From positions 186,001-250,000 of the forward strand of contig JBBPBK010000118.1 in assembly GCA_039720395.1 (NCBI GenBank): a stretch of DNA of 64,000 nucleotides, given 5' to 3'. Positions 1 to 64,000 of the stretch are shown one piece after another; within the stretch, counting starts at the first letter, position 1, and the number at the start of each line of letters is the position of its first letter. The notes beneath the pieces are model-generated. The model was not told where the DNA came from, did no database searches, and saw only the letters and a program-made list of their open reading frames with translations. A program made the translations under genes and the position numbers. This stretch comes from Liquidambar formosana. Taxonomy: Eukaryota > Streptophyta > Magnoliopsida > Saxifragales > Altingiaceae.

Positions 1-1190
1 CTCTCCAATTCCTCACAATTAGAAATAGGGGAACTCCATCGAAAGATTTGTCCACCGAAGCCCATAAGGAAGCAAAAAAGCAAATCCTTTCCCAAATACC
101 ATCCATCTCCTCATGCATGTCCTTAAAAATTCTAGCATTCCGCTCTAAACAAACCACCCACAAAACAGCCATGATCGCACTGCTCCACAAGACCTTAGCC
201 CTCTTAGAATAACCAAAACCTCTATAATCCACTTCAAACAGGCCAGCGACATATTCAGATCTAACCCAGCTTAAGTCAGCAAGGACAAAAAGACACTGCC
301 AAAGCTCTAAAGTAAAATCACAGTGAAGAAAGATATGATCCACTGTTTCCCCCTTCTTCTTACAAAGAACACACCACTGCGGGGAGAGACAAAAGAAAGG
401 TCTCTTTCTCTGAACCCGATCATTAGTATTGGTTCTCTGATGGGCAATAGACCAAGCCAATATTTTAACCTTCAAAGGAACCTTAGCTTTCCAAATCATT
501 CTAGCAGGATAAAAAATGGGAACCGATAAATCCTCTCTCAAAGAGTCAAAGAAAGACTTAGAAGAAAACAACCCAGAAGAATGGCCAATCCACTCTCTTC
601 TGTCAGGACTAGAACGTGCCAACAAAACATTATGGATAATGGCTAAAAGAGAGACAACCTCCTGAGACTGTCTATCATTAAGGTTACGAGAGAAGGAAAA
701 ATTCCAATGCAAAGAACTAGAATCCACAAAAGCCAAATTAGCAATAACAACATCTCTAGCCCGAGAAAGGTGATATAAGCGAGGAAATAAAATAGATAAT
801 GGTCTCTCACCAACCCACACATCCTCCCAAAAACGAATGCGGGCTCCATCACGAACAAGGAGTTTAATATGGTTCAAAAAACAAGGAAGACCTTGAGAAA
901 TAAATTTCCATGGGCACCGATAGCTCTCCCTTACCACCATGTTAGAATCCCACCCATTATTATGAATACCATACTTGCTTCTAATGATAGAATGCCAAAG
1001 AGAACTCTGTTCAATAGGGAACCTCCACAACCATTTTCCAACAAGGGCTACAATCCTAAGAACAATATTACCCAACCCAAGCCCACCCTTCTCCTTAGAC
1101 CTAGTCACCACATCCCATTTAACCCAATGATCTTTTTGACCTTCCCCACTTCCTTCCCATAAAAAATCAAATCAAATAAATGGCTCTAAA
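1..1190 (-). pseudogene. LINE ORF2 3' part (zinc-knuckle region), sense on minus strand
   Basis: Read on the minus strand, this encodes the C-terminal part of a plant LINE ORF2. About 1160-900 gives a GLGLG..I..RI.AL..KWLWRF segment, which usually follows the reverse transcriptase. About 340-240 gives C-V-L-C...E..DHIFLHC, the typical zf-RVT zinc-binding motif, followed by W-rich C-terminal sequence to the window edge. Several frame breaks mean it is not intact. The element runs off the window at position 1, so its 3' end and poly(A) are not visible. It abuts the plus-strand LINE half at 1200-3032; together they look like a single insertion with an inverted 5' segment. The family is clear. 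Assigning both halves to one insertion is inference. Confidence 0.8.
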
Positions 1191-1199
1191 AGGACAAGG

Positions 1200-3032
1200 G
1201 CTACATTCCTAAGAACAAATATATTTAGGAAGGCTCTTTGGGAGGAGTTAGGTGGGCTTTTTGGGTTGTGTAGTCCTAATTAGTGTCTTGGAGGTGATTT
1301 CAATGTCATCAGATTTATGACTGAGAAGTTGAATGGCTCTAGAAGGACAAGGAGCATGAAAGATTTTGATTCTTTTATTCATGAGTGTAATTTAAGAGAT
1401 CCTCCTCTTCACAATGCTTCCTTTACTTGGTCTAACCTCGAAGAGAGAGTGGTATGTAATAGACTAGATAGATTCCTTTTTTCTGCTACCTGGGAGGAGC
1501 TTTTCCCTAATGTTTTACAAGAGACTTTGCCTAGATTGACTTCGGATCACCATCCGATTGTTTTGGAGTCCAATCCTATTGTGTGGGGGCCTACCCCTTT
1601 TAGATTTGAGAACATGTGGCTCACTCATCACTCCTTTAAATCCTTTTTTGAGAATACTTGGAATGGTTGTTTGGTGCAAGGGTGGGAAGGGTTTAAATTT
1701 ATGAAAAAGCTTCAACTTGTGAAAAAAGACATTAAAGATTAGAATAAAAATATCTTTGGAGACATGAGACTTATTAAGGATTCTATTTCTAATCGTATCA
1801 GTTCTTTGGATGAGATGGAGAGTGAGGGTCAACTCATTGAGAATCTCAGAATGGAAAGAAGTAGGCTTAGGAAGAAATTAGAGGAGGTGAGTTTTAAGGA
1901 AGAAGTTAGTTGGAGGCAAAAGGCTAAGGTCAAATGGATAAAAGAATGAGATAATAATACCAAGTTGTTTCATAGAGTGGCTAATGGGAGGAGGAAAAAG
2001 AATATGACAAGAAGGATTGAGTTAGATTCTGGTGAAGTGATTGAAGATCCTAAGGAGATTGCTAAGGAGTTGGTTGACTTTTTTTCCCATTTGTATTCAT
2101 CTTCTAGGAATGATAGATGGAGGATTGAGGGTCTTGATTGGAGCCCTATTGATGATTCTAGTATGCTTTTGCTTGAGAAACCTTTCACTAAGATTGAGAT
2201 TAGAGAAGCTATCATTGAGTTGAGTAGGGACAAGTCCCCTGGGCCAGATGGTTTTACTATGGCTGTTTTTCAGGATTGTTGGGGGGTGATTAAGAAGGAT
2301 TTGTTAGCTGTTTTTAAGGAGTTTTATGATACTGGGGTGGTCAATAGTTGCACTAATGCCTCTTTCATTTGTCTTATTCCTAAGAAAGATAGATCCATAA
2401 AAGTCAAGGATTTTAGACCCATCAGTTTAGTCACAAGCCTTTATAAGATTATTGCCAAAGTTTTGTCGCATCGTCTTAGGGAGGTTCTTAGTGAGACCAT
2501 TACCAAAGCTCAAAGAGCTTTTGTTAAGGGAAGGCAAATTCTTGATGCAGTTCTTATTGCTAATGAGTTGGTGGAGGATTACAAGAAGAGAAAAAAGGAA
2601 GGTTTGATCTTTAAACTTGATTTTGAAAAGGCTTATGACCATGTTGATTGGAGTTTTCTTGACTATGTTCTTGAGAGGAAAGGTTTTGGAGAGAAATGGA
2701 GAGGTTGGATGAGAGGGTGTCTTAGGTCTATGAACTTTGCGGTGATGGTTAATGGGAGACCTAGAGGGTGGTTTGAAGCCTCTAGAGGTTTAAGACAAGG
2801 GTACCCTTTATCCCCTTTTCTTTTCACTTTGGTGGTTGATGTTCTGAGTAGACACCATAGTAAGGTTGAGGAGATGGGCATTATTAGAGGTTTTGAGGTT
2901 GGTAGGGAAAGAGTCAAGATTTCTCACCTCCAATTTGCTGATGATACAATCCTATTTCTTGGTGCAGATGAAGAGAATATGAGGGATTTGACCATTCTTG
3001 TCAGAGGTTTTGAGCTGCTTTCTGGTTTAAAG
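1200..3032 (+). pseudogene. LINE ORF2 5' part: endonuclease C-terminus and reverse transcriptase, inverted
   Basis: The plus strand encodes the end of an apurinic-type endonuclease (GGDFNVIR near 1285-1310; FTWSN, RLDRFLFS and SDHHPI at 1420-1560). It continues through a linker into a reverse transcriptase (1965-3032) with SPGPDGFT, DFRPISLV, KLDFEKAYD, GLRQGYPLSP and the catalytic FADD (about 2935-2946). Stops near 1741 and 1947 break the frame. The RT stops abruptly after LSGLK at about 3032, where the sequence becomes homologous (inverted) to the duplicated flank near 51850-51880, so 3032 is a genuine insertion boundary. The missing part between LSGLK and the minus-strand half is the deletion expected of twin-primed LINE insertions. 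Confidence 0.88.
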
Positions 3033-3541
3033 GAAATGTTAATCATAGTTGCAATAGTCTAATCATCGGTGTTTTGATTTGTTGGTGCGCACCTCATCTA
3101 TAAAAAAAACTTGTTTCAGGAAGCTACTCATCTCTGCAAGCTCTATGTACTTGTTTATTTCTAAAGGTCGGTTAATTGGGAATGAGTTACTTGCACCCTA
3201 CTTGACATTTTTTATTATTTTCAAGATCTTAAAAAGATACAAACAATTGCTAATCAAACCAAAAATAAAAAAGGGTTTTCTTAACGTGTAGCTACAATTA
3301 ATAACCCAATCATTACATGGAAAAATGTGTTTTCACAGTTTTTCAAACATTTTCACATTTTTCCAAACAACCTTCATCATTTTCAATGCAATGATTAAAT
3401 TATTAATTGTAACTTAACATGTGCCTTTAGAGCACATGTTAAGAAAACCCAATAAAAAATACAAACAATTGTGTCTATGTTTGCCATTTACCGGCAAAAA
3501 AAAAAAGTGTTTTGCCCTTGGTTCTAAAAGAGTGTTGTTAC

Positions 3542-3766
3542 ACCCAAGAGAGTTAGTCCAGTTGGTAGGAGGAGAGCCTCTCTATTCTATCAATTTGGGT
3601 TCGATTCCTCTGGGGAGCACTCTAAGAATTAATTCCTGAATGTACTAGGCCGATGTGGGAGAGTGCACCCTTAAAATCACCCGGAGAGAGATTTAGTCGA
3701 GGTGCGCGCAAGCTGGCCCGAACATCCTAACCGTCAAACCCAAAAGAAAAAAAGAAAAGAAAAAAA
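3542..3766 (+). mobile_element. tRNA-derived SINE with target-site duplication
   Basis: About 225 bp. An internal pol III promoter is visible: box A-like TAGTCCAGTTGG at 3554-3565 and a consensus box B GGTTCGATTCC at 3598-3608. A conserved body with GTGCGCGCAAGCTGGCCCG follows, then an A-rich tail. It is flanked by AGTGTTGTTAC (3531-3541) and AGTGTTGTAAC (3767-3777), a target duplication with one mismatch. The inverted paralogue near 51335-51355 lacks the insertion and retains a single target copy, so both ends are fixed by comparison. Confidence 0.88.
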
Positions 3767-4824
3767 AGTGTTGTAACTTTTAGGATTTGTTAAAGGCAAA
3801 TGTTAACATTATTCATAAATAAATAAATAAAATTAACATTATTGGTTTTATTTACTAACTTTATTTATTATCAATTAAAGTGTCAATGGCAAAATTATAA
3901 TTAACAAGAAAAATGAGGCACTTCACCTATAGATGAATCAAGTGAATGTACTACCACTCAAGAGTTAACCACATTACTACATTTTATAAAAATTTATTAA
4001 AATAAAATAAAAATTGAAAAAATTGGCATTTCCTGTCAAGCAATCATGATAGTGTTTTTGGGTTTGTTGGCACTCAAGACTTGCTTGGCATCCCGTAATC
4101 CCCTTTGTTTTTTTTAAGGTTTATGAAAACTATAAAAAAGTTTTCATGAAAACTGATGGGTCATCATCTAAATAACATTATTTTGAACAACTTTGTAAAT
4201 TAAATTTTTTTAAAATTAGTGTTTTAGTTGACTTTTTTGCCACTTATAGTATTTTTTATGTAAAAATTCAAAAAGTCTACTTAAAAGAAAATTTTTGGAA
4301 AAACTTCCTATTAGAAAGTTGTTCAAAATAATATTTTCTTATAGACCACGTAACCAATTTTCGTTAAACGTTTTTATTTTTCATAAAACCTTCATAAACC
4401 ATAAGAATTGGGGTTGCGAATTAACGCAAATCTTGTGGTGCCAATCAGGGCCCTCAAATAATTAAAAATTGAAAAGCTTTTACCCAAGGCCCGGCCAGAA
4501 CTCGAAAAATGCCCATCTCAAGCCAACCCGACCCAAGTGGAGTTGGGAATGGGTTTGGGTTCTCCATCACAGTGAGAAGTAACTAAATGAGCACTGCTTG
4601 CAACTTTTAATGAGAAAAGAAACTTTATTTCACTATACCCGTGCTTTTTTTGTGTGTTGGCCAGGTGGAGGACTCGGTCGGCCGGCAGCTTTTATTACTC
4701 AACGTGTTTTTCAAATAAGCCTATTTTCGTGGCACAGAGTTAGTAAAATATAAGCATTATATATATAATTTATAATTATTAACTTATAAGTTATACGGTA
4801 TCAATTGTAACTTTTTCTTATTTT

Positions 4825-5651
4825 GGCCACAAGTCCATAAAGTTAGACTTGTGCAGTCATAATTCTATCATAAAATCTTATGTAGCCAAAGGTCCCTCTT
4901 AGATATTTTCAGACGATATTACCCCTTCATATTATGTAGCAAAAGGTTTCTCTTAGAAAGTTACATATAATCAATGTAACTGTTTTTTTTAATATTTTTT
5001 TATACATAATTTTATATTCATCATGAGTCTTTTTCCTAATTTTTCCAAAAAAAAAAAAAAAATCAATTAAATATGGGCAAACATCTATTTGTAACTGAAG
5101 TATGTATTGAACACATAGAAAAATAGTTACATGAAAAAAATTACTTTTAAGTCAATTGTGACTGAATTTTAGTTACAAAATATTTAAATCTTACAAATTT
5201 TTAGTTTCAAACACATCAATTTAACTGATTCAATAGTTACATCTATTAAATTTAATAATTTTGTATGGGAAATTGTACAAAATTGAACCCACATTAAAAT
5301 AGTTATATGTTTATTTATTTTAAAACCGATACATGTAAATATGAAATCAATGTAACTATTTTTTTTTTATACATAATTTTATTTTCATCATAGGTCATGT
5401 TTCGAAAAGCTCGGTGAATAGATTTCAAATATATAAATTTTATTGGAAATCGATATCTAAATCAAAAGTTATGTCATTTTAAAACTTGAAAACAAAAAAT
5501 AACACTTAAGGGTAAACTTGACTTTATGCAATTACCACGGTTACAAAAAGTAAACTCATTTTACTTAAAAGTAGACTTATGACTTCATAAGTTTGCTATA
5601 TAGACTTATGCCTCTATAAGTCCTATAAAAGTAAACTTTTCGCTAATTTCC
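4825..5651. mobile_element. 0.83-kb insertion absent from the paralogous arm
   Basis: Flanked by CTTATTTT (4817-4824) and CCTATTTT (5652-5659), 7 of 8 identical. The opposite arm near 48840-48860 runs straight through the site. The ends are only weakly similar in inverted orientation and no coding sequence is seen. The interior is AT-rich with scattered repeats of a motif resembling ATGTAACTATTTTTTT. It could be a degraded hAT-type non-autonomous element; the superfamily is not secure. Confidence 0.5.
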
Positions 5652-5668
5652 CCTATTTTATACTAATA

Positions 5669-6135
5669 CTAGCAGTAAACCCGTTCAGTGCACAAGATAA
5701 AATATATGTGAATGAAAAAAATATATATATACAATTTAAAAATAATTATAAGAAATAACACAATTTATATTCAGAATCAATTATAAAAAATTAGGAGCAC
5801 TTGATCCTACTTTAAGAAATACTTTAACAAACACCTTATATATAATGTTTCAAAAAAGTAAATTTATCAATTAATCTTATTTATTTATTTATTAAAATCA
5901 ATAACCATGAAAGATAATAAACAAATCATTAAAGAAGAAACAGGTTAGAACATATTTGTAATATCAAAAACATCATTAACTATTTGAAAAAAAATAAAAT
6001 AAAAAAAGAAGCCACTTTAGAAATAAAAAATTTTAAAAAAAAATTGAGAAAGAAAATAGGGGGGAAGTGGAAAAAGAAATGAGTAAAATAATGGGGCAAA
6101 CCAAAAACCAATTTTTTTGCTAAAATACTATAGAA
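5669..6135 (-). mobile_element. Probable non-autonomous Helitron, old (present in both arms)
   Basis: On the minus strand it begins TCTATAGTATTTTAGC and ends with an imperfect GTGCACTGAAC hairpin region followed by CTAG (5669-5672 on plus). The same structure lies in the opposite arm at about 48168-48832, so this insertion predates the inverted duplication. No helicase coding sequence. The expected A/T insertion context is not clean, hence modest confidence. Confidence 0.4.
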
Positions 6136-6248
6136 TTGGCCTATTTTGCGTGGCTCATGATGCAGTACAACCTGTACTGAAAGGGAGCGAGAATACAAAA
6201 AATGGCAGTACGTGCTTTTTGCTTTGGAGCAAGGGAATAAGGGATACT

Positions 6249-7215
6249 AAGGGGTGTGCATGGTTTAGGTTAAAACCGAAAACCCAACCAAATCAAATTC
6301 GCGGGTTTGGTTTGGTTTCATTGTAAAAAAATCAAACTAAACCAAAAAACCAAAATATATATATATAATCTTCTTTTTATGAGGTTAACCTAATTTAACT
6401 TTACTTTAGGTCACCTTCCAAAACTCTATCTCTGATTTTTATTTTTCAAAACCAACCATTGGATTAGATCTACTTCATATGAAGGTCATGCATACCAAAA
6501 ATTAAGTTGATTCCAGATTAAGAACTATTTCATTCATAAATGTCCAAAATGAGTAATTGTTATTGATTAAAAAATATAATTTTTAAATCGAATAGAAATC
6601 AATCTCTGATCAACTTGATTTTTGGTATGCATCACTTAGATGATAAAGTTATCTAATCCAATGGTTAGTTTCGTAAAATTTGAATCCATGTATAGTTTTA
6701 GATCGAGAGTGACCTAACGCAAATTTGGGTTAGGTTAACCTCATAAGAAGATGACTATCTATCTATATATATATATATATATTCTATATTAAAGTTTAGT
6801 TTGTAAATTTTCTATTCAAACAGGTGTAAAATAGGTGGTACCATAATAGGAATACAAAATCTACTGAGTTAATAATCAAACTAAAGCTTGCTACTTTACT
6901 CTTAACCTCTTACTCTCTGCTCCCCGCCTCTCGCTCTTTATTTCTATTTTGATACAATGTATAATGTTTTTTTTAGTTACTAATGTAATGCTTTTATTAA
7001 AATTGTTTTTATTTAGAGTTTGGATTATCATTTTTTTTTCATTTTGTTAGGGGTTAACAATTATCCATGATGATTTGTTGCTACTTAATAGGTTAAAACC
7101 AAAACTGAATCGAACCAAAGCAAAATTTCTTTATTTGATTTGGTTTTTTCTTAATAAGAACAAAATTAAAACATTATGATTTGATTTGAAATCTACCAAA
7201 ACAAACCAAACCAAG
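6249..7215. mobile_element. hAT-like non-autonomous insertion with AGGGGTG end
   Basis: The opposite arm and its local copy (46590-46625) read continuously across this point, so about 1 kb is extra here. The left end AGGGGTGTGCATGGTTTAGG resembles hAT ends elsewhere in the window. The right end (near 7195-7215, AACCAAACCAAGAACAGCC) is a degraded inverted copy. The edges are rich in the GGTTTGGTTT type of repeat common in such elements. The target duplication is not clean. A separate foldback element is nested inside. Confidence 0.55.
6368..6752. mobile_element. Foldback MITE (about 385 bp inverted repeat)
   Basis: The left end ATCTTCTTTTTATGAGGTT and the right end AACCTCATAAGAAGAT are inverted repeats. 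Complementarity continues inwards (GGTTAACCTAA, AGGTCAC, CCATTGGATTAGAT, GGTATGCAT) to a short loop near 6560. TA repeats flank both sides. A relative without clear ends lies at about 57970-58260. No coding capacity. Confidence 0.7.
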
Positions 7216-7402
7216 AACAGCCAAAAAGTAATAAAGCACATGTGTATGTCCAAATTGGTGCTCGAGTCTAGTTGTCATCTTGCCGCCAACCTCATTAACT
7301 CTGGGGGACTCATGCCTGTTTTGAATTCCTAGCTAACCAATCACGATGTATCACAACTTCTCTGGTCTTATCTTTTGGCACTATTCCACTGCCTAGCATG
7401 TG

Positions 7403-7522
7403 AGGGTAGTCCTGTCAATTCAATCGATATGTAATATGAATTGATAATTTTTTATTTTTTTCAGGGTAGTCCTGTCAATTCAATCGATATGTAATATGAA
7501 TTGATAATTTTTTATTTTTTTC
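7403..7522. repeat. Exact 60-bp tandem duplication
   Basis: 7403-7462 and 7463-7522 are identical 60-mers, each beginning AGGGTAGTCCTGTCAATTCA and ending in a T-rich run. Related single-copy sequence lies in other RALF upstream regions (for example 38580-38640 and 51990-52030), so this is a local duplication in the upstream flank of a RALF copy. Confidence 0.95.
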
Positions 7523-7736
7523 AAATGAAAAAAAAAATATATATATATATATATATATTCAAATTAGACCAATCCTATGTGGATATGTGGACAAGTTTCA
7601 AATTCATCACCACTGAATCCTTCCTTTTAATGACACACTCGCATGCAGTGCCTTGAAGAGGAAGAAGAGGAGTTGCATAGAGGCAAACTGATCGATCAGT
7701 TAGCCAGCCAGCTGAAGGAGAAACGAGAAAGAAAAC

Positions 7737-8334
7737 ATGAAAAAAGGGTATATAAATACTAGTTTTACTATGGTTCTCCTTGTGATGATGATACTCCTCA
7801 TCGCAAGGACGAAAATAGGATTTCAACTTGGGAGGGCTAAAGCATGAACCAAAAATTATTACCATTTAAGGATGAGAATATTAACTTGTTCCAAATAAGA
7901 AGCAGATTTAAAATTTCATAACAACCATATAATTTATAATTTTTATAGGATTAAAAAAAAACACACGCACTCACAAAAAATTCCTTTTTTCATTTTATTT
8001 TTTATTTTTAATCTTCATAGCAACAAATGGAGCAGCTAAGGAAAAAAAAATCCTTATCCATTGTTTCCTTGCTAAGAAAATAACATAAAATAAAAGAATT
8101 TGTTTTCTATCTGCAAACTGAGTAACTCAATTCAACTTCAAATATACCTTGTTTTTTATTCAAATATTTTTGGCTTTATGAGGGGGCCTAGTGTAATTTT
8201 GAATACTTATATAGCTATATATAACTACGTGGATGAATATATACACAAAAGAATCTAAAAAGTTGGGAAGGGCCGTGGCCCCCTTGGCCTCAACATAGGT
8301 CCGTCCCTGCCTCATCGTACATTGCACAGCTAAT
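7737..8334 (+). pseudogene. RALF-like copy A, disrupted in its signal peptide by a hAT element
   Basis: The ATG at 7737 opens a reading frame almost identical to copy B (8841): MKKG, NTSFTMVLLVMMILLIA. After 22-23 codons it is cut at 7803 by the 506-bp hAT element 7804-8309. The gene resumes at 8310 with the duplicated CCTCATCG and ACATTGCACAGCTAATA, then dissolves into a TA repeat at about 8334. The propeptide and mature peptide are absent. Upstream sequence (7556-7736) is nearly identical to that of copy B, so this is a tandem duplicate rather than a retrocopy. A read-through product would end about 14 codons into the transposon. Confidence 0.88.
7804..8309. mobile_element. hAT non-autonomous element (CAAGGACG...CGTCCCTG) with 8-bp TSD
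   Basis: 506 bp. The left end CAAGGACGAAAATAGGATTT and the right end, read in reverse complement as CAGGGACGGACCTATGTTGA, are imperfect terminal inverted repeats. CCTCATCG is duplicated exactly at 7796-7803 and 8310-8317, the 8-bp length of hAT insertions. A related element with the same ends is at 35250-35687, and a lone end lies near 61044. No transposase. Confidence 0.9.
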
Positions 8335-8349
8335 ATATATATATATATA

Positions 8350-8635
8350 TATAGGATGATGATCAGGTAAGCACGTGCTGATATAACTTATATCAAAACC
8401 TGCATTGGGAGGTGTACCTTGTGCATTAGTGAGATGTGAGGTGCATTGAATCAATGCAAGGGGTACAACCCCCAATGCATAGTACTGATATAACTTACAT
8501 TAGCACGTGCTAAACCTGCATTGGGAGGTGTACCTTGTGCATTAGTGAGATGTGAGGTGCATTGAATCAATGCAAGGGGTACAACCCCCAATGCATAGTG
8601 CTGATATAACTTACATTAGCACGTGCTGATGGGAT
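8350..8635. mobile_element. MITE with internally duplicated body (GCACGTGCTGATATAAC family)
   Basis: The ends carry AGCACGTGCTGATATAACTT / TAACTTACATTAGCACGTGCT. The body (TGCATTGGGAGGTGTACC ... GGGGTACAACCCCCAATGCA) is an inverted repeat. The body occurs twice in tandem (8397-8511 and 8512-8630) with very few differences. TA repeats flank both sides. Related copies: about 26098-26275, 38155-38335, 45700-45860 and 61385-61530. Non-coding; superfamily not determined. Confidence 0.75.
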
Positions 8636-8840
8636 CACCTCTATATATATATATATATATATGTATCTAATCAAATTAGACCATTCCTGTGAGGACAAGT
8701 TTCAAATTCACCACCACTGAATCCTTCCTTTTAATGACACACTCGCATGCAGTGCCTTGAAGAGGAAGAAGGGGAGTTGCATAGAGGCAAACTGATCGAT
8801 CAGTTAGCCAGCCAGCTGAAAGAGAAACGAGAAAGAAAAC

Positions 8841-9173
8841 ATGAAAAAAGGGAATGTAAATACTAGTTTTACTATGGTTCTCCTTGTGATGATGATACTC
8901 CTCATCGCACATTGCACAGCTAATACTTCACTGGCCAACATTGACACTCCCCGATGCAACGGCCCCATCCATGAATGCGACGGCTTAGACTTGGAGTTCT
9001 TGGTGGATACAGAAATAAACAAAAGGATACTTCTGGAATGTGGAAAAGTAACTGGACGCACCAGAGACCCTAACCCTCCGGCGTGTTGTGGGCGAAATAT
9101 GAAGTATAGTAGTAACTGCCTTCCCAATCGCCGGCTGTGTCCCAAGGACGACGTATACAAACGTTCTTGCTAG
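8841..9173 (+). CDS. RALF-like secreted peptide precursor, copy B (110 aa)
   Basis: Predicted rapid alkalinization factor (RALF)-type signalling peptide. Such peptides are secreted and, in characterised members, bind FERONIA-type receptor kinases in the apoplast. The N-terminus is a hydrophobic signal peptide (about residues 8-27). Then comes the family propeptide signature CNGPIHEC (from about residue 39) and an EFLVDTEINKRIL segment that matches the RALF E(F/L)xxDSEINRRIL block containing the processing site. The mature part is short and divergent: it lacks the usual YISY motif, has GR-x-MKYSSNCLP in place of RGASYYNC, and ends VYKRSC where classical members have NPY-RGC. An extra Cys pair (ACC) is unusual. 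Single exon, like most RALFs. Upstream and downstream DNA is duplicated at copies A and C. It appears intact; expression is unknown. Confidence 0.85.
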   Translation: MKKGNVNTSFTMVLLVMMILLIAHCTANTSLANIDTPRCNGPIHECDGLDLEFLVDTEINKRILLECGKVTGRTRDPNPPACCGRNMKYSSNCLPNRRLCPKDDVYKRSC

Positions 9174-9290
9174 TGGTGGTAACAGTCCCACTTGCAGTCT
9201 CCAAGTAGCGGAAACTTGTAGCATATGTGTCATCCAATGATCCAAGGAAAATGGTCAATTCTCTCGTGTGTGTTATTTCCTTTCTCCGTA

Positions 9291-9852
<562 letters not shown>

Positions 9853-10054
9853 CCCTTTTTTGGGTACTGCCCTATCCTTCTCTTGCATGATTAATGTTAG
9901 TTCTCATGTGTTTATGGTGAGGAGTATGCATCCTTCCGGTTATTACACAAGGAACATAATGTATTAATGTGTGTGGGTACGCAATTTCATGAAAGTGCCA
10001 CTCCTTTTTTAATTACATGCCCGTACATATATGTATGGGCGGCGATATGTGAAC

Positions 10055-10400
10055 TAGGGGTGCAAATCGGTCTAAAATACGTCCCGAATTGGTCCCGAAT
10101 TCAAATGGAAAAGACCATTTTCGTATAATCAATATTAGTTATTCCAATCTGATATCAAACCGATATCTGGTTTCTTAAAACCATATTTACTATTTAGGTT
10201 GTTGATATAGTGTAGCATGTTTTAAATAGGTTATGTGTTTTAATGATTATTTTATTTTACATGTGTTAAGTTTGAAGTTCATATTCTCATCTTCCCGTAG
10301 CTAGGTATAGTTATAGTTGTAGAATTTACATGTTTATCATATTTTGTTTGATATAAATAAATAAATAAATAAATAAATGCTTAAGGTCCTGTACTACTAA
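10055..10400 (+). repeat. hAT-like left terminal region outside the viral coding part
   Basis: This terminal segment begins TAGGGGTGCAAATCGG and holds no ORF. It includes an ATAAATAAAT microsatellite near 10353-10377 and leads to the viral primer-binding site. Its inverted mate is about 24670-25009, where the microsatellite is replaced by a T/C-rich run. Where transposon sequence stops and viral leader starts cannot be fixed by eye; it lies between about 10100 and 10415. Confidence 0.6.
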
Positions 10401-10414
10401 GCGTAGTTTGTTAA

Positions 10415-10426
10415 TGGTATCAGAGC
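10415..10426 (+). other. tRNA-Met primer-binding site of pararetrovirus arm A
   Basis: TGGTATCAGAGC matches the complement of the 3' end of plant initiator tRNA-Met, the minus-strand primer of all Caulimoviridae and conventionally nucleotide 1 of the genome. It lies 242 bp before the first long ORF. Confidence 0.9.
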
Positions 10427-10656
10427 GTCAGTAGTTTGTTAATTTATAGCTTTTTATCTGTTTGAGCCTGTTGTTAGTTTATTTATTCTTGTTTATTTGT
10501 TAAGTGTTTTAGTTGTTAGTTAAGTTATTTTTATTTATCTATAAACCCTAAGACAACTTTGATTAGGGAGTACCGAGGCCTTGACTTTGTTGAAAGGTAG
10601 CCAGTTGAGCTTGTGTCCTTTCGTTTGAGTCAGCAACTTTGTAGGAAAACCTAGTC

Positions 10657-13600
10657 ATGGAAGAATTAGGGTGCGTAGGTAAGAAAAATAATCAGACTAA
10701 TGATTATAAACATTTAGCACATGTACAAGATAAAGATGCTAATGTAGGCAATATTAGCAGAACGTTAAATTATGTTGTAGATAATCTATCTGGTATGTTT
10801 AGTAAATTAGTAAATATTGAGAAAAATCAAGAAAAAATATATGATAAAGTTAATATGTTAGGTGAGATACAAAATATAGACCTAAAGGATGAAACAAAAA
10901 GTTTAATCCAAAGTCTAGAAAATAATCTGAAAAATAATTCAGATAATTTACTTGTACTAAAAGAAAATACTTGTGAAGAAATTCCAAGATTATATTTTGG
11001 AACTGAAATAATGATGTTTAAAACTGATAAACATCGAAAAGACTTTGAAGCTATCAAAGAAATTTTAGAATATTGGAAAACCCGATATATAAAAGAAGAA
11101 AATTACGATGAACGTAATAAACTTCTAAAACAAATGCAAGAATTGTATTCAGCCAATGAAGAATTAATGACTGAATATAATTATGACTTAGCCCTTCAAT
11201 TAGAAGAGTCAAGTGAATCAGATAAAGAATCTGATATAACTTTCATGCCAAACAGTGTTCAAGAAGAAAGTTCAAAAGATGACGAGCCAGAACTAGAAGG
11301 TAGAAAATTTGGCCTGTCATCAAGTGATAACAATACTGGAAGTACAAGTAGTACTTCAGTTGATAAAGAAATAATCATTGAAAAAGAAAACAATGATGAC
11401 ACAAACAATAATAATGACCCTCAAGACTCTAAAAAAAGAAAAGAGATTGAGACGGATGAAGAAGAAAAATTAATTCCTAGAGGTCAAAGGTATAATTTTG
11501 AATCACCTATATTTGATATCTATGATGACCTTGATGATGATGACCTGATGCAAATTGAAGATTTAAAACCTTTAAAAGATGAAGGTTCCACATCAGAACC
11601 TGCACCTACAACAAGCATAAGGACTGATTTAAACAAAATCAATGTCACTACAGGAGGTGTTTATCTCGACTTAAAAAATGTCGAATTTAAAAATTATGAT
11701 CAAGCTTTAAGAGAATGGGCACAATCTATGTCTATTGTCATTAATACCTATAAAAGCAGCTGGTCTAAAGAAAGATTTTTAGACTACATCTGTGCAACTC
11801 TCCAAGGAGATTGCTTAAACTTCCTTAGAACATGGGAAGCTTCTGATGAAGGTAAACATGAAAAAGCTAGTTTACTTAATGAATTTAATTCATTTGATAA
11901 AATATTAAATGAATTTGCACAAATTCTAAGAAGAGAATTTTGTGGAATTAAATTTGAAGAACAGGAAGAAATTTACAATGAGTATATGCTAACAAAATGT
12001 AGAATATGCAATATTTGTGAATTTAAATCCTTTGAAAATTTTATCAGGAATATTACCATAAACTTAACCCACCAAAAACTGAGTTTTGGTTAAGTCAATT
12101 TTTCCATAAGTTACCCTCACCATGGGATGAACTTTGTAAAGATGGATATAAAGAATTCTTGAGTAGTTCTAATGGTGGAAAAGACACGTTAGGAGCAAGA
12201 ATTCAATACGCTGAAAGAATTATAATTAAACACTGCATAACACAAAAAGCTGTTAAGCAAGTGAAAAATCAACTTAATGATAAGTGTTGTAGCAAAGTGA
12301 TGCGACAACAATGGGAATTTGGTTGTAAAAAATCAACCCCTTATAAGAAAAGGAGAAAATTCAGAAAATATAAATTTGTCAAATGGAAAGGTAAAAAACC
12401 TAATCCTAATAAAAAATATGTCAGAAAAAGAAATCGAAACACTACGTTTAGAAGAAAATCTAAATGTAAATGCTATATCTGTAATGAAGAAGGTCATATA
12501 GCACCACAATGCCCTAAGAAAGGAAAGAGTGGTAGACAAATGATAAAATTTCTAGAGGAAAAACAACTAGAAATTTTAGTTGGAGAAGAAGTCTCTGACA
12601 ATGATTCTATAATTTATGAGGTTCAATCAGAATCTGAAAGTGAAAGTGAAAGTGAAGATGAATCAGACATGATATTCATGATGTCTGAAAGAAATGAAAA
12701 TAAAGAAATTTTTGAAGCAATTCCAAACGAGGAATTACAACTCATAAAATTAGGAGATGTCATAGGTGAAGAAGCATCTATAGACGAATCTAATTTTGAG
12801 AAATTTAATAAAATCAAAGAAGTTAAAAAAGAAGAGCTTTACCAAATATCAAAATTTAATATTTGGCAAGCAAGATTATTTGAACAATTTAGTGGAAATA
12901 CATCTGCTAAAGCTACTGAGGATGAATCGATAGAAATCCCTCTATTCGATAAAAACAAAATTAAAAGACTTAAACAAAAGCATCCAAAGATTCGATATAT
13001 TCATATTGGAATTATTCAAATTGAAATCACAGCTCTATTTAGAGTAGGATTAGACACTCCTATTCTAGTAGTAGTCTTGGATAAAAGATTTGAAAATCCT
13101 ATTAAAGCACTAATAGGTGGAATACAATCAAATCTTGTTTATGGACAAGTCTGGTTTAAAATAAAACCAAATTATTTTATATCAATTGAAGATCCAAATA
13201 TTTGTGACAGGATAAAAATTCGTATCCAAACTAAAGGAATTAATATGAAGAAAAATAGTTATAATTTATCAGTTCAATGGAAAGCAATCCATGAACTAAC
13301 AAATTTTACTAAAACTTCAATTAAAGAAATTGATAGAAATATGATCGAATTATTCGAACCACGAGTATTCGATACTGAAATCCAACCAAGATTAATAAAT
13401 TGGAAAGATTTGGAAATACCAAAAAGCTGGTTAATAAAAGAATTTACAGAAAATGCTAAGCCAAAATTCTATAAACCAATAGAATTCCAAGCATCAAGAA
13501 ATAATCTTTATTTCACTGATAATCGCCGGAATAATATTATTAAACGATGGATCAACATCAACATCTAAAACAGATGAACAAGATGAAAAGGAAAAAGCAA

Positions 13601-15615
13601 TTGCAATAAAAAAAGTGCAAATACCCATACTTCCAGGTACAACCTACCTTGAAGAACAAAAATCTGTAGTATTCCAACAGATCAAAATTGATGGTAAATA
13701 CCCAGAACAATTAATCTTTAGTTATCAACAAGGTAAGAAAAGATATATGTATGTTCTAGGAAAATTCAATTTCAAAAACTATAAACCATATGTTTTATCT
13801 ATTCTATTAGATACCGGAGCAACAACCAGTGCTGCTAGGTATAATGCATTACCTGAGCATTTATGGATAAAAATGAAAAATCCAATATCTGCAAGAGGTA
13901 TTGATGGAAATGAAACTTTAATTATTCTCAAAGCTAAAAATGTTACGCTTTGGTTAGGAGATAAAAAATTCTCTATCCCTAAAATCCTTTGTTTCCCAGA
14001 TATGCATGGTGATGTAATATTAGGAAATAATTTCATTGAAAATTATATGCCTTTTATTGTCAATCGTGACCATGTTATTCTAACTTGTAAACAAGAACCA
14101 GTTAGAATTCCTCTTTTACAACATCATAAACATGTTTGTGAAAAAGGACTTGCGCCAGTCAAGCGTGGTGAAATGACACCAATAATCAAATCTTTAGATG
14201 AAAAACATTGGATTTATAAAAAATTACATCCAAACTTTTCTAAAGACCCATTAAAACTTTGGGAAAAATCTCCCAGGTTTTGTGAATTAAAACTCATTGA
14301 TTCCAATAAAATAATTAGAGTAAAACCAATGGTCTATACTAAAAAAGATATAGATGAATTTGAAATTCAACTCGAAGAATTACTTAAGAAAGGATTAATT
14401 GAAGAAACAAGAAGTCAACATTCTAGTCCTGCCTTTATGGTAATGAACTATAATGAGATAAAACGAGGAAAAGCTAGAATGGTAATTAATTATAAAAGAT
14501 TAAACCAGAATCTTGAATTTGATGGATATTTTATTCCTAGAAAAGATGTTCTAGTTAAACAGACTATGAACTCTAAATGGTTTAGCAAATTTGATTGCAA
14601 ATCAGGCTTTTGGCAAGTAAAGCTTACAGATGAGTCAAAACCATTGACTGCATTCAGTGCACCATATGGACATTACCAATGGACGGTTATGCCATTTGGA
14701 ATTTGTAATGCACCACAAATATTTCAAAGATGGATGGACAACATGTTCAAACATCTTCATAAATTTTGTTTAGTATATATTGATGATGTTTTAGTATTCT
14801 CTAAAACCATAGAAGAACATAAAAAGCATCTTGAAATTGTATCAGATATATTCCTAAAACATGGAATAATATTAAGTCCTAAAAAGATGGAAATAGAAAA
14901 AGAAGAAATTGAATATTTAGGAGTAATTCTAAACCAATCAGGCATGCAACTCCAAAATCATATTATTGTTAAAATAAGAGATTTTCCAAATGAGATAACA
15001 ACTCTCAAAGAACTGCAGAGTTTTTTAGGTTTATTAAATTATGGAAGAAAATTCGTAAAGAATTTATCTAAAAAGGAAAAACCTTTAATTGAAAAACTTA
15101 AGAATATTCCTAAAAAAGGAAATTCAGATATAAAAATAGAATGGACTAAAAAAGATTCAGATTTAGTTCAAGAAATTAAAAATATGTTTAAAGATACCCC
15201 AAAGGTTTATTTTCCAAAAGAAAATGACCAATTAATTCTAGAAACCGATGCTAGTGATGAGTTTTGGGGAGCGGTATTAAAAGCAATCCCAAAAAATTCT
15301 AAACAAGAAGAAATCTGTGGATATGATTCAGGAAAATTTAAACCTAATGAAATAAAATACATAACTTATGAAAAAGAATTATTAGCCATAAAAAATGGAA
15401 TAAAAAGATTTCATATTTATTTGGCACCTGTTAAAATTTTAATCCGTACTGATAACAAATCAGTTAGAGATTTTATTAAATCCAAAAAAGGAGAAGAAAA
15501 TGCGAGACGAGTAAGATGGTATAATTTTATTTGTCAATATACTTTTGATATAATACATATTAAGGGTACTAACAATTTTCTTGCTGATTATCTGTCCAGA
15601 AGCTACAATGAATAA
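10657..15615 (+). pseudogene. Endogenous caulimovirid polyprotein, arm A (CP-MP-AP-RT-RNase H), frame-broken
   Basis: A degenerate pararetroviral polyprotein. In order: an acidic, coiled-coil-like N-terminus; a coat-protein region with a CCHC zinc knuckle (C-x2-C-x4-H-x4-C, 12471-12513); a 30K-type movement-protein core (about 12980-13330, with GLDTPI and a conserved YGQVWFKI stretch); a pepsin-type protease DTGA (13810-13821); reverse transcriptase with YIDD (14776-14787); and RNase H (ETDASDEFWGAVL, about 15240-15280). The order coat before movement protein differs from badnaviruses and petuviruses and recalls solendoviruses (from memory, not checked). The frame is broken near 12037 and near 13535, where arm B is differently spaced. 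The protein ends at 15615 and overlaps the next ORF start. Confidence 0.9.
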
Positions 15616-16973
15616 TCAGAATCCGGACAGAGGGAAAAAAACCCTCAAATTCTCAAGGAAAGAATTATGGGAAACCATCCCGATTCTACAAAGGCGAAGG
15701 AAGCTCAAACCAGAGCAGCTTTCCCAGACTTCCTCAGATCATGGGTAACCAACCCAATGTTCCAGTTTATGTGATGCCAGTCAGCTATAAACAAATGGCT
15801 AAAATGTCTTAGAGCTTTAACCAAATGAATTTTCAAAATCATCCTGAAACAAATCAGGAGATAAAAGATTTTTATAACCCAGGTTTAAACCCAAAAACCT
15901 ATCATCTTTTAAATAATATTTGGAAAACTCATTGCTTAAACCATAAAGCTGAGTTTAGAAGAAATATGTCCCAACTTGCTGAATTCTTGAAAACACAAGA
16001 AGATAAGCAAACTTTTATTCATTCTTAATTTGCCAAGTTCATTAAACAAGTGGATTGGCTTGAAGATTTTTCTGAAGAAAAAATTACTACTATTATTAAT
16101 TTGATGAATTTTACTGAACAACAGGAAAATTCATACCTTAACAAAGCTTTAAGGATTTGTTTATTCAATAAAGCTAAAACAGCTTTACCAAAAGAAATAT
16201 TTTCTGATATTAATGTTCGCATTGAAAACAATGAGATTAAACCTCTTCTCATTGAATTTGCTGAAAATAGTTATTTGGAAAAAGAAATTCCAAAGTTGAA
16301 ATTTTTCATAAACCATGAGCTTTGGAGTATGGAAGCAATTGGTTGGAGAGCCGTCGGAACAATCATCTTCGACTCTTTGGTATCCACTGCATTTGTTGAC
16401 TTTCCCGCAATGATCAAAACAATGATCTATAATGTGGTGAAACACTACAAATGGAGTAGATATTTGAAATTCAAAATTTTTAGTCATGCAGGATGGCGAC
16501 AGAGAGAACTGTTTTTTCAACCATACCAAATCTGGAGCCTAGAACTTGCAAATGATCAAGATCTCATAAAAAATGAAGATCTTAAATTTTTGGATAAAGC
16601 AGAAAATCTTGATTTATCCTCTTATTATATAGATAATTATATTGCTCTAAAAAGATAAGCACAAAACATCCACAACTATCGCTCCTACAAATTCATGATC
16701 AGCGATGGGAGGAGATTGTTCTGCACAAATCTGATCACTTCTTATGTGGAGACAGTTGCTCAAAGAATGGCAGCTGATGAGTTTCTTAATAATATTATCC
16801 ATGGCCATGTTATCGGTCCTATTGAATTAACAATGGATGCGGAAGAGCTGGTGGGCGCACAAGATTATAATGAAAATATTGTTAGCCATAATCAAGAAGA
16901 TAATGGTGACAGTTTCTGGAATTCTCTCGATGAAGAGACACTTCACAATATCGAGAATATGATGGAAGGATAG
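15608..16973 (+). pseudogene. Second viral ORF, arm A, multiply broken
   Basis: The ATG at 15608 overlaps the polyprotein stop (AATGAATAA), typical of caulimovirid ORF coupling. The protein has a polar, Gly/Ser/Asn-rich start and then a mostly helical region rich in Lys, Phe and Trp, ending at 16973 with an acidic tail (NIENMMEG). I see no TAV/inclusion-body signature and do not assign a function; the position fits the TAV-type ORF of other caulimovirids. Lesions: a one-base difference in the A-run near 15640, an in-frame TAG at 15810-15812, a TAA near 16026 shared with arm B, and another stop near 16656. Clearly non-coding now. Confidence 0.8.
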
Positions 16974-17140
16974 GGGCCAGCCAGGCAACATCCAGAAATT
17001 CTGCAGAATTGGACACGTATAACAAATACTTCCAATATTCAACAATCAAAGGACATGACGTGATATGCAGCATTCATTTAGTCTGACACTTTTAAAAGAA
17101 GACAAAGACTTTTGAAGGCTCAATCATAATCAGTGACAGA

Positions 17141-17342
17141 ATCACGTGATACGGTGAAGGAAAGAAGAACCTAGCCTCACTTTTTTATTTCAAAGTCAAA
17201 AAGTGTACAGTGTAAAGTATGTAACATGTTTTTAATAGGGTTGTTGGGTAGTTGAATGTAATTATTGTACTTTTGATTCTTATCTTTTGTTTTTGTGTTG
17301 TGTTTATGTCCAGGCTTGAAGTCCGAAGTTTGTCTATAAATA
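17141..17342 (+). promoter_or_regulatory. Putative pregenomic RNA promoter, arm A
   Basis: TATAAATA at 17335-17342 lies after the last viral ORF, where caulimovirids place their full-length-transcript promoter. Upstream is a palindromic ATCACGTGAT with a G-box core CACGTG at 17141-17150. Downstream is a purine-rich leader (GAGAGTTGGATAGAG...) up to the arm end at 17491. In this inverted arrangement transcription would run into arm B. Confidence 0.6.
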
Positions 17343-17491
17343 GATGAGTCCTTCAGTTGTTTAGGTAGAGTTAGAGAGTTGGATAGAGTTCTCAGAGAGT
17401 TTTAGTAAGAAAGAGTCTGTATAGAGAGAGAGCTTTGCTGAAGAAGAAATTTTTGTAAGTTTTCTTTATTCTTGTATATCTTTTGTAATTA

Positions 17492-17561
17492 ATACCAGCT
17501 ATACAAAATACGTATAAAGACAAAAATACGATATTTACAAAAATACCTTACATTTTATTAA
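17492..17561. other. Central spacer of the 15-kb palindrome
   Basis: About 70 bp between the inverted arms (arm A ends in TTTTGTAATTA, arm B begins TAATTACAAAA). It starts ACCAGCTATACAAAATACGT and is not itself an inverted repeat. It may be a leftover of viral leader, transposon interior or filler DNA. It would be the loop of any hairpin formed by the arms. Confidence 0.85.
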
Positions 17562-17710
17562 TAATTACAAAAGATATACAAGAATAAAGAAAACTTACAA
17601 AAAGTTCTTCTTCAGCAAAGCTCTCTCTCTATACAGACTCTTTCTTACTAAAACTCTCTGAGAACTCTATCCAACTCTCTAACTCTACCTAAACAACTGA
17701 AGGACTCATC

Positions 17711-17912
17711 TATTTATAGACAAACTTCAGACTTCAAGCCCGGACTTAAACACAACACAAAAACAAAAGATAAGAATCAAAAGTACAATAATTACATTCA
17801 ACTACCCAACAACCCTATTAAAAACATGTTACATACTTTACACTGTACACTTTTTGACTTTGAAATAAAAAAGTGAGGCTAGGTTCTTCCTTCCTTCACC
17901 GTATCACGTGAT
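17711..17912 (-). promoter_or_regulatory. Putative pregenomic RNA promoter, arm B
   Basis: Mirror copy of the arm A promoter: TATTTATA on plus at 17711-17718 (TATAAATA on minus) and the ATCACGTGAT palindrome near 17903-17912. Transcription would leave the palindrome centre towards arm A, so the two promoters are convergent. Confidence 0.6.
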
Positions 17913-18079
17913 TCTGTCACTGATTATGACTGAGCCTTCAAAAGTCTTTGTCTTCTTTTAAAAGTGTCAGACTAAATGAATGCTGCATATCACGTCATGT
18001 CCTTTGATTGTTGAATATTGGACGTATTTGTTATACGTGTCCAATTCTGCAGAATTTCTGGATGTTGCCTGGCTGGCCC

Positions 18080-19443
18080 CTATCCTTCCATCATGTTCTC
18101 GATATTGTGAAGTGTCTCTTCATCGAGAGAATTCCAGAAACTGTCACCATTATCTTCTTGATTATGGCTAACAATATTTTCATAATAATCTTGTGCGCCC
18201 ACCAGCTCTTCCGCATCCATTGTTAATTCAATAGGACCGGTAACATGGCCATGGATAATATTATTAAGAAACTCATCAACTGCCATTCTTTGAGCAACTG
18301 TCTCCACATAAGAAGTGATCAGATTTGTGCAGAACAATCTCCTTCCATCGCTGATCATGAATTTGTAGGAGCGATAGTTGTGGATGTTTTGTGCTTCTCT
18401 TTTTAGAGCAATATAATTATCTATATAATAAGAAGATAAATCAAGATTTTCTGCTTTATCCAAAAATTTAAGACCTTCATTTTTTATGAGATCTTGATCA
18501 TTTGCAAGTTCTAGGCTCCAGATTTGGTATGGTTGAAAAAACAGTTCTCTCTGTCGCCATCCTGCATGACTAAAAATTTTGAATTTCAAATATCTACTCC
18601 ATTTGTAGTGTTTCACCACATATAGATCATTGTTTTAATCATTGCGGGAAAGTCAACAAATGCAGTGGATACCAAGGAGTCGAAGATGATTGTTCCGACG
18701 GCTCCCCAACCAATTGCTTCCATACTCCAAAGCTCATGGTTTATGAAAAATTTCAACTTTGGAATTTCTTTTTGCAAATAAATATTTTTAGCAAATTCAA
18801 TGAGAAGAGGTTTAATCTCATTGTTTTCAATGCGAACATTAATATCAGAAAATATTTCTTTTGGTAAAACTGTTTTAGCTTTATTGAATAAACAAATCCT
18901 TAAAGCTTTGTTAAGGTATGAATTATCCTGTTGTTCAGTAAAATTCATCAAATTAATAATAGTAGTAATTTTTTCTTCAGAAAAATCTTCAAGCCAATCC
19001 ACTTGTTTAATGAACTTGGCAAATTAAGAATGAATAAAAGTTTGCTTATCTTCTTGTGTTTTCAAGAATTCAGCAAGTTGGGACATATTTCTTTTAAACT
19101 CAACTTTATGGTTTAAGCAATGAGTTTTCCAAATATTAGTTAAAAGATGATAGGTTTTTGGGTTTAAACCTGGGTTATAAAAATATTTTATCTCCTGATT
19201 TGTTTTAGGATGATTTTGAAAATTCATTTGGTTAAAGCTCTGAGACATTTCAGCCATTTGTTTATAGCTGACTGGCATCACATAAACTGGAACATTGGGT
19301 TGGTTACCCATGATCTGAGGAAGTCTAGGAAAGCTACTCTGGTTTGAGCTTCCTTCGCCTTTGTAGAATCGGGATGGTTTCCCATAATTCTTTCCTTGAG
19401 AATTTGAGGGTTTTTTCCCTCTGTCCGGATTCTGATTATTCAT
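18080..19443 (-). pseudogene. Second viral ORF, arm B, broken
   Basis: Mirror of 15608-16973. The start at 19443 overlaps the polyprotein stop. The first part reads to a TAA just after FIHS near 19024-19026, the same position as in arm A. The frame then continues (VDWLEDF..., 19002) and shifts near 18615-18640 by a base difference from arm A, ending at 18080. It keeps sense codons where arm A has private stops (15810 and 16656 equivalents). Function unassigned; no recognisable catalytic motif. Confidence 0.8.
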
Positions 19444-22400
19444 TGTAGCTTCTGGACAGATAATCAGCAAGAAAATTGTTAGTACCTTTAATATGTATTA
19501 TATCAAAAGTATATTGACAAATAAAATTATACCATCTTACTCGTCTCACATTTTCTTCTCCTTTTTTGGATTTAATAAAATCTCTAACTGATTTGTTATC
19601 GGTACGGATTAAAAATTTAACAGGTGCTAAATAAATATGAAATCTTTTTATTCCATTTTTTATGGCTAATAACTCTTTTTCATAAGTTATGTATTTTATT
19701 TCATTAGGTTTAAATTTTCCTGAATCATATCCACAGATTTCTTCTTGTTTAGAATTTTCTGGGATTGCTTTTAATACTGCTCCCCAAAACTCATCACTAG
19801 CATCGGTTTCTAGAATTAATTGGTCATTTTTTTTTGGAAAATAAACCTTTGGGGTATCTTTAAACATATTTTTAATTTCTTGAACTAAATCTGAATCTTT
19901 TTTAGTCCATTCTATTTTTATATCTGAATTTCCTTTTTTAGGAATATTCTTAAGTTTTTCAATTAAAGGTTTTTCCTTTTTAGATAAATTCTTTACAAAT
20001 TTTCTTCCATAATTTAATAAACCTAAAAAACTTTGCAGTTCTTTGAGAGTTGTTATCTCATTTGGAAAATCTCTTATTTTAACAATAATATGATTTTGGA
20101 GTTGCATGCCTGATTGGTTTAGAATTACTCCTAAATATTCAATTTCTTCTTTTTCTATTTCCATCTTTTTAGGACTTAATATTATTCCATGTTTTAGGAA
20201 TATATCTGATACAATTTCAAGATGCTTTTTATGTTCTTCTCTGGTTTTAGAGAATACTAAAACATCATCAATATACACTAAACAAAATTTATGAAGATGT
20301 TTGAACATGTTGTCCATCCATCTTTGAAATATTTGTGGTGCATTACAAATTCCAAATGGCATAACCGTCCATTGGTAATGTCTATATGGTGCACTGAATG
20401 CAGTCAATGGTTTTGACTCATCTGTAAGCTTTACTTGCCAAAAGCCTGATTTGCAATCAAATTTGCTAAACCATTTAGAGTTCATAGTCTGTTTAACTAG
20501 AACATCTTTTCTAGGAATAAAATATCCATCAAATTCAAGATTCTGGTTTAATCTTTTATAATTAATTACCATTCTAGCTTTTCCTCGTTTTATCTCATTA
20601 TAGTTCATTACCATAAAGGCAGGACTAGAATGTTGACTTCTTGTTTCTTCAATTAATCCTTTCTTAAGTAATTCTTCGAGTTGAATTTCAAATTCATCTA
20701 TATCTTTTTTAGTATAGACCATTGGTTTTACTCTAATTATTTTATTGGAATCAATGAGTTTTAATTCACAAAACCTTGGAGATTTTTCCCAAAGTTTTAA
20801 TGGGTCTTTAGAAAAGTTTGGATGTAATTTTTTATAAATCCAATGTTTTTCATCTAAAGATTTGATTATTGGTGTCATTTCACCACGCTTGACTGGCGCA
20901 AGTCCTTTTTCACAAACATGTTTATGATGTTGTAAAAGAGGAATTCTAACTGGTTCTTGTTTACAAGTTAGAATAACATGGTCACGATTGACAATAAAAG
21001 GCATATAATTTTCAATGAAATTATTTCCTAATATTACATCACCATGCATATCTAGGAAACAAAGGATTTTAGGGATAGAGAATTTTTTATCTCCTAACCA
21101 AAGCGTAACATTTTTAGCTTTGAGAATAATTAAAGTTTCATTACCATCAATACCTCTTGCAGATATTGGATTTTTCATTTTAATCCATAGATGCTCAGGT
21201 AATGCATTATACCTAGCAGCACTGGTTGTTGCTCCGGTATCAAGTAAGATAGAAAAAACATATGGTTTATAGTTTTTAAAATTAAACTTTCCTAGAACAT
21301 ACATATATCTTTTCTTACCTTGTTGGTAACTAAAGATTAGTTGTTCTGGATATTTTCCATCAATTTTAATCTGTTAAAATACTACAGATTTTTGTTCTTC
21401 AAGGTAGGTTGTACCTAGAAGTATGGGTATTTGCACATTTTTTATTGCAATTGCTTTTTCCTTTTCATCTTGTTCATCTTTTTTAGATGTTGATGTTGAT
21501 CCATCGTCTAATAATTTTATATTATTCCGGCGATTATCAGTGAAATAAAGATTATTTCCTGATGCTTGGAATTCTATTGGTTTATAGAATTTTGACTTAG
21601 GATTTTCTGTAAATTCTTTTATTAACCAATTTCTTGGTATTTCCAAATCTTTCCAATTTATTAATCTTGGTTGGATTTCAGTATCGAATACTCGTGGTTC
21701 GAATAATTCGATCATATTTCTATCAATTTCTTTAATTGAAGTTTTAGTAAAATTTGTTAGTTCATGGATTGCTTTCCATTGAACTGATAAATTATAACTA
21801 TTTTTCTTCATATCAATTCCTTTAGTTTGGATACGAATTTTTATCGTGTCACAAATATTTGGATCTTCAATTGATATAAAATAATTTGGTTTTATTTTAT
21901 ACCAGACTTGTCCATAAACAAGATTTGATTGTATTCCACCTATTAGTGCTTTAATAGGATCTTCAAATCTTTTATCCAAGACTACTACTACAATAGGAGT
22001 GTCTAATCCTACTCTAAATAAAGCTGTGATTTCAATTTGAATAATTCCGATATGAATATATCGAATCTTTGGATGCTTTTGTTTAAGTCTTTTAATTTTG
22101 TTTTTATCGAATAGAGGGATTTCTATCGATTCATCCTCAGTAGTTTTAGCAGATGTATTACCACTAAATTGTTCAAATAATCTTGCTTGCCAAATATTAA
22201 ATTTTGATATTTGGTAAAGCTCTTCTTTTTTAACTTCTTTGATTTTATTAAATTTCTCAAAATTAGATTCGTCTATAGATGCTTCTTCACCTATGACATC
22301 TCCTAATTTTATGAGTTGTAATTCCTCGTTTGGAATTGCTTCAAAAATTTCTTTATTTTCATTTCTTTCAGACATCATGAATATCATGTCTGATTCATCT

Positions 22401-24397
22401 TCACTTTCACTTTCACTTTCAAATTCTGATTGAACCTCATAAATTATAGAATCATTGTCACAGACTTCTTCTCCAACTAAAATTTCTAGTTGTTTTTCCT
22501 CTAGAAATTTTATCATTTGTCTACCACTCTTTCCTTTCTTAGGGTATTGTGGTGCTATATGACCTTCTTCATTACAGATATAACATTTACATTTAGATTT
22601 TCTTCTAAACGTAGTGTTTCGATTTCTTTTTCTGACATATTTTTTATTAGGATTAGGTTTTTTACCTTTCCATTTGACAAATTTATATTTTCTGAATTTT
22701 CTCCTTTTCTTATAAGGGGTTGATTTTTTACAACCAAATTCCCATTGTTGTTGCATTACTTTGCTACAACACTTATCATTAAGTTGATTTTTCACTTGCT
22801 TAACAGCTTTTTGTGTTATGCAGTGTTTAGTTATAATTCTTTCAGCATATTGAATTCTTGCTCCTAACGTATCTTTTCCACCATTAGAACTACTCAAGAA
22901 TTCTTTATATCCATCATTACAAAGTTCATCCCATGGTGAGGATAACTTATGGAAAAATTGACTTAACCAAAACTCAGTTTTTGGTGGGTTAAGTTTATGG
23001 TAATATTCTTGATAAAATTTTGCAAAGGATTTAAATTCACAAATATTGCATATTCTACATTTTGTTAGCATATACTCATTGTAAATTTCTTCCTGTTCTT
23101 CAAATTTAATTCCACAAAATTCTCTTCTTAGAATTTGTGCAAATTCATTTAATATTTTATCAAATGAATTAAATTCATTAAGTAAACTAGCTTTTTCATG
23201 TTTACCTTCATCAGAGGCTTCCCATCTTCTAAGGAAGTTTAAGCAATCTTCTTGGAGAGTTGCACAGATGTAGTCTAAAAATCTTTCTTTAGACCAACTA
23301 CTTTTACATGTGTTTATGACAATAGACATTGATTGTGCCCATTCTCTTAATGCTTGATCATAATTTTTAAATTCGACATTTTTTAAGTCGAGATAAACAC
23401 CTCCTGTAGTGACATTGATTTTGTTTAAATCAGTCCTTATGCTTGTTGTAGGTACAGGTTCTGATGTGGAACCTTCATCTTTTAAAGGTTTTAAATCTTC
23501 AATTTGCATCGGGTCATCATCATCAAGGTCATCATAGATATCAAATATAGGTGATTCAAAATTATACCTTTGACCTCTAGGAATTAATTTTTCTTCTTCA
23601 TCCGTCTCAATCTCTTTTCTTTTTTTAGAGTCTTAAGGGTCATTATTATTGTTTGTGTCATCATTGTTTTCTTTTTCAATGATTATTTCTTCATCAACTG
23701 AAGTACTACTTGTACTTCCAGTATTGTTATCACTTGATGACAGGCCAAATTTTCTACCTTCTGGTTCTGGCTCGTCATCTGAACTTTCTTCTTGAACACT
23801 GTTTGGCATGAAAGTTATATCAGATTCTTTATCTGATTCACTTGACTCTTCTAATTGAAGGGCTAAGTCATAATTATATTCAATCATTAATTCTTCATTG
23901 GCTGAATACAATTCTTGCATTTGTTTTAGAAGTTTATTACGTTCATCGTAATTTTCTTCTTTAATATATCGGGTTTTCCAATATTCTAAAATTTCTTTGA
24001 TGACTTCAAAGTCTTTTCGATGTTTATCAGTTTTAAACATCATTATTTCAGTTCCAAAATATAATCTTGGAATTTCTTCACAAGTATTTTCTTTTAGTAC
24101 AAGTAAATTATCTGAATTATTTTTCAGATTATTTTCTAGACTTTGGATTAAACTTTTTGCTTCATCCTTTAGGTCTATATTTTGTATCTCACCTAACATA
24201 TTAACTTTATCATATATTTTTTCTTGATTTTTCTCAATATTTACTAATTTACTAAACATACTAGATAAATTATCTACAACATAATTTAACGTTCTGCTAA
24301 TATTGCCTACATTAGCATCTTTATCTTGTACATGTGCTAAATGTTTATAATCATTAGTTTGATTATTTTTCTTACCTACGCACCCTAATTCTTCCAT
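19436..24397 (-). pseudogene. Endogenous caulimovirid polyprotein, arm B, two nonsense codons
   Basis: Mirror of the arm A polyprotein from the ATG at 24397 to the stop at 19436, with the same domain order. It has fewer frameshifts: movement-protein and coat regions are in one frame (23509-21374). It is interrupted by TAA at 23633-23635 (acidic N-terminal region) and TAA at 21374-21376 (between movement protein and protease); arm A has CAA at both sites. The last Cys of the zinc knuckle is replaced by Tyr (about 22544-22546). RT YIDD and protease DTGA are kept. The lesions are typical of neutral decay after endogenisation. Confidence 0.9.
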
Positions 24398-24627
24398 GAC
24401 TAGGTTTTCCTACAAAGTTGCCGACTCAAACGAAAGGACACAAGCTCAACTGGCCACCTTTCAACAAAGTCAAGGCCTCGGTACTCCCTAATCAAAGTTG
24501 TCTTAAGGTTTATAGATAAATAAAAATAACTTAACTAACAACTAGAACACTTAACAAATAAACAAGAATAAATAAACTAACAACACGCTCAAACAGATAA
24601 AAAGCTATAAATTAACAAACTACTGAC

Positions 24628-24639
24628 GCTCTGATACCA
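24628..24639 (-). other. tRNA-Met primer-binding site of arm B
   Basis: GCTCTGATACCA on plus, i.e. TGGTATCAGAGC on minus, in the same relation to the polyprotein start as in arm A. Confidence 0.9.
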
Positions 24640-25017
24640 TTAACAAAACTACCGCTCAGTAGTACAGGACCTTAAGCCTTTTTTCTTTTCTTTTTTTTAT
24701 ATCAAACAAAATATGATACACATGTAAATTCTACAATTATAACTATACCAAGCTACGGGAAGATGAGAATATAAACTTCAAACTTAACACATGTAAAATA
24801 AAATAATCATTAAAACACATAACCTATTTAAAACATGCTACACTATATCAACAACCTAAATAGTAAATATGGTTTTAAGAAACCAGATATCGGTTTGATA
24901 GCGGATTGGAATAACTAATATTGATTATATGAAAATGGTCTTTTCCATTTGAATTCGGGACCAATTCGGTACCAATTCGGGACGTATTTTGGACCGATTT
25001 GCACCCCTAATGTGAAC

Positions 25018-25950
25018 TGATAATGTATGATATTAATTGGGGCTCCATTTGGCAGTACTGGAAAATACATTAATTTTAGAAATTATATATGGATCAGTGT
25101 TAGGGCGGATAAAAATTGGACCATGCCAATTTTTATTCAACCCTTAAAAACTTTTTATTTTGACCCTCTAGCTGCATTTTTTTTCCCCAAAAATTGATGA
25201 GTTTGACCTTTTTATTTATTATAATCATTTTCTATCCCATACAAAGTTAAAGAACAAGATCCTATTGTGATTCACCAGTAAGGAAAATTTGTTTTTCCAA
25301 AATATTTATTGTTAGTCTTAAGTCCTAACCCTGTACTACTAATGTTTTGGCTTTGCCATTGAGATAGTGTAATTGGGGTCACTGGAAGATGACGGCAGCT
25401 GGTAGACCGCGGCAACTGCACATGACCGGTGATGTTGACAAACTCCTCTCTCTAATTTCTCTCCATGCCATCTCTGTTTAGATCCACTCAGCGGTGGTCG
25501 ACGGTAGGATGATGACACCAACGAGACTCCAATAAGTCTCTATCTCCGATGGTAGAACAGCATATGGGCTATTGAGCCGCCGCCCTCATTCCTCTAACAG
25601 TAATTAAATTACTCACTCATCCTATAAGATAGGCCTTCTTTTTTTTTATTAGCAATTCGAAAGTGTTCGTAATTTTGAAAAGTCAAATTATAAGTTCTTT
25701 TAATTTTCTCATATTATCCTTTATAATACCGAGAATTACTTTAAACACATAACCAATGTATAGAAATGTACTTTTTGGAAAAAAAAATTAAATATACTTT
25801 TTCAAAGAGACCAATCTTTGTAGGACAAAAAGAGTACCAGAAATCCCTTAAATATATGTTTAATCATTTTTCATGTGATCTGTTAAAAAAAAAAAATGCA
25901 AACAAAACTTTACTATACAATATTTTTCTGATTGTTTAGACATTTAAAAT
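25018..25950. other. Duplicated 3' flank of the RALF unit, no gene
   Basis: Continues the host sequence interrupted at 10054. It matches 41396-41980 closely (ATGTATGATATTAATTGGGG, a GATGGCGGCAG segment, GAATTACTT.AAACACATAACCAAT). Short ORFs here are not conserved in the paralogue. Nothing else recognised. Confidence 0.7.
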
Positions 25951-26097
25951 GGGCATTTGTCGAGAACAATCTTATAGTTTGCCAAAAACCTCAATTCCAC
26001 CAAATTGTTTATAAACTAGTTTATAACCCGTGCATTGCACGGGGAAAGTTTGTAAAAGTAAATATTATGAGAAATAAAAATTATATATATATATATA

Positions 26098-26275
26098 TAG
26101 CACTGATCAGGTCAGTACGTATTGATATAAGTTATATCAGTATCATGCATTGGGAGTTGTACCCCTTATATTGGTGCAATGTATCCCTTAACCCATTAAT
26201 GCATGAGGTACAACCCCCAATGTGAGTGTTGATATAATTTATATCAGCACATGCTTACCCGATCATCATCTTATA
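26098..26275. mobile_element. MITE of the GCACGTGCTGATATAAC family
   Basis: CAGTACGTATTGATATAAGTTATATCAG at one end and GATATAATTTATATCAGCACATGC at the other, with the TGCATTGGGAGTTGTACC / TACAACCCCCAATG inverted body. It lies within the Helitron and next to a TA repeat. Confidence 0.65.
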
Positions 26276-26914
26276 TATAGATATATAATATACACTCGTA
26301 ATAGTAGTTTAGATGGCAAAGAATCACGGCTCAGGAATCAAATTTCGAGTTCATGTCTTCGTTCCCTCATTATCGAATGCATAGACTTGCGAATGATTTG
26401 TGCATCATGTGAGATTAGTTTGGGCTTAACGGTTTGAGATATCCCTTATTTGGTAAAAATGTATTTGAACAATTTTTTAAATACTTTTATAGTTTTGTAA
26501 GTAATTTGTACCATTTTCTATGCTTTTTTACCGTTTCCATATAATGATTATCTTCTTAATTATAACTTAAGGGCACATGTTAAGGATATTATCAATCAAC
26601 TTGCTACAAATTTGTATACGGGTTTTAAAATGACTACCAATTTCTTTTGTTTGCTATCTAGTTGGGAAGTGAGAAAGGGAGAAAGAAAAGTTTAGAGAGA
26701 GAGAGAGAATGGGTGGAGCAAAGAGAGAATGAAAAGAAGATAAGAGAACATATAGATCTTTTTAATTTTAGGTAATAAACCATCTGAAGAATTTGATTAA
26801 AATATTTTTTTTTTCGTCGAAGATAGATCGGGAGAATTTGAAGATTTCGACATGTCGTTTTTTTTGTAATCATTTTTTCTTCTAACTATCTCTCTTTCTT
26901 ATTATAACTATTTA

Positions 26915-27563
26915 TAGGGGTGGTCACGGGTCGGGTGGGTGCGGGTTTGGGGTTCATCCGTCACCCGCCCACATCTTGACGGGTGAACTAAATTCACACC
27001 CACTTCCGCCCACACAGGCGAGCGGTTTTGACCCACATAACACATCTGGTTGTGGGTGGATTGCGGGTGGGTCTACGGGTTGGGATTTTAGTTGGATCTT
27101 GTTGGGTTTTTTCCCAATTTTTTTTTTCCCTCCTTAATTTGGCCATACCATTTTATATCTTAAAAACACAAAAAGAAAAAGAAGACAAAGGGATAAATAA
27201 TTCAAGACATATGTTGATTATATATATATATATAGATATATAGATAGAAAGAGGGAGAAAGAGCACGAACAGTAAAATAAAAATTATAAAACATATATTG
27301 ATACTTAAAAAAGAAATAAAAGTCAAGAATCGATAATATACCATCACATGTAACATGTATAATTTAATAAGTATGAAAATATGCGGGTGGGTGGGTTTGA
27401 ATCAGTTTTTTTCTTTCAAAACCGCGAACCATCCACGAAACCGCAAAAAAATAAAATCCTAAACCACTACCCACCCACTTCATCGGTTGAATCCGCCCAA
27501 TGCCTTCGGATAGAGTCGGATTGGGCGGTTTTCGCGGGCCGAGCGGATCCATGAACACCCCTA
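26915..27563. mobile_element. hAT non-autonomous element (TAGGGGTG...CACCCCTA), 8-bp TSD
   Basis: 649 bp. The ends are exact 8-bp inverted repeats identical to those of the 10055-25009 composite. ACTATTTA is duplicated at 26907-26914 and 27564-27571. The edges are rich in GGGTGGGT/ACCCACCC. There is no transposase. Nested inside the Helitron. Confidence 0.88.
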
Positions 27564-29162
27564 ACTATTTATAATTTTATACGTTCAATTTTTTGGAGAG
27601 AAGATGAATAGGTATAAAGAAAACGAATAAATATGATAGTTTACAAAGTTTGGGATGAATATTGTATAATATAGGTTTTTCAATTCTCTCACATAAAGAC
27701 AAAGAGATATATGATGAATACCAAACGACAATTTACTTGCATGAAAAAAAGTAGTGAATACCAAAAAAAAGTTTTTCCTCAAAAAACTTTTGGTTGGTAT
27801 TAAAATAGAAAGTGGTCACTGAAAAGGCAATTTCCTCAAAAGTCACTAAAAGTAACTTTTTGAAAAAATTATGTTTTAGTGATCAACTTTCAATGTAATA
27901 TGAAAAAAATAAATTAGTAGTCATTTCACGCATGTATATAGTTAAGTTGTAGCAAGTTGATAGGTTACATCCTTTATTGGTATTAAGTTATAAAAGGATC
28001 ACCAAAAGGTAATTTTTCAAAAAAAATTCACTATTGAGCATCTGATTTAAAAAAAAAAAAATCAAAAAAAGGGAACTGACGCGTGGCAGAGCTACAGGAG
28101 GACTTTCCTCCATTTTAGTATATATATAATAGATGTCCAACTAAAACAACAAAAAGCATTTTGGACAACTATACCCTTATCTGGTTACATTTCAACTATA
28201 GGTGTGGGACCCATAATCTATCTCTCTTCCTTCTCATCCCGTCTCTCTCTCTCTCTCCTCTCTTCCTTCTTTTTCTCTTCCCTCTCTTTTCTTTTTTCTC
28301 TTGTTTTTTGTTCTGCAGACTCTCTCCCTTCGTCGGCAACAAGTAAACCATGATCCAAAGGTGGGTTGATGGAATAGGGTCGTTAAAAATTTGGGAAGCT
28401 TTGGTGGCTTCTAGTTTTATTGTGGGTTTCAAGATCTACCATAGCAACCATGATCCAAATCCCCATGAATCTGAAGCTCGACTCCATGGGCATGGTAAGA
28501 AGATCACCCAACAGGACAACAATGAATCTGAACGCGGGTGTTGGGGTTGGCTACTGCCGGCCACATACGAGGATGAGGAGAGAAAGGGGAGAACACTCAG
28601 AACTGTGGGGTTTCAAACCAGTCGCCGACGGTGGTAAGGAGGGAAGGGGGAGAACGGTGGCGGCGTGTTTGGTGGATCTGAACGGGTGGATTTAATGGTA
28701 ACGGTGGCGGCGGATCTGATGGAACTCGTCGTCGCCGGCGTTCAGATCTGGGTTGGGTGAAATTATTTTATTTTAATTTTGAAAATTTTTTGTGTTAAAG
28801 GATGGTTATTGTTGGCCATTTGTTGAGGATGAGGAGAGAAGGGGGAGTGGGATGGCGGGGTTTTAGTCGCCGACGGTGGGGTTTTTGTCGCCGACGTCAC
28901 CATCAGAGAATGGGAAACAAAAATTAAATTAGAAATTTTAAAAAGAAGTAAGAAGAAGAAGACCTATTTGAGAAGTCTAGCCGGAAAAAATGGAGTTGGC
29001 CGGAGCTCATATGTTTCTTCCAAATGAGATGTAACAGGAGGATAAGGGTATAGTTGTCCAAAACACTTTTTGCTGTTTTAGTTGGGCATTATAAAAAAAT
29101 TGGTGGAGTTCAAGGTTTTTGACAAACTATAAGATTTTTCTGGACAAATGCCCTTTAAAAAT

Positions 29163-29830
29163 TAAGGTCACCGTAATCACCGTTTACCACCTTTGGCGAT
29201 AAAGATGATGAGATGCATGTGATGGTTATAGTGGTCATCATGATCAGGAGGGATCCCCATCTGGTGTAGATGGCATGACTGATGATCCAACCTAGTTGTG
29301 AGCTAATTTTTTTTTTTTATCAGCACTTTATCAGTTTACCTTCTTCTTTTCTATATTTATATATTTTCTTGGAGAAATAGCGCTTTATCACTTTACCCTT
29401 TTCAAGTTTGATCAATTTTTACTTTATTTTCATATAGTTTTAAAATTATACTTTACACACTATTTGGCAAGTCTCTTTTTCCTACTAAATAGTTCAGTTT
29501 TGTTCTAAAAATAAGATATAAACATAATTTTTTTCAGACTAACTGTGTGTTGGTTTATTTAAAAACCAAATAATAGTTATGGATTAGACCTAATCTGATC
29601 TAATTTTTATAGTTCCCAAATAGGCCCTTACATCCTTTAATTGCACATGGATAAGTTATTTGCTGTTTATCTCACTCCTTTTCCTTTATGCAAAAGGGAG
29701 TAAAGTATCATCACCTAAAATTATATGAGGCACTTTATAGCAAATAGCAAATTGGGAGGTAAAATGAAAACAATTAATCAAGCTTAAAGGGGCAAAGTGT
29801 AATTATCCCTTTTTTCTTTAACAAAATTAT
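29163..29830. other. Duplicated RALF-unit flank, no gene
   Basis: 29160-29290 and about 29380-29820 match 41985-42130 and 42420-42680 (GATCCCCATCTGGTGTAGAT; ATTATATGAG.CACTTTATAG). This is the continuation of the unit 3' flank. No conserved ORF seen. Confidence 0.65.
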
Positions 29831-29832
29831 TA

Positions 29833-30092
29833 CTCCCTCCGTTCCTATTTAAATGGCCTCCTTTCCATTTTAGGATGTTCCAAAATAATTGTCACATTCA
29901 AAAATCAATGATGCTTGTTGTTAGATTTTTTTAACTACTCTTAAAAATATCTTTTCTTTCTTTCCAATGTTTCGTACACTTGAGGACAAAATTGAAATTT
30001 TAAAACTTAAGTGTTGATTTGAAAGCATTTAATAGAATTACCTAAAAAAACGTGTTTTTTCAAAGGAGACAGTCAAATAAGAACGGAGGGAG
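29833..30092. mobile_element. Stowaway (Tc1/mariner) MITE
   Basis: 260 bp. CTCCCTCCGTTCCTATTTAA at the left and the inverse ending CGGAGGGAG at the right, with TA duplicated at 29831-29832 and 30093-30094. This is the classic plant Stowaway end. Older relatives: 36482-36744 and 45916-46174. Confidence 0.95.
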
Positions 30093-30159
30093 TATTTTTT
30101 TTTTTTACTATAGATTTAGGCCTCTGTATTCCTCTTTTGTGTTTCTTTTTTATTAATAA

Positions 30160-30303
30160 CTAGATATAGTACATATGTGTTGCACGTGAATACTTTTAAA
30201 TAATATTAATTATTAAAAAAAGATAAATATATGAAGGTTTTATATTTTTTTTATAAAAGACTAGTATCTTTCTTCTTCTTCTTCTTCTTCTTCTTCTTCT
30301 TCC
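30160..30303. repeat. Helitron 3' end remnant and (TTC)n microsatellite
   Basis: CTAG at 30160-30163 followed by TACATATGTGTTGCACGTGAA matches the inverted 3' end of the Helitrons at 39279 and 47246. The element appears truncated after about 110 bp and is followed by a TTC repeat (about 30268-30302). No gene. Confidence 0.4.
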
Positions 30304-30700
30304 TTTTTTTTTTTTACTTTTTTTTTTTTTTAAAGAATTCCTACCCTAGATATTGTTTTTTCGGGTGGGGGGGGGGAATGTAAAATGTAAAATGACTCAT
30401 GCAGTGCAAGATGAAAATATAAATCCTAAAAGAAAAAATATTGAATGACTTTATGCAGTACAAGAGGAAAAAAGCTAAAGTATTGAATAACAACTCCACG
30501 TACCTTGTAAAAACCTTATAGAATAAGACAAATAGCATATACGAAAGTGAAAGGAGGAGGATAAACGGATGTAGAACTCCAAATGTTTTATGTGCGTCAC
30601 TATCAAATTAATTTATAGACAATACATGCATGTTGGGAAATGGAAAAATGGAGAAGGAGAATGGAACCTCTTCTTTTCAAAGTTTTATGAATATAATGAT
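30304..30700. other. AT-rich DNA, nothing recognised
   Basis: Poly-T, a G run (about 30367-30375) and low-complexity sequence. Short ORFs lack any recognisable domain. Confidence 0.5.
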
Positions 30701-30701
30701 G

Positions 30702-31290
30702 GGAGGGATCCGTTGATACCTAGTTTAATAATTTTACACTTAAACCCATTTCTATACCCTTTAACTCGATATTTGGGTTGGAATCGGGTCAAGTCAACCA
30801 AAACCCATCCCAATAAGCTTACCTCCTCTACCTGTAACAATCATGGCCATGGATTAACATGGAGAGACTTCATTCTAGTTAAGAAATCTTGGGTGGTGAG
30901 GGAGTGATTGAAATGGGAGTTGAGGCATGACAAAGAGTTGTAGAAATGAGTGCTCCCTACAGCTATGAATCACAATGGAAATACTTTATCCTACTCACTA
31001 ACCTCCTCGTCCCTCATTACATGCTCTTTAGATCTGTGTGCTGTAATAAAGTGATTACAATGGGTTTGGGGTTTGGAAGGTGGAAGAGATAGATTTAAGG
31101 CATAAAAATGGTTTAATTGATTGGGACGGGTTTTGGGTTTTAATTATAACCCGACCCAATTCCAACCTAAATTTGGAGTTGAAAGTATAAAGTGGGGTTG
31201 AAGTAGGGCCATTGGATCAAAAGAGATGCAAGGTTGTAAAAAGGTGTAAAAGTAAACCTATTATACTAGGTGTCTACGGAACCATCCTTT
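30702..31290. mobile_element. Element with long imperfect TIRs
   Basis: About 30705-30825 is similar to the reverse complement of about 31120-31290. Matching blocks are GGATCCGTTGATACCTAG against GGTTCCGTAGACACCTAG, then TTTACAC, then GGTTGGAAT.GGGT and CCCATCCCAAT. TIRs of about 110 bp suggest a MULE-type non-autonomous element. The target duplication is not clear. The interior (30830-31100) is unassigned. Confidence 0.5.
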
Positions 31291-31374
31291 ATAATAATAC
31301 ATTGAAAATTTTAATTTGATAAAGAGAAATGCTAGTTAGTCTCAGCCCTATTATGAGAGAATAAGGGATAAACC

Positions 31375-31413
<39 letters not shown>

Positions 31414-31613
31414 AACGAAAAGGAGGAGGATGGAAGCACACTTAGCTTGGGGGGGCAACTGCCCACCCTGACATCACCCTAACATTTTTTTTCGTAAAAT
31501 TTTATTTTATACCCTTAACTTTAGTGAAATTATAAAGTCACCTCTCCTAATTTTTTTAAAACATCTTTATTTTCTTTTATAATGCTCTCTTTTTTTGTTT
31601 TTCTTCCCTAAAA
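31291..31613. other. AT-rich spacer with an A run
   Basis: A run of roughly 35 A residues at about 31377-31412; no gene, no further repeat recognised. Confidence 0.6.
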
Positions 31614-31635
31614 AGTCTCAATCTCCCCATCTTTC

Positions 31636-31638
31636 CCC

Positions 31639-31680
<42 letters not shown>

Positions 31681-32111
31681 GCGCTAAGTAAAATGGCAGA
31701 GGGGAACAACCAATGATATCAATCCATCATTGGGTGTTACTGTGATGACCTGAATTATTTATATATATAGAGGGATCATTAGCTGAACCCACCACTTCAA
31801 TTTGCTTTGGATATATATATATGTTAGAGGGATCATTAGCCGCACCCATAGCCGCACCCACCACTTGCGGTTGCTTTGGATATATATATATATGTATAGA
31901 GGAATCATTAGCTGCACCTACCACTGGCATCTGCTTTGGTTATATTTATATGTATAGAGGGATCGAGACAGAGAGTTAGAGAAAGAGCAACAGAGAGAGA
32001 GAAATTGAGGAAGAACAGAGGAGAAAAAAAACAGAGTGGTCTGGTAGAGGTTTTTGGCTGAGTTCGTGGAGCTCTCTTAGTGAGGTAAAATCCTCACCTC
32101 CTCTATCGTTG

Positions 32112-32155
<44 letters not shown>

Positions 32156-34554
32156 TCACGTACTGTGTATATATATATATATGTATATGCAATTTTATTT
32201 TCTTGTGTTATTCTTAGAAAGGATGATCATATTTTATGTTTTTGGGACCAAGGAACACCATGGTAGTGTCAAATTTTAGAGAAATTGACTGTAGGTTGAA
32301 GTTTTAGAAATTTTAGAATTTTGGATCATGAAAACCCGAAACTTTAGGCTTAAAAACGAATATGATTTTATAGGATTCTGAATGAACAATTTATAGTCGC
32401 ACGTAGTACTCCGCATGAGCTTCGATTCGACACTCGAATCACTGAAAACGGTTAAGAAACAAGAGAGATATTAATCGTCGAAGTTGGCCCGTTGAACACA
32501 CGGTGTAACCCGGTTACACAATTCAACCCGCGGGAGGATGAAGATGACCCCATAGGTCTATGATCCTGTGTGGGTGCATCTGTGTACCTTACCGTGTTCT
32601 CACGCATTTAAAAGCCATACGATAATCATATGAACCCCAAATTTGACCGTTGGACTCGTCTTGGAGGACCCTACCATGTGGGACCCTTAGTTGATCATTT
32701 TGACCAAGTTTGACTGTAGTTTGACTTTTTGGCCAAATTAATATTTATTAAAAATTCCAGAAAATATCAGAAAATTCCAAAAATTACAGAAAATTCCCAG
32801 AAATTATAGAGAGTGTTTTAAAAATTATTTTGATGATTTTGGGACCATAGTTTACTGTTAGAAGGCTAATAGTAATTTTTTTAGTGTGTTATATTTATTT
32901 TGAAATTTACCTAAAGATTATGTATGCATAATTATCAGATTTTATCGGTCCTCGGGAGGACCCTAGGGAGCATTAACGCTGCATTCGCATTGTCAGTGTC
33001 TATCACGTGGTTTTGGGTTGGTATTGCTCGCAATTGAGGTAGGAAATGTGGCTTCTTTACATTTAATATGGTGTTGTTCTATAAATGTGATTTTAAATGC
33101 TTTAATGATATTTTTGGATTTTCCCTCTGATTTATAACCAAATATTTTTATTACTTGTTCAAAATTTAGGGAATCCTTCAATATATCATTTGATACGACT
33201 GTTTTATATTGTTCCTTAAAGATACATGGTTATATACTCGTTTAAATGTTATTGTGAAATATCTGTTAAATATGTGAAATTTTCATGATACTTGGATCTT
33301 GGAAAAATGCTTTATAAATGTCGGTTACTGGGAAATGCTTTAGAAATGTTACTGAAATTCTAGAAATTTATCAAACATGTTTATGGATACTTTTGGACAC
33401 TCGGATATTTATTGGAATGATGGAAAATGTTTTTGATATATGGACCTTGGGTCTTGGTATGCATCAAACGGGTGGGGGCATCACAATGAAGTGGTGTCCT
33501 GCGTTGAGAATACTCCGCGAATAGCAAGCAGGGTAAAGTGCCCTTGGGTGAAAGACCCTGAAACCCTCGAGGAAGAACGCCGCGTAGGTGTTGGTTATTT
33601 TCGTGCTTGGCTGAGCCGGGGGTTGACGTGACGACGTAACCTGTGATTAGCGACGGTTGATGCATGGTTTGATCCCATAGTCTTGGGAATTGGAGATACT
33701 ATGAGAATTTTGGGAAATTAACTCAAAACCCACATAAAGTATTGATTCGTGACTGATATTTGATTTTGAGTTATTAAATGATTTTAATTCATATACCATG
33801 TATCTGCACATATATTAATTGTATAGAATCCACACATATTTCCTATTGGGCTTTGCAGCTCATCCTATTATTATTTCAGATGATCAGGTGATGAGTGAGG
33901 GTTTGCCGATGGCGGATGCCTAGTGGCATAATCTGAGGTTGGAACTTGAAGGTGGCATACTAACATAGTCATGGATGAGGATAGATGCACGTGCATTACA
34001 TAGAGACTATGTTATTTTGATGTATGGACATTTCTATTATTATTATTGTTATTACCATTATTACTTAATGAACCTTGAATAGTTTGAATCCAACCTATGT
34101 GCCAGGGATGTTGGCATTATTTTGGAACCATATATTATTATGGGCATGATGTGTGAGCATAACATTTCATATTAATTATTTGGGTATTATTGATGAGCTA
34201 ATGCAATTATTATTAAAAAAATAAAAAATAAATACACGTGGATTTGACTAAGTCTTCCGCAACTTTTATACTCTGACTTATCCACGTGTACACCTTTTTA
34301 CTTTGACTTTTATCCACGTGTCGACTCTCCGAGTCGGGGCGTGACAGTTACCATAGGAGCCTTTACCTGTTGAGGAATGTTCGGTTTGAGCTATAGCTAC
34401 TACCCAAAGGGCGAGCCCGTCACCTTAGCACCACTCTAAAGCTCTAACAGGTACATAGTGGGTTAGAATGGAAAGGAGTTCAGAGGGGGCGCCATGCCTC
34501 GAACCCGCGACAACCTGAAATCCAAGTCTACACCACTAGGCTATCACCCTCGAT
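31636..34554 (-). mobile_element. SINE (minus), split by a solo LTR
   Basis: The SINE parts are 31636-31740 and 34352-34554. Read on minus, it has box A TAGCCTAGTGG (34533-34543) and box B GGGTTCGAGGC (34496-34506), a body, and a poly(A) tail seen as the T run at about 31650-31679. A 22-bp direct repeat (31614-31635 and 34555-34576) flanks the pair exactly and is the SINE target duplication. The LTR at 31741-34346 sits inside with its own 5-bp duplication. About 300 bp of SINE in total. Confidence 0.88.
31741..34346 (+). mobile_element. Solo LTR, 2606 bp, probably Ty3/gypsy chromovirus type
   Basis: Starts TGTGATGACCTG, ends GGGGCGTGACA (TG...CA). GTTAC is duplicated at 31736-31740 and 34347-34351. 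No internal gag-pol domain and no second LTR are present, so it is a solo LTR left by LTR-LTR recombination. The length and the TGTGA.GACC / CGTGACA ends are like Tekay/Del-type LTRs; that family call is from memory. It contains TA repeats (32118-32150). Strand is arbitrary. Confidence 0.9.
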
Positions 34555-34576
34555 AGTCTCAATCTCCCCATCTTTC

Positions 34577-35249
34577 ATATCACCTTTATTTTTCCTTCCC
34601 TATAGCATCCCTTAAATTCTTCCCATCTTTTTTTATTTATTTATTAACGCATCTATATATTTGGTAAATAATCGATTGCATAGTAATATGCATCGAAGAT
34701 CAATTTTTGAATGATAGCATAATTGTTTTTATGGAGAGAGGGTTATTTGATAATGAAGTAATTATCATACCACACTTTTAAAAAATGAGGTCTCGTCAAG
34801 GACAATTGTAAATTTATTGAATTAAAATATGGTTTATCAGTGGATTATAAATTTTTGTAATTCTTTCTATCTTAAAATCACAAGATAAAAGAAAATTTTG
34901 AACTTAAACTTTTTTGATTTTCTGAATTAATTAGTTGTTTTCTCTCATCTATATTTTTGGCTCCATCCTGGATAAAAATGTTTTTAATAATTTAAATGGA
35001 ATAAAATAGTCAATCAAAAGTTTTTAAGTTAAAGCACTTTTAAAAGTAGCATAGATATTTTGGTTATTAATATAAAATAAATAAAAAAAACATGCCATGA
35101 CAATAACAGGCTTGTGTTTCCCTCAAGGCCTTCGATCCGCAGTTCAAAGCTTGGAAAGTGGGAGAAAACAAATAAAAAATAATGTGGGTCGTGGGTTTAA
35201 GCCTTTCGTACCATGCAGCTAGTGATGCGCGTACTATTTTCGTTTGAAA
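34577..35249. other. No gene seen
   Basis: AT-rich DNA between the SINE target duplication and the next hAT element. I recognise no coding or repeat structure. Confidence 0.5.
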
Positions 35250-35575
35250 CAGGGATGAACTTAGGATTTTATCTTGGGGTGGCCAAAGTATGAATAAAAA
35301 AAAATTATCACTAAAGAACAAAAAGCATATTAAGATTTAAAACGAAATTAATACGTCAAAAATAAAACTAGCATTGAGAAATTAATACGTCAAAAATAAA
35401 ACTCAAAAGATTTTTGTTTTTTGGACTTTGTCTTTTGGATATATAATTGGTGTTGGACTTTTGGTTATAAAGTGGGAGTTGGGCCTATTATCTATTGTGT
35501 TAAAGCAAAAAATTTAATTTTTTTAAAGCAAGGGCCGTGATTGGTTCAAAGCTCATGTATGTTGTATGTTGTATA

Positions 35576-35619
<44 letters not shown>

Positions 35620-35687
35620 AGTAGAGGAATTTTTTTAAGCTAGGGGTGGCCATGGCCCCCCTAGGCCTAAGCTTGGGTCTGTCCCTG
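35250..35687. mobile_element. hAT non-autonomous element (CAGGGATG...CGTCCCTG type)
   Basis: 438 bp. Left CAGGGATGAACTTAGGATTT, right end on minus CAGGGACAGACCCAAGCTTA. The flanks GTTTGAAA (35242-35249) and ATTTGAAA (35688-35695) are an 8-bp duplication with one change. The subterminal GGGGTGGCC motifs match 7804-8309. Contains a TA repeat (about 35580-35617). Confidence 0.85.
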
Positions 35688-35695
35688 ATTTGAAA

Positions 35696-36481
35696 GAAAG
35701 AGTGACCATTCCATGTTTACGACACAGTCATGTGATGTCACAGATTAATAAAAGTGAAATAAGATAAGATTGTAAGATTAAAAAATATTTTGATAATTTC
35801 ATTTTACTCAATTCTTATTAATTTATGATACCCTAGCAACTCTATCACAATTACATATAAGGTTTTTTTTAAAAGAAAACTGTCGGTTTTAATTTGTGTA
35901 CTAATGTGTGCACTAGAGGTTGGTTGGTGTTTCTTCTTCATTTTTTTCTTTTATTTTTCTTAATTTTTTTTTTTAAAGGCATGCCATGCAGTGCGCCATA
36001 ATGCCATATGGCCCATATATAGGCACCAGGAAGCATTCGTCCAGGCTAAGTAGAAAGAAGCAAGAAGGGCAGGATCTGTCAATATTCTTGATAAAATACT
36101 CATAAGACTAAGGAGTCTCCGGTCGTCAATTTTGCTAGTCATTGTCTACATTAGCTGTAAGGTTTTAGTCGCGTAGTGCGCTAGTCATGCTAGTGTCGGT
36201 GACTGAAAATATGAAAAAGAGAGCATGGTAGGAGGTTGGTACATAACTATATATGCCTTTGCTTCATTTTTTTTTTCATTATAGTAAGGAAAATGTTAGA
36301 AGATATAAAAAATTTTGTCTAAGTTTACTTGTTCAAATGATATAGCACCCGCTATTAATTTATTATGGATATTTATTCTTTTAATAAATTTTTTAATTAG
36401 ATATATATACTCCAATTAAATTGTCACATCAATTGAACAAAAAGATTTGAATAAAAATTTTGCACTATATAATCAATAGTA
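35696..36481. other. No gene seen
   Basis: Unique-looking AT-rich sequence. Short ORFs here show no recognisable domain. Confidence 0.5.
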
Positions 36482-36744
36482 CTTCCCCCGGTTTTTATTT
36501 TATTATCCTCATTTTCTTTTTGAAATGTGTCAAAATTATCATCTCATTCCAAAAGTTAATGAATCTTTTAATTGATTTCCCAAAATACCCTTATTCTTGA
36601 GTATTTTACTTTTTTCCAATGTTTTATACACTTCAAGGTAAAATTAGAATATTAAGACATATATTGTGATGCAAAAGCATTTTGAAAGACTTCTTTGAAA
36701 ATTGTGTTTTTTCAAATGAAAGAGTCAATTAAAAAGAAAGAGAA
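36482..36744. mobile_element. Degraded Stowaway MITE
   Basis: The interior matches 29833-30092 and 45916-46174 (TTTGAAATGTGTCAAAATTATCATCTCATTCC; CCAATGTTTTATACACTTCAAG). TA flanks both ends (36480-36481, 36745-36746), but the TIRs have decayed. Confidence 0.7.
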
Positions 36745-36749
36745 TATGC

Positions 36750-37040
36750 CTTTGCGATAGCATATGATGGTGGTCCATGTTTGCCTCGATCGTAAGGCTC
36801 ATATGGTATGGGAGATGATTTCGAAGGCAATTGAGAAATAAAGACACATAAAGGAGATGATTTTCGCATCAAGCAATCAAAGAATACTTGCAAGAGGCAG
36901 TTGAGAATAATAAATAGCAAGAGGCAGTTGAGAATAATAAATATATAGGGTTCCAATATTTTCATGAATTTTGTAGGAGCCAAGGTAAAACGTGTGGCAC
37001 AGAATGGACTCACCACATCAAACATATGTGTGTGTATATA
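36750..37040. repeat. Duplicated segment shared with 43965-44040 and 45545-45660
   Basis: CATATGATGGTGGTCCATGT and the segment ending CTCACCACATCAAACATATG recur at 43965-44030 and 45545-45650. Here a 30-bp block (GCAAGAGGCAGTTGAGAATA...) is tandemly doubled (36890-36950). At the other site the two parts are separated by the 1.25-kb Harbinger-like element and other sequence. No gene. Confidence 0.65.
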
Positions 37041-38154
37041 TATATTCTTTTATACCAACTTTGCACCTTCTCATACATTTATTATGGATCAGTGAGATTT
37101 GAGTATTTGAATTTCTAACTTCCTTTGAAAGGAAATAAGGACGAGCTGATTAAATACCATATAGTTAGAATGGTAAGAGTCAAGTTACTTCCTCTTTATT
37201 CAACATCAATTCGATAAAAATCTTGTTTGAACTTGCTCGAAGATAATTGAGTTAAGCTCAAATCTCAATTTTAAGCTCATTATTGAACCAATATCGAGGA
37301 AAGAACTACTTGACTCAATAAGCTTATTAATAATTAGAATAATCTAACAATTTGAGATCGGCTCGATCAATAAAAAACTTATTCAAACTCACTTATAAGA
37401 TAAATAAGTCAAGCTCAACCCTTATTTTTAAGCTCGACACAATTAGATGGATGGGTAATCCTGTCGATTTTGTGTATTTATATTCAGTTTGTTGTAAATT
37501 TAATCATGCAAAGAAAGGATTCCGTCAGACCGTCACAATTACGAATCCAAATTCTCTGCTTGATCGATTATGTATGTTGCAATTGTGTTCCATAACGTAG
37601 TACTCGAGAGTGAACCCAAAAATTAATTCTAGAGGGTCAAGGCATTAACTCACTAAAGAGTTTTAAATTTTTTTTCCCCTATTGTTTGAGGGGGAGTGTA
37701 CTTTACCCTAAGAAATTAATGCTGAAAGTTAGAAGACAAAAAAAGTTGGCTGTTAAAAAATCTGTATACAAAAAATATAAAATATAAAGGTGGAAGGTTG
37801 TTTGAACATCTCTCCACCCAAACTCTCCCACTGGTGGGTATCATAAGTCTTTTTTTGTTGAGATTTGGGTTCAGATTAGTCCCATGCAATGCATAGCTCA
37901 CCCAAAAACTCATGTATCTGATAGTGCAAAGATGAAATTTTGAACTTGGGAGATCTAATCCTTTATCATTTGTGCGACCCCTCACAAATTAGACATCTTT
38001 ACTATGTCATCAATTAAGCTAAGATGAAAAGTGTCTCAAACTCTGATTTGCCCTACATCATGCACCTAATTAAGCTGGTCTTTATCTTAAAATTGTATTT
38101 TCATCCTATTTTGCTTCACTGACGAGGAAGATATGAAATATATATCTATATATA
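37041..38154. other. No gene seen
   Basis: Low-complexity and AT-rich sequence. ORFs of up to 89 codons have no recognisable motif. Confidence 0.45.
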
Positions 38155-38335
38155 GAGTCCCGGTCAGGTTAACACATACTGATATAATTTATATCAGTAT
38201 CATGCATTAGAGATTGTACTTTTTGCATTAATTCAATGTATCCCATAACCCACCAATGCATAGGATAGGATACAACCCCCAATATGGGTGCTAATATAAA
38301 TTAAATTAGCACGTCTTTATTTGACCGTCATCCTT
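38155..38335. mobile_element. MITE of the GCACGTGCTGATATAAC family
   Basis: ACACATACTGATATAATTTATATCAGTATC at the left, CAACCCCCAATATGGGTGCTAATATAAATTAAATTAGCACG at the right, with the same inverted body as the copy at 8350. Confidence 0.65.
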
Positions 38336-38827
38336 GATCTATACCAATTTATACGAAGCTAAAGGATGACAATGATCGACATACATTATTTTTAAAATAT
38401 GAAAGATGATCAACAAATGAGTTAAAAGGGTGACTGAAGGATGACAATTAAGCATTTTGGTTATATCTAATATTTCCCTATTGACTTGTGAAACAGATGG
38501 CATCAAGTTCAAGTTGTTACCTAAAGTTTTTCCGGAATGAGAGGTGGCTAGAGTCACGTGTTCCGCAGCATGGAATGTGAGGGCAATCCTGTCAATTCAA
38601 TCAAAATATAATAAGCGTTGATTTTTTTTATTTTTATTTTTTTGAATGGCAGGAAAAAGACGATCAAATTTCACCAATCCACTATTGACAAGTTTGCAGC
38701 TCACCACCACAGAATCCCCCTTCTTAAACTACACTCACTGACCCGCACACAGTGAGCGAAAAGACTTGCATAGGGCCAATTGAGGTAGCTCTAGCAGAGA
38801 TATCGGGAGAGAGAGAGAGAGGAAAAC

Positions 38828-39148
38828 ATGAAAGGGAATGCGAAGAGAAGTTTCTGTGTAGCTCTCCTCGTGGTGATACTCCTCATCCCACTTTGCAGAG
38901 CTAAAACTTCTCCGATGAGCAGTGACACTCGCCGATGCAACGGCTCCATCCATGAATGCGACTCAAACTCGGAGTTCTTGCTCGATACCGAAATAAACAT
39001 GAGGTTACTTGCAAGAACGGCACACCCAAGGACTTCTGGCACCGGCAATCCCAACAAACCAGTCGCACATTGTGGGCGACTTAAGAGGTATGGTAATTGC
39101 CTTCCCAAAAAGTGTGTCAGGCGCAACCCATACGACCGTTCTTGCTAG
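38828..39148 (+). CDS. RALF-like secreted peptide precursor, copy C (106 aa)
   Basis: Predicted RALF-type peptide, paralogous to copy B. Signal peptide about residues 6-27 (FCVALLVVILLIPLCRA). The propeptide has CNGSIHEC, exactly the CNGSI.EC family motif, and SEFLLDTEINMRLLA, matching the EFEMDSEINRRILA processing block; the dibasic RR is replaced by MR. The mature part has HCGRLKRYGNCLP and ends NPYDRSC, close to the classical CSRRGASYYNC...NPY.RGC but without YISY and with a shorter spacing. Four Cys after the propeptide fit two disulfides. Upstream (38580-38827) and downstream sequence match those of copies A, B and D. Intact; expression unknown. Confidence 0.88.
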   Translation: MKGNAKRSFCVALLVVILLIPLCRAKTSPMSSDTRRCNGSIHECDSNSEFLLDTEINMRLLARTAHPRTSGTGNPNKPVAHCGRLKRYGNCLPKKCVRRNPYDRSC

Positions 39149-39278
39149 TGATGGTAACAGTCGCACTGCCAGTCTCGAAGTAGCAGAAACTTGTAGCATA
39201 TATGTCATCCAATGATCCAAGGAAAATGGTCACGCAATTCTCTCGTGTGTTATTTCCTTTTATGATTATATATATATA

Positions 39279-41368
39279 CTAGTTATTGCACACGTGCGTT
39301 GCACGTGAATCTTTTGTTAACAATAAAATGATTTAAGGATAATCAATTATTTTTCCTAAATAAACGTATAAAAGATCGATGCTTCCCAAGATCTTTTTTA
39401 GCTTGAATACGGATTGACCCTTTTCATGTAGCATAGTCCCTCATCTAATTGTAATTATTTTTTCAATATTGTCTATATCGATTAAATATAAATTTTATTT
39501 ACTTAAGGAAGGTTATGCAGCCATTTGTTCTTTAACATTTAATCCATATCGAGTGTAAAGATTTGAGATGTTAAGAAATTATTTATTATTCCGTAGAAGG
39601 TTTTAATCTGTGTGCATCAAATGATTTGGAAAGAAATGCTAATACATAATGACACATAACTGTCAAGAATCTTGACAAATAACTTATTCATTGTCCACCA
39701 ATTTTCTACACATCTACAATAAGAAACATATCAATGAAGAAGTAAAAAAGAGAATAATTAGAACCAAAATAAATTGAGAAAGTATATACTTAATCTCTAG
39801 AGAAAATTTAATTTGGTTGAATTGTTAACCATATGGCAAATCCATTGTATCATAGAAATTATATGCAAAAGAATAGACTAAATTTATTAATGAATTAGTA
39901 GTTTATATAATGTGACTTACACATTAACAAATTCTAATACATTTTGGATCACTTAAAGAACAAATACATGCTCAAAAAGATAAGAGTCCTCACACCATAT
40001 TACTATCATGGGATATTATTTTACTTCATCCAAATGAAACTTTACTACTACCTCTCTTCAACCTTTTTGTATTTTTTTATTTTTTTATTTTTTTGGCTGA
40101 AGAATCTATGGATCCCCACTTTGTAGCAAGACATTCCACAATGCATCATTGGAACTCAACATCCCATTAATTGAAACAATAAAAAATAACATAGCATGAA
40201 AACTAATCTTAGGATTCAAAAAATGGGAAAATTTACAAATCAAAAAATAAGGCAAGATGTCTCATCAAGAACATTTAGAAACCTAAGGTCCTTGTTCTCC
40301 GGCCCACCTCTCAAATCACCTATAAACAGTGTAGTAGTGAGAATAGAATTTTAATCTCTAAGAAAAAATAAAAAAGACAACATAGAGATTGAGCATTTAA
40401 AAAATAATAATAAAATAAAATACTTACCTCTTACAAGGGATTTTTTATCAGTAAGAAAAAAATTAGAAAGAGAATGAGCATATAAAAAAAGCTTTTCAAT
40501 TCCCATCGGATATTTCCAAGAGCAATTTTTCATCAAAAGAAAAAATATAATTAGATGATTTATCATGTAAAATAAAGGGTTTCGCATTCAAATACAAAAG
40601 TATTTTAGCAAATTACTCATGAAACTCTACCAAACAAATCAAAAGTAAATGAAAATACTCACAGCAAAAATAAAAAATACAAAACCAAAAACTTAAATAA
40701 AAAAAACTTTAGGAAAGATATATAGAATTTAAATGAAATATGATTGCATAAAATTAATTTCTCAAATGAACAAAATTAAATAAAACCTAATGTGATTATT
40801 AGCATTCAAACCAAAATCCAACTCAACAAATTTCCAGCGCACAGTACCATATATATATATATATTATAATTTGTAGAGCAAAACTTATGAGAGAAGGGAG
40901 AAGTCGCCGTTAATGGAAAAGGTAGAGAGAAGGTTGAAACTACTCTTGATGGAGAAAGTGGAATTTACAATCCGACTATTTATTTATTATATGCAAATAA
41001 TAGTTTCCGTTTCCTTAGAATTCCTATCTGAGTTTGATTTTATTTAACTATTATACGAATTATAGTTTCCTTATAATTCTTATTAAGGTATGTGTTTTAT
41101 ATTGCTATATTTGCTATATTTGTAGAATGGTAGTTGTATAGTTTCCTTAAAATTCTTATTAAGGTATGTGTTTTTTATTGCTATATTTCTTATATATGCA
41201 GAAGGGTAGTTATATAGTTTTCTTAAAATTCTTATTAAGGTATGTGTTTTATATCACTATATTTCTTATATATATAGAAGGGCAGTTGTGTATTTAAAAA
41301 TTAAAATAAAGGTATATTAATCGATCAAAAGTTTTTCTCACATTCATCTTTTTATAAGTAGTATAGGA
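39279..41368 (-). mobile_element. Non-autonomous Helitron in the 3' flank of RALF copy C
   Basis: On minus it starts TCCTATACTACTTATAAAAAG (41368 inwards) and ends with the hairpin CACGTGCAACGCACGTGTG (about 39290-39308) and CTAG (39279-39282). Flanks are A (39278) and T (41369). 2090 bp, AT-rich, no Rep/helicase. Its 5' interior holds three diverged direct repeats of about 80 bp (about 41040-41280, each with TTCTTATTAAGGTATGTGTTTT). Confidence 0.75.
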
Positions 41369-42720
41369 TATATATATGGGCAGCCATATGCGAACTGGCA
41401 ATGTATGATATTAATTGGGGCCCCATTTGGCACTGGAAAATACACTAATTTCAGAAATTATATATCAGTGTAACTGGGGTGGCTGGAAGATGGCGGCAGT
41501 CTACTCTCTCCAGTGGTAGGACAGCATAGGGGATTAGGGGCTATTGGGGGGTCGCCTTCATTCATCTAAGAGTAATTAAATTACTCACTCATCCTATAAA
41601 GATAGTTCCTTTTTGTTTTTTTCTTTTTTTTTGCTCTTCCAAAGTGTTTGTAATTTTGAAAAGTTAAATTATAATTTTTTTTTTTTAATTTTCTCATATC
41701 ATATGTTATAATACCAAGAATTACTTCAAACACATAACCAATACATTAATAATATAGAAATGTACTTTTGAAAAGAAAAAGTTAAATGGATGACAAATCA
41801 ATACATTAATTGATTTTCTTAATTTATATACTTTTTCAAAGAGACCCATCTTTATAAAATGAAAGGAGTATAAAAAATCCCGTAATTAAATATATGTTTA
41901 ACTATTTTTCATGTAATCTCCTTTAAAAAAAAAAAAAAAAAACAAACAAATAAACAGACAAAACGTTTCTGATTGTTTAGACATTTAATAATTAAGGTCA
42001 CCGTAACCGCGGTTTATCACCTTTGGCGACAAAGATAATGAGGTGCATGTGATGGTGATGGTGATGGTGATGGTGGTCATCATGAGGGATCCCCATCTGG
42101 TGTAGATGGTATGACTGATGATCCAACTTGATCCAAGCCCGTGAAGCTACTGAATGCTATGTATATCACGGAGCGGGCTATCCGTGGATTGAACCCAGTG
42201 GGGGCAAGTTGAGTCTTCTGGCCAAAATGGACCGCTAAATTGATTGCAGCTATTGTAATCTTTCAACTTTATTTGTAAATCTCATTTTTTTTTGCTTTTT
42301 AAGGTTTTATGAAAAATATATAAGGTTTTTTATAAAAATTGGTTGCATTGTTTATTAAAATATATAATTTTGAACGACTTCGTAGATAAAATATATAATT
42401 TTGAACCATAATTACAAGGAGCCAATTTACCCCCTCTAAGTTTCACCAATTATCACTTAATTTATCTTCATATAGTTTGAAAATTACACTTTGCATCCTT
42501 CAATTACACATGGATATTGGATAGGTTATTTGTCATCTATTTCACTAATTTTCCTTGTACTTAAGGGAGTAGAGTGTCTTCACCAAAGATTATATGAGTC
42601 ACTTTATAGTAAATAGGGAAGTTAAGTGAAAGCAAATCAAACTAAAAAGAGGCAAAGTGTAATTTTCTTTTTTTCCATTTTCTTTAATAAAATTGATTTT
42701 TTATTCCACCCCCATTGGGA
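41369..42720. other. RALF-unit 3' flank, paralogue without the palindrome insertion
   Basis: Matches 25010-25950 and 29160-29820. The empty site for the 15-kb composite is ATGCGAAC at 41388-41395. It also lacks the MULE-like element. It carries a short (GGTGAT)n run (about 42052-42076) not seen in the other copy. No conserved ORF. Confidence 0.75.
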
Positions 42721-43240
42721 GAAAACAATGATGGTTGTGGGTTTGCCTTTGGTACCATCAACCGTGCACTAATGGGTTTAAATTGTAAACAAGTTGAATT
42801 GAATAATTGGTTTCTTAGGAGGTGAACCGATAGGTTTAAACCATCCGTGCCATTCACTAGGGTTTTAATGTTCACATGCTTAAAAATTAATTATTCAATG
42901 CATGTCTATGTGAGATTGGTTGAGTAGTCAAGTTTTGGGTCTACTCTTTGGAAGTCATTGTTTCGACTCCTTGTAATTATGGTTGCTTGTATGAGTATAA
43001 GATGTCTTACATAGACTTTTAAGAGATTAGCCTTACCTCAAAACCTTAACGAGGATAAGACTTAGAATGCCCCTAATTATTAATAAATAAATAAAATTAA
43101 TTACTCAATTTGACTCTAGTCTACTCGACCATGGCTAGGACTACAAACAAGCCAAGCTCTAGGGTGTTTGATCTCTACTTGTTCAATAGTTTGGTTATTA
43201 TAGCTTGGGCTTGAAACGAGTCGAGCGGAATCGAATTTTA
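42721..43240. other. Spacer; weak tRNA-like SINE head near 42915-42980
   Basis: TTGGTTGAGTAGTCAAG and GTTTCGACTCC are spaced like box A and box B of a tRNA-derived SINE, but there is no clear tail or target duplication. No gene. Confidence 0.3.
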
Positions 43241-44040
43241 GTACGTCCTTCTCATGTGTGTTAGTATTTCCCTTTTTTGAATATTTTTCTTTCTTTCTTT
43301 TTTTTTATTTTTCTTCTCTCTTTTCTGCTCCCTCTATCCTTGTCCCGTGTGATCAGTTCACTTGTGTGTATGTCGATGAGCATGTATCGTGGGTACGCAA
43401 TTTCATGAAAATGCCATTAATTTCTTTTGCAATTTTATATGTATGGCCATATGTGTATTGGCATGTATGAGAATGGAGCTCCATTTGGCACCAGGAAAAT
43501 AGATTTGAGAAATTATCAGTTCCAACCTGGGCCAGGAAGTGGTTTATTTTTTTTTACTCTGTAATTCTTTCCAAAATCCAGGTACTGACTACTGAGTTCA
43601 AGGATAATTTAAATTTATTTCAAACCCTTTAAAAAAAAAGTAATATAATTCTAATAAAAGTAATATTCAAGGCACCATAATAACAGTCATGTTCATAATT
43701 TTAAAACAAATTTTGTTTTTCTTTGGAGAGGCAAAAAATTTAATTTCATAGATGACGAGATTAATTACAAAGGAAACATCAAGAAACCTGAACACCCACC
43801 CGAAACGTGAGAACATCCATAGCCAAAGACATTATATCAAAACCACAACCTAAAGACTCAATCAGCAAGGGGCTGAACAGAGCAGACAGCCATGGAAGCT
43901 TACAAAAGAGGAGGAAACACCCCACCTCCCAAAGATCAGCTAGACGTTCATAATGCCCAGAGCAATGATGGTGGTCCATGTTTCCCTCGATCGTAATCTA
44001 ATTAGCATATGATGGTGGTCCATCTTTTCCTCGATCGTAA
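43240..44040. repeat. Third copy of the RALF-unit 3' flank, without a peptide gene
   Basis: CGTGTGATCAGTTCAC...GTGTG, CGCAATTTCATGAAAATGCCATT, ATGGCCATATGTGTATTGGCA and GAGCTCCATTTGGCACCAGG recur at 55140-55440 and, more diverged, at 9850-10054/25018. No RALF coding sequence precedes it here. Also holds a doubled GATGGTGGTCCAT.TTT.CCTCGATCGTAA (43966-44041). Confidence 0.7.
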
Positions 44041-44176
44041 CGACCATGTTTTCCTGTTTGTTTTTGTTCTTTTCTAGCTAGGGGCTACGTTTGGGAATTG
44101 GGAGGGGCTTTGTTTGGATGCTCTGCTTTTTGTTGGTTATGATTGTTTTTTGTAGGGGGTTTCTTTGTTGCTTTTG

Positions 44177-45424
44177 GGGCGCGTTTGGTTCGCGGATTGG
44201 AAATGTGAGTCAAGGGAATGTGCCATTACTTAGGAATGGGAATGTGAGATATTGAAACCCATTCCGACGTTTGGTTGGGGTTATGGAAAGCAATATTCCC
44301 TCTACCATTCTCACTCTCATGTTTGGAAAAATCAGGAAAGTGATGCCCAAGATAGATAAAATTCCCACAATGCCCTCACAAATACCCATACTCAAATAAA
44401 TGACAACATTGAAGAAGATTAAAAAAAAAAAACAGGATCGACCAACACTGCAAACAGAGTCCATGTTCTTCCTTGCAAACCCAACTTCATTATTGAAGAC
44501 CATCAGCATTGCAGGTGCACGGGACCTATTATGCCTTTCCTTGTAAGCACAAATTCCAACGTTGGCTCTACACCTTCTTCATATTCATTGTCCTTTGCAT
44601 TCCGTTAAAAAAAAAAATTGCAAAACCCCCATTAACATGCTTCCAACAATCAATACCCTTTATTTATGTATCCCATATATAATACCTGAATGAGTTCCAT
44701 GAGAAAGTGGATGTCTTTGGTGTAAAGCTCGAATCTAGGTTTTGATTGTGGAAGAATCGTGTTCTGCCATGGTCGCCGGCGGTGGGAACTTGGCTGATGT
44801 TCTTGCCTCCTACTCGATGACGATGCTGCTCCTTCCCCAAATCACACCCACCAAAACCCAAAACCCCATAACCAAATCAAGATCCGAACATACTGAAGAA
44901 CGGCCTCCACATCTCGAAAAAATCGAGGTTTTGATCGTGGGTATCACGATGTCCAGCTCCGTCGCCTTCGCCTTCCTCTTCTTCTCCATCACAACCAGCC
45001 CCTTTCAACCATCCCTAACCATTCCAACCCTTCCCAACAAATGAAACAGTCGAAGGAAAAAAAAAAAAAAAAAAAAAGCCCTCAGATCCGTGTTCTGCCA
45101 TGATCACCAATTGCCTTGATAGTGAAGAAGGTTGCTGCGTTTGTAAGGAGTATGTGTTTTGGGAGATTGGGAGAAGGGACATGGAAGGAAGATGAAATTG
45201 TAGTTTGCAAGAATGTGGGGCACGCTTGGTATTAAATTCTTAGTAAAGGGGATTCCCGGCTGGGGGGAATCTAACCCACCAAAATTTGGGGAAATTTTTG
45301 GGGCCATTTGGTGGGAATGTGAGGAACCGGGAATGTGGGTTTCCTAGGGATATCGCTTGCCAAACAGCAGAATCCTCTCCAGATTCCACTTTTCCATTCC
45401 TGATGCCACGAACCAAACGCACCC
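44177..45424. mobile_element. PIF/Harbinger-like non-autonomous element
   Basis: 1248 bp with terminal inverted repeats GGGCGCGTTTGGTTCGCGG and, on minus at the right, GGGTGCGTTTGGTTCGTGG. The 3-bp TTG duplication is at 44174-44176 and 45425-45427. The subterminal GGAATG(T)GAG repeats are typical of this group. The GC-rich interior (44740-45050) has a 100-codon ORF on plus and overlapping ones on minus; no transposase or DDE motif, and function unknown, possibly captured sequence. Confidence 0.72.
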
Positions 45425-45644
45425 TTGGTGTTTTGGAGGGGGTTATTTTGTTGGTTTCCGGTGGTTTTTGTCCGTATATATTGGAGTGTTTTCTTCATCT
45501 CTTTAATAAATAATTTTTTTGCTGATAATTAAAAAAAAAAAAAAATGGCAGATGAGAATAATAAATATAGGGTTCGAATATTTGCATGATTTTGTACAAG
45601 CCAAAGTAAAGCCCGTGGCACAAAAGGGACTCACCGCATCAAAC

Positions 45645-45689
<45 letters not shown>

Positions 45690-45699
45690 GTGGATAATA

Positions 45700-45860
45700 T
45701 TTAGGTAAGCACGTATTAATATAATTTATATCAACATCCGCTTTGAGAATTGTACTTTATATATTAGTGAGATATGAGATACATTAGACTAATGTAAAAT
45801 ATATAACCCCCAATACATGGTGCTGATGTGACTTATATCAACACATACTGATAAGAACAT
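45700..45860. mobile_element. MITE of the GCACGTGCTGATATAAC family
   Basis: AAGCACGTATTAATATAATTTATATCA at the left, GACTTATATCAACACATACTGA at the right, the shared inverted body between them, and TA repeats on both sides. Confidence 0.65.
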
Positions 45861-45861
45861 A

Positions 45862-45901
<40 letters not shown>

Positions 45902-45915
45902 CATTTAAAAAAATA

Positions 45916-46174
45916 CCCCCTTTGTTCCTAAATAAGTGTCCTACTCTCCTTTCTAAAATGTTTCAAAATAATTGTCCCATTTCAAGTCATTGATTCTTTT
46001 TTATTCATTTTCTAAAATATCCTTAAAAAGATATTTTCTCTTTTTCTAATATTTTACACATTTGAGATCAAAATTGGAATCTTAAAATATATTTATTGAT
46101 ATGAAAGCATTTAATAAAATTTTCTTAAAAAACATGTTTTTTCAAAAGGAACACTTAATTTCAAACCGACAAAG
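45916..46174. mobile_element. Stowaway MITE, decayed
   Basis: The left end CCCCCTTTGTTCCTAAATAAGTGTCC and its imperfect inverse at the right, TA at 45914-45915 and 46175-46176. Interior homologous to 29833-30092. Confidence 0.8.
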
Positions 46175-46220
46175 TAAAAGATTATCAATTCATATTATAT
46201 ATCGATTGAATTGACAGGAC

Positions 46221-46567
46221 TGCCCTCACATGCCAAGCAACGGAACAGTGTGAAAAGATAAGACTAAAGAAGCTAGGATACATCGTGATTGGTTAGCTAG
46301 GAATTCAGCACATGCATGGTCCCCCCCCCCCCCCCCCAAACAGAAAACACCCCAAGAGATAATGAGATTGGCGGCAAGTTCACAATCAGACTGTCCTCAC
46401 ATGCCAGGCAACGGAACAGTGTTAAAAGATAAGACTAGAGAAGTTAGGATACATCGTGATTGGTTAGCTAGGAATTCAGCACATGCATAGCCCCCCCCCC
46501 CCCCCCCCCCCCCCACAGAAAACACCCCAAGAGATAATGAAATTGGCGGCATGTTCACAATCAGACT
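46221..46567. repeat. Tandem duplication of about 171 bp with long C homopolymers
   Basis: 46221-46391 and 46392-46567 are near-identical (CTCACATGCCA.GCAACGGAACAGTGT ... AGATAATGA.ATTGGCGGCA). Each contains a C run, 17 C at 46321-46337 and 24 C at 46491-46514. The left arm (7240-7420, inverted) has one copy and no such G run. Confidence 0.92.
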
Positions 46568-47193
46568 GTAAGTACCAATTTGGACATACACATGTGCTTT
46601 ATTACTATCCCTTATTCCCTTCCTCTGAAGTCTAGACCACGTACTACCACTTTTTGTATTCTTGCTTCCTTTCATTACAGGCTGTTTTAGCATCAATAGC
46701 CACACAAAATATCACTCGCGTATTAGTTTCGCCGTGATAGAGGGAATTACACTTACGTACACCATTGATGGCGTGATGGGTTCCTCGACATTTTGACACC
46801 CATATTTTTGGGTAATGGTAGGTAATCTTATACTTTTGTCTTACATTTTGTTTTATAGCGTATTTGGACGGGTAAGATTGTAAGACCCACTGATATAATT
46901 ACAGTCCTTACTCTCCCAAATATACTGGTAAAGCAAAGTGTAAGACAAAAGTGTGAAGCAAAGTAGCATTATCCCATATTTTTTAATAAAGTAAAGTGCA
47001 CCATCAGATCCTGATTCAGATGAAACTAGCTACCTTAAGGAATCAAGTAGTCACGTGACGCTTTTGTTATATGCTTTGACATCATGGTATTTTAAACATG
47101 AATTTTTTTTTTCTTTTTATCTTTTAAAATTAAATATACATAACTGGTACTCTAGTAGGGTTCTAAACTTTTTCGACACCCATATTTTTTAGA

Positions 47194-47855
47194 GTAATGC
47201 TACATTGCCCTACACTTTGTCCTACACTTTGCCCGACTTAATATACTAGATATAGCACACATACGTTGCACGTGAATATTTTTAAATAATATTAGTTATA
47301 CAAAATAATAAATACATAAAGATTTTGTATTTTTTTCAAAATAGATAAAGTTTAAAATTCAAAAATAATTTTTTTTTTTTTAATAATCAAAATTGTCAAC
47401 GAAAGATTAAAAACTCTTTAGATATACATTCAGAATTTTTTTTTCTTTATAAAACGAAATATTTAAAGAGTTTATATTCATATATATTATCATGCAACTT
47501 GATAATTGCTCTAGGAAAAAGAATTTGAGTAAGAATCTAACTTTAATTTGTTAAGAGTTTGAGTTAAAATCTAACTTTCATTTGTTATCAAATGATAAAA
47601 ATGTTTACTATGTATTTCAATTAAAGAAAGGGTACGTAGATATGTATTTTTTTAAAAAAATAAAGATATATTAGTCGTTCAAAAATTTTTCTGAGATTCG
47701 GCCTTTTATAGGTAGTATAATATAATATAATATAATTTAATTTAATTTATGAGGGTTTAATTTTTAGGGTTTAACTATATCAATGGGTCCCACAATTTTA
47801 CCTTTCTAAATACACAAAGTAGGGCAAATTGTGGGGCAAAGTAGCATTACCCTTT
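47194..47855. mobile_element. MITE with GGTAATGCTAC-type ends, split by a Helitron
   Basis: Left AGTAATGCTACATTGCCCTACA and right TGTGGGGCAAAGTAGCATTACC are inverted repeats. A related piece is at about 46805-46975. The minus-strand Helitron 47246-47722 lies inside. Confidence 0.6.
47246..47722 (-). mobile_element. Short non-autonomous Helitron
   Basis: CTAG (47246-47249) followed by CACACATACGTTGCACGTGAA, the inverted 3' hairpin end. On minus the 5' side is near TTATACTACCTATAAAAGGCC at about 47700-47722; the 5' TC is decayed. Confidence 0.55.
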
Positions 47856-48021
47856 TTTTTTTTTTAGTTTTTTTTTTGTGGCAAAGTGCACCACTAGCCC
47901 ACCACTAGGCCCCAATTCCGTTTCATGTTAATTTTCTTTATCCTCTCTCTCTTTCAGCTATGAGCTCACTCAATTGCCTCTATATAAGCAACTCTTTCAC
48001 TCTCTTTTTTTGGGTTAAGTA

Positions 48022-48055
<34 letters not shown>

Positions 48056-48167
48056 TGTAGGTACCATAAAATTACTATCCCTTCCTGTAAAGCACGTACT
48101 GCCATTTTATGTATTCTTGCTCCCTTTCAGTACAGGCTGTACAGCATCACCAGCCACGCAAAATAGG

Positions 48168-48832
48168 CCAATTCTATATTATTTTAGCAAAAAAATTGGT
48201 TATTGGTTGGTCAATTCAAATGTTAAGTGAGTCCCTTAAAATGGTAAATTGGCCACTTCAAATGGTAAGTGGTCATTAAATGATAAGTGAGTCACTTTAA
48301 ATAGTAAATGGATCATTTTAAATCACTTCAAATGATAAGCGAATATTGTACCCTAAAAACTTTATAGGTACCATAAAATTACCTCGCAAAATATCACTTA
48401 CTCTTATATTATTAGTTTGCCCTATTATTTTACTCATTTTTTTCGAATTTCCCCCTTTTTTCTTTCTCAATTTTTTTATTTATTTTTTATTTCTAAAGTG
48501 GCTTCTCTTTCTCTTTTTCAAATAGTTAATGATGTTTCTAATATTACAAATATGTTCTAACCCGTTTCTTCTTTAATGATTCGTTTATTATCTTTCTTGG
48601 TTATTGATTTTAATAAATAAATAAATAAGATTAATTGATAAATTTACTTTTTTGAAACATTATACATAAGGTGTTCGTTAAAGTATTTCTTAAAGTAGGA
48701 TCGAGTATTCTTAATTTTTTATAATTGATTTTGAATATAAATTTTGTGTTATTTTCTTATAATTATTTTTAAATTGAATATATTTTTTTTCATTTACATT
48801 TTATCTTGTGCACTGAATGGGTTCACCGCTAG
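48168..48832 (+). mobile_element. Probable Helitron, paralogue of 5669-6135
   Basis: Begins TCTATATTATTTTAGC and ends GTGCACTGAATGGGTTCACCGCTAG, followed by T. Being in both arms at the same place, it predates the inverted duplication. Confidence 0.4.
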
Positions 48833-49697
48833 TATTAGTATAAAATAAGTATAAGTTATAATTGATACCATACAACTTACGAGTTAATAGTTATAAATTA
48901 TATATATAATGACCATACTTTACTCTCTCTGTGCCACAAAAGAAGGCCTACTTGAAAGAACACGTTGAGTAAAAAGGGCTGCCGGCCGCCTGAGTCCTTC
49001 ATCTGGCTAACACACAAAAAAGCACGGGTATAGTGAAATAAAGTTTCTTTTCCCATTAAAAGTTACAATCAGTGCTCATTTAGTTATTTCTCACTGGGAT
49101 GGAGAACCCAAACCCATTCCCAACCCCACTTGGGTCGGGTTGGCTTCATATGGGCATTTTTCGAGTTCTCGCCGGGCCTTGGGTAAAACCTTTTCAATTT
49201 TTATTTGAGGGCCCCTATTCGCACTTGAAGATTTGCTATAATTTGCAACCACAACTCTTGTGGTTTATGAAGGTTTTACGAAAAATATAAAAAGTTTAAT
49301 GAAAATTGGTCACGTGGTTTATTAGAAAATATCATTTTTAACAACTTTGTAACAAAAAGTTTTTCCAAAAATTGTCTTTTAAGTAGACTTTTTGGATTTT
49401 TATAGAAAGAAGATTGTAAATGGCAAAAAAGTGAACTAAAACTGCAATTTTTTAAAAAAATTTAATTTATAAAATTGTTCAAAATAATGTTTTCTAGATG
49501 ATAACCCGTCAGTTTTCATGAAAACCTTTTATAGTTTTCATAAACCTTAAAAAAACAAAGGGGATAAAGGGATGCAAAACAAGTCATGAGTGCCAACAAA
49601 CCCAAAAACACTATCACCATTGTTTAACAGGAAATGCCAATTTTTCAGTTTTTATTTTATTTTATTTTAATAAATTTTTATAAAATGTAGTACTACG

Positions 49698-51161
49698 TGT
49701 AGACACCCCATTTTGTACCCGCTGTCATCTTAAGCCCCAGGACCCCGATAATGAGTTTAGTGTGATTATTTACGGATTATCCTTGAAGAATTAGTGCGAA
49801 TCACAGCATAAGATTTTTTGTTAAAATAAAATGAAAATTATTTTATTAAATTAGTCATTTTTATCGTGCCACTAACATGTGTTCATATGCGATAGGTGGT
49901 GTGTATACACATACGATACATGCGTATGCATGTTAGCTGTCACCCTCCTAATTTTTAGAAAAGACAATTTCCCTTTCCTATTTAGATTATAAGATTTTTA
50001 TCATTATAAAATATCTTTTGATTATTTTCCAAGAAACCTAGTCTATAAAGGAAAGGGAAAACCTTAGTTTTCAGATATATATACTCTTTTAATTCCTTAG
50101 AAAGAAGGAGGAGAATAGGGTTCGGAGAGAGTGAAATTTGTCATAATTCAACAGCAGTTTTTCTGAAAATCAGCAAGCGTATTTTAATCATAACTTTTGA
50201 CTTTGAACTCAAAATTGGATGAAATTGATGTCTTTAGAAAGATAATTCAATTCTCTACAACTTTCTATTTCACGAGTTTTGTCCAATTCCAACATTTTCA
50301 TACCCAAAAACGATATTGAAGTTTCTGCTGTTTGCAAAGTAACAAAAATCACTTTTCTTTTCTCTTATTCTATTTCGTTTTCTATTTCTTTTCAAAGTTG
50401 AATAAGTTTTGATCTCTTTGCTATGATAACACTTTGACGAAGAGTAGGATTTGTGTTTGCTTAATTCAATTCAGAGACTTGAGAGGTTACGAACAATTAC
50501 AAAGTCGGTAAATTTAGTTTTATTTAGCTTTTTTTATTCTAGTTTTTCCCTTTTATTATTTTTCTTTTATTTTATTTTTGTCTAAAGCATAATTAACATG
50601 ATTTAGGTTTAGTTTTTATATTTGTATTTATATTTGTATATTTTGTTTATTAAAAATGCATGATATAATTCAATAGTGGAGTTTTGCGATTTTGTGTGAA
50701 ATGCCTATCAAGTGCATACGCACCTATTAGTGATGCGTACGCACTTTACCTCGGCATACAGATTGTTAGCTTATTCATATCTTTTGTTTCTGATTAGTTG
50801 ATACCTCTTATTTTTCTGTATATTCAGATCTTTCCCTTTTGATATATTCTTAATTCTCTTTTCTTTATTTATTCATTATTTTGGTCATTGTATGTGCTAT
50901 TATTATTGTATGATTTAGTGTAGAATTTAATTGAATAATTAATTAATTAAAGCCAATAGTTACGTATGGGGGCTAGTTTCGACTAGGCATTACTGGAAGC
51001 CTTACACCTTCCCAGTGATGTACTCTAACTCCAAACCCTCTCTGATTCTACTAGGGTTCAAGTTAATTTCTAAATCAAATTGGGTGGCAACTCCTTCCGC
51101 GCTAGCCCTCTTGGTTAGTGGCATACTCCTAAGCCACGTGGTTTAAAACATAGTGCTCACA
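49698..51161 (+). mobile_element. Solo LTR, 1464 bp
   Basis: Starts TGTAGACACCCCATTTTGT, ends GTGCTCACA. The flanks CTACG (49693-49697) and CTGCG (51162-51166) are a 5-bp duplication with one change. The left arm (about 3955-3975, inverted) is uninterrupted here. No internal domain. TGTAGACACC starts are common in Ty3/gypsy LTRs. Strand is arbitrary. Confidence 0.85.
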
Positions 51162-52248
51162 CTGCGGTTAACTCTTGAGTGGTAGTACATTCATTTGATT
51201 CATCTATAGGCAAAGTGACTCATTTTTCTTGTTAATTATAATTTTGTCTAAATTGAAGTTAGTAAATAAAACCAATAATGTTAATTTTTGTTTATTTATT
51301 TATGAATAATGTTAACATTTGCCTTTAACAAATCCTAAAAGTAACAACAGTCTTTTAGAACCAAGGACAAAACACTATTTTTTGGCCAGCAAACGGCAAA
51401 CATAGACACAATTTTTTGTATTTTTTATTGGGTTTTCTTAACGTGTGCCCTAAGGGCACATGTTAAGCTGCAATTAATAACCTAATCATTGCATTGGAAA
51501 TGATGAAAATGCATTGGAAATGGTGAAAATTGTTTAGAAAAATGTAAAAATGCTTGAAAAATATGTGAAAACACACATTTTTCCATGTAATGATTGGATT
51601 ATTAATTGTATTTTAACATGTGTCTTAGGGCACACATTAAGAAAACCCTTTTTTATTTTTGGTTTGATTAGCAATTGTTTGTATTTTTTCAAGATCTTGA
51701 AAATAATAAAAAATACCGAGTAGAGTGCAAATAACTCATTCCCAATTAATCGCCCTTTAGAAATAAACAAGTGAATTCAGCACATAGAGCTCGCAGAGAT
51801 AAATAGTCTCTTGAAACAAGTTTTTTTCATAGATGAGGCACGTACCAACAAATCAAAACACCGATGATTAGACTGTTGCGGCTTTGATTAGCATTTCTCG
51901 TACATATTAACATGGCTTTTATATAATTGATTGGAACATGTACCAAGTACCAAGTACCATTAATAGTCACATTGTTCCGCAGTTCCACCAGACATGTGAG
52001 GGCAGTTCAGTCAATTCAATTAAAATATATTATGAATCAGATATCCAAATTAGACCAATCCACTCTTAACAAGTTTCTAACTTACCACCACTGAATTATT
52101 CCCCCCCTTTGTTTTTTCTTTTTTAATTTACTAAATAGTATATATGAAAAGAGACCACCTCTATAACACACTCGCATGCATAGAAGTGAGTGAGGAGAGT
52201 TGCTCATATAGAGGTAATTGAGAGAGAAATTAGAAAGGAGAAGAAAAC

Positions 52249-54996
52249 ATGAAAGGGAATGTGAAGAGTAGTTTTTGTGTAGCTCTCCTTGTGATCATAC
52301 TCCTCATGGAACACTGCAGAGCTAATACTTCAATGACGAACAAAGACACCTGGGGCCATTTCTATTTGTACAGTCATGGGCAAACATATTTCAAAAAGTA
52401 CAGTAAATTGAAACTTATTTCCAAATCTATAGTAAATCGTGTTGGGCCAACACGGTTCTGCAAAATTGTGTTGGGCCAACATGATTTTCTCCTTTTTATA
52501 CGCCCAAATCGGCCCGTATAGGAGGTGTATTTGAAGCCCAAACTCGTGGTGGCCCAACACGATTTTGGTGTAAATCGTGGTGGCCCAACACGATTTTCAG
52601 CCCAATTTTATACCCCCCACTCGTACAAGGATTGTAGGTGAAGGCCCAAAATCGTGTTGGGCCAACACGATTTTGGCCCATTTTACATATCTAGCAGCCC
52701 CATCAACCCGGAACTGCGTAAGACAAAAATCGTGGTGGGCCAGCACGATTTTGGGGTAAATTGTGGTGGCCCAACACGATTTTGGGCTAAACCATAATTG
52801 TTTTTCTTTTAATTTATTATTAGTATTATTTTGTTTTTTAAGGAGATTTGACTTATATTTCTCTCTTTGTGTTGGCCCAACACGATTTTGGGTTGAACCA
52901 TAAATTTTTTTTTTTTTTAAATTTTATTATTATTAATTTTTTTATTTGACTTATATTTTTAAATTTTTAAAAATTTGAAAAAAAAAAAAAAAAAAACTAA
53001 CTAACTAACTATTGAGAAAAAAAATATAATTTATTACTTCCACACATGGAATTAATGCAAGTTGATTACATTATTTTTCCCATCACCAAAAAATAAAATA
53101 AAAAAACGGCCATTTTGTGTTGGAAATGCAAATTCTCAAAAAACATTATTTAATTACAAGCAATTAAGAAAGCCAAGAATACACCTAAGTCATTTGAAAA
53201 TAAGTGAAGATATTAAAATTGTTTGAAGCATGCTTTTTTTTTTTCTTTTTAAATGCCAATTGAGGGAATCTATGTTGCATTAGGCTGATCAACGACCTTG
53301 AGTTGGCCATTTCCTAAACTATGGCAATCAACCAACTTTTAAAAAAAAAAACATTACCTTTCCATTGCCTTTCCATCTTCCACACTTAATTACAGGTATG
53401 CTATTCTCTTCTTAAAAATAAATAAGCATATAGTGATCACAACTGCAATAGACAATATGATTCCACCCCTATTGTCAAAGCTACTATTCGATCACATTTA
53501 GGGCTTATAAAAAAACTTAAAAATAAAAAATAAAAAATAACATGATCAAAATTAATATTTAATAAACAAGATTTTATTCAATAAGGGATTAATTCCACGT
53601 TCTTCTCTATGCTATTATTCCTGCATATTGACTCGATTCCATCCATTATTTCTTTATGCATTTGCTCACGTGGTGTATTATATCTACATGTGCTTTACCC
53701 TAGCAAATCAAATTTTCGATCATTTCCATCAAGTTACTCGATGCCATCCATTATTTCTTTATGCATTTGCACACGTGGTGTATCATATTCACATGTGCTT
53801 TACCCTAGCACACGTGGTGTATCATATCCACATGTCGTTGATCAGCCTAATGCAACATAGATTCCCTCAATTAACATTTAAAAAGAAAAAAAAAAAAAAA
53901 AAAACCATGCTTCAAACAATTTTAATATCTTCACTTATTTTCAAATGACTTAGGTGTATTCTTGGCTTTCTTAATTGCTTGTAATTAAATAATGTTTTTT
54001 GAGAATTTGCATTTCCAACACAAAAGGCCGTTTTTTTATTTTATTTTTTGGTGATGGGAAAAATAATGTAATCAACTTGCATTAATTCCATGTGTGGAAG
54101 TAATAAATTATATTTTTTTCTCAATAGTTAGTTAGTTATTTTTTTTTTTTTCAAATTTTTAAAAATTTAAAAATATAAGTCAAATAAAAAAATTAATAAT
54201 AATAAAATTTTTAAAAAAAATTTATGGTTCAACCCAAAAACGTGTTGGGCCAACACAAAGAGAGAAATATAAGTCAAATCTCCTTAAAAAACAAAATAAT
54301 ACTAATAATAAATTAAAAGAAAAACAATTATGGTTTAGCCCAAAATCGTGTTGGGCCACCACGATTTACCCCAAAATCGTGCTGGCCCACCACGATTTTT
54401 GGCTTACACAGTTTCGGGTTGCTGGATATGTAAAATGGGCCTAAATCGTGTTGGCCCAACACGATTTTGGGCCTTCACCTACGATCCGTGTACGAGTGGG
54501 GGTATAAAATTGGGCTGAAAATCGTGTTGGGCCACCACGATTTACACCAAAATCGTGTTGGGCCACCACGAGTTTGGGCTTCAAATACACCCCCCTATAC
54601 AGGCCGATTTGGGCGTATAAAAAGGAGAAAATCGTGTTACCCCAACACGATTTTGCAGAATTGTGTTCGCCCAATACGATTCACTATAGATTTGGAAATG
54701 AGTTTCAATTTACTGTACTTTTTGAAATATGTTTGCCAATGACCATACAAATGGAAATGGCCTGTGACACCCGCCTATGCAACGGCCCAATCCATGAATG
54801 CCACTTGGAATTGGAGGTGTTGTTGGATACCGAAATTAATGCAAGGTTACTTGCAGGAATTGGACACCCATTCACTGGCGGGACCAAAAATCCCAACAAA
54901 GCAGTCGGAAACTGTGGGCGCCCCGGGAAGCGGTATTGCACCCCAGTAAAGAATGACTCGAATGGTTGTCGCGGCGTTTATTGCCGCCATCATTAA
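52249..54996 (+). pseudogene. RALF-like copy D, split by a 2.4-kb hairpin element
   Basis: The first part, 52249-52350, encodes the signal peptide and early propeptide (MKGNVKSSFCVALLVIILL...TNKDT). The second part, 54766-54996, encodes CNGPIHEC, EVLLDTEINARLLA and a Cys-rich end with NCGRPGKRYC. It diverges in its last residues from copies B and C, lacking NPYDRSC and ending with an extra Cys and HH. The GACACC at the break is duplicated on both sides of the insertion, so the split is a simple transposon interruption. Read-through stops inside the element. Whether the element can be spliced out is unknown; no evidence for it. Confidence 0.88.
52351..54765. mobile_element. Long-arm foldback (hairpin) transposon, 2415 bp
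   Basis: The arms, about 52351-53285 and 53845-54765, are inverted copies with high identity, starting GGCCATTTC(C/T)ATTTGTA and ending GAATCTATGTTGCATTAGGC next to a 550-bp loop. GACACC flanks both sides (52345-52350 and 54766-54771). Each arm is studded with short palindromes of the form ATCGTGTTGG-CCAACACGAT, about ten per arm. The loop carries direct repeats of ATTATTTCTTTATGCATTTG...CACGTGGTGTAT. No transposase. Family not identified; possibly MULE-related foldback. Confidence 0.88.
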
Positions 54997-55139
54997 TCAT
55001 TATAAGGACTTGGATCCTCCAAAATCCCTACAAGGAAAAAAACCTGTAGAGGATCCGAGTAGCAGCGACTTTGTAGTATTTATAAAAAGTTTCGAAACTG
55101 CAGCTCCTGAAACACCCGCCTGCACGCTTTCTCATTTAG

Positions 55140-55600
55140 GAAATCTTACTACGTCGTTCTCTTGTGCGTTGGTATTTCCTTTTTCTGTTTTTTTTTTTTT
55201 TTTTTTCTATATTTACCTTTTTCTTTCTTTCTTTTTCTGCCCTCTCTATCCTTTGTCTCGTGTGATCAGTTCACATGTGTGTGCGTTAGTATTTCATGAA
55301 AATGCCATTTCTTTTGCAATTTTATATCTATGGCCATATGTGCACTGGCAATGTATGAGATTGGGGCTACATTTAACATTTGGCGCTGAAAATAGATTTG
55401 AGGAATTATGGGTCTAAATTTGGGCTAGGAAGTAGATTATCTTTACTCTTTAATTCTTTCCAAAATCGGGGTACTGACCACTGAGCACAAGCTAGGCTAA
55501 ATTTAAATTTATTTCAAACCCTTTTCTTTTTTTTAGGTTATATAAGTAATCTATTCTAATTAAAATAATATTCAAGGCACCATAATAGCAAGGCTAGGAG
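55140..55600. repeat. RALF-unit 3' flank, copy D
   Basis: Shares TCGTGTGATCAGTTCACATGTGTG, TTTCATGAAAATGCCATTTCTTTTGC and ATGGCCATATGTGCACTGGCAATGT with 43240-43500. It confirms that copy D belongs to the same duplicated unit. No conserved ORF beyond copy D itself. Confidence 0.7.
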
Positions 55601-55722
55601 ATCATTTATCTCCTCATTTATTAATTTATTTATTTTTATGAACAGGAAGTTTAATTAGGAATCTTTTTTAAGGCAGCTAGTATTTGCAAAGTAAAGTATT
55701 TTATTAGTCAAATTCTTAATAT

Positions 55723-55910
55723 TCGTTTTTCCAATATTTTGGGTATGTATCTTCGCTGCCGGGTGATCCAAGAACATGTCACTAACCATACTTTTAGGGA
55801 TCTTTTTGATAAGATAACTGGTCAATTACATGGATGGATAGCAAAACTCCTTCAAAGCTGGGTGGGTAAGTTGGCTCTTACCCATAAGTTTGAATTCAAT
55901 GCCGAGGTGG
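55723..55910 (+). pseudogene. LINE reverse-transcriptase fragment (post-RT segment)
   Basis: Encodes ILGMYLRCRVIQEHVTNHT...FDKITGQLHGW.AKLL...GKLALT, matching the ...YLGVPL...ITGRLSGWKAKLLSFAGRLTL block that follows the RT domain in plant LINEs. Truncated on both sides; a foldback MITE follows at 55913. Confidence 0.7.
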
Positions 55911-55912
55911 AG

Positions 55913-56104
55913 AAACTTGGCACTGTGCTGAGGTCTCTACCACTGTTGGATGATGGGTTGGATGGTCCAGATCAAAAGTTGAAAAAGTTGTCCATTAAAG
56001 TCATTTTGGTCATTTTAGTAGCAAGTTTTTCAACTTTTGATTGAGCCGCGTGTCCAACCCATCATCCAACGGTCGTGTGGGAACCTCAACACGGTGCCAA
56101 GTTT
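55913..56104. mobile_element. Foldback MITE (192 bp)
   Basis: AAACTTGGCACTGTGCTGAGG ... and the inverse CCTCAACACGGTGCCAAGTTT, with complementarity continuing through TTGGATGATGGGTTGGA / TCCAACCCATCATCCAA. The C-terminal part of the 55739-56044 ORF is merely this element. Confidence 0.8.
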
Positions 56105-56546
56105 CCCTACCTTGGCATTGGATCCAAACTCCTTATCCAAGCTAATCTAACCTTCATTCCTTTGCATACGATGAATATATTTTGTTAAGTTCTTAGTAGC
56201 AGCAACAGCAACAACAACAACAAAAAAGATGAGTTGTTTTTGAGTCATTAAGGCATAATCTTAATGATTTGGAGAGATGTAATCATAATTATTTTCTTTG
56301 GAACAACAAATGTGATATCTTTTACATACAAGTATAGCATAGTCAAAGTGCCAAATATAGCATTACCATCGGAGATCCTATTATAGTCCACAATCAAAAC
56401 CTCCCCAACCCGTTTGTTTTTCTGCAAAATCCATGTATGCCCACATCATCAAACTTGTTTTTTCTTTTTCTTTTTCTTATTCTCCTTTTTTTTTCACCCA
56501 CAAACCCAACTCTATAATCATCTCTGTAATATGTTTTCTAAGTCTT
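56105..56546. other. No gene seen
   Basis: AT-rich sequence with an (AGC)/(AAC) run near 56203-56222. Nothing recognised. Confidence 0.5.
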
Positions 56547-56862
56547 TCAACTTGTTTTTGGAAGCTGAAATGATGTGTTAATGAAGGCAATTAAATTCAT
56601 GCCCTGGTAATAGTTTCTGATTTTAAATCGAACCCATTTCCTGGTATTTTAAATGCCCGAATGAGAGTTCGTTTCTTATTCCTCAATTTCTGGGTATTTC
56701 GCAATCAGATACATTTCAGTTCGTGTCAAATCTTGGAACCAATTTTCATCAAGAAGCTGTAATAATGAGCCAACTTGTGTTTGGAAGCTGAAATGATGAA
56801 TTAATGGAGGGAATTAAATTCATGCCCTGGTAATAGTTTCTGATTTTAAATTGAACCCATTT
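56547..56862. repeat. Direct repeat of about 95 bp
   Basis: 56547-56640 and 56769-56862 share AACTTGT.TTTGGAAGCTGAAATGATG and AATTCATGCCCTGGTAATAG with a few differences. Function unknown. Confidence 0.85.
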
Positions 56863-57347
56863 CAGAGGACATTTCTGGTTTGATACGTACTCAAATTTCG
56901 GTGATCCTTTTGGTAATGGGTCTAATACGAGACTTGGTGATGTATAATTCAATGATTTCTATGGTTTGCATGAAGAAGCCGTAGAATTATTTGGAGAGTC
57001 ACTGTAAGACTTTGATTCTAAGTTGAGAGAGTCCACGTTTGGAAGGGCCTTGAAATGCATTTGGGTTCGCATGGTTCGGACCATTGTTGCATGTAGAGCG
57101 CAAGCCAGTTCCTCGAAATGGGTTTGATCCAAGCCCGTGACTTACCATAAATGGGCCTATTGGTGCGAGCTTTGGAACCAAGAGAAACACATACTACAGG
57201 CTTTAGTTCGTTAGTTGTGTTGCAAAGCCACCAATCTTCAATGTATTTCCTTGATCTGAGAAAAGGAATTTTTAAAAAATGAAAAAGAGAATTGAAGGCA
57301 ATTAAGACTTGAATCACGCACATTGGCTGATAGCAATATGTGGAAGA

Positions 57348-57382
<35 letters not shown>

Positions 57383-57650
57383 ATATTATAGATGAGATGA
57401 AGAGGGGGAGAGAGGGGGTGGGTGAAGACGTGAAGTGAAGTGATGTTTTGGCAGGTAAAGAGCGTCAGTCCTTGGAAAAGAAAAGTGGGCAGAGTTTGCT
57501 TTATTTTTGCAACTGAGACGGAACTAAACAATGTGGCTATACTAATCCAAAATGCAAATTAAACACTTAGTTGGGCATTACTGATAAATTGGGTGAGGGT
57601 TGGCCATTTTAGCAAACTGTAGGATTTTTCTGGTCAAATGTCTCTTATGT
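56863..57650. other. Unassigned region ending in a MULE-like right end, with (GA)n
   Basis: A (GA)n run at about 57350-57380. At 57570-57650, GTTGGGCATTACTGATAAATTGGG...AAACTGTAGGATTTTTCTGGTCAAATG resembles the right terminus of the MULE-like element at 29070-29153. A left end was not found, so the extent of this element is unknown. Confidence 0.45.
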
Positions 57651-57969
57651 TTTTGGCTAGTTTGTAATGGTGGGGGTTGCTTTATATCTAATCGAGGCTT
57701 TGGGAGTATTATCACTCTCACTTAATAAAATTATATTCTTTTGCAAGTGAAAATATATATATATATATCACCACAATTGCCGGGTCCATTTCAAAATTTA
57801 TGTTTTGATTGAAAAATGCCGCTGTGTAAAAGAGAGAAGGGGGGGAATGATGTGCATGAATTGGAAATTATGTGAGCATATATTTAAGCTTGTATTGGAA
57901 AAAAAAGATTTTTGATAGAGGAAGAGATTAAGTATCTTCTTTTCAAATGGTTACGTTCAAGGGACATGC

Positions 57970-58260
57970 GCGAGTTTATATAAATTATGCATATGTGGCT
58001 CGTATTTTGTGATCAAACTCACATTTAGATTAATAGCCTTCTCATGTGATTATATATGCTTGAAGTCAAATTGATCCGAGATTAACAATCGCTTCATCCA
58101 TAAATGTAACACTTGTATTATTAATTAAAAATATAAGTTTTTGGATCAGATGCCGACTAGACTCTCAACTTGATTTTTGGCATACATACATGACCTACAT
58201 GAGAAAACTGATCTTATTGAATGGTAGATTTTACAAAATACAAGTTATTGTCAAAACTTG
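57970..58260. repeat. Remnant of the 6368-6752 foldback MITE family
   Basis: GATTAACAATCGCTTCATCCATAAATGT and CAACTTGATTTTTGGCATACAT match the corresponding arms at 6505-6640. The ends are lost. Confidence 0.5.
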
Positions 58261-58687
58261 TGCCAACATCTATACCAAAACTTATGTCTTCCGATCCTAA
58301 CCTTTCTTTAATTAATTCTTAATAAAGAAGTATTACGTAACAACAATTTCTCGATCTACCAAGGCAAAATGTACCCTAATCCACCCCAGCTTCAAAAGTG
58401 GAAACAAAACCTTTATGAGAGCCGCTAGTACATGATTGGGGGTATTTTACGATGTTAACCTAATTGAGATTCTAATCTACCCTATGATATGATATATGCT
58501 TATGGTTAGGGATGCCGATTTAAATTCAAACCCATGGACCCGTCCAAACCCACCCGTATTAAATGGGTTTGGGTGAGTATGTTTTATTAAATGGGTCTTA
58601 TTGGATCACCTAAATAAACCCAATTAATAATTGGGTTTTATCGGGTTTACAACTAGGACACTAACCCGATTATGAAGAAAATAAAAA

Positions 58688-59107
58688 ATGAACAGCTCCG
58701 CTCCTTCTCCAATTCAGTTGGGGTTTGAATCACGCCGATGGATTCCATGGCCTACAAGCCACAGCTCTCCTCTCCTTCAACACCTCTCCTATGGTGGATT
58801 TTATTTCAATCTTTTTCCTGCTATCCTGCTAAACCACTGCAGTAAGATCGAGCTTGTGACTTCCGAATTCTTTGCCCTTCAAATCATCGCAACACCCGTC
58901 ATGCACTTCTTTCTCGAACCTCGGGCTACTACAGTGAAAGAAGAAAGTATTTTTCTTCTCTTTATTCTTCAGTTTCCTTTTCCTTTTTTACAAATTTTTT
59001 TTTTTAAAATATCATTTTGGGATTTCTTGGTTCGATTTTTCATGATGTTGGCTATACTATGTGGTAATACAAGTATTTGCATGATATTATGGGATTTGTA
59101 TTCGTAG
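58688..59107 (+). other. ORF of 139 codons inside the hAT element, unknown
   Basis: An open frame starting MNSSAPSPIQLGFESRRW, then hydrophobic stretches. No domain recognised. The first about 85 codons have a mixed, gene-like composition, and the rest is T-rich as in an intron read through (possible GT near 58946). It may be a captured first exon; equally it may be spurious. Confidence 0.25.
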
Positions 59108-59690
59108 AATTTGTGAGATTTGGTTTATTTTGCATTTGGAAGTATTTTTCATAGCTTGTGGTGTTTTAGTAAAGAGAATGGTCAAACCAGCTGTTTGATA
59201 AAATGATTGAATGGGAAAATTTCATTTCTTTTTGTGATTTAAAAAAAAAAAAAAAAAACAATTGGGGTATAATTAGAAACTTTTCTGTTCTAGTATACAC
59301 TTGGTAATATAGTTTGCTTTTGGTGAAAAATCCACCTATAAAATGAAAATATCTTGATGTTGGGTATTATATTTGCTATTTTTAATGGAGATTTGAATTG
59401 CTTGATCACATGGGAGAAAATTTTATATAAAAATCTGAAGTGGGTTGGTTTGAAATCAAATACAACGTTTTTGTTTTTGTTGTTATCTCCCAAGGGAAAT
59501 TGTTTGTGTTGGTTGGAAGGTTCTGGTGGTTTAATTTTAGTATGATAGAGTGGGTGGAATTTGAAATTTTGGTGTGATTTGAATGTGACATGTGCAAATG
59601 ATTTAAGATTTAGTGTATGCCCTACAGGTGTTTGATGAAAATCCAAGGTTTTCAATAAGTTTGTGTATTCTAAGTTTTTAACACCTTTTA

Positions 59691-59912
59691 GGTTATGTTT
59701 GTTTAGTTGAAATGGAATGGATGGAATGGAATTACATTCTAATTCATTCCAAACAGCGTGTTTGGATGAAGTCATTGAAATGGGAATGGAATCAAATAGT
59801 GTGTTTAAAAAATCATTTGGTCCATTTTAAATTGCTTTCCATTTTAGACTACTTGTAGCATGGAATCACATTTCATTCTCATCCATTCCATTCTAAATAA
59901 ACAAACATGGCC
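59691..59912. mobile_element. Tourist-like (PIF/Harbinger) MITE
   Basis: 222 bp. GGTTATGTTTGTTTAGTTGA and, on minus, GGCCATGTTTGTTTATTTAG are the TIRs. TTA is duplicated at 59688-59690 and 59913-59915. It lies inside the hAT element. Confidence 0.88.
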
Positions 59913-60764
59913 TTAGTTCTTTGTACATTAGGTATTTTCTTTGGTATTGTTTGACCTACCACTTGCCTAAATTATCATGTTTTTATTTTGTAGGGATTTG
60001 CCCGGCTTACAACCCATGGGAGTTTGAAATAATTGGGGAGGAGCGAGTAGCAATAATGCGTGGATTATAACTCAAATTAAAATTACTAAGTAGGGAGGGG
60101 TGTAGAATTAGTCAAAAAGTTGTAGTCACGAAATAGTTGGCTGCATATTCCGAAGAGATGTAATATTTTTTTTGTTTTTTTTTTTCTTTTAAGATTTTGT
60201 AATTTTGATGGAATTGTTGTGGTAGTTGAAAAAAAAAAAAAAAAAACCCATTTTATTAATATGGGTCATGACCCGGTTGAAATGGATCTGGGTCAACCCA
60301 AATTTGATTATCATATGTTCTGCAAATTCTAATTTTTATTGCAGAGTAAAATTTTTTTTTTTGGGGTGCATGTTATATTTTTAAGTAGATTTGGAAATAT
60401 TGAAAGAAGCCAAAAAATAAATTTAAGATAAATTTTTAAAAAGGTTTTAAATGTATACGGGTCAGGATCCGTTTTAATATGAACCCGGGTCAAAATGTGT
60501 CTTAATATGGACCTGGGTCAAAATCCATTTTAATAAGGATCCAGGTCTGTGTCAACTTAGACTTGGTTGCACTTGATAACACAAAACATTAAGGCAGTTT
60601 GACACTTTGACGGGTTGGGTTGGGTTTGTGTTTTCAATAAATGGGTGAGTTTGGGTTTTACTTGGTTTTTCACATAAAATGGGTTAAATTGAATTTGGGT
60701 GGCATTTTGACTCAATCCATCTAAACCCGCCCAAACCCACCCAATTGTCAGTGCTACTTATGGC

Positions 60765-61380
60765 TCCCCTTATTTGATTAGAGAAAAAACGAAAGTGGAA
60801 CAAAACAGAAAAATAAAGGAAAAGCAATCTGACCAACTTCTGCAAGGGAACAGAAGGACGACAGTCACATAAAAGTTAAGGATATAATGCTTCTGAGTAA
60901 TCTATGCCTTCAATTTTATATTTTCCAAATCTTGACGAAAATAGGCCTAACATATTGACCATTGGAAATAAATAAATAAAATAAAATAAAAAATCTGAAT
61001 AATGATGATGGATTTTGTTATAATAACAAGTGCTCTGGCAAAGGCAGGGACGGAACCGAGTGGGAGCCCAAAGGCGTCACTTGGCCTTGCTAAAAATTTT
61101 TTATTTAGGTCTTTTGAAAAGTTATAAATTCGACCTTTCTGAAATTTTGTTTTTTTAGCCTTTATGTTATTTTTATCCAATTATATGAATTCATCGTATA
61201 AGTTTTTAAGGTTTCATGAACAATTACTCTCAGCTGTCTTTGTCCTTTCACAATTTTTCTGTTAAATCGAACCCAATTCCTAACTTCACCATGCCACAAA
61301 GGCAAAAGGACAAGTATGCATGCATCTGAACACAAAAGGAAAAAACTAACATGACCCGCCAATTTAAAGGTAAAGGAAAA
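60765..61380. other. No gene; lone hAT-like end near 61044
   Basis: CAGGGACGGAACCGAGTGGG at 61044 resembles the ends of the 7804 and 35250 elements, but no right end is seen. Otherwise unassigned. Confidence 0.4.
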
Positions 61381-61384
61381 TAGG

Positions 61385-61530
61385 ATGTTGATATAACTTA
61401 TATCAACACTTGCATTGGGAGTTGTACCTTATGCATTAGTGGGATATGAGATACATTAGATTAATGCAAAGAGTACAACTCCCAATGCACGGTGTCGATA
61501 TAACTTATATCAACACGTACTAATAGGAAC
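61385..61530. mobile_element. MITE of the GCACGTGCTGATATAAC family
   Basis: GTTGATATAACTTATATCAACAC at the left, GATATAACTTATATCAACACGTACT at the right, body TGCATTGGGAGTTGTACC / GTACAACTCCCAATGCA. Confidence 0.7.
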
Positions 61531-61619
61531 ATAACCGAAGGATGATAATAAAAGTTGAAAAATGATTGAAGGATGATATCATTTTGTGCCCACGATTGAC
61601 GGCGAGGCGGGAACAATTA

Positions 61620-61924
61620 GGGCTAGTTTAGTTGTCCAATTCGAAATTAAATAATTTAAGAAAGTTTACATAGTATTGAAGGCACACTCTTTCATCTTGT
61701 ATTAATAAATTCAAGAAAATGATAGTTATCATCACAAATAAGAGTGGCAATTCAAAATAATGGTATTTCATCAATTCCTTAAAATTGACTCGATCTATAA
61801 CATCAACTATGGTAATAACTATAACATTTTAAAATATTCTAATTCAAGATGATAGATTTATGCCTTCAATCTTATGTAAAATTTCTTAAATTGTTTAATT
61901 TCAAATTGGACAACCAAACAGGCC
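61620..61924. mobile_element. Harbinger-like MITE
   Basis: 305 bp. GGGCTAGTTTAGTTGTCCAATTC at the left and, on minus at the right, GGCCTGTTTGGTTGTCCAATTTG. ATTA flanks at 61616-61619 and 61925-61928, consistent with a TTA/TAA-type duplication. The inverted similarity continues about 55 bp inwards. Confidence 0.82.
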
Positions 61925-62139
61925 ATTAATTTTTCTTTTCATTTTTTCTTTTTTTCAAAATAAGGAAAAACAAAAAATTCTTTTTGGATCCTAAAGGAAT
62001 AATCACTTTGCTTCACTGCATTGCATGTTACTTGTTTCAGTTAACTAAAAATGTGAGAAGTAATCTAATTAAGAGTAATCTAATTAAGAGCAATCTCAAA
62101 CGGTCTATTAAACTATGTTATTGTCATATATTAGTATAA

Positions 62140-63265
62140 CTAGTACAAATTTGCGCGATGCACGGGAATTGCAAATAATATCAAGACAGCAGTAGTTTAG
62201 TGATTCAGAACTTAGGATAATGTGTTTTTATGTATGGTTCAACTCTCTGCATCCTTACTTATAAAATAATGTGTGTCCATCTTCTTATTGGTTGCCTTAG
62301 ACAGTTAAGGGTTGTTATCTATACCCAACTTCTTTATAGCACTTCAAAAAAAAAACATATATATATGCCCACTTCAACCTACACCATGTTTTTTGGCATT
62401 TGCAACAAATCAAGCTATCCAAAATAATAATAATAATAATAATATCCAAATCAATACATCAGAAAGCTCTACAACACAACAACTCGAAGGGGCTGAAAAT
62501 AAGAAAACCTTGCTATACAAAAGAGAGTGAAAACAAGCAAACTAAAATAGTTAAAAAAAATGGCTAAAATTAAAAACGGAATAAGAACTTGCTGAACGAA
62601 ATAAAAAATGGAAACTCAGATTAGAACACATTGGAAGCCGATTAATTAAAATCCTACAAATAGAAGGCAAAATTTGAGAGAAAGAGAGTAAAGAGAAGAG
62701 TGAGAAATCCCACCCAAAAAAAAAAAGAAGAAGAGAAGAGTGAGAAAAATATAGGGGGAGATAGAGAGTTGGGAAGACTTACCAAAAGGAAGATTGGACG
62801 GTTGTGAGAAGGAGAGCTCCGACGAGGTATTTCCCAGAGAGAGAGAAGAGAGGGGAAGGACTAAGGAGAGAGATATGGTCGAAGAAGAAACCAATCATCA
62901 GGAAAAAAAAATCAGAAGGTGAGAGAAGAATGAAATGTGGGAGAGAAAAGGGAAGAGGGAGGTTAGAAATCTGATACTCCCTTCCCCATCCCCGTCCTAT
63001 TTCTCTTTCCATCTCCCACCTCTTCAATCAATCAATCAATGGTTTACTCCCCTATTTTTTTTATTTTTTTATTTTTTTGATTTCAAACTAAGTGAAGGTG
63101 GCTTTTTAAATTTTAAAATGAAAGACATCAGCAAAAGGGAAGGTCAAAGACGTTGGTGGGCCCATAGTTAAGGAGAGGAGAGGGTTTTAGAGGGAAGGCA
63201 TTTTAAGAACCCATGTTAGCAAAGCTGTGACATCAGTACAACTCTTAATTATAATAAGTAATAGA
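62140..63265 (-). mobile_element. Probable non-autonomous Helitron
   Basis: On minus it starts TCTATTACTTATTATAATTAA (63265 inwards) and ends CCCGTGCATCGCGCAAATTTGTACTAG at 62140, with A (62139) and T (63266) flanks. The interior (62640-63180) is a purine-rich, UTR-like stretch that could be a captured gene segment. No helicase. Confidence 0.55.
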
Positions 63266-63800
63266 TAGCACATCTGACATCTTACTCTTACTTCAGTGAT
63301 GTGCTAAAGGGTACGTCATATTAGGATGCACAAAGGTAGTTAGAAAAAAAGAAGGGAATGGTACTTATGTCAAAAAATTACAAATTATGTCATTTGTACT
63401 ATCGGAGTACATTGTGTCAAATTATATCATTTAATATTATAGCAAATGTTAAAATAGAAATAGTACAAGCAAAATAACACAAATCAGTAGAGATGCTTTA
63501 AACCAAGAGTCATCCTGTCAGCGCAAACATTCGTTTATTCTATCAGGTTAATTTTTTAACCATAAATTTTTGAAAAAAATGAAGTTGATATTAGGTATTT
63601 TCCACACATTATGTAATACCTACTAGTATACTACCTGGTGTTAAATTATGCTCACAAATTGGGATGGAAACCAAAAAAATAAAATAAAATAAAATAATAA
63701 AACATTAAAAAAAAAAAAATTTGAAGCAAAGATGGGTAAGAATGCTTCTGTAATTAAAATAAAACAAATTTATTTTCTCATGATTAATGATTATAGTATT
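63266..63800. other. No gene seen
   Basis: AT-rich, with an (AAAAT)n run near 63676-63700. Nothing recognised. Confidence 0.5.
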
Positions 63801-63839
63801 CCAAGCATTACTCACATAAAGGTTTGAGTTTAATTCTCA

Positions 63840-63960
63840 AACAACCCGTGTGAGAGGGTTCATACCCATTCAAACAATGATATCTAAGAGGAGTTGAAAT
63901 AAACAGCATCTGAGCCTTACACTCAAAGCCTGACCGCTCGACCAACCTGAAAGAGCTGAA
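63840..63960 (-). mobile_element. Possible SINE head (tRNA-like)
   Basis: On minus, TGGTCGAGCGGTCAGGC is close to box A of a Ser/Leu-type tRNA, and TTTCAACTCCTC stands where box B is expected but is decayed. The tail and target duplication are not visible near the window edge. Confidence 0.3.
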
Positions 63961-64000
63961 CAAACATTTTAGCCCATAGGTATCTTTCATGTACAAATAT

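What the first reader, a model, noticed from the sequence alone, without database searches (positions are those of the whole stretch)
10047..25017. Two endogenous pararetroviruses packaged as one hAT-type transposition unit
Seen: a 15-kb imperfect palindrome whose extreme ends are TAGGGGTG/CACCCCTA, with ATGTGAAC duplicated exactly on both sides. Known: hAT transposons make 8-bp duplications, and caulimovirids have no integrase, so their insertions normally lack such a signature. A second element in the window (26915-27563) has identical 8-bp ends and its own 8-bp duplication. Inference: a hAT system in trans moved a non-autonomous element whose cargo is two inverted, near full-length viral genomes. 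If true, this is a route for dispersing endogenous viral DNA by DNA transposition. I know of no described case, but I could not search.
Basis: partly seen in the sequence, partly recalled or inferred. Interest (0 to 1): 0.93.

Follow-up and report, generated by a model that had tools for sequence, protein, structure and literature searches.

The report
Virus inserted as transposon-ended mirror pairs
This plant genome holds copies of a virus that appear to have entered the chromosomes as two mirror-image genomes joined end to end and pasted in by jumping-gene machinery, which would be a way for a virus without an integrase to integrate.

Summary
Window 10055-25009 is two caulimovirid genomes in mirror image, ends TAGGGGTG/CACCCCTA, with an exact 8-bp duplication. 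It is one of a family: of 41 end matches in the host assembly (40 of 152 candidates scored), 30 pair into 15 elements. All 15 have exact, mutually different 8-bp duplications fitting the hAT target nTnnnnAn (P = 5e-5).

The mirror axis differs in 12 of 12 readable elements, yet 18 of 24 arm ends stop at the same base. The two arms are sisters in 14 of 15 elements. Differences between elements are mostly synonymous (63 N:181 S; movement-protein domain 1:22); between the arms of the 12 least diverged elements they look neutral (55 N:21 S). So the lineage evolved as a working virus and the pairs formed anew.

Best reading: a virus with one hAT end per genome; two genomes join into an integrable unit. 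Neither the transposase nor the monomer junction was found, because genome search answered only once.

The parts
10047..10054 (.). left copy of the 8-bp target duplication ATGTGAAC
10055..10414 (+). left outer end, hAT-like tip TAGGGGTG plus about 360 bases up to the primer-binding site
10055..17491 (+). left arm: one near-complete viral genome, about 69 bases shorter at the axis than the right arm
10415..10425 (+). tRNA primer-binding site TGGTATCAGAG (name recalled)
10645..12093 (+). open frame 482 aa, no Pfam match; probably N-terminal part of the coat region (inference)
12036..13568 (+). frame with weak coat-protein match, zinc knuckle and viral movement protein
13483..15615 (+). aspartic protease, reverse transcriptase, RNase H
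16029..16658 (+). 209-aa frame without match; position suggests a transactivator-like protein (inference)
17335..17340 (+). TATA-like box, directed toward the axis
17492..17492 (.). mirror axis: one extra base between the shortened left arm and the right arm end TACCAGC
17493..25009 (-). right arm: second viral genome, inverted
19436..21373 (-). right-arm protease, RT and RNase H frame
21374..23632 (-). right-arm weak coat match and movement-protein frame
24640..25009 (-). right outer end with tip CACCCCTA
25010..25017 (.). right copy of the target duplication ATGTGAAC

Best explanation
A pararetrovirus lineage (Caulimoviridae) carries ONE hAT-type transposon end in its genome, probably in the leader just upstream of the tRNA primer-binding site. 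A hAT transposon needs two ends, so a single viral DNA cannot be inserted as a transposon, but two can. Step 1 (inferred): host hAT transposase, supplied in trans, cuts viral circles at TAGGGGTG, leaving the transposon end on one side and the flank ...TATAGCTGGTA on the other, which in hAT chemistry would be a hairpin. Step 2 (outcome seen): two flank ends are joined tail to tail, each time anew, by loose end joining, giving a mirror dimer with a hAT tip at both ends. Step 3 (outcome seen): the dimer is inserted with an 8-bp nTnnnnAn duplication. Step 4 (seen): after insertion the arms of most copies decay neutrally, whereas before insertion the lineage evolved as a working virus. Most dimers joined near-identical genomes; at least one (C6b), perhaps three, joined two different ones.
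For: 15 of 15 two-ended elements have exact, different 8-bp duplications; T2 in 11 and A7 in 10 of 15, P = 5e-5, as reported for Hermes (PMC10368747, passages). 12 of 12 axes differ while 18 of 24 arm ends stop at the same base. Arms sister in 14 of 15 (outer 3 kb) and 10 of 11 (RT piece). Between elements N:S 63:181; between arms of 12 elements 55:21; Fisher P = 5e-13. Movement-protein domain 1:22. Outer end co-varies with the rest (Mantel r 0.60, P = 0.006). Three single-arm copies with an exact TAGGGGTG tip run into non-viral DNA at or near the inner end, two after short mirror letters as an opened hairpin would leave. hAT hairpins on donor flanks: PMC2803484, passages.
Against: No transposase gene and no monomer copy with ...GCTGGTA next to TAGGGGTG was found: the search machine answered only, so this is untested rather than negative. 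By raw distance, C102, C4c and C6b arms are not each other's nearest (12 of 15 are). Counting all elements, arm-to-arm N:S is 151:150, far from neutral; it becomes neutral only after setting aside the three most diverged elements, a split made after seeing the data. The tips are identical on both sides, whereas Hermes has two dissimilar ends (PMC10368747, passages). The outer end is more diverged than the rest (0.033 against 0.019). Predicted pairing of inner and outer ends was not above shuffles.
Confidence: 0.65

Rival explanations
1. The mirror dimers form during viral replication or repair without transposase (fold-back second-strand synthesis by RT, or end joining of linear viral DNA), and hAT transposase performs only the last step because the dimer happens to have two suitable tips.
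For: The inner end TGGTA equals the first five bases of the primer-binding site, the natural gap of caulimovirid DNA (gap recalled). Axis inserts look like ordinary end joining. Explains identical arms equally well.
Against: It leaves unexplained why the outer end of every two-ended element is the tip TAGGGGTG (one point mutation), and of the three single-arm copies too, unless the tip is cut by transposase or is a natural viral end.
Confidence: 0.22
2. One ancestral double-virus element with hAT tips was dispersed by hAT transposase, and its arms were later homogenised by gene conversion and its centre revised by breakage.
For: Tips, duplications, non-autonomous anatomy. Gene conversion between palindrome arms and centre-break revision are known processes (recalled). 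The window copy, C4c, C4b, C6b and C1 show losses near or at the centre.
Against: Purifying selection between elements, with 1:22 in the movement-protein domain, is not expected of passively moved cargo. 12 of 12 axes differ while most ends are untrimmed. The C6b arms belong to different lineages. The closest pairs C369/C10 and C14/C137 do not share an axis.
Confidence: 0.08
3. Assembly artefact: mirror reads or haplotype joins produced the palindromes.
For: Palindromes are a known long-read artefact (recalled); raw reads were not available. One insertion is present on two contigs (C137 and C2:45612366).
Against: 15 loci, each with an exact duplication outside both tips and unlike those of the others; arms up to 2.3% different; axis letters that differ from copy to copy.
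Confidence: 0.01

Closest known systems
Endogenous caulimovirids (EPRVs)
   Same: Caulimovirid protein domains and primer-binding site in plant chromosomal DNA; nearest RT relatives are a sequence contig and plant-genome copies in Cornus and Gossypium, 54-58% identical (7994 candidates scored, 120 of 282 listed).
   Different: Exact 8-bp duplications, fixed tips and mirror dimers. The review PMC10377300 (section 3.1 in full) describes (TA)n flanks, tandem arrays and rearrangements and calls the mechanism speculative.
Non-autonomous hAT transposons
   Same: TAGGGGTG tips, 8-bp nTnnnnAn duplications; an ordinary hAT-like element with the same 8-bp tips lies at 26915-27563.
   Different: Each half is a viral genome with its own history of selection; the axis is new in each readable copy; proposed to be built from two one-ended molecules.
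Teratorn (herpesvirus fused to a piggyBac-like transposon; PMC10175614, start of abstract and two passages; PMC5822658, listing only)
   Same: A virus whose chromosomal insertion goes through DNA-transposon machinery.
   Different: By recall Teratorn carries its own transposase and two ends; here there is one end per genome, no transposase domain found, dimers, another virus family and another transposon superfamily.
hobo/Hermes circles (PMC2803484, abstract and passages)
   Same: Extrachromosomal hAT DNA that can integrate with nTnnnnAn duplications.
   Different: Those circles carry both ends of one transposon.
Inverted-repeat EPRVs of tomato (as told in PMC10377300, passage) and Foldback-type elements (recalled)
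   Same: Nearly the whole element is inverted repeat.
   Different: Here the arms are near-complete viral genomes with past protein selection, inserted with hAT-type duplications, and the axis differs from copy to copy.

Membership tests
Caulimoviridae (endogenous) | movement protein, A3-type protease, RT and RNase H of caulimovirid type | tested here: met
   Pfam matches in both arms; RT relatives are caulimovirids and plant-genome copies
Caulimoviridae (endogenous) | no integrase | tested here: met
   no integrase or transposase domain in the 8 of 10 element frames scanned
Caulimoviridae (endogenous) | tRNA-Met primer-binding site | tested here: met
   TGGTATCAGAG at 10415; motif meaning recalled
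Caulimoviridae, a named genus | groups with a named genus | tested here: not met
   RT tree of 29 chosen sequences: sits with plant-genome and contig sequences (support 0.986), no named virus in that clade
hAT superfamily element (non-autonomous) | 8-bp target duplication | tested here: met
   15 of 15 two-ended elements exact
hAT superfamily element (non-autonomous) | target preference nTnnnnAn (Ac/Hermes type) | tested here: met
   T2 11 of 15, A7 10 of 15, both in 6 of 15; P = 5e-5
hAT superfamily element (non-autonomous) | short terminal inverted repeats of hAT type | tested here: met
   TAGGGGTG tips; same octamer on a separate 649-bp element with its own 8-bp duplication; hAT character of the octamer recalled
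hAT superfamily element (non-autonomous) | mobilised by a hAT transposase in the same genome | not tested
   searches for PF05699 and for the tip sequence did not complete (pattern requests)
Teratorn-like virus-transposon fusion | transposase encoded within the element (recalled) | tested here: not met
   no transposase domain in 8 of 10 element frames

The most novel reading that the evidence does not exclude
A 'half-transposon virus': a plant pararetrovirus lineage with a single functional hAT end in its leader, for which the host's hAT transposase serves as integrase, acting on pairs of genomes so that the excision footprint becomes the mirror axis and the pair becomes a complete transposon.
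Probability: 0.55. Interest if true: 0.96.

Novelty: new variant of a known kind. Interest (0 to 1): 0.92.

Why it matters
How caulimovirids, which have no integrase, enter plant chromosomes is called speculative in a 2023 review (PMC10377300, section 3.1). Here is a family with a clean, testable transposase signature. It would give a third route beside break repair and retrotransposon help, explain why these insertions are mirror dimers, offer a dating clock (arms mostly alike at insertion, like LTRs), and show a host transposon enzyme acting as a virus integrase. Mirror-image insertions are also expected sources of double-stranded RNA, so they bear on small-RNA immunity.

Tried and rejected
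Leader-hairpin argument: complementarity between the inner 72 and outer 75 bases of one copy is no better than in shuffles (36% of 500 as good); dropped. Viral contigs: the RT protein found no relative; the 16-base tip pattern hit 5 contigs, which I judged to be chance level by a rough estimate and did not examine. The 209-aa frame at 16029 has no match in Pfam (E up to 0.01) or PHROGs, and in the PDB only one at E = 0.7. No RNA family at the gathering threshold in the window. Ten other frames of the window show no transposase domain. Single-ended hits: 10 of the 41 matches had no partner. One (C2:45612366) is the same insertion as C137 on another contig (99.7%). Six were probed at arm length: three run into non-viral DNA at or near the inner end, three gave no viral match there. 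Four of these six were also probed with 401-base pieces at 15 kb, no partner there. Three were not followed. Whether the three single-arm copies are one-ended insertions or dimers that lost an arm is not settled. Paper searches bearing on prior description; none of the listed titles and abstract starts describes a hAT-integrated pararetrovirus, but lists were capped (20 of 44, 12 of 48 and 15 of 1191). Searches (tip string, 15 of 536 listed; hAT target consensus) served other questions. The library holds no preprints and lacks most subscription papers.

Full report
WHAT IS THERE. Window 10055-25009 is a mirror-image pair of caulimovirid genomes. The tips are TAGGGGTG and CACCCCTA, and ATGTGAAC stands once on each side. 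The arms are 97.8% identical over 7463 aligned bases. Each arm, read inwards, has about 360 bases with a hAT-like tip, a tRNA primer-binding site (10415; 24629 in the right arm), a weak coat-protein match, movement protein, protease, RT and RNase H; the left arm also shows a zinc knuckle, an unassigned frame and a TATA-like box toward the axis. In this copy the left arm lacks about its last 69 bases, while the right arm reaches its end TACCAGC.

A FAMILY. The window lies in a 718-Mb assembly of 370 contigs. Its left 366 bases have 41 matches there (40 of 152 first-look candidates scored, so a lower bound). Thirty of the 41 pair into 15 two-ended elements, one is a second piece of one end, and 10 are single. 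Names and places (contig:first-last): C102 = window; C3 10472427-10487445; C6a 9436479-9451512; C14 17087114-17102137; C369 295503-310556; C4a 4136380-4151394; C6b 9479989-9494943; C9a 1682965-1698020; C4b 41007375-41021998; C9b 20102079-20117101; C137 19789-34855; C10 17858111-17873246; C258 162636-184621; C4c 43051955-43069788; C1 14310440-14320073. Both tips of all 15 were fetched (window). All 15 have an exact 8-bp duplication and the 15 differ from one another; one tip has a single mutation, TCGGGGTG. T stands at position 2 in 11 and A at position 7 in 10 of 15 (both in 6), P = 5e-5 against local composition. That is the nTnnnnAn preference reported for Hermes (PMC10368747, passages; PMC2803484, passages). 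Twelve elements are 14.6-15.1 kb long; C1 is 9.6 kb (centre lost), C4c 17.8 kb and C258 22.0 kb.

EACH PAIR WAS MADE ANEW. The axis could be read on both sides in 12 elements. All 12 differ, with 0 to 10 inserted bases, one joined over a 2-base overlap. Yet 18 of the 24 arm ends stop at the same base...TATAGCTGGTA, and the other six are trimmed by 1-5 bases. C4b and C6b have further losses or rearrangements just outside the axis. The window copy and C4c have one intact end and one shortened arm; the C1 axis is lost. In a tree of the outer 3 kb, arms of the same element are sisters in 14 of 15 (12 with support at or above 0.95; C102 and C369 0.40); by raw distance 12 of 15 are each other's nearest, C102, C4c and C6b not. 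In the RT piece they are sisters in 10 of 11. Arm-to-arm divergence is 0-0.84% in 12 elements and 2.0-2.3% in C102, C4c and C6b. One old palindrome spread by cut-and-paste would rather give left-with-left clades and shared axes. Even the closest pairs (C369/C10, C14/C137, about 0.5% apart) have different axes, so I saw no copying of a finished dimer among these.

A WORKING VIRUS BETWEEN INSERTIONS. Changes between elements (both arms agreeing) are 63 nonsynonymous to 181 synonymous over three coding stretches (15 elements for two, 11 for RT), about 0.12 of neutral. Between the arms of all elements the count is 151 to 150 (sum). I then set aside the three most diverged elements, a split made after seeing the data: in the other 12 (9 of them for RT) it is 55 to 21, about 0.92 of neutral, and differs from the between-element count at Fisher P = 5e-13. 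In the three set aside, letters that both occur in other elements are 29 to 79, the rest 67 to 50. RT sites that vary between elements fall 19, 5 and 77 on codon positions 1, 2 and 3. In the movement-protein domain the count between 13 elements is 1 to 22 (C1 and C4c left out). So the proteins, including the one needed for spread between cells, were maintained before insertion. The RT frame is still open over at least 640 residues in 16 of 22 arms. At a recalled rate of 7e-9 per site per year, the 12 elements date from 0 to about 0.6 million years; rough.

ONE GENOME OR TWO. In C6b the arms are not sisters in either tree. Differences for which both letters occur in other elements are largely synonymous (46 S: 17 N). 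Its arms therefore probably diverged under selection before they were joined. C102 (25 S: 8 N) and C4c (8 S: 4 N, outer piece only) show the same trend, but the C102 arms are sisters in the RT tree, so for them this is a suggestion. The other 12 could be two molecules of a near-clonal infection or one hairpin-ended molecule unfolded.

WHERE THE hAT END SITS. The outer 375 bases co-vary with the following viral sequence (Mantel r 0.60, P = 0.006, 12 elements), though they are more diverged (0.033 against 0.019). So they seem to have travelled with the viral genome. If the circle joins ...GCTGGTA to TAGGGGTG, the leader from the supposed start site to the primer site would be about 555 bases, usual for caulimovirids (my estimate and recall). 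This junction was not seen in any copy. Axis letters such as AGT recur in several copies and may be a few further leader bases.

SINGLE ARMS. Three single-ended copies on C2 have an exact TAGGGGTG tip and an inner end that runs into non-viral DNA, two of them after short mirror letters (TACCAG, TACC), as left when a hairpin is opened off-centre. Loss of the second arm just beyond the axis is the alternative.

MECHANISM. hAT transposases leave hairpins on the donor flanks (PMC2803484, passages). Applied to viral circles with one end each, this yields linear genomes with one transposon end and one hairpin flank. Joining two flanks, the same repair that heals an ordinary donor site, gives a dimer with both ends, and inserting it gives the observed duplication. 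Seen: tips, duplications, axis diversity, selection before and, in 12 elements, neutrality after insertion. Inferred: transposase cut of the circle, hairpins, identity of the transposase.

KNOWN OR NEW. By content these are endogenous caulimovirids; by tips they are hAT-like elements; virus-transposon hybrids exist (Teratorn, PMC10175614, start of abstract and passages). [quoted passage not shown] Seven paper searches (lists partly capped) listed nothing of this arrangement. I rate it a new variant of a known kind because the enzyme is not identified; the half-transposon reading, if right, has no precedent that I know of.

LIMITS. The genome search machine answered once. Not done: census of all copies, hAT partner, monomer junction, empty sites.

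Noticed in passing
26907-27571: A separate 649-bp hAT-like element (26915-27563) with TAGGGGTG/CACCCCTA tips and duplication ACTATTTA; its subterminal sequence differs from that of the virus, so it shows only that a hAT family with the same octamer exists here.
   Followed up: partly
17335-18300: The TATA-like box of the left arm points toward the axis, so transcripts would run into the other arm as antisense; a likely source of double-stranded RNA.
   Followed up: no
9722-9828: An AT dinucleotide tract lies about 220 bases left of the insertion; the review PMC10377300 says such tracts often flank endogenous caulimovirids.
   Followed up: no
L101, L103 (C2:922308 and C2:19245297 copies): Single-arm copies whose inner end carries a few mirror letters and then non-viral DNA, as an opened hairpin would leave.
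   Followed up: partly
C2:45612366 (L025) and C137 (L022, L046): The same insertion on two contigs, 99.7% alike with flank, but the C2 copy departs from the arm after about 1.1 kb; C137 may be a second haplotype.
   Followed up: partly
52354-53296 and 53834-54762: Another inverted repeat of about 0.95 kb, 93% identical, with about 540 bases between; not identified.
   Followed up: no
1284-3062: LINE-like remains: weak endonuclease match and a reverse transcriptase frame.
   Followed up: no
10403-10443: GTAGTTTGTTAAT stands directly before the primer-binding site (10403) and again just after it (10431), a possible trace of the event that placed the hAT-like end there.
   Followed up: no
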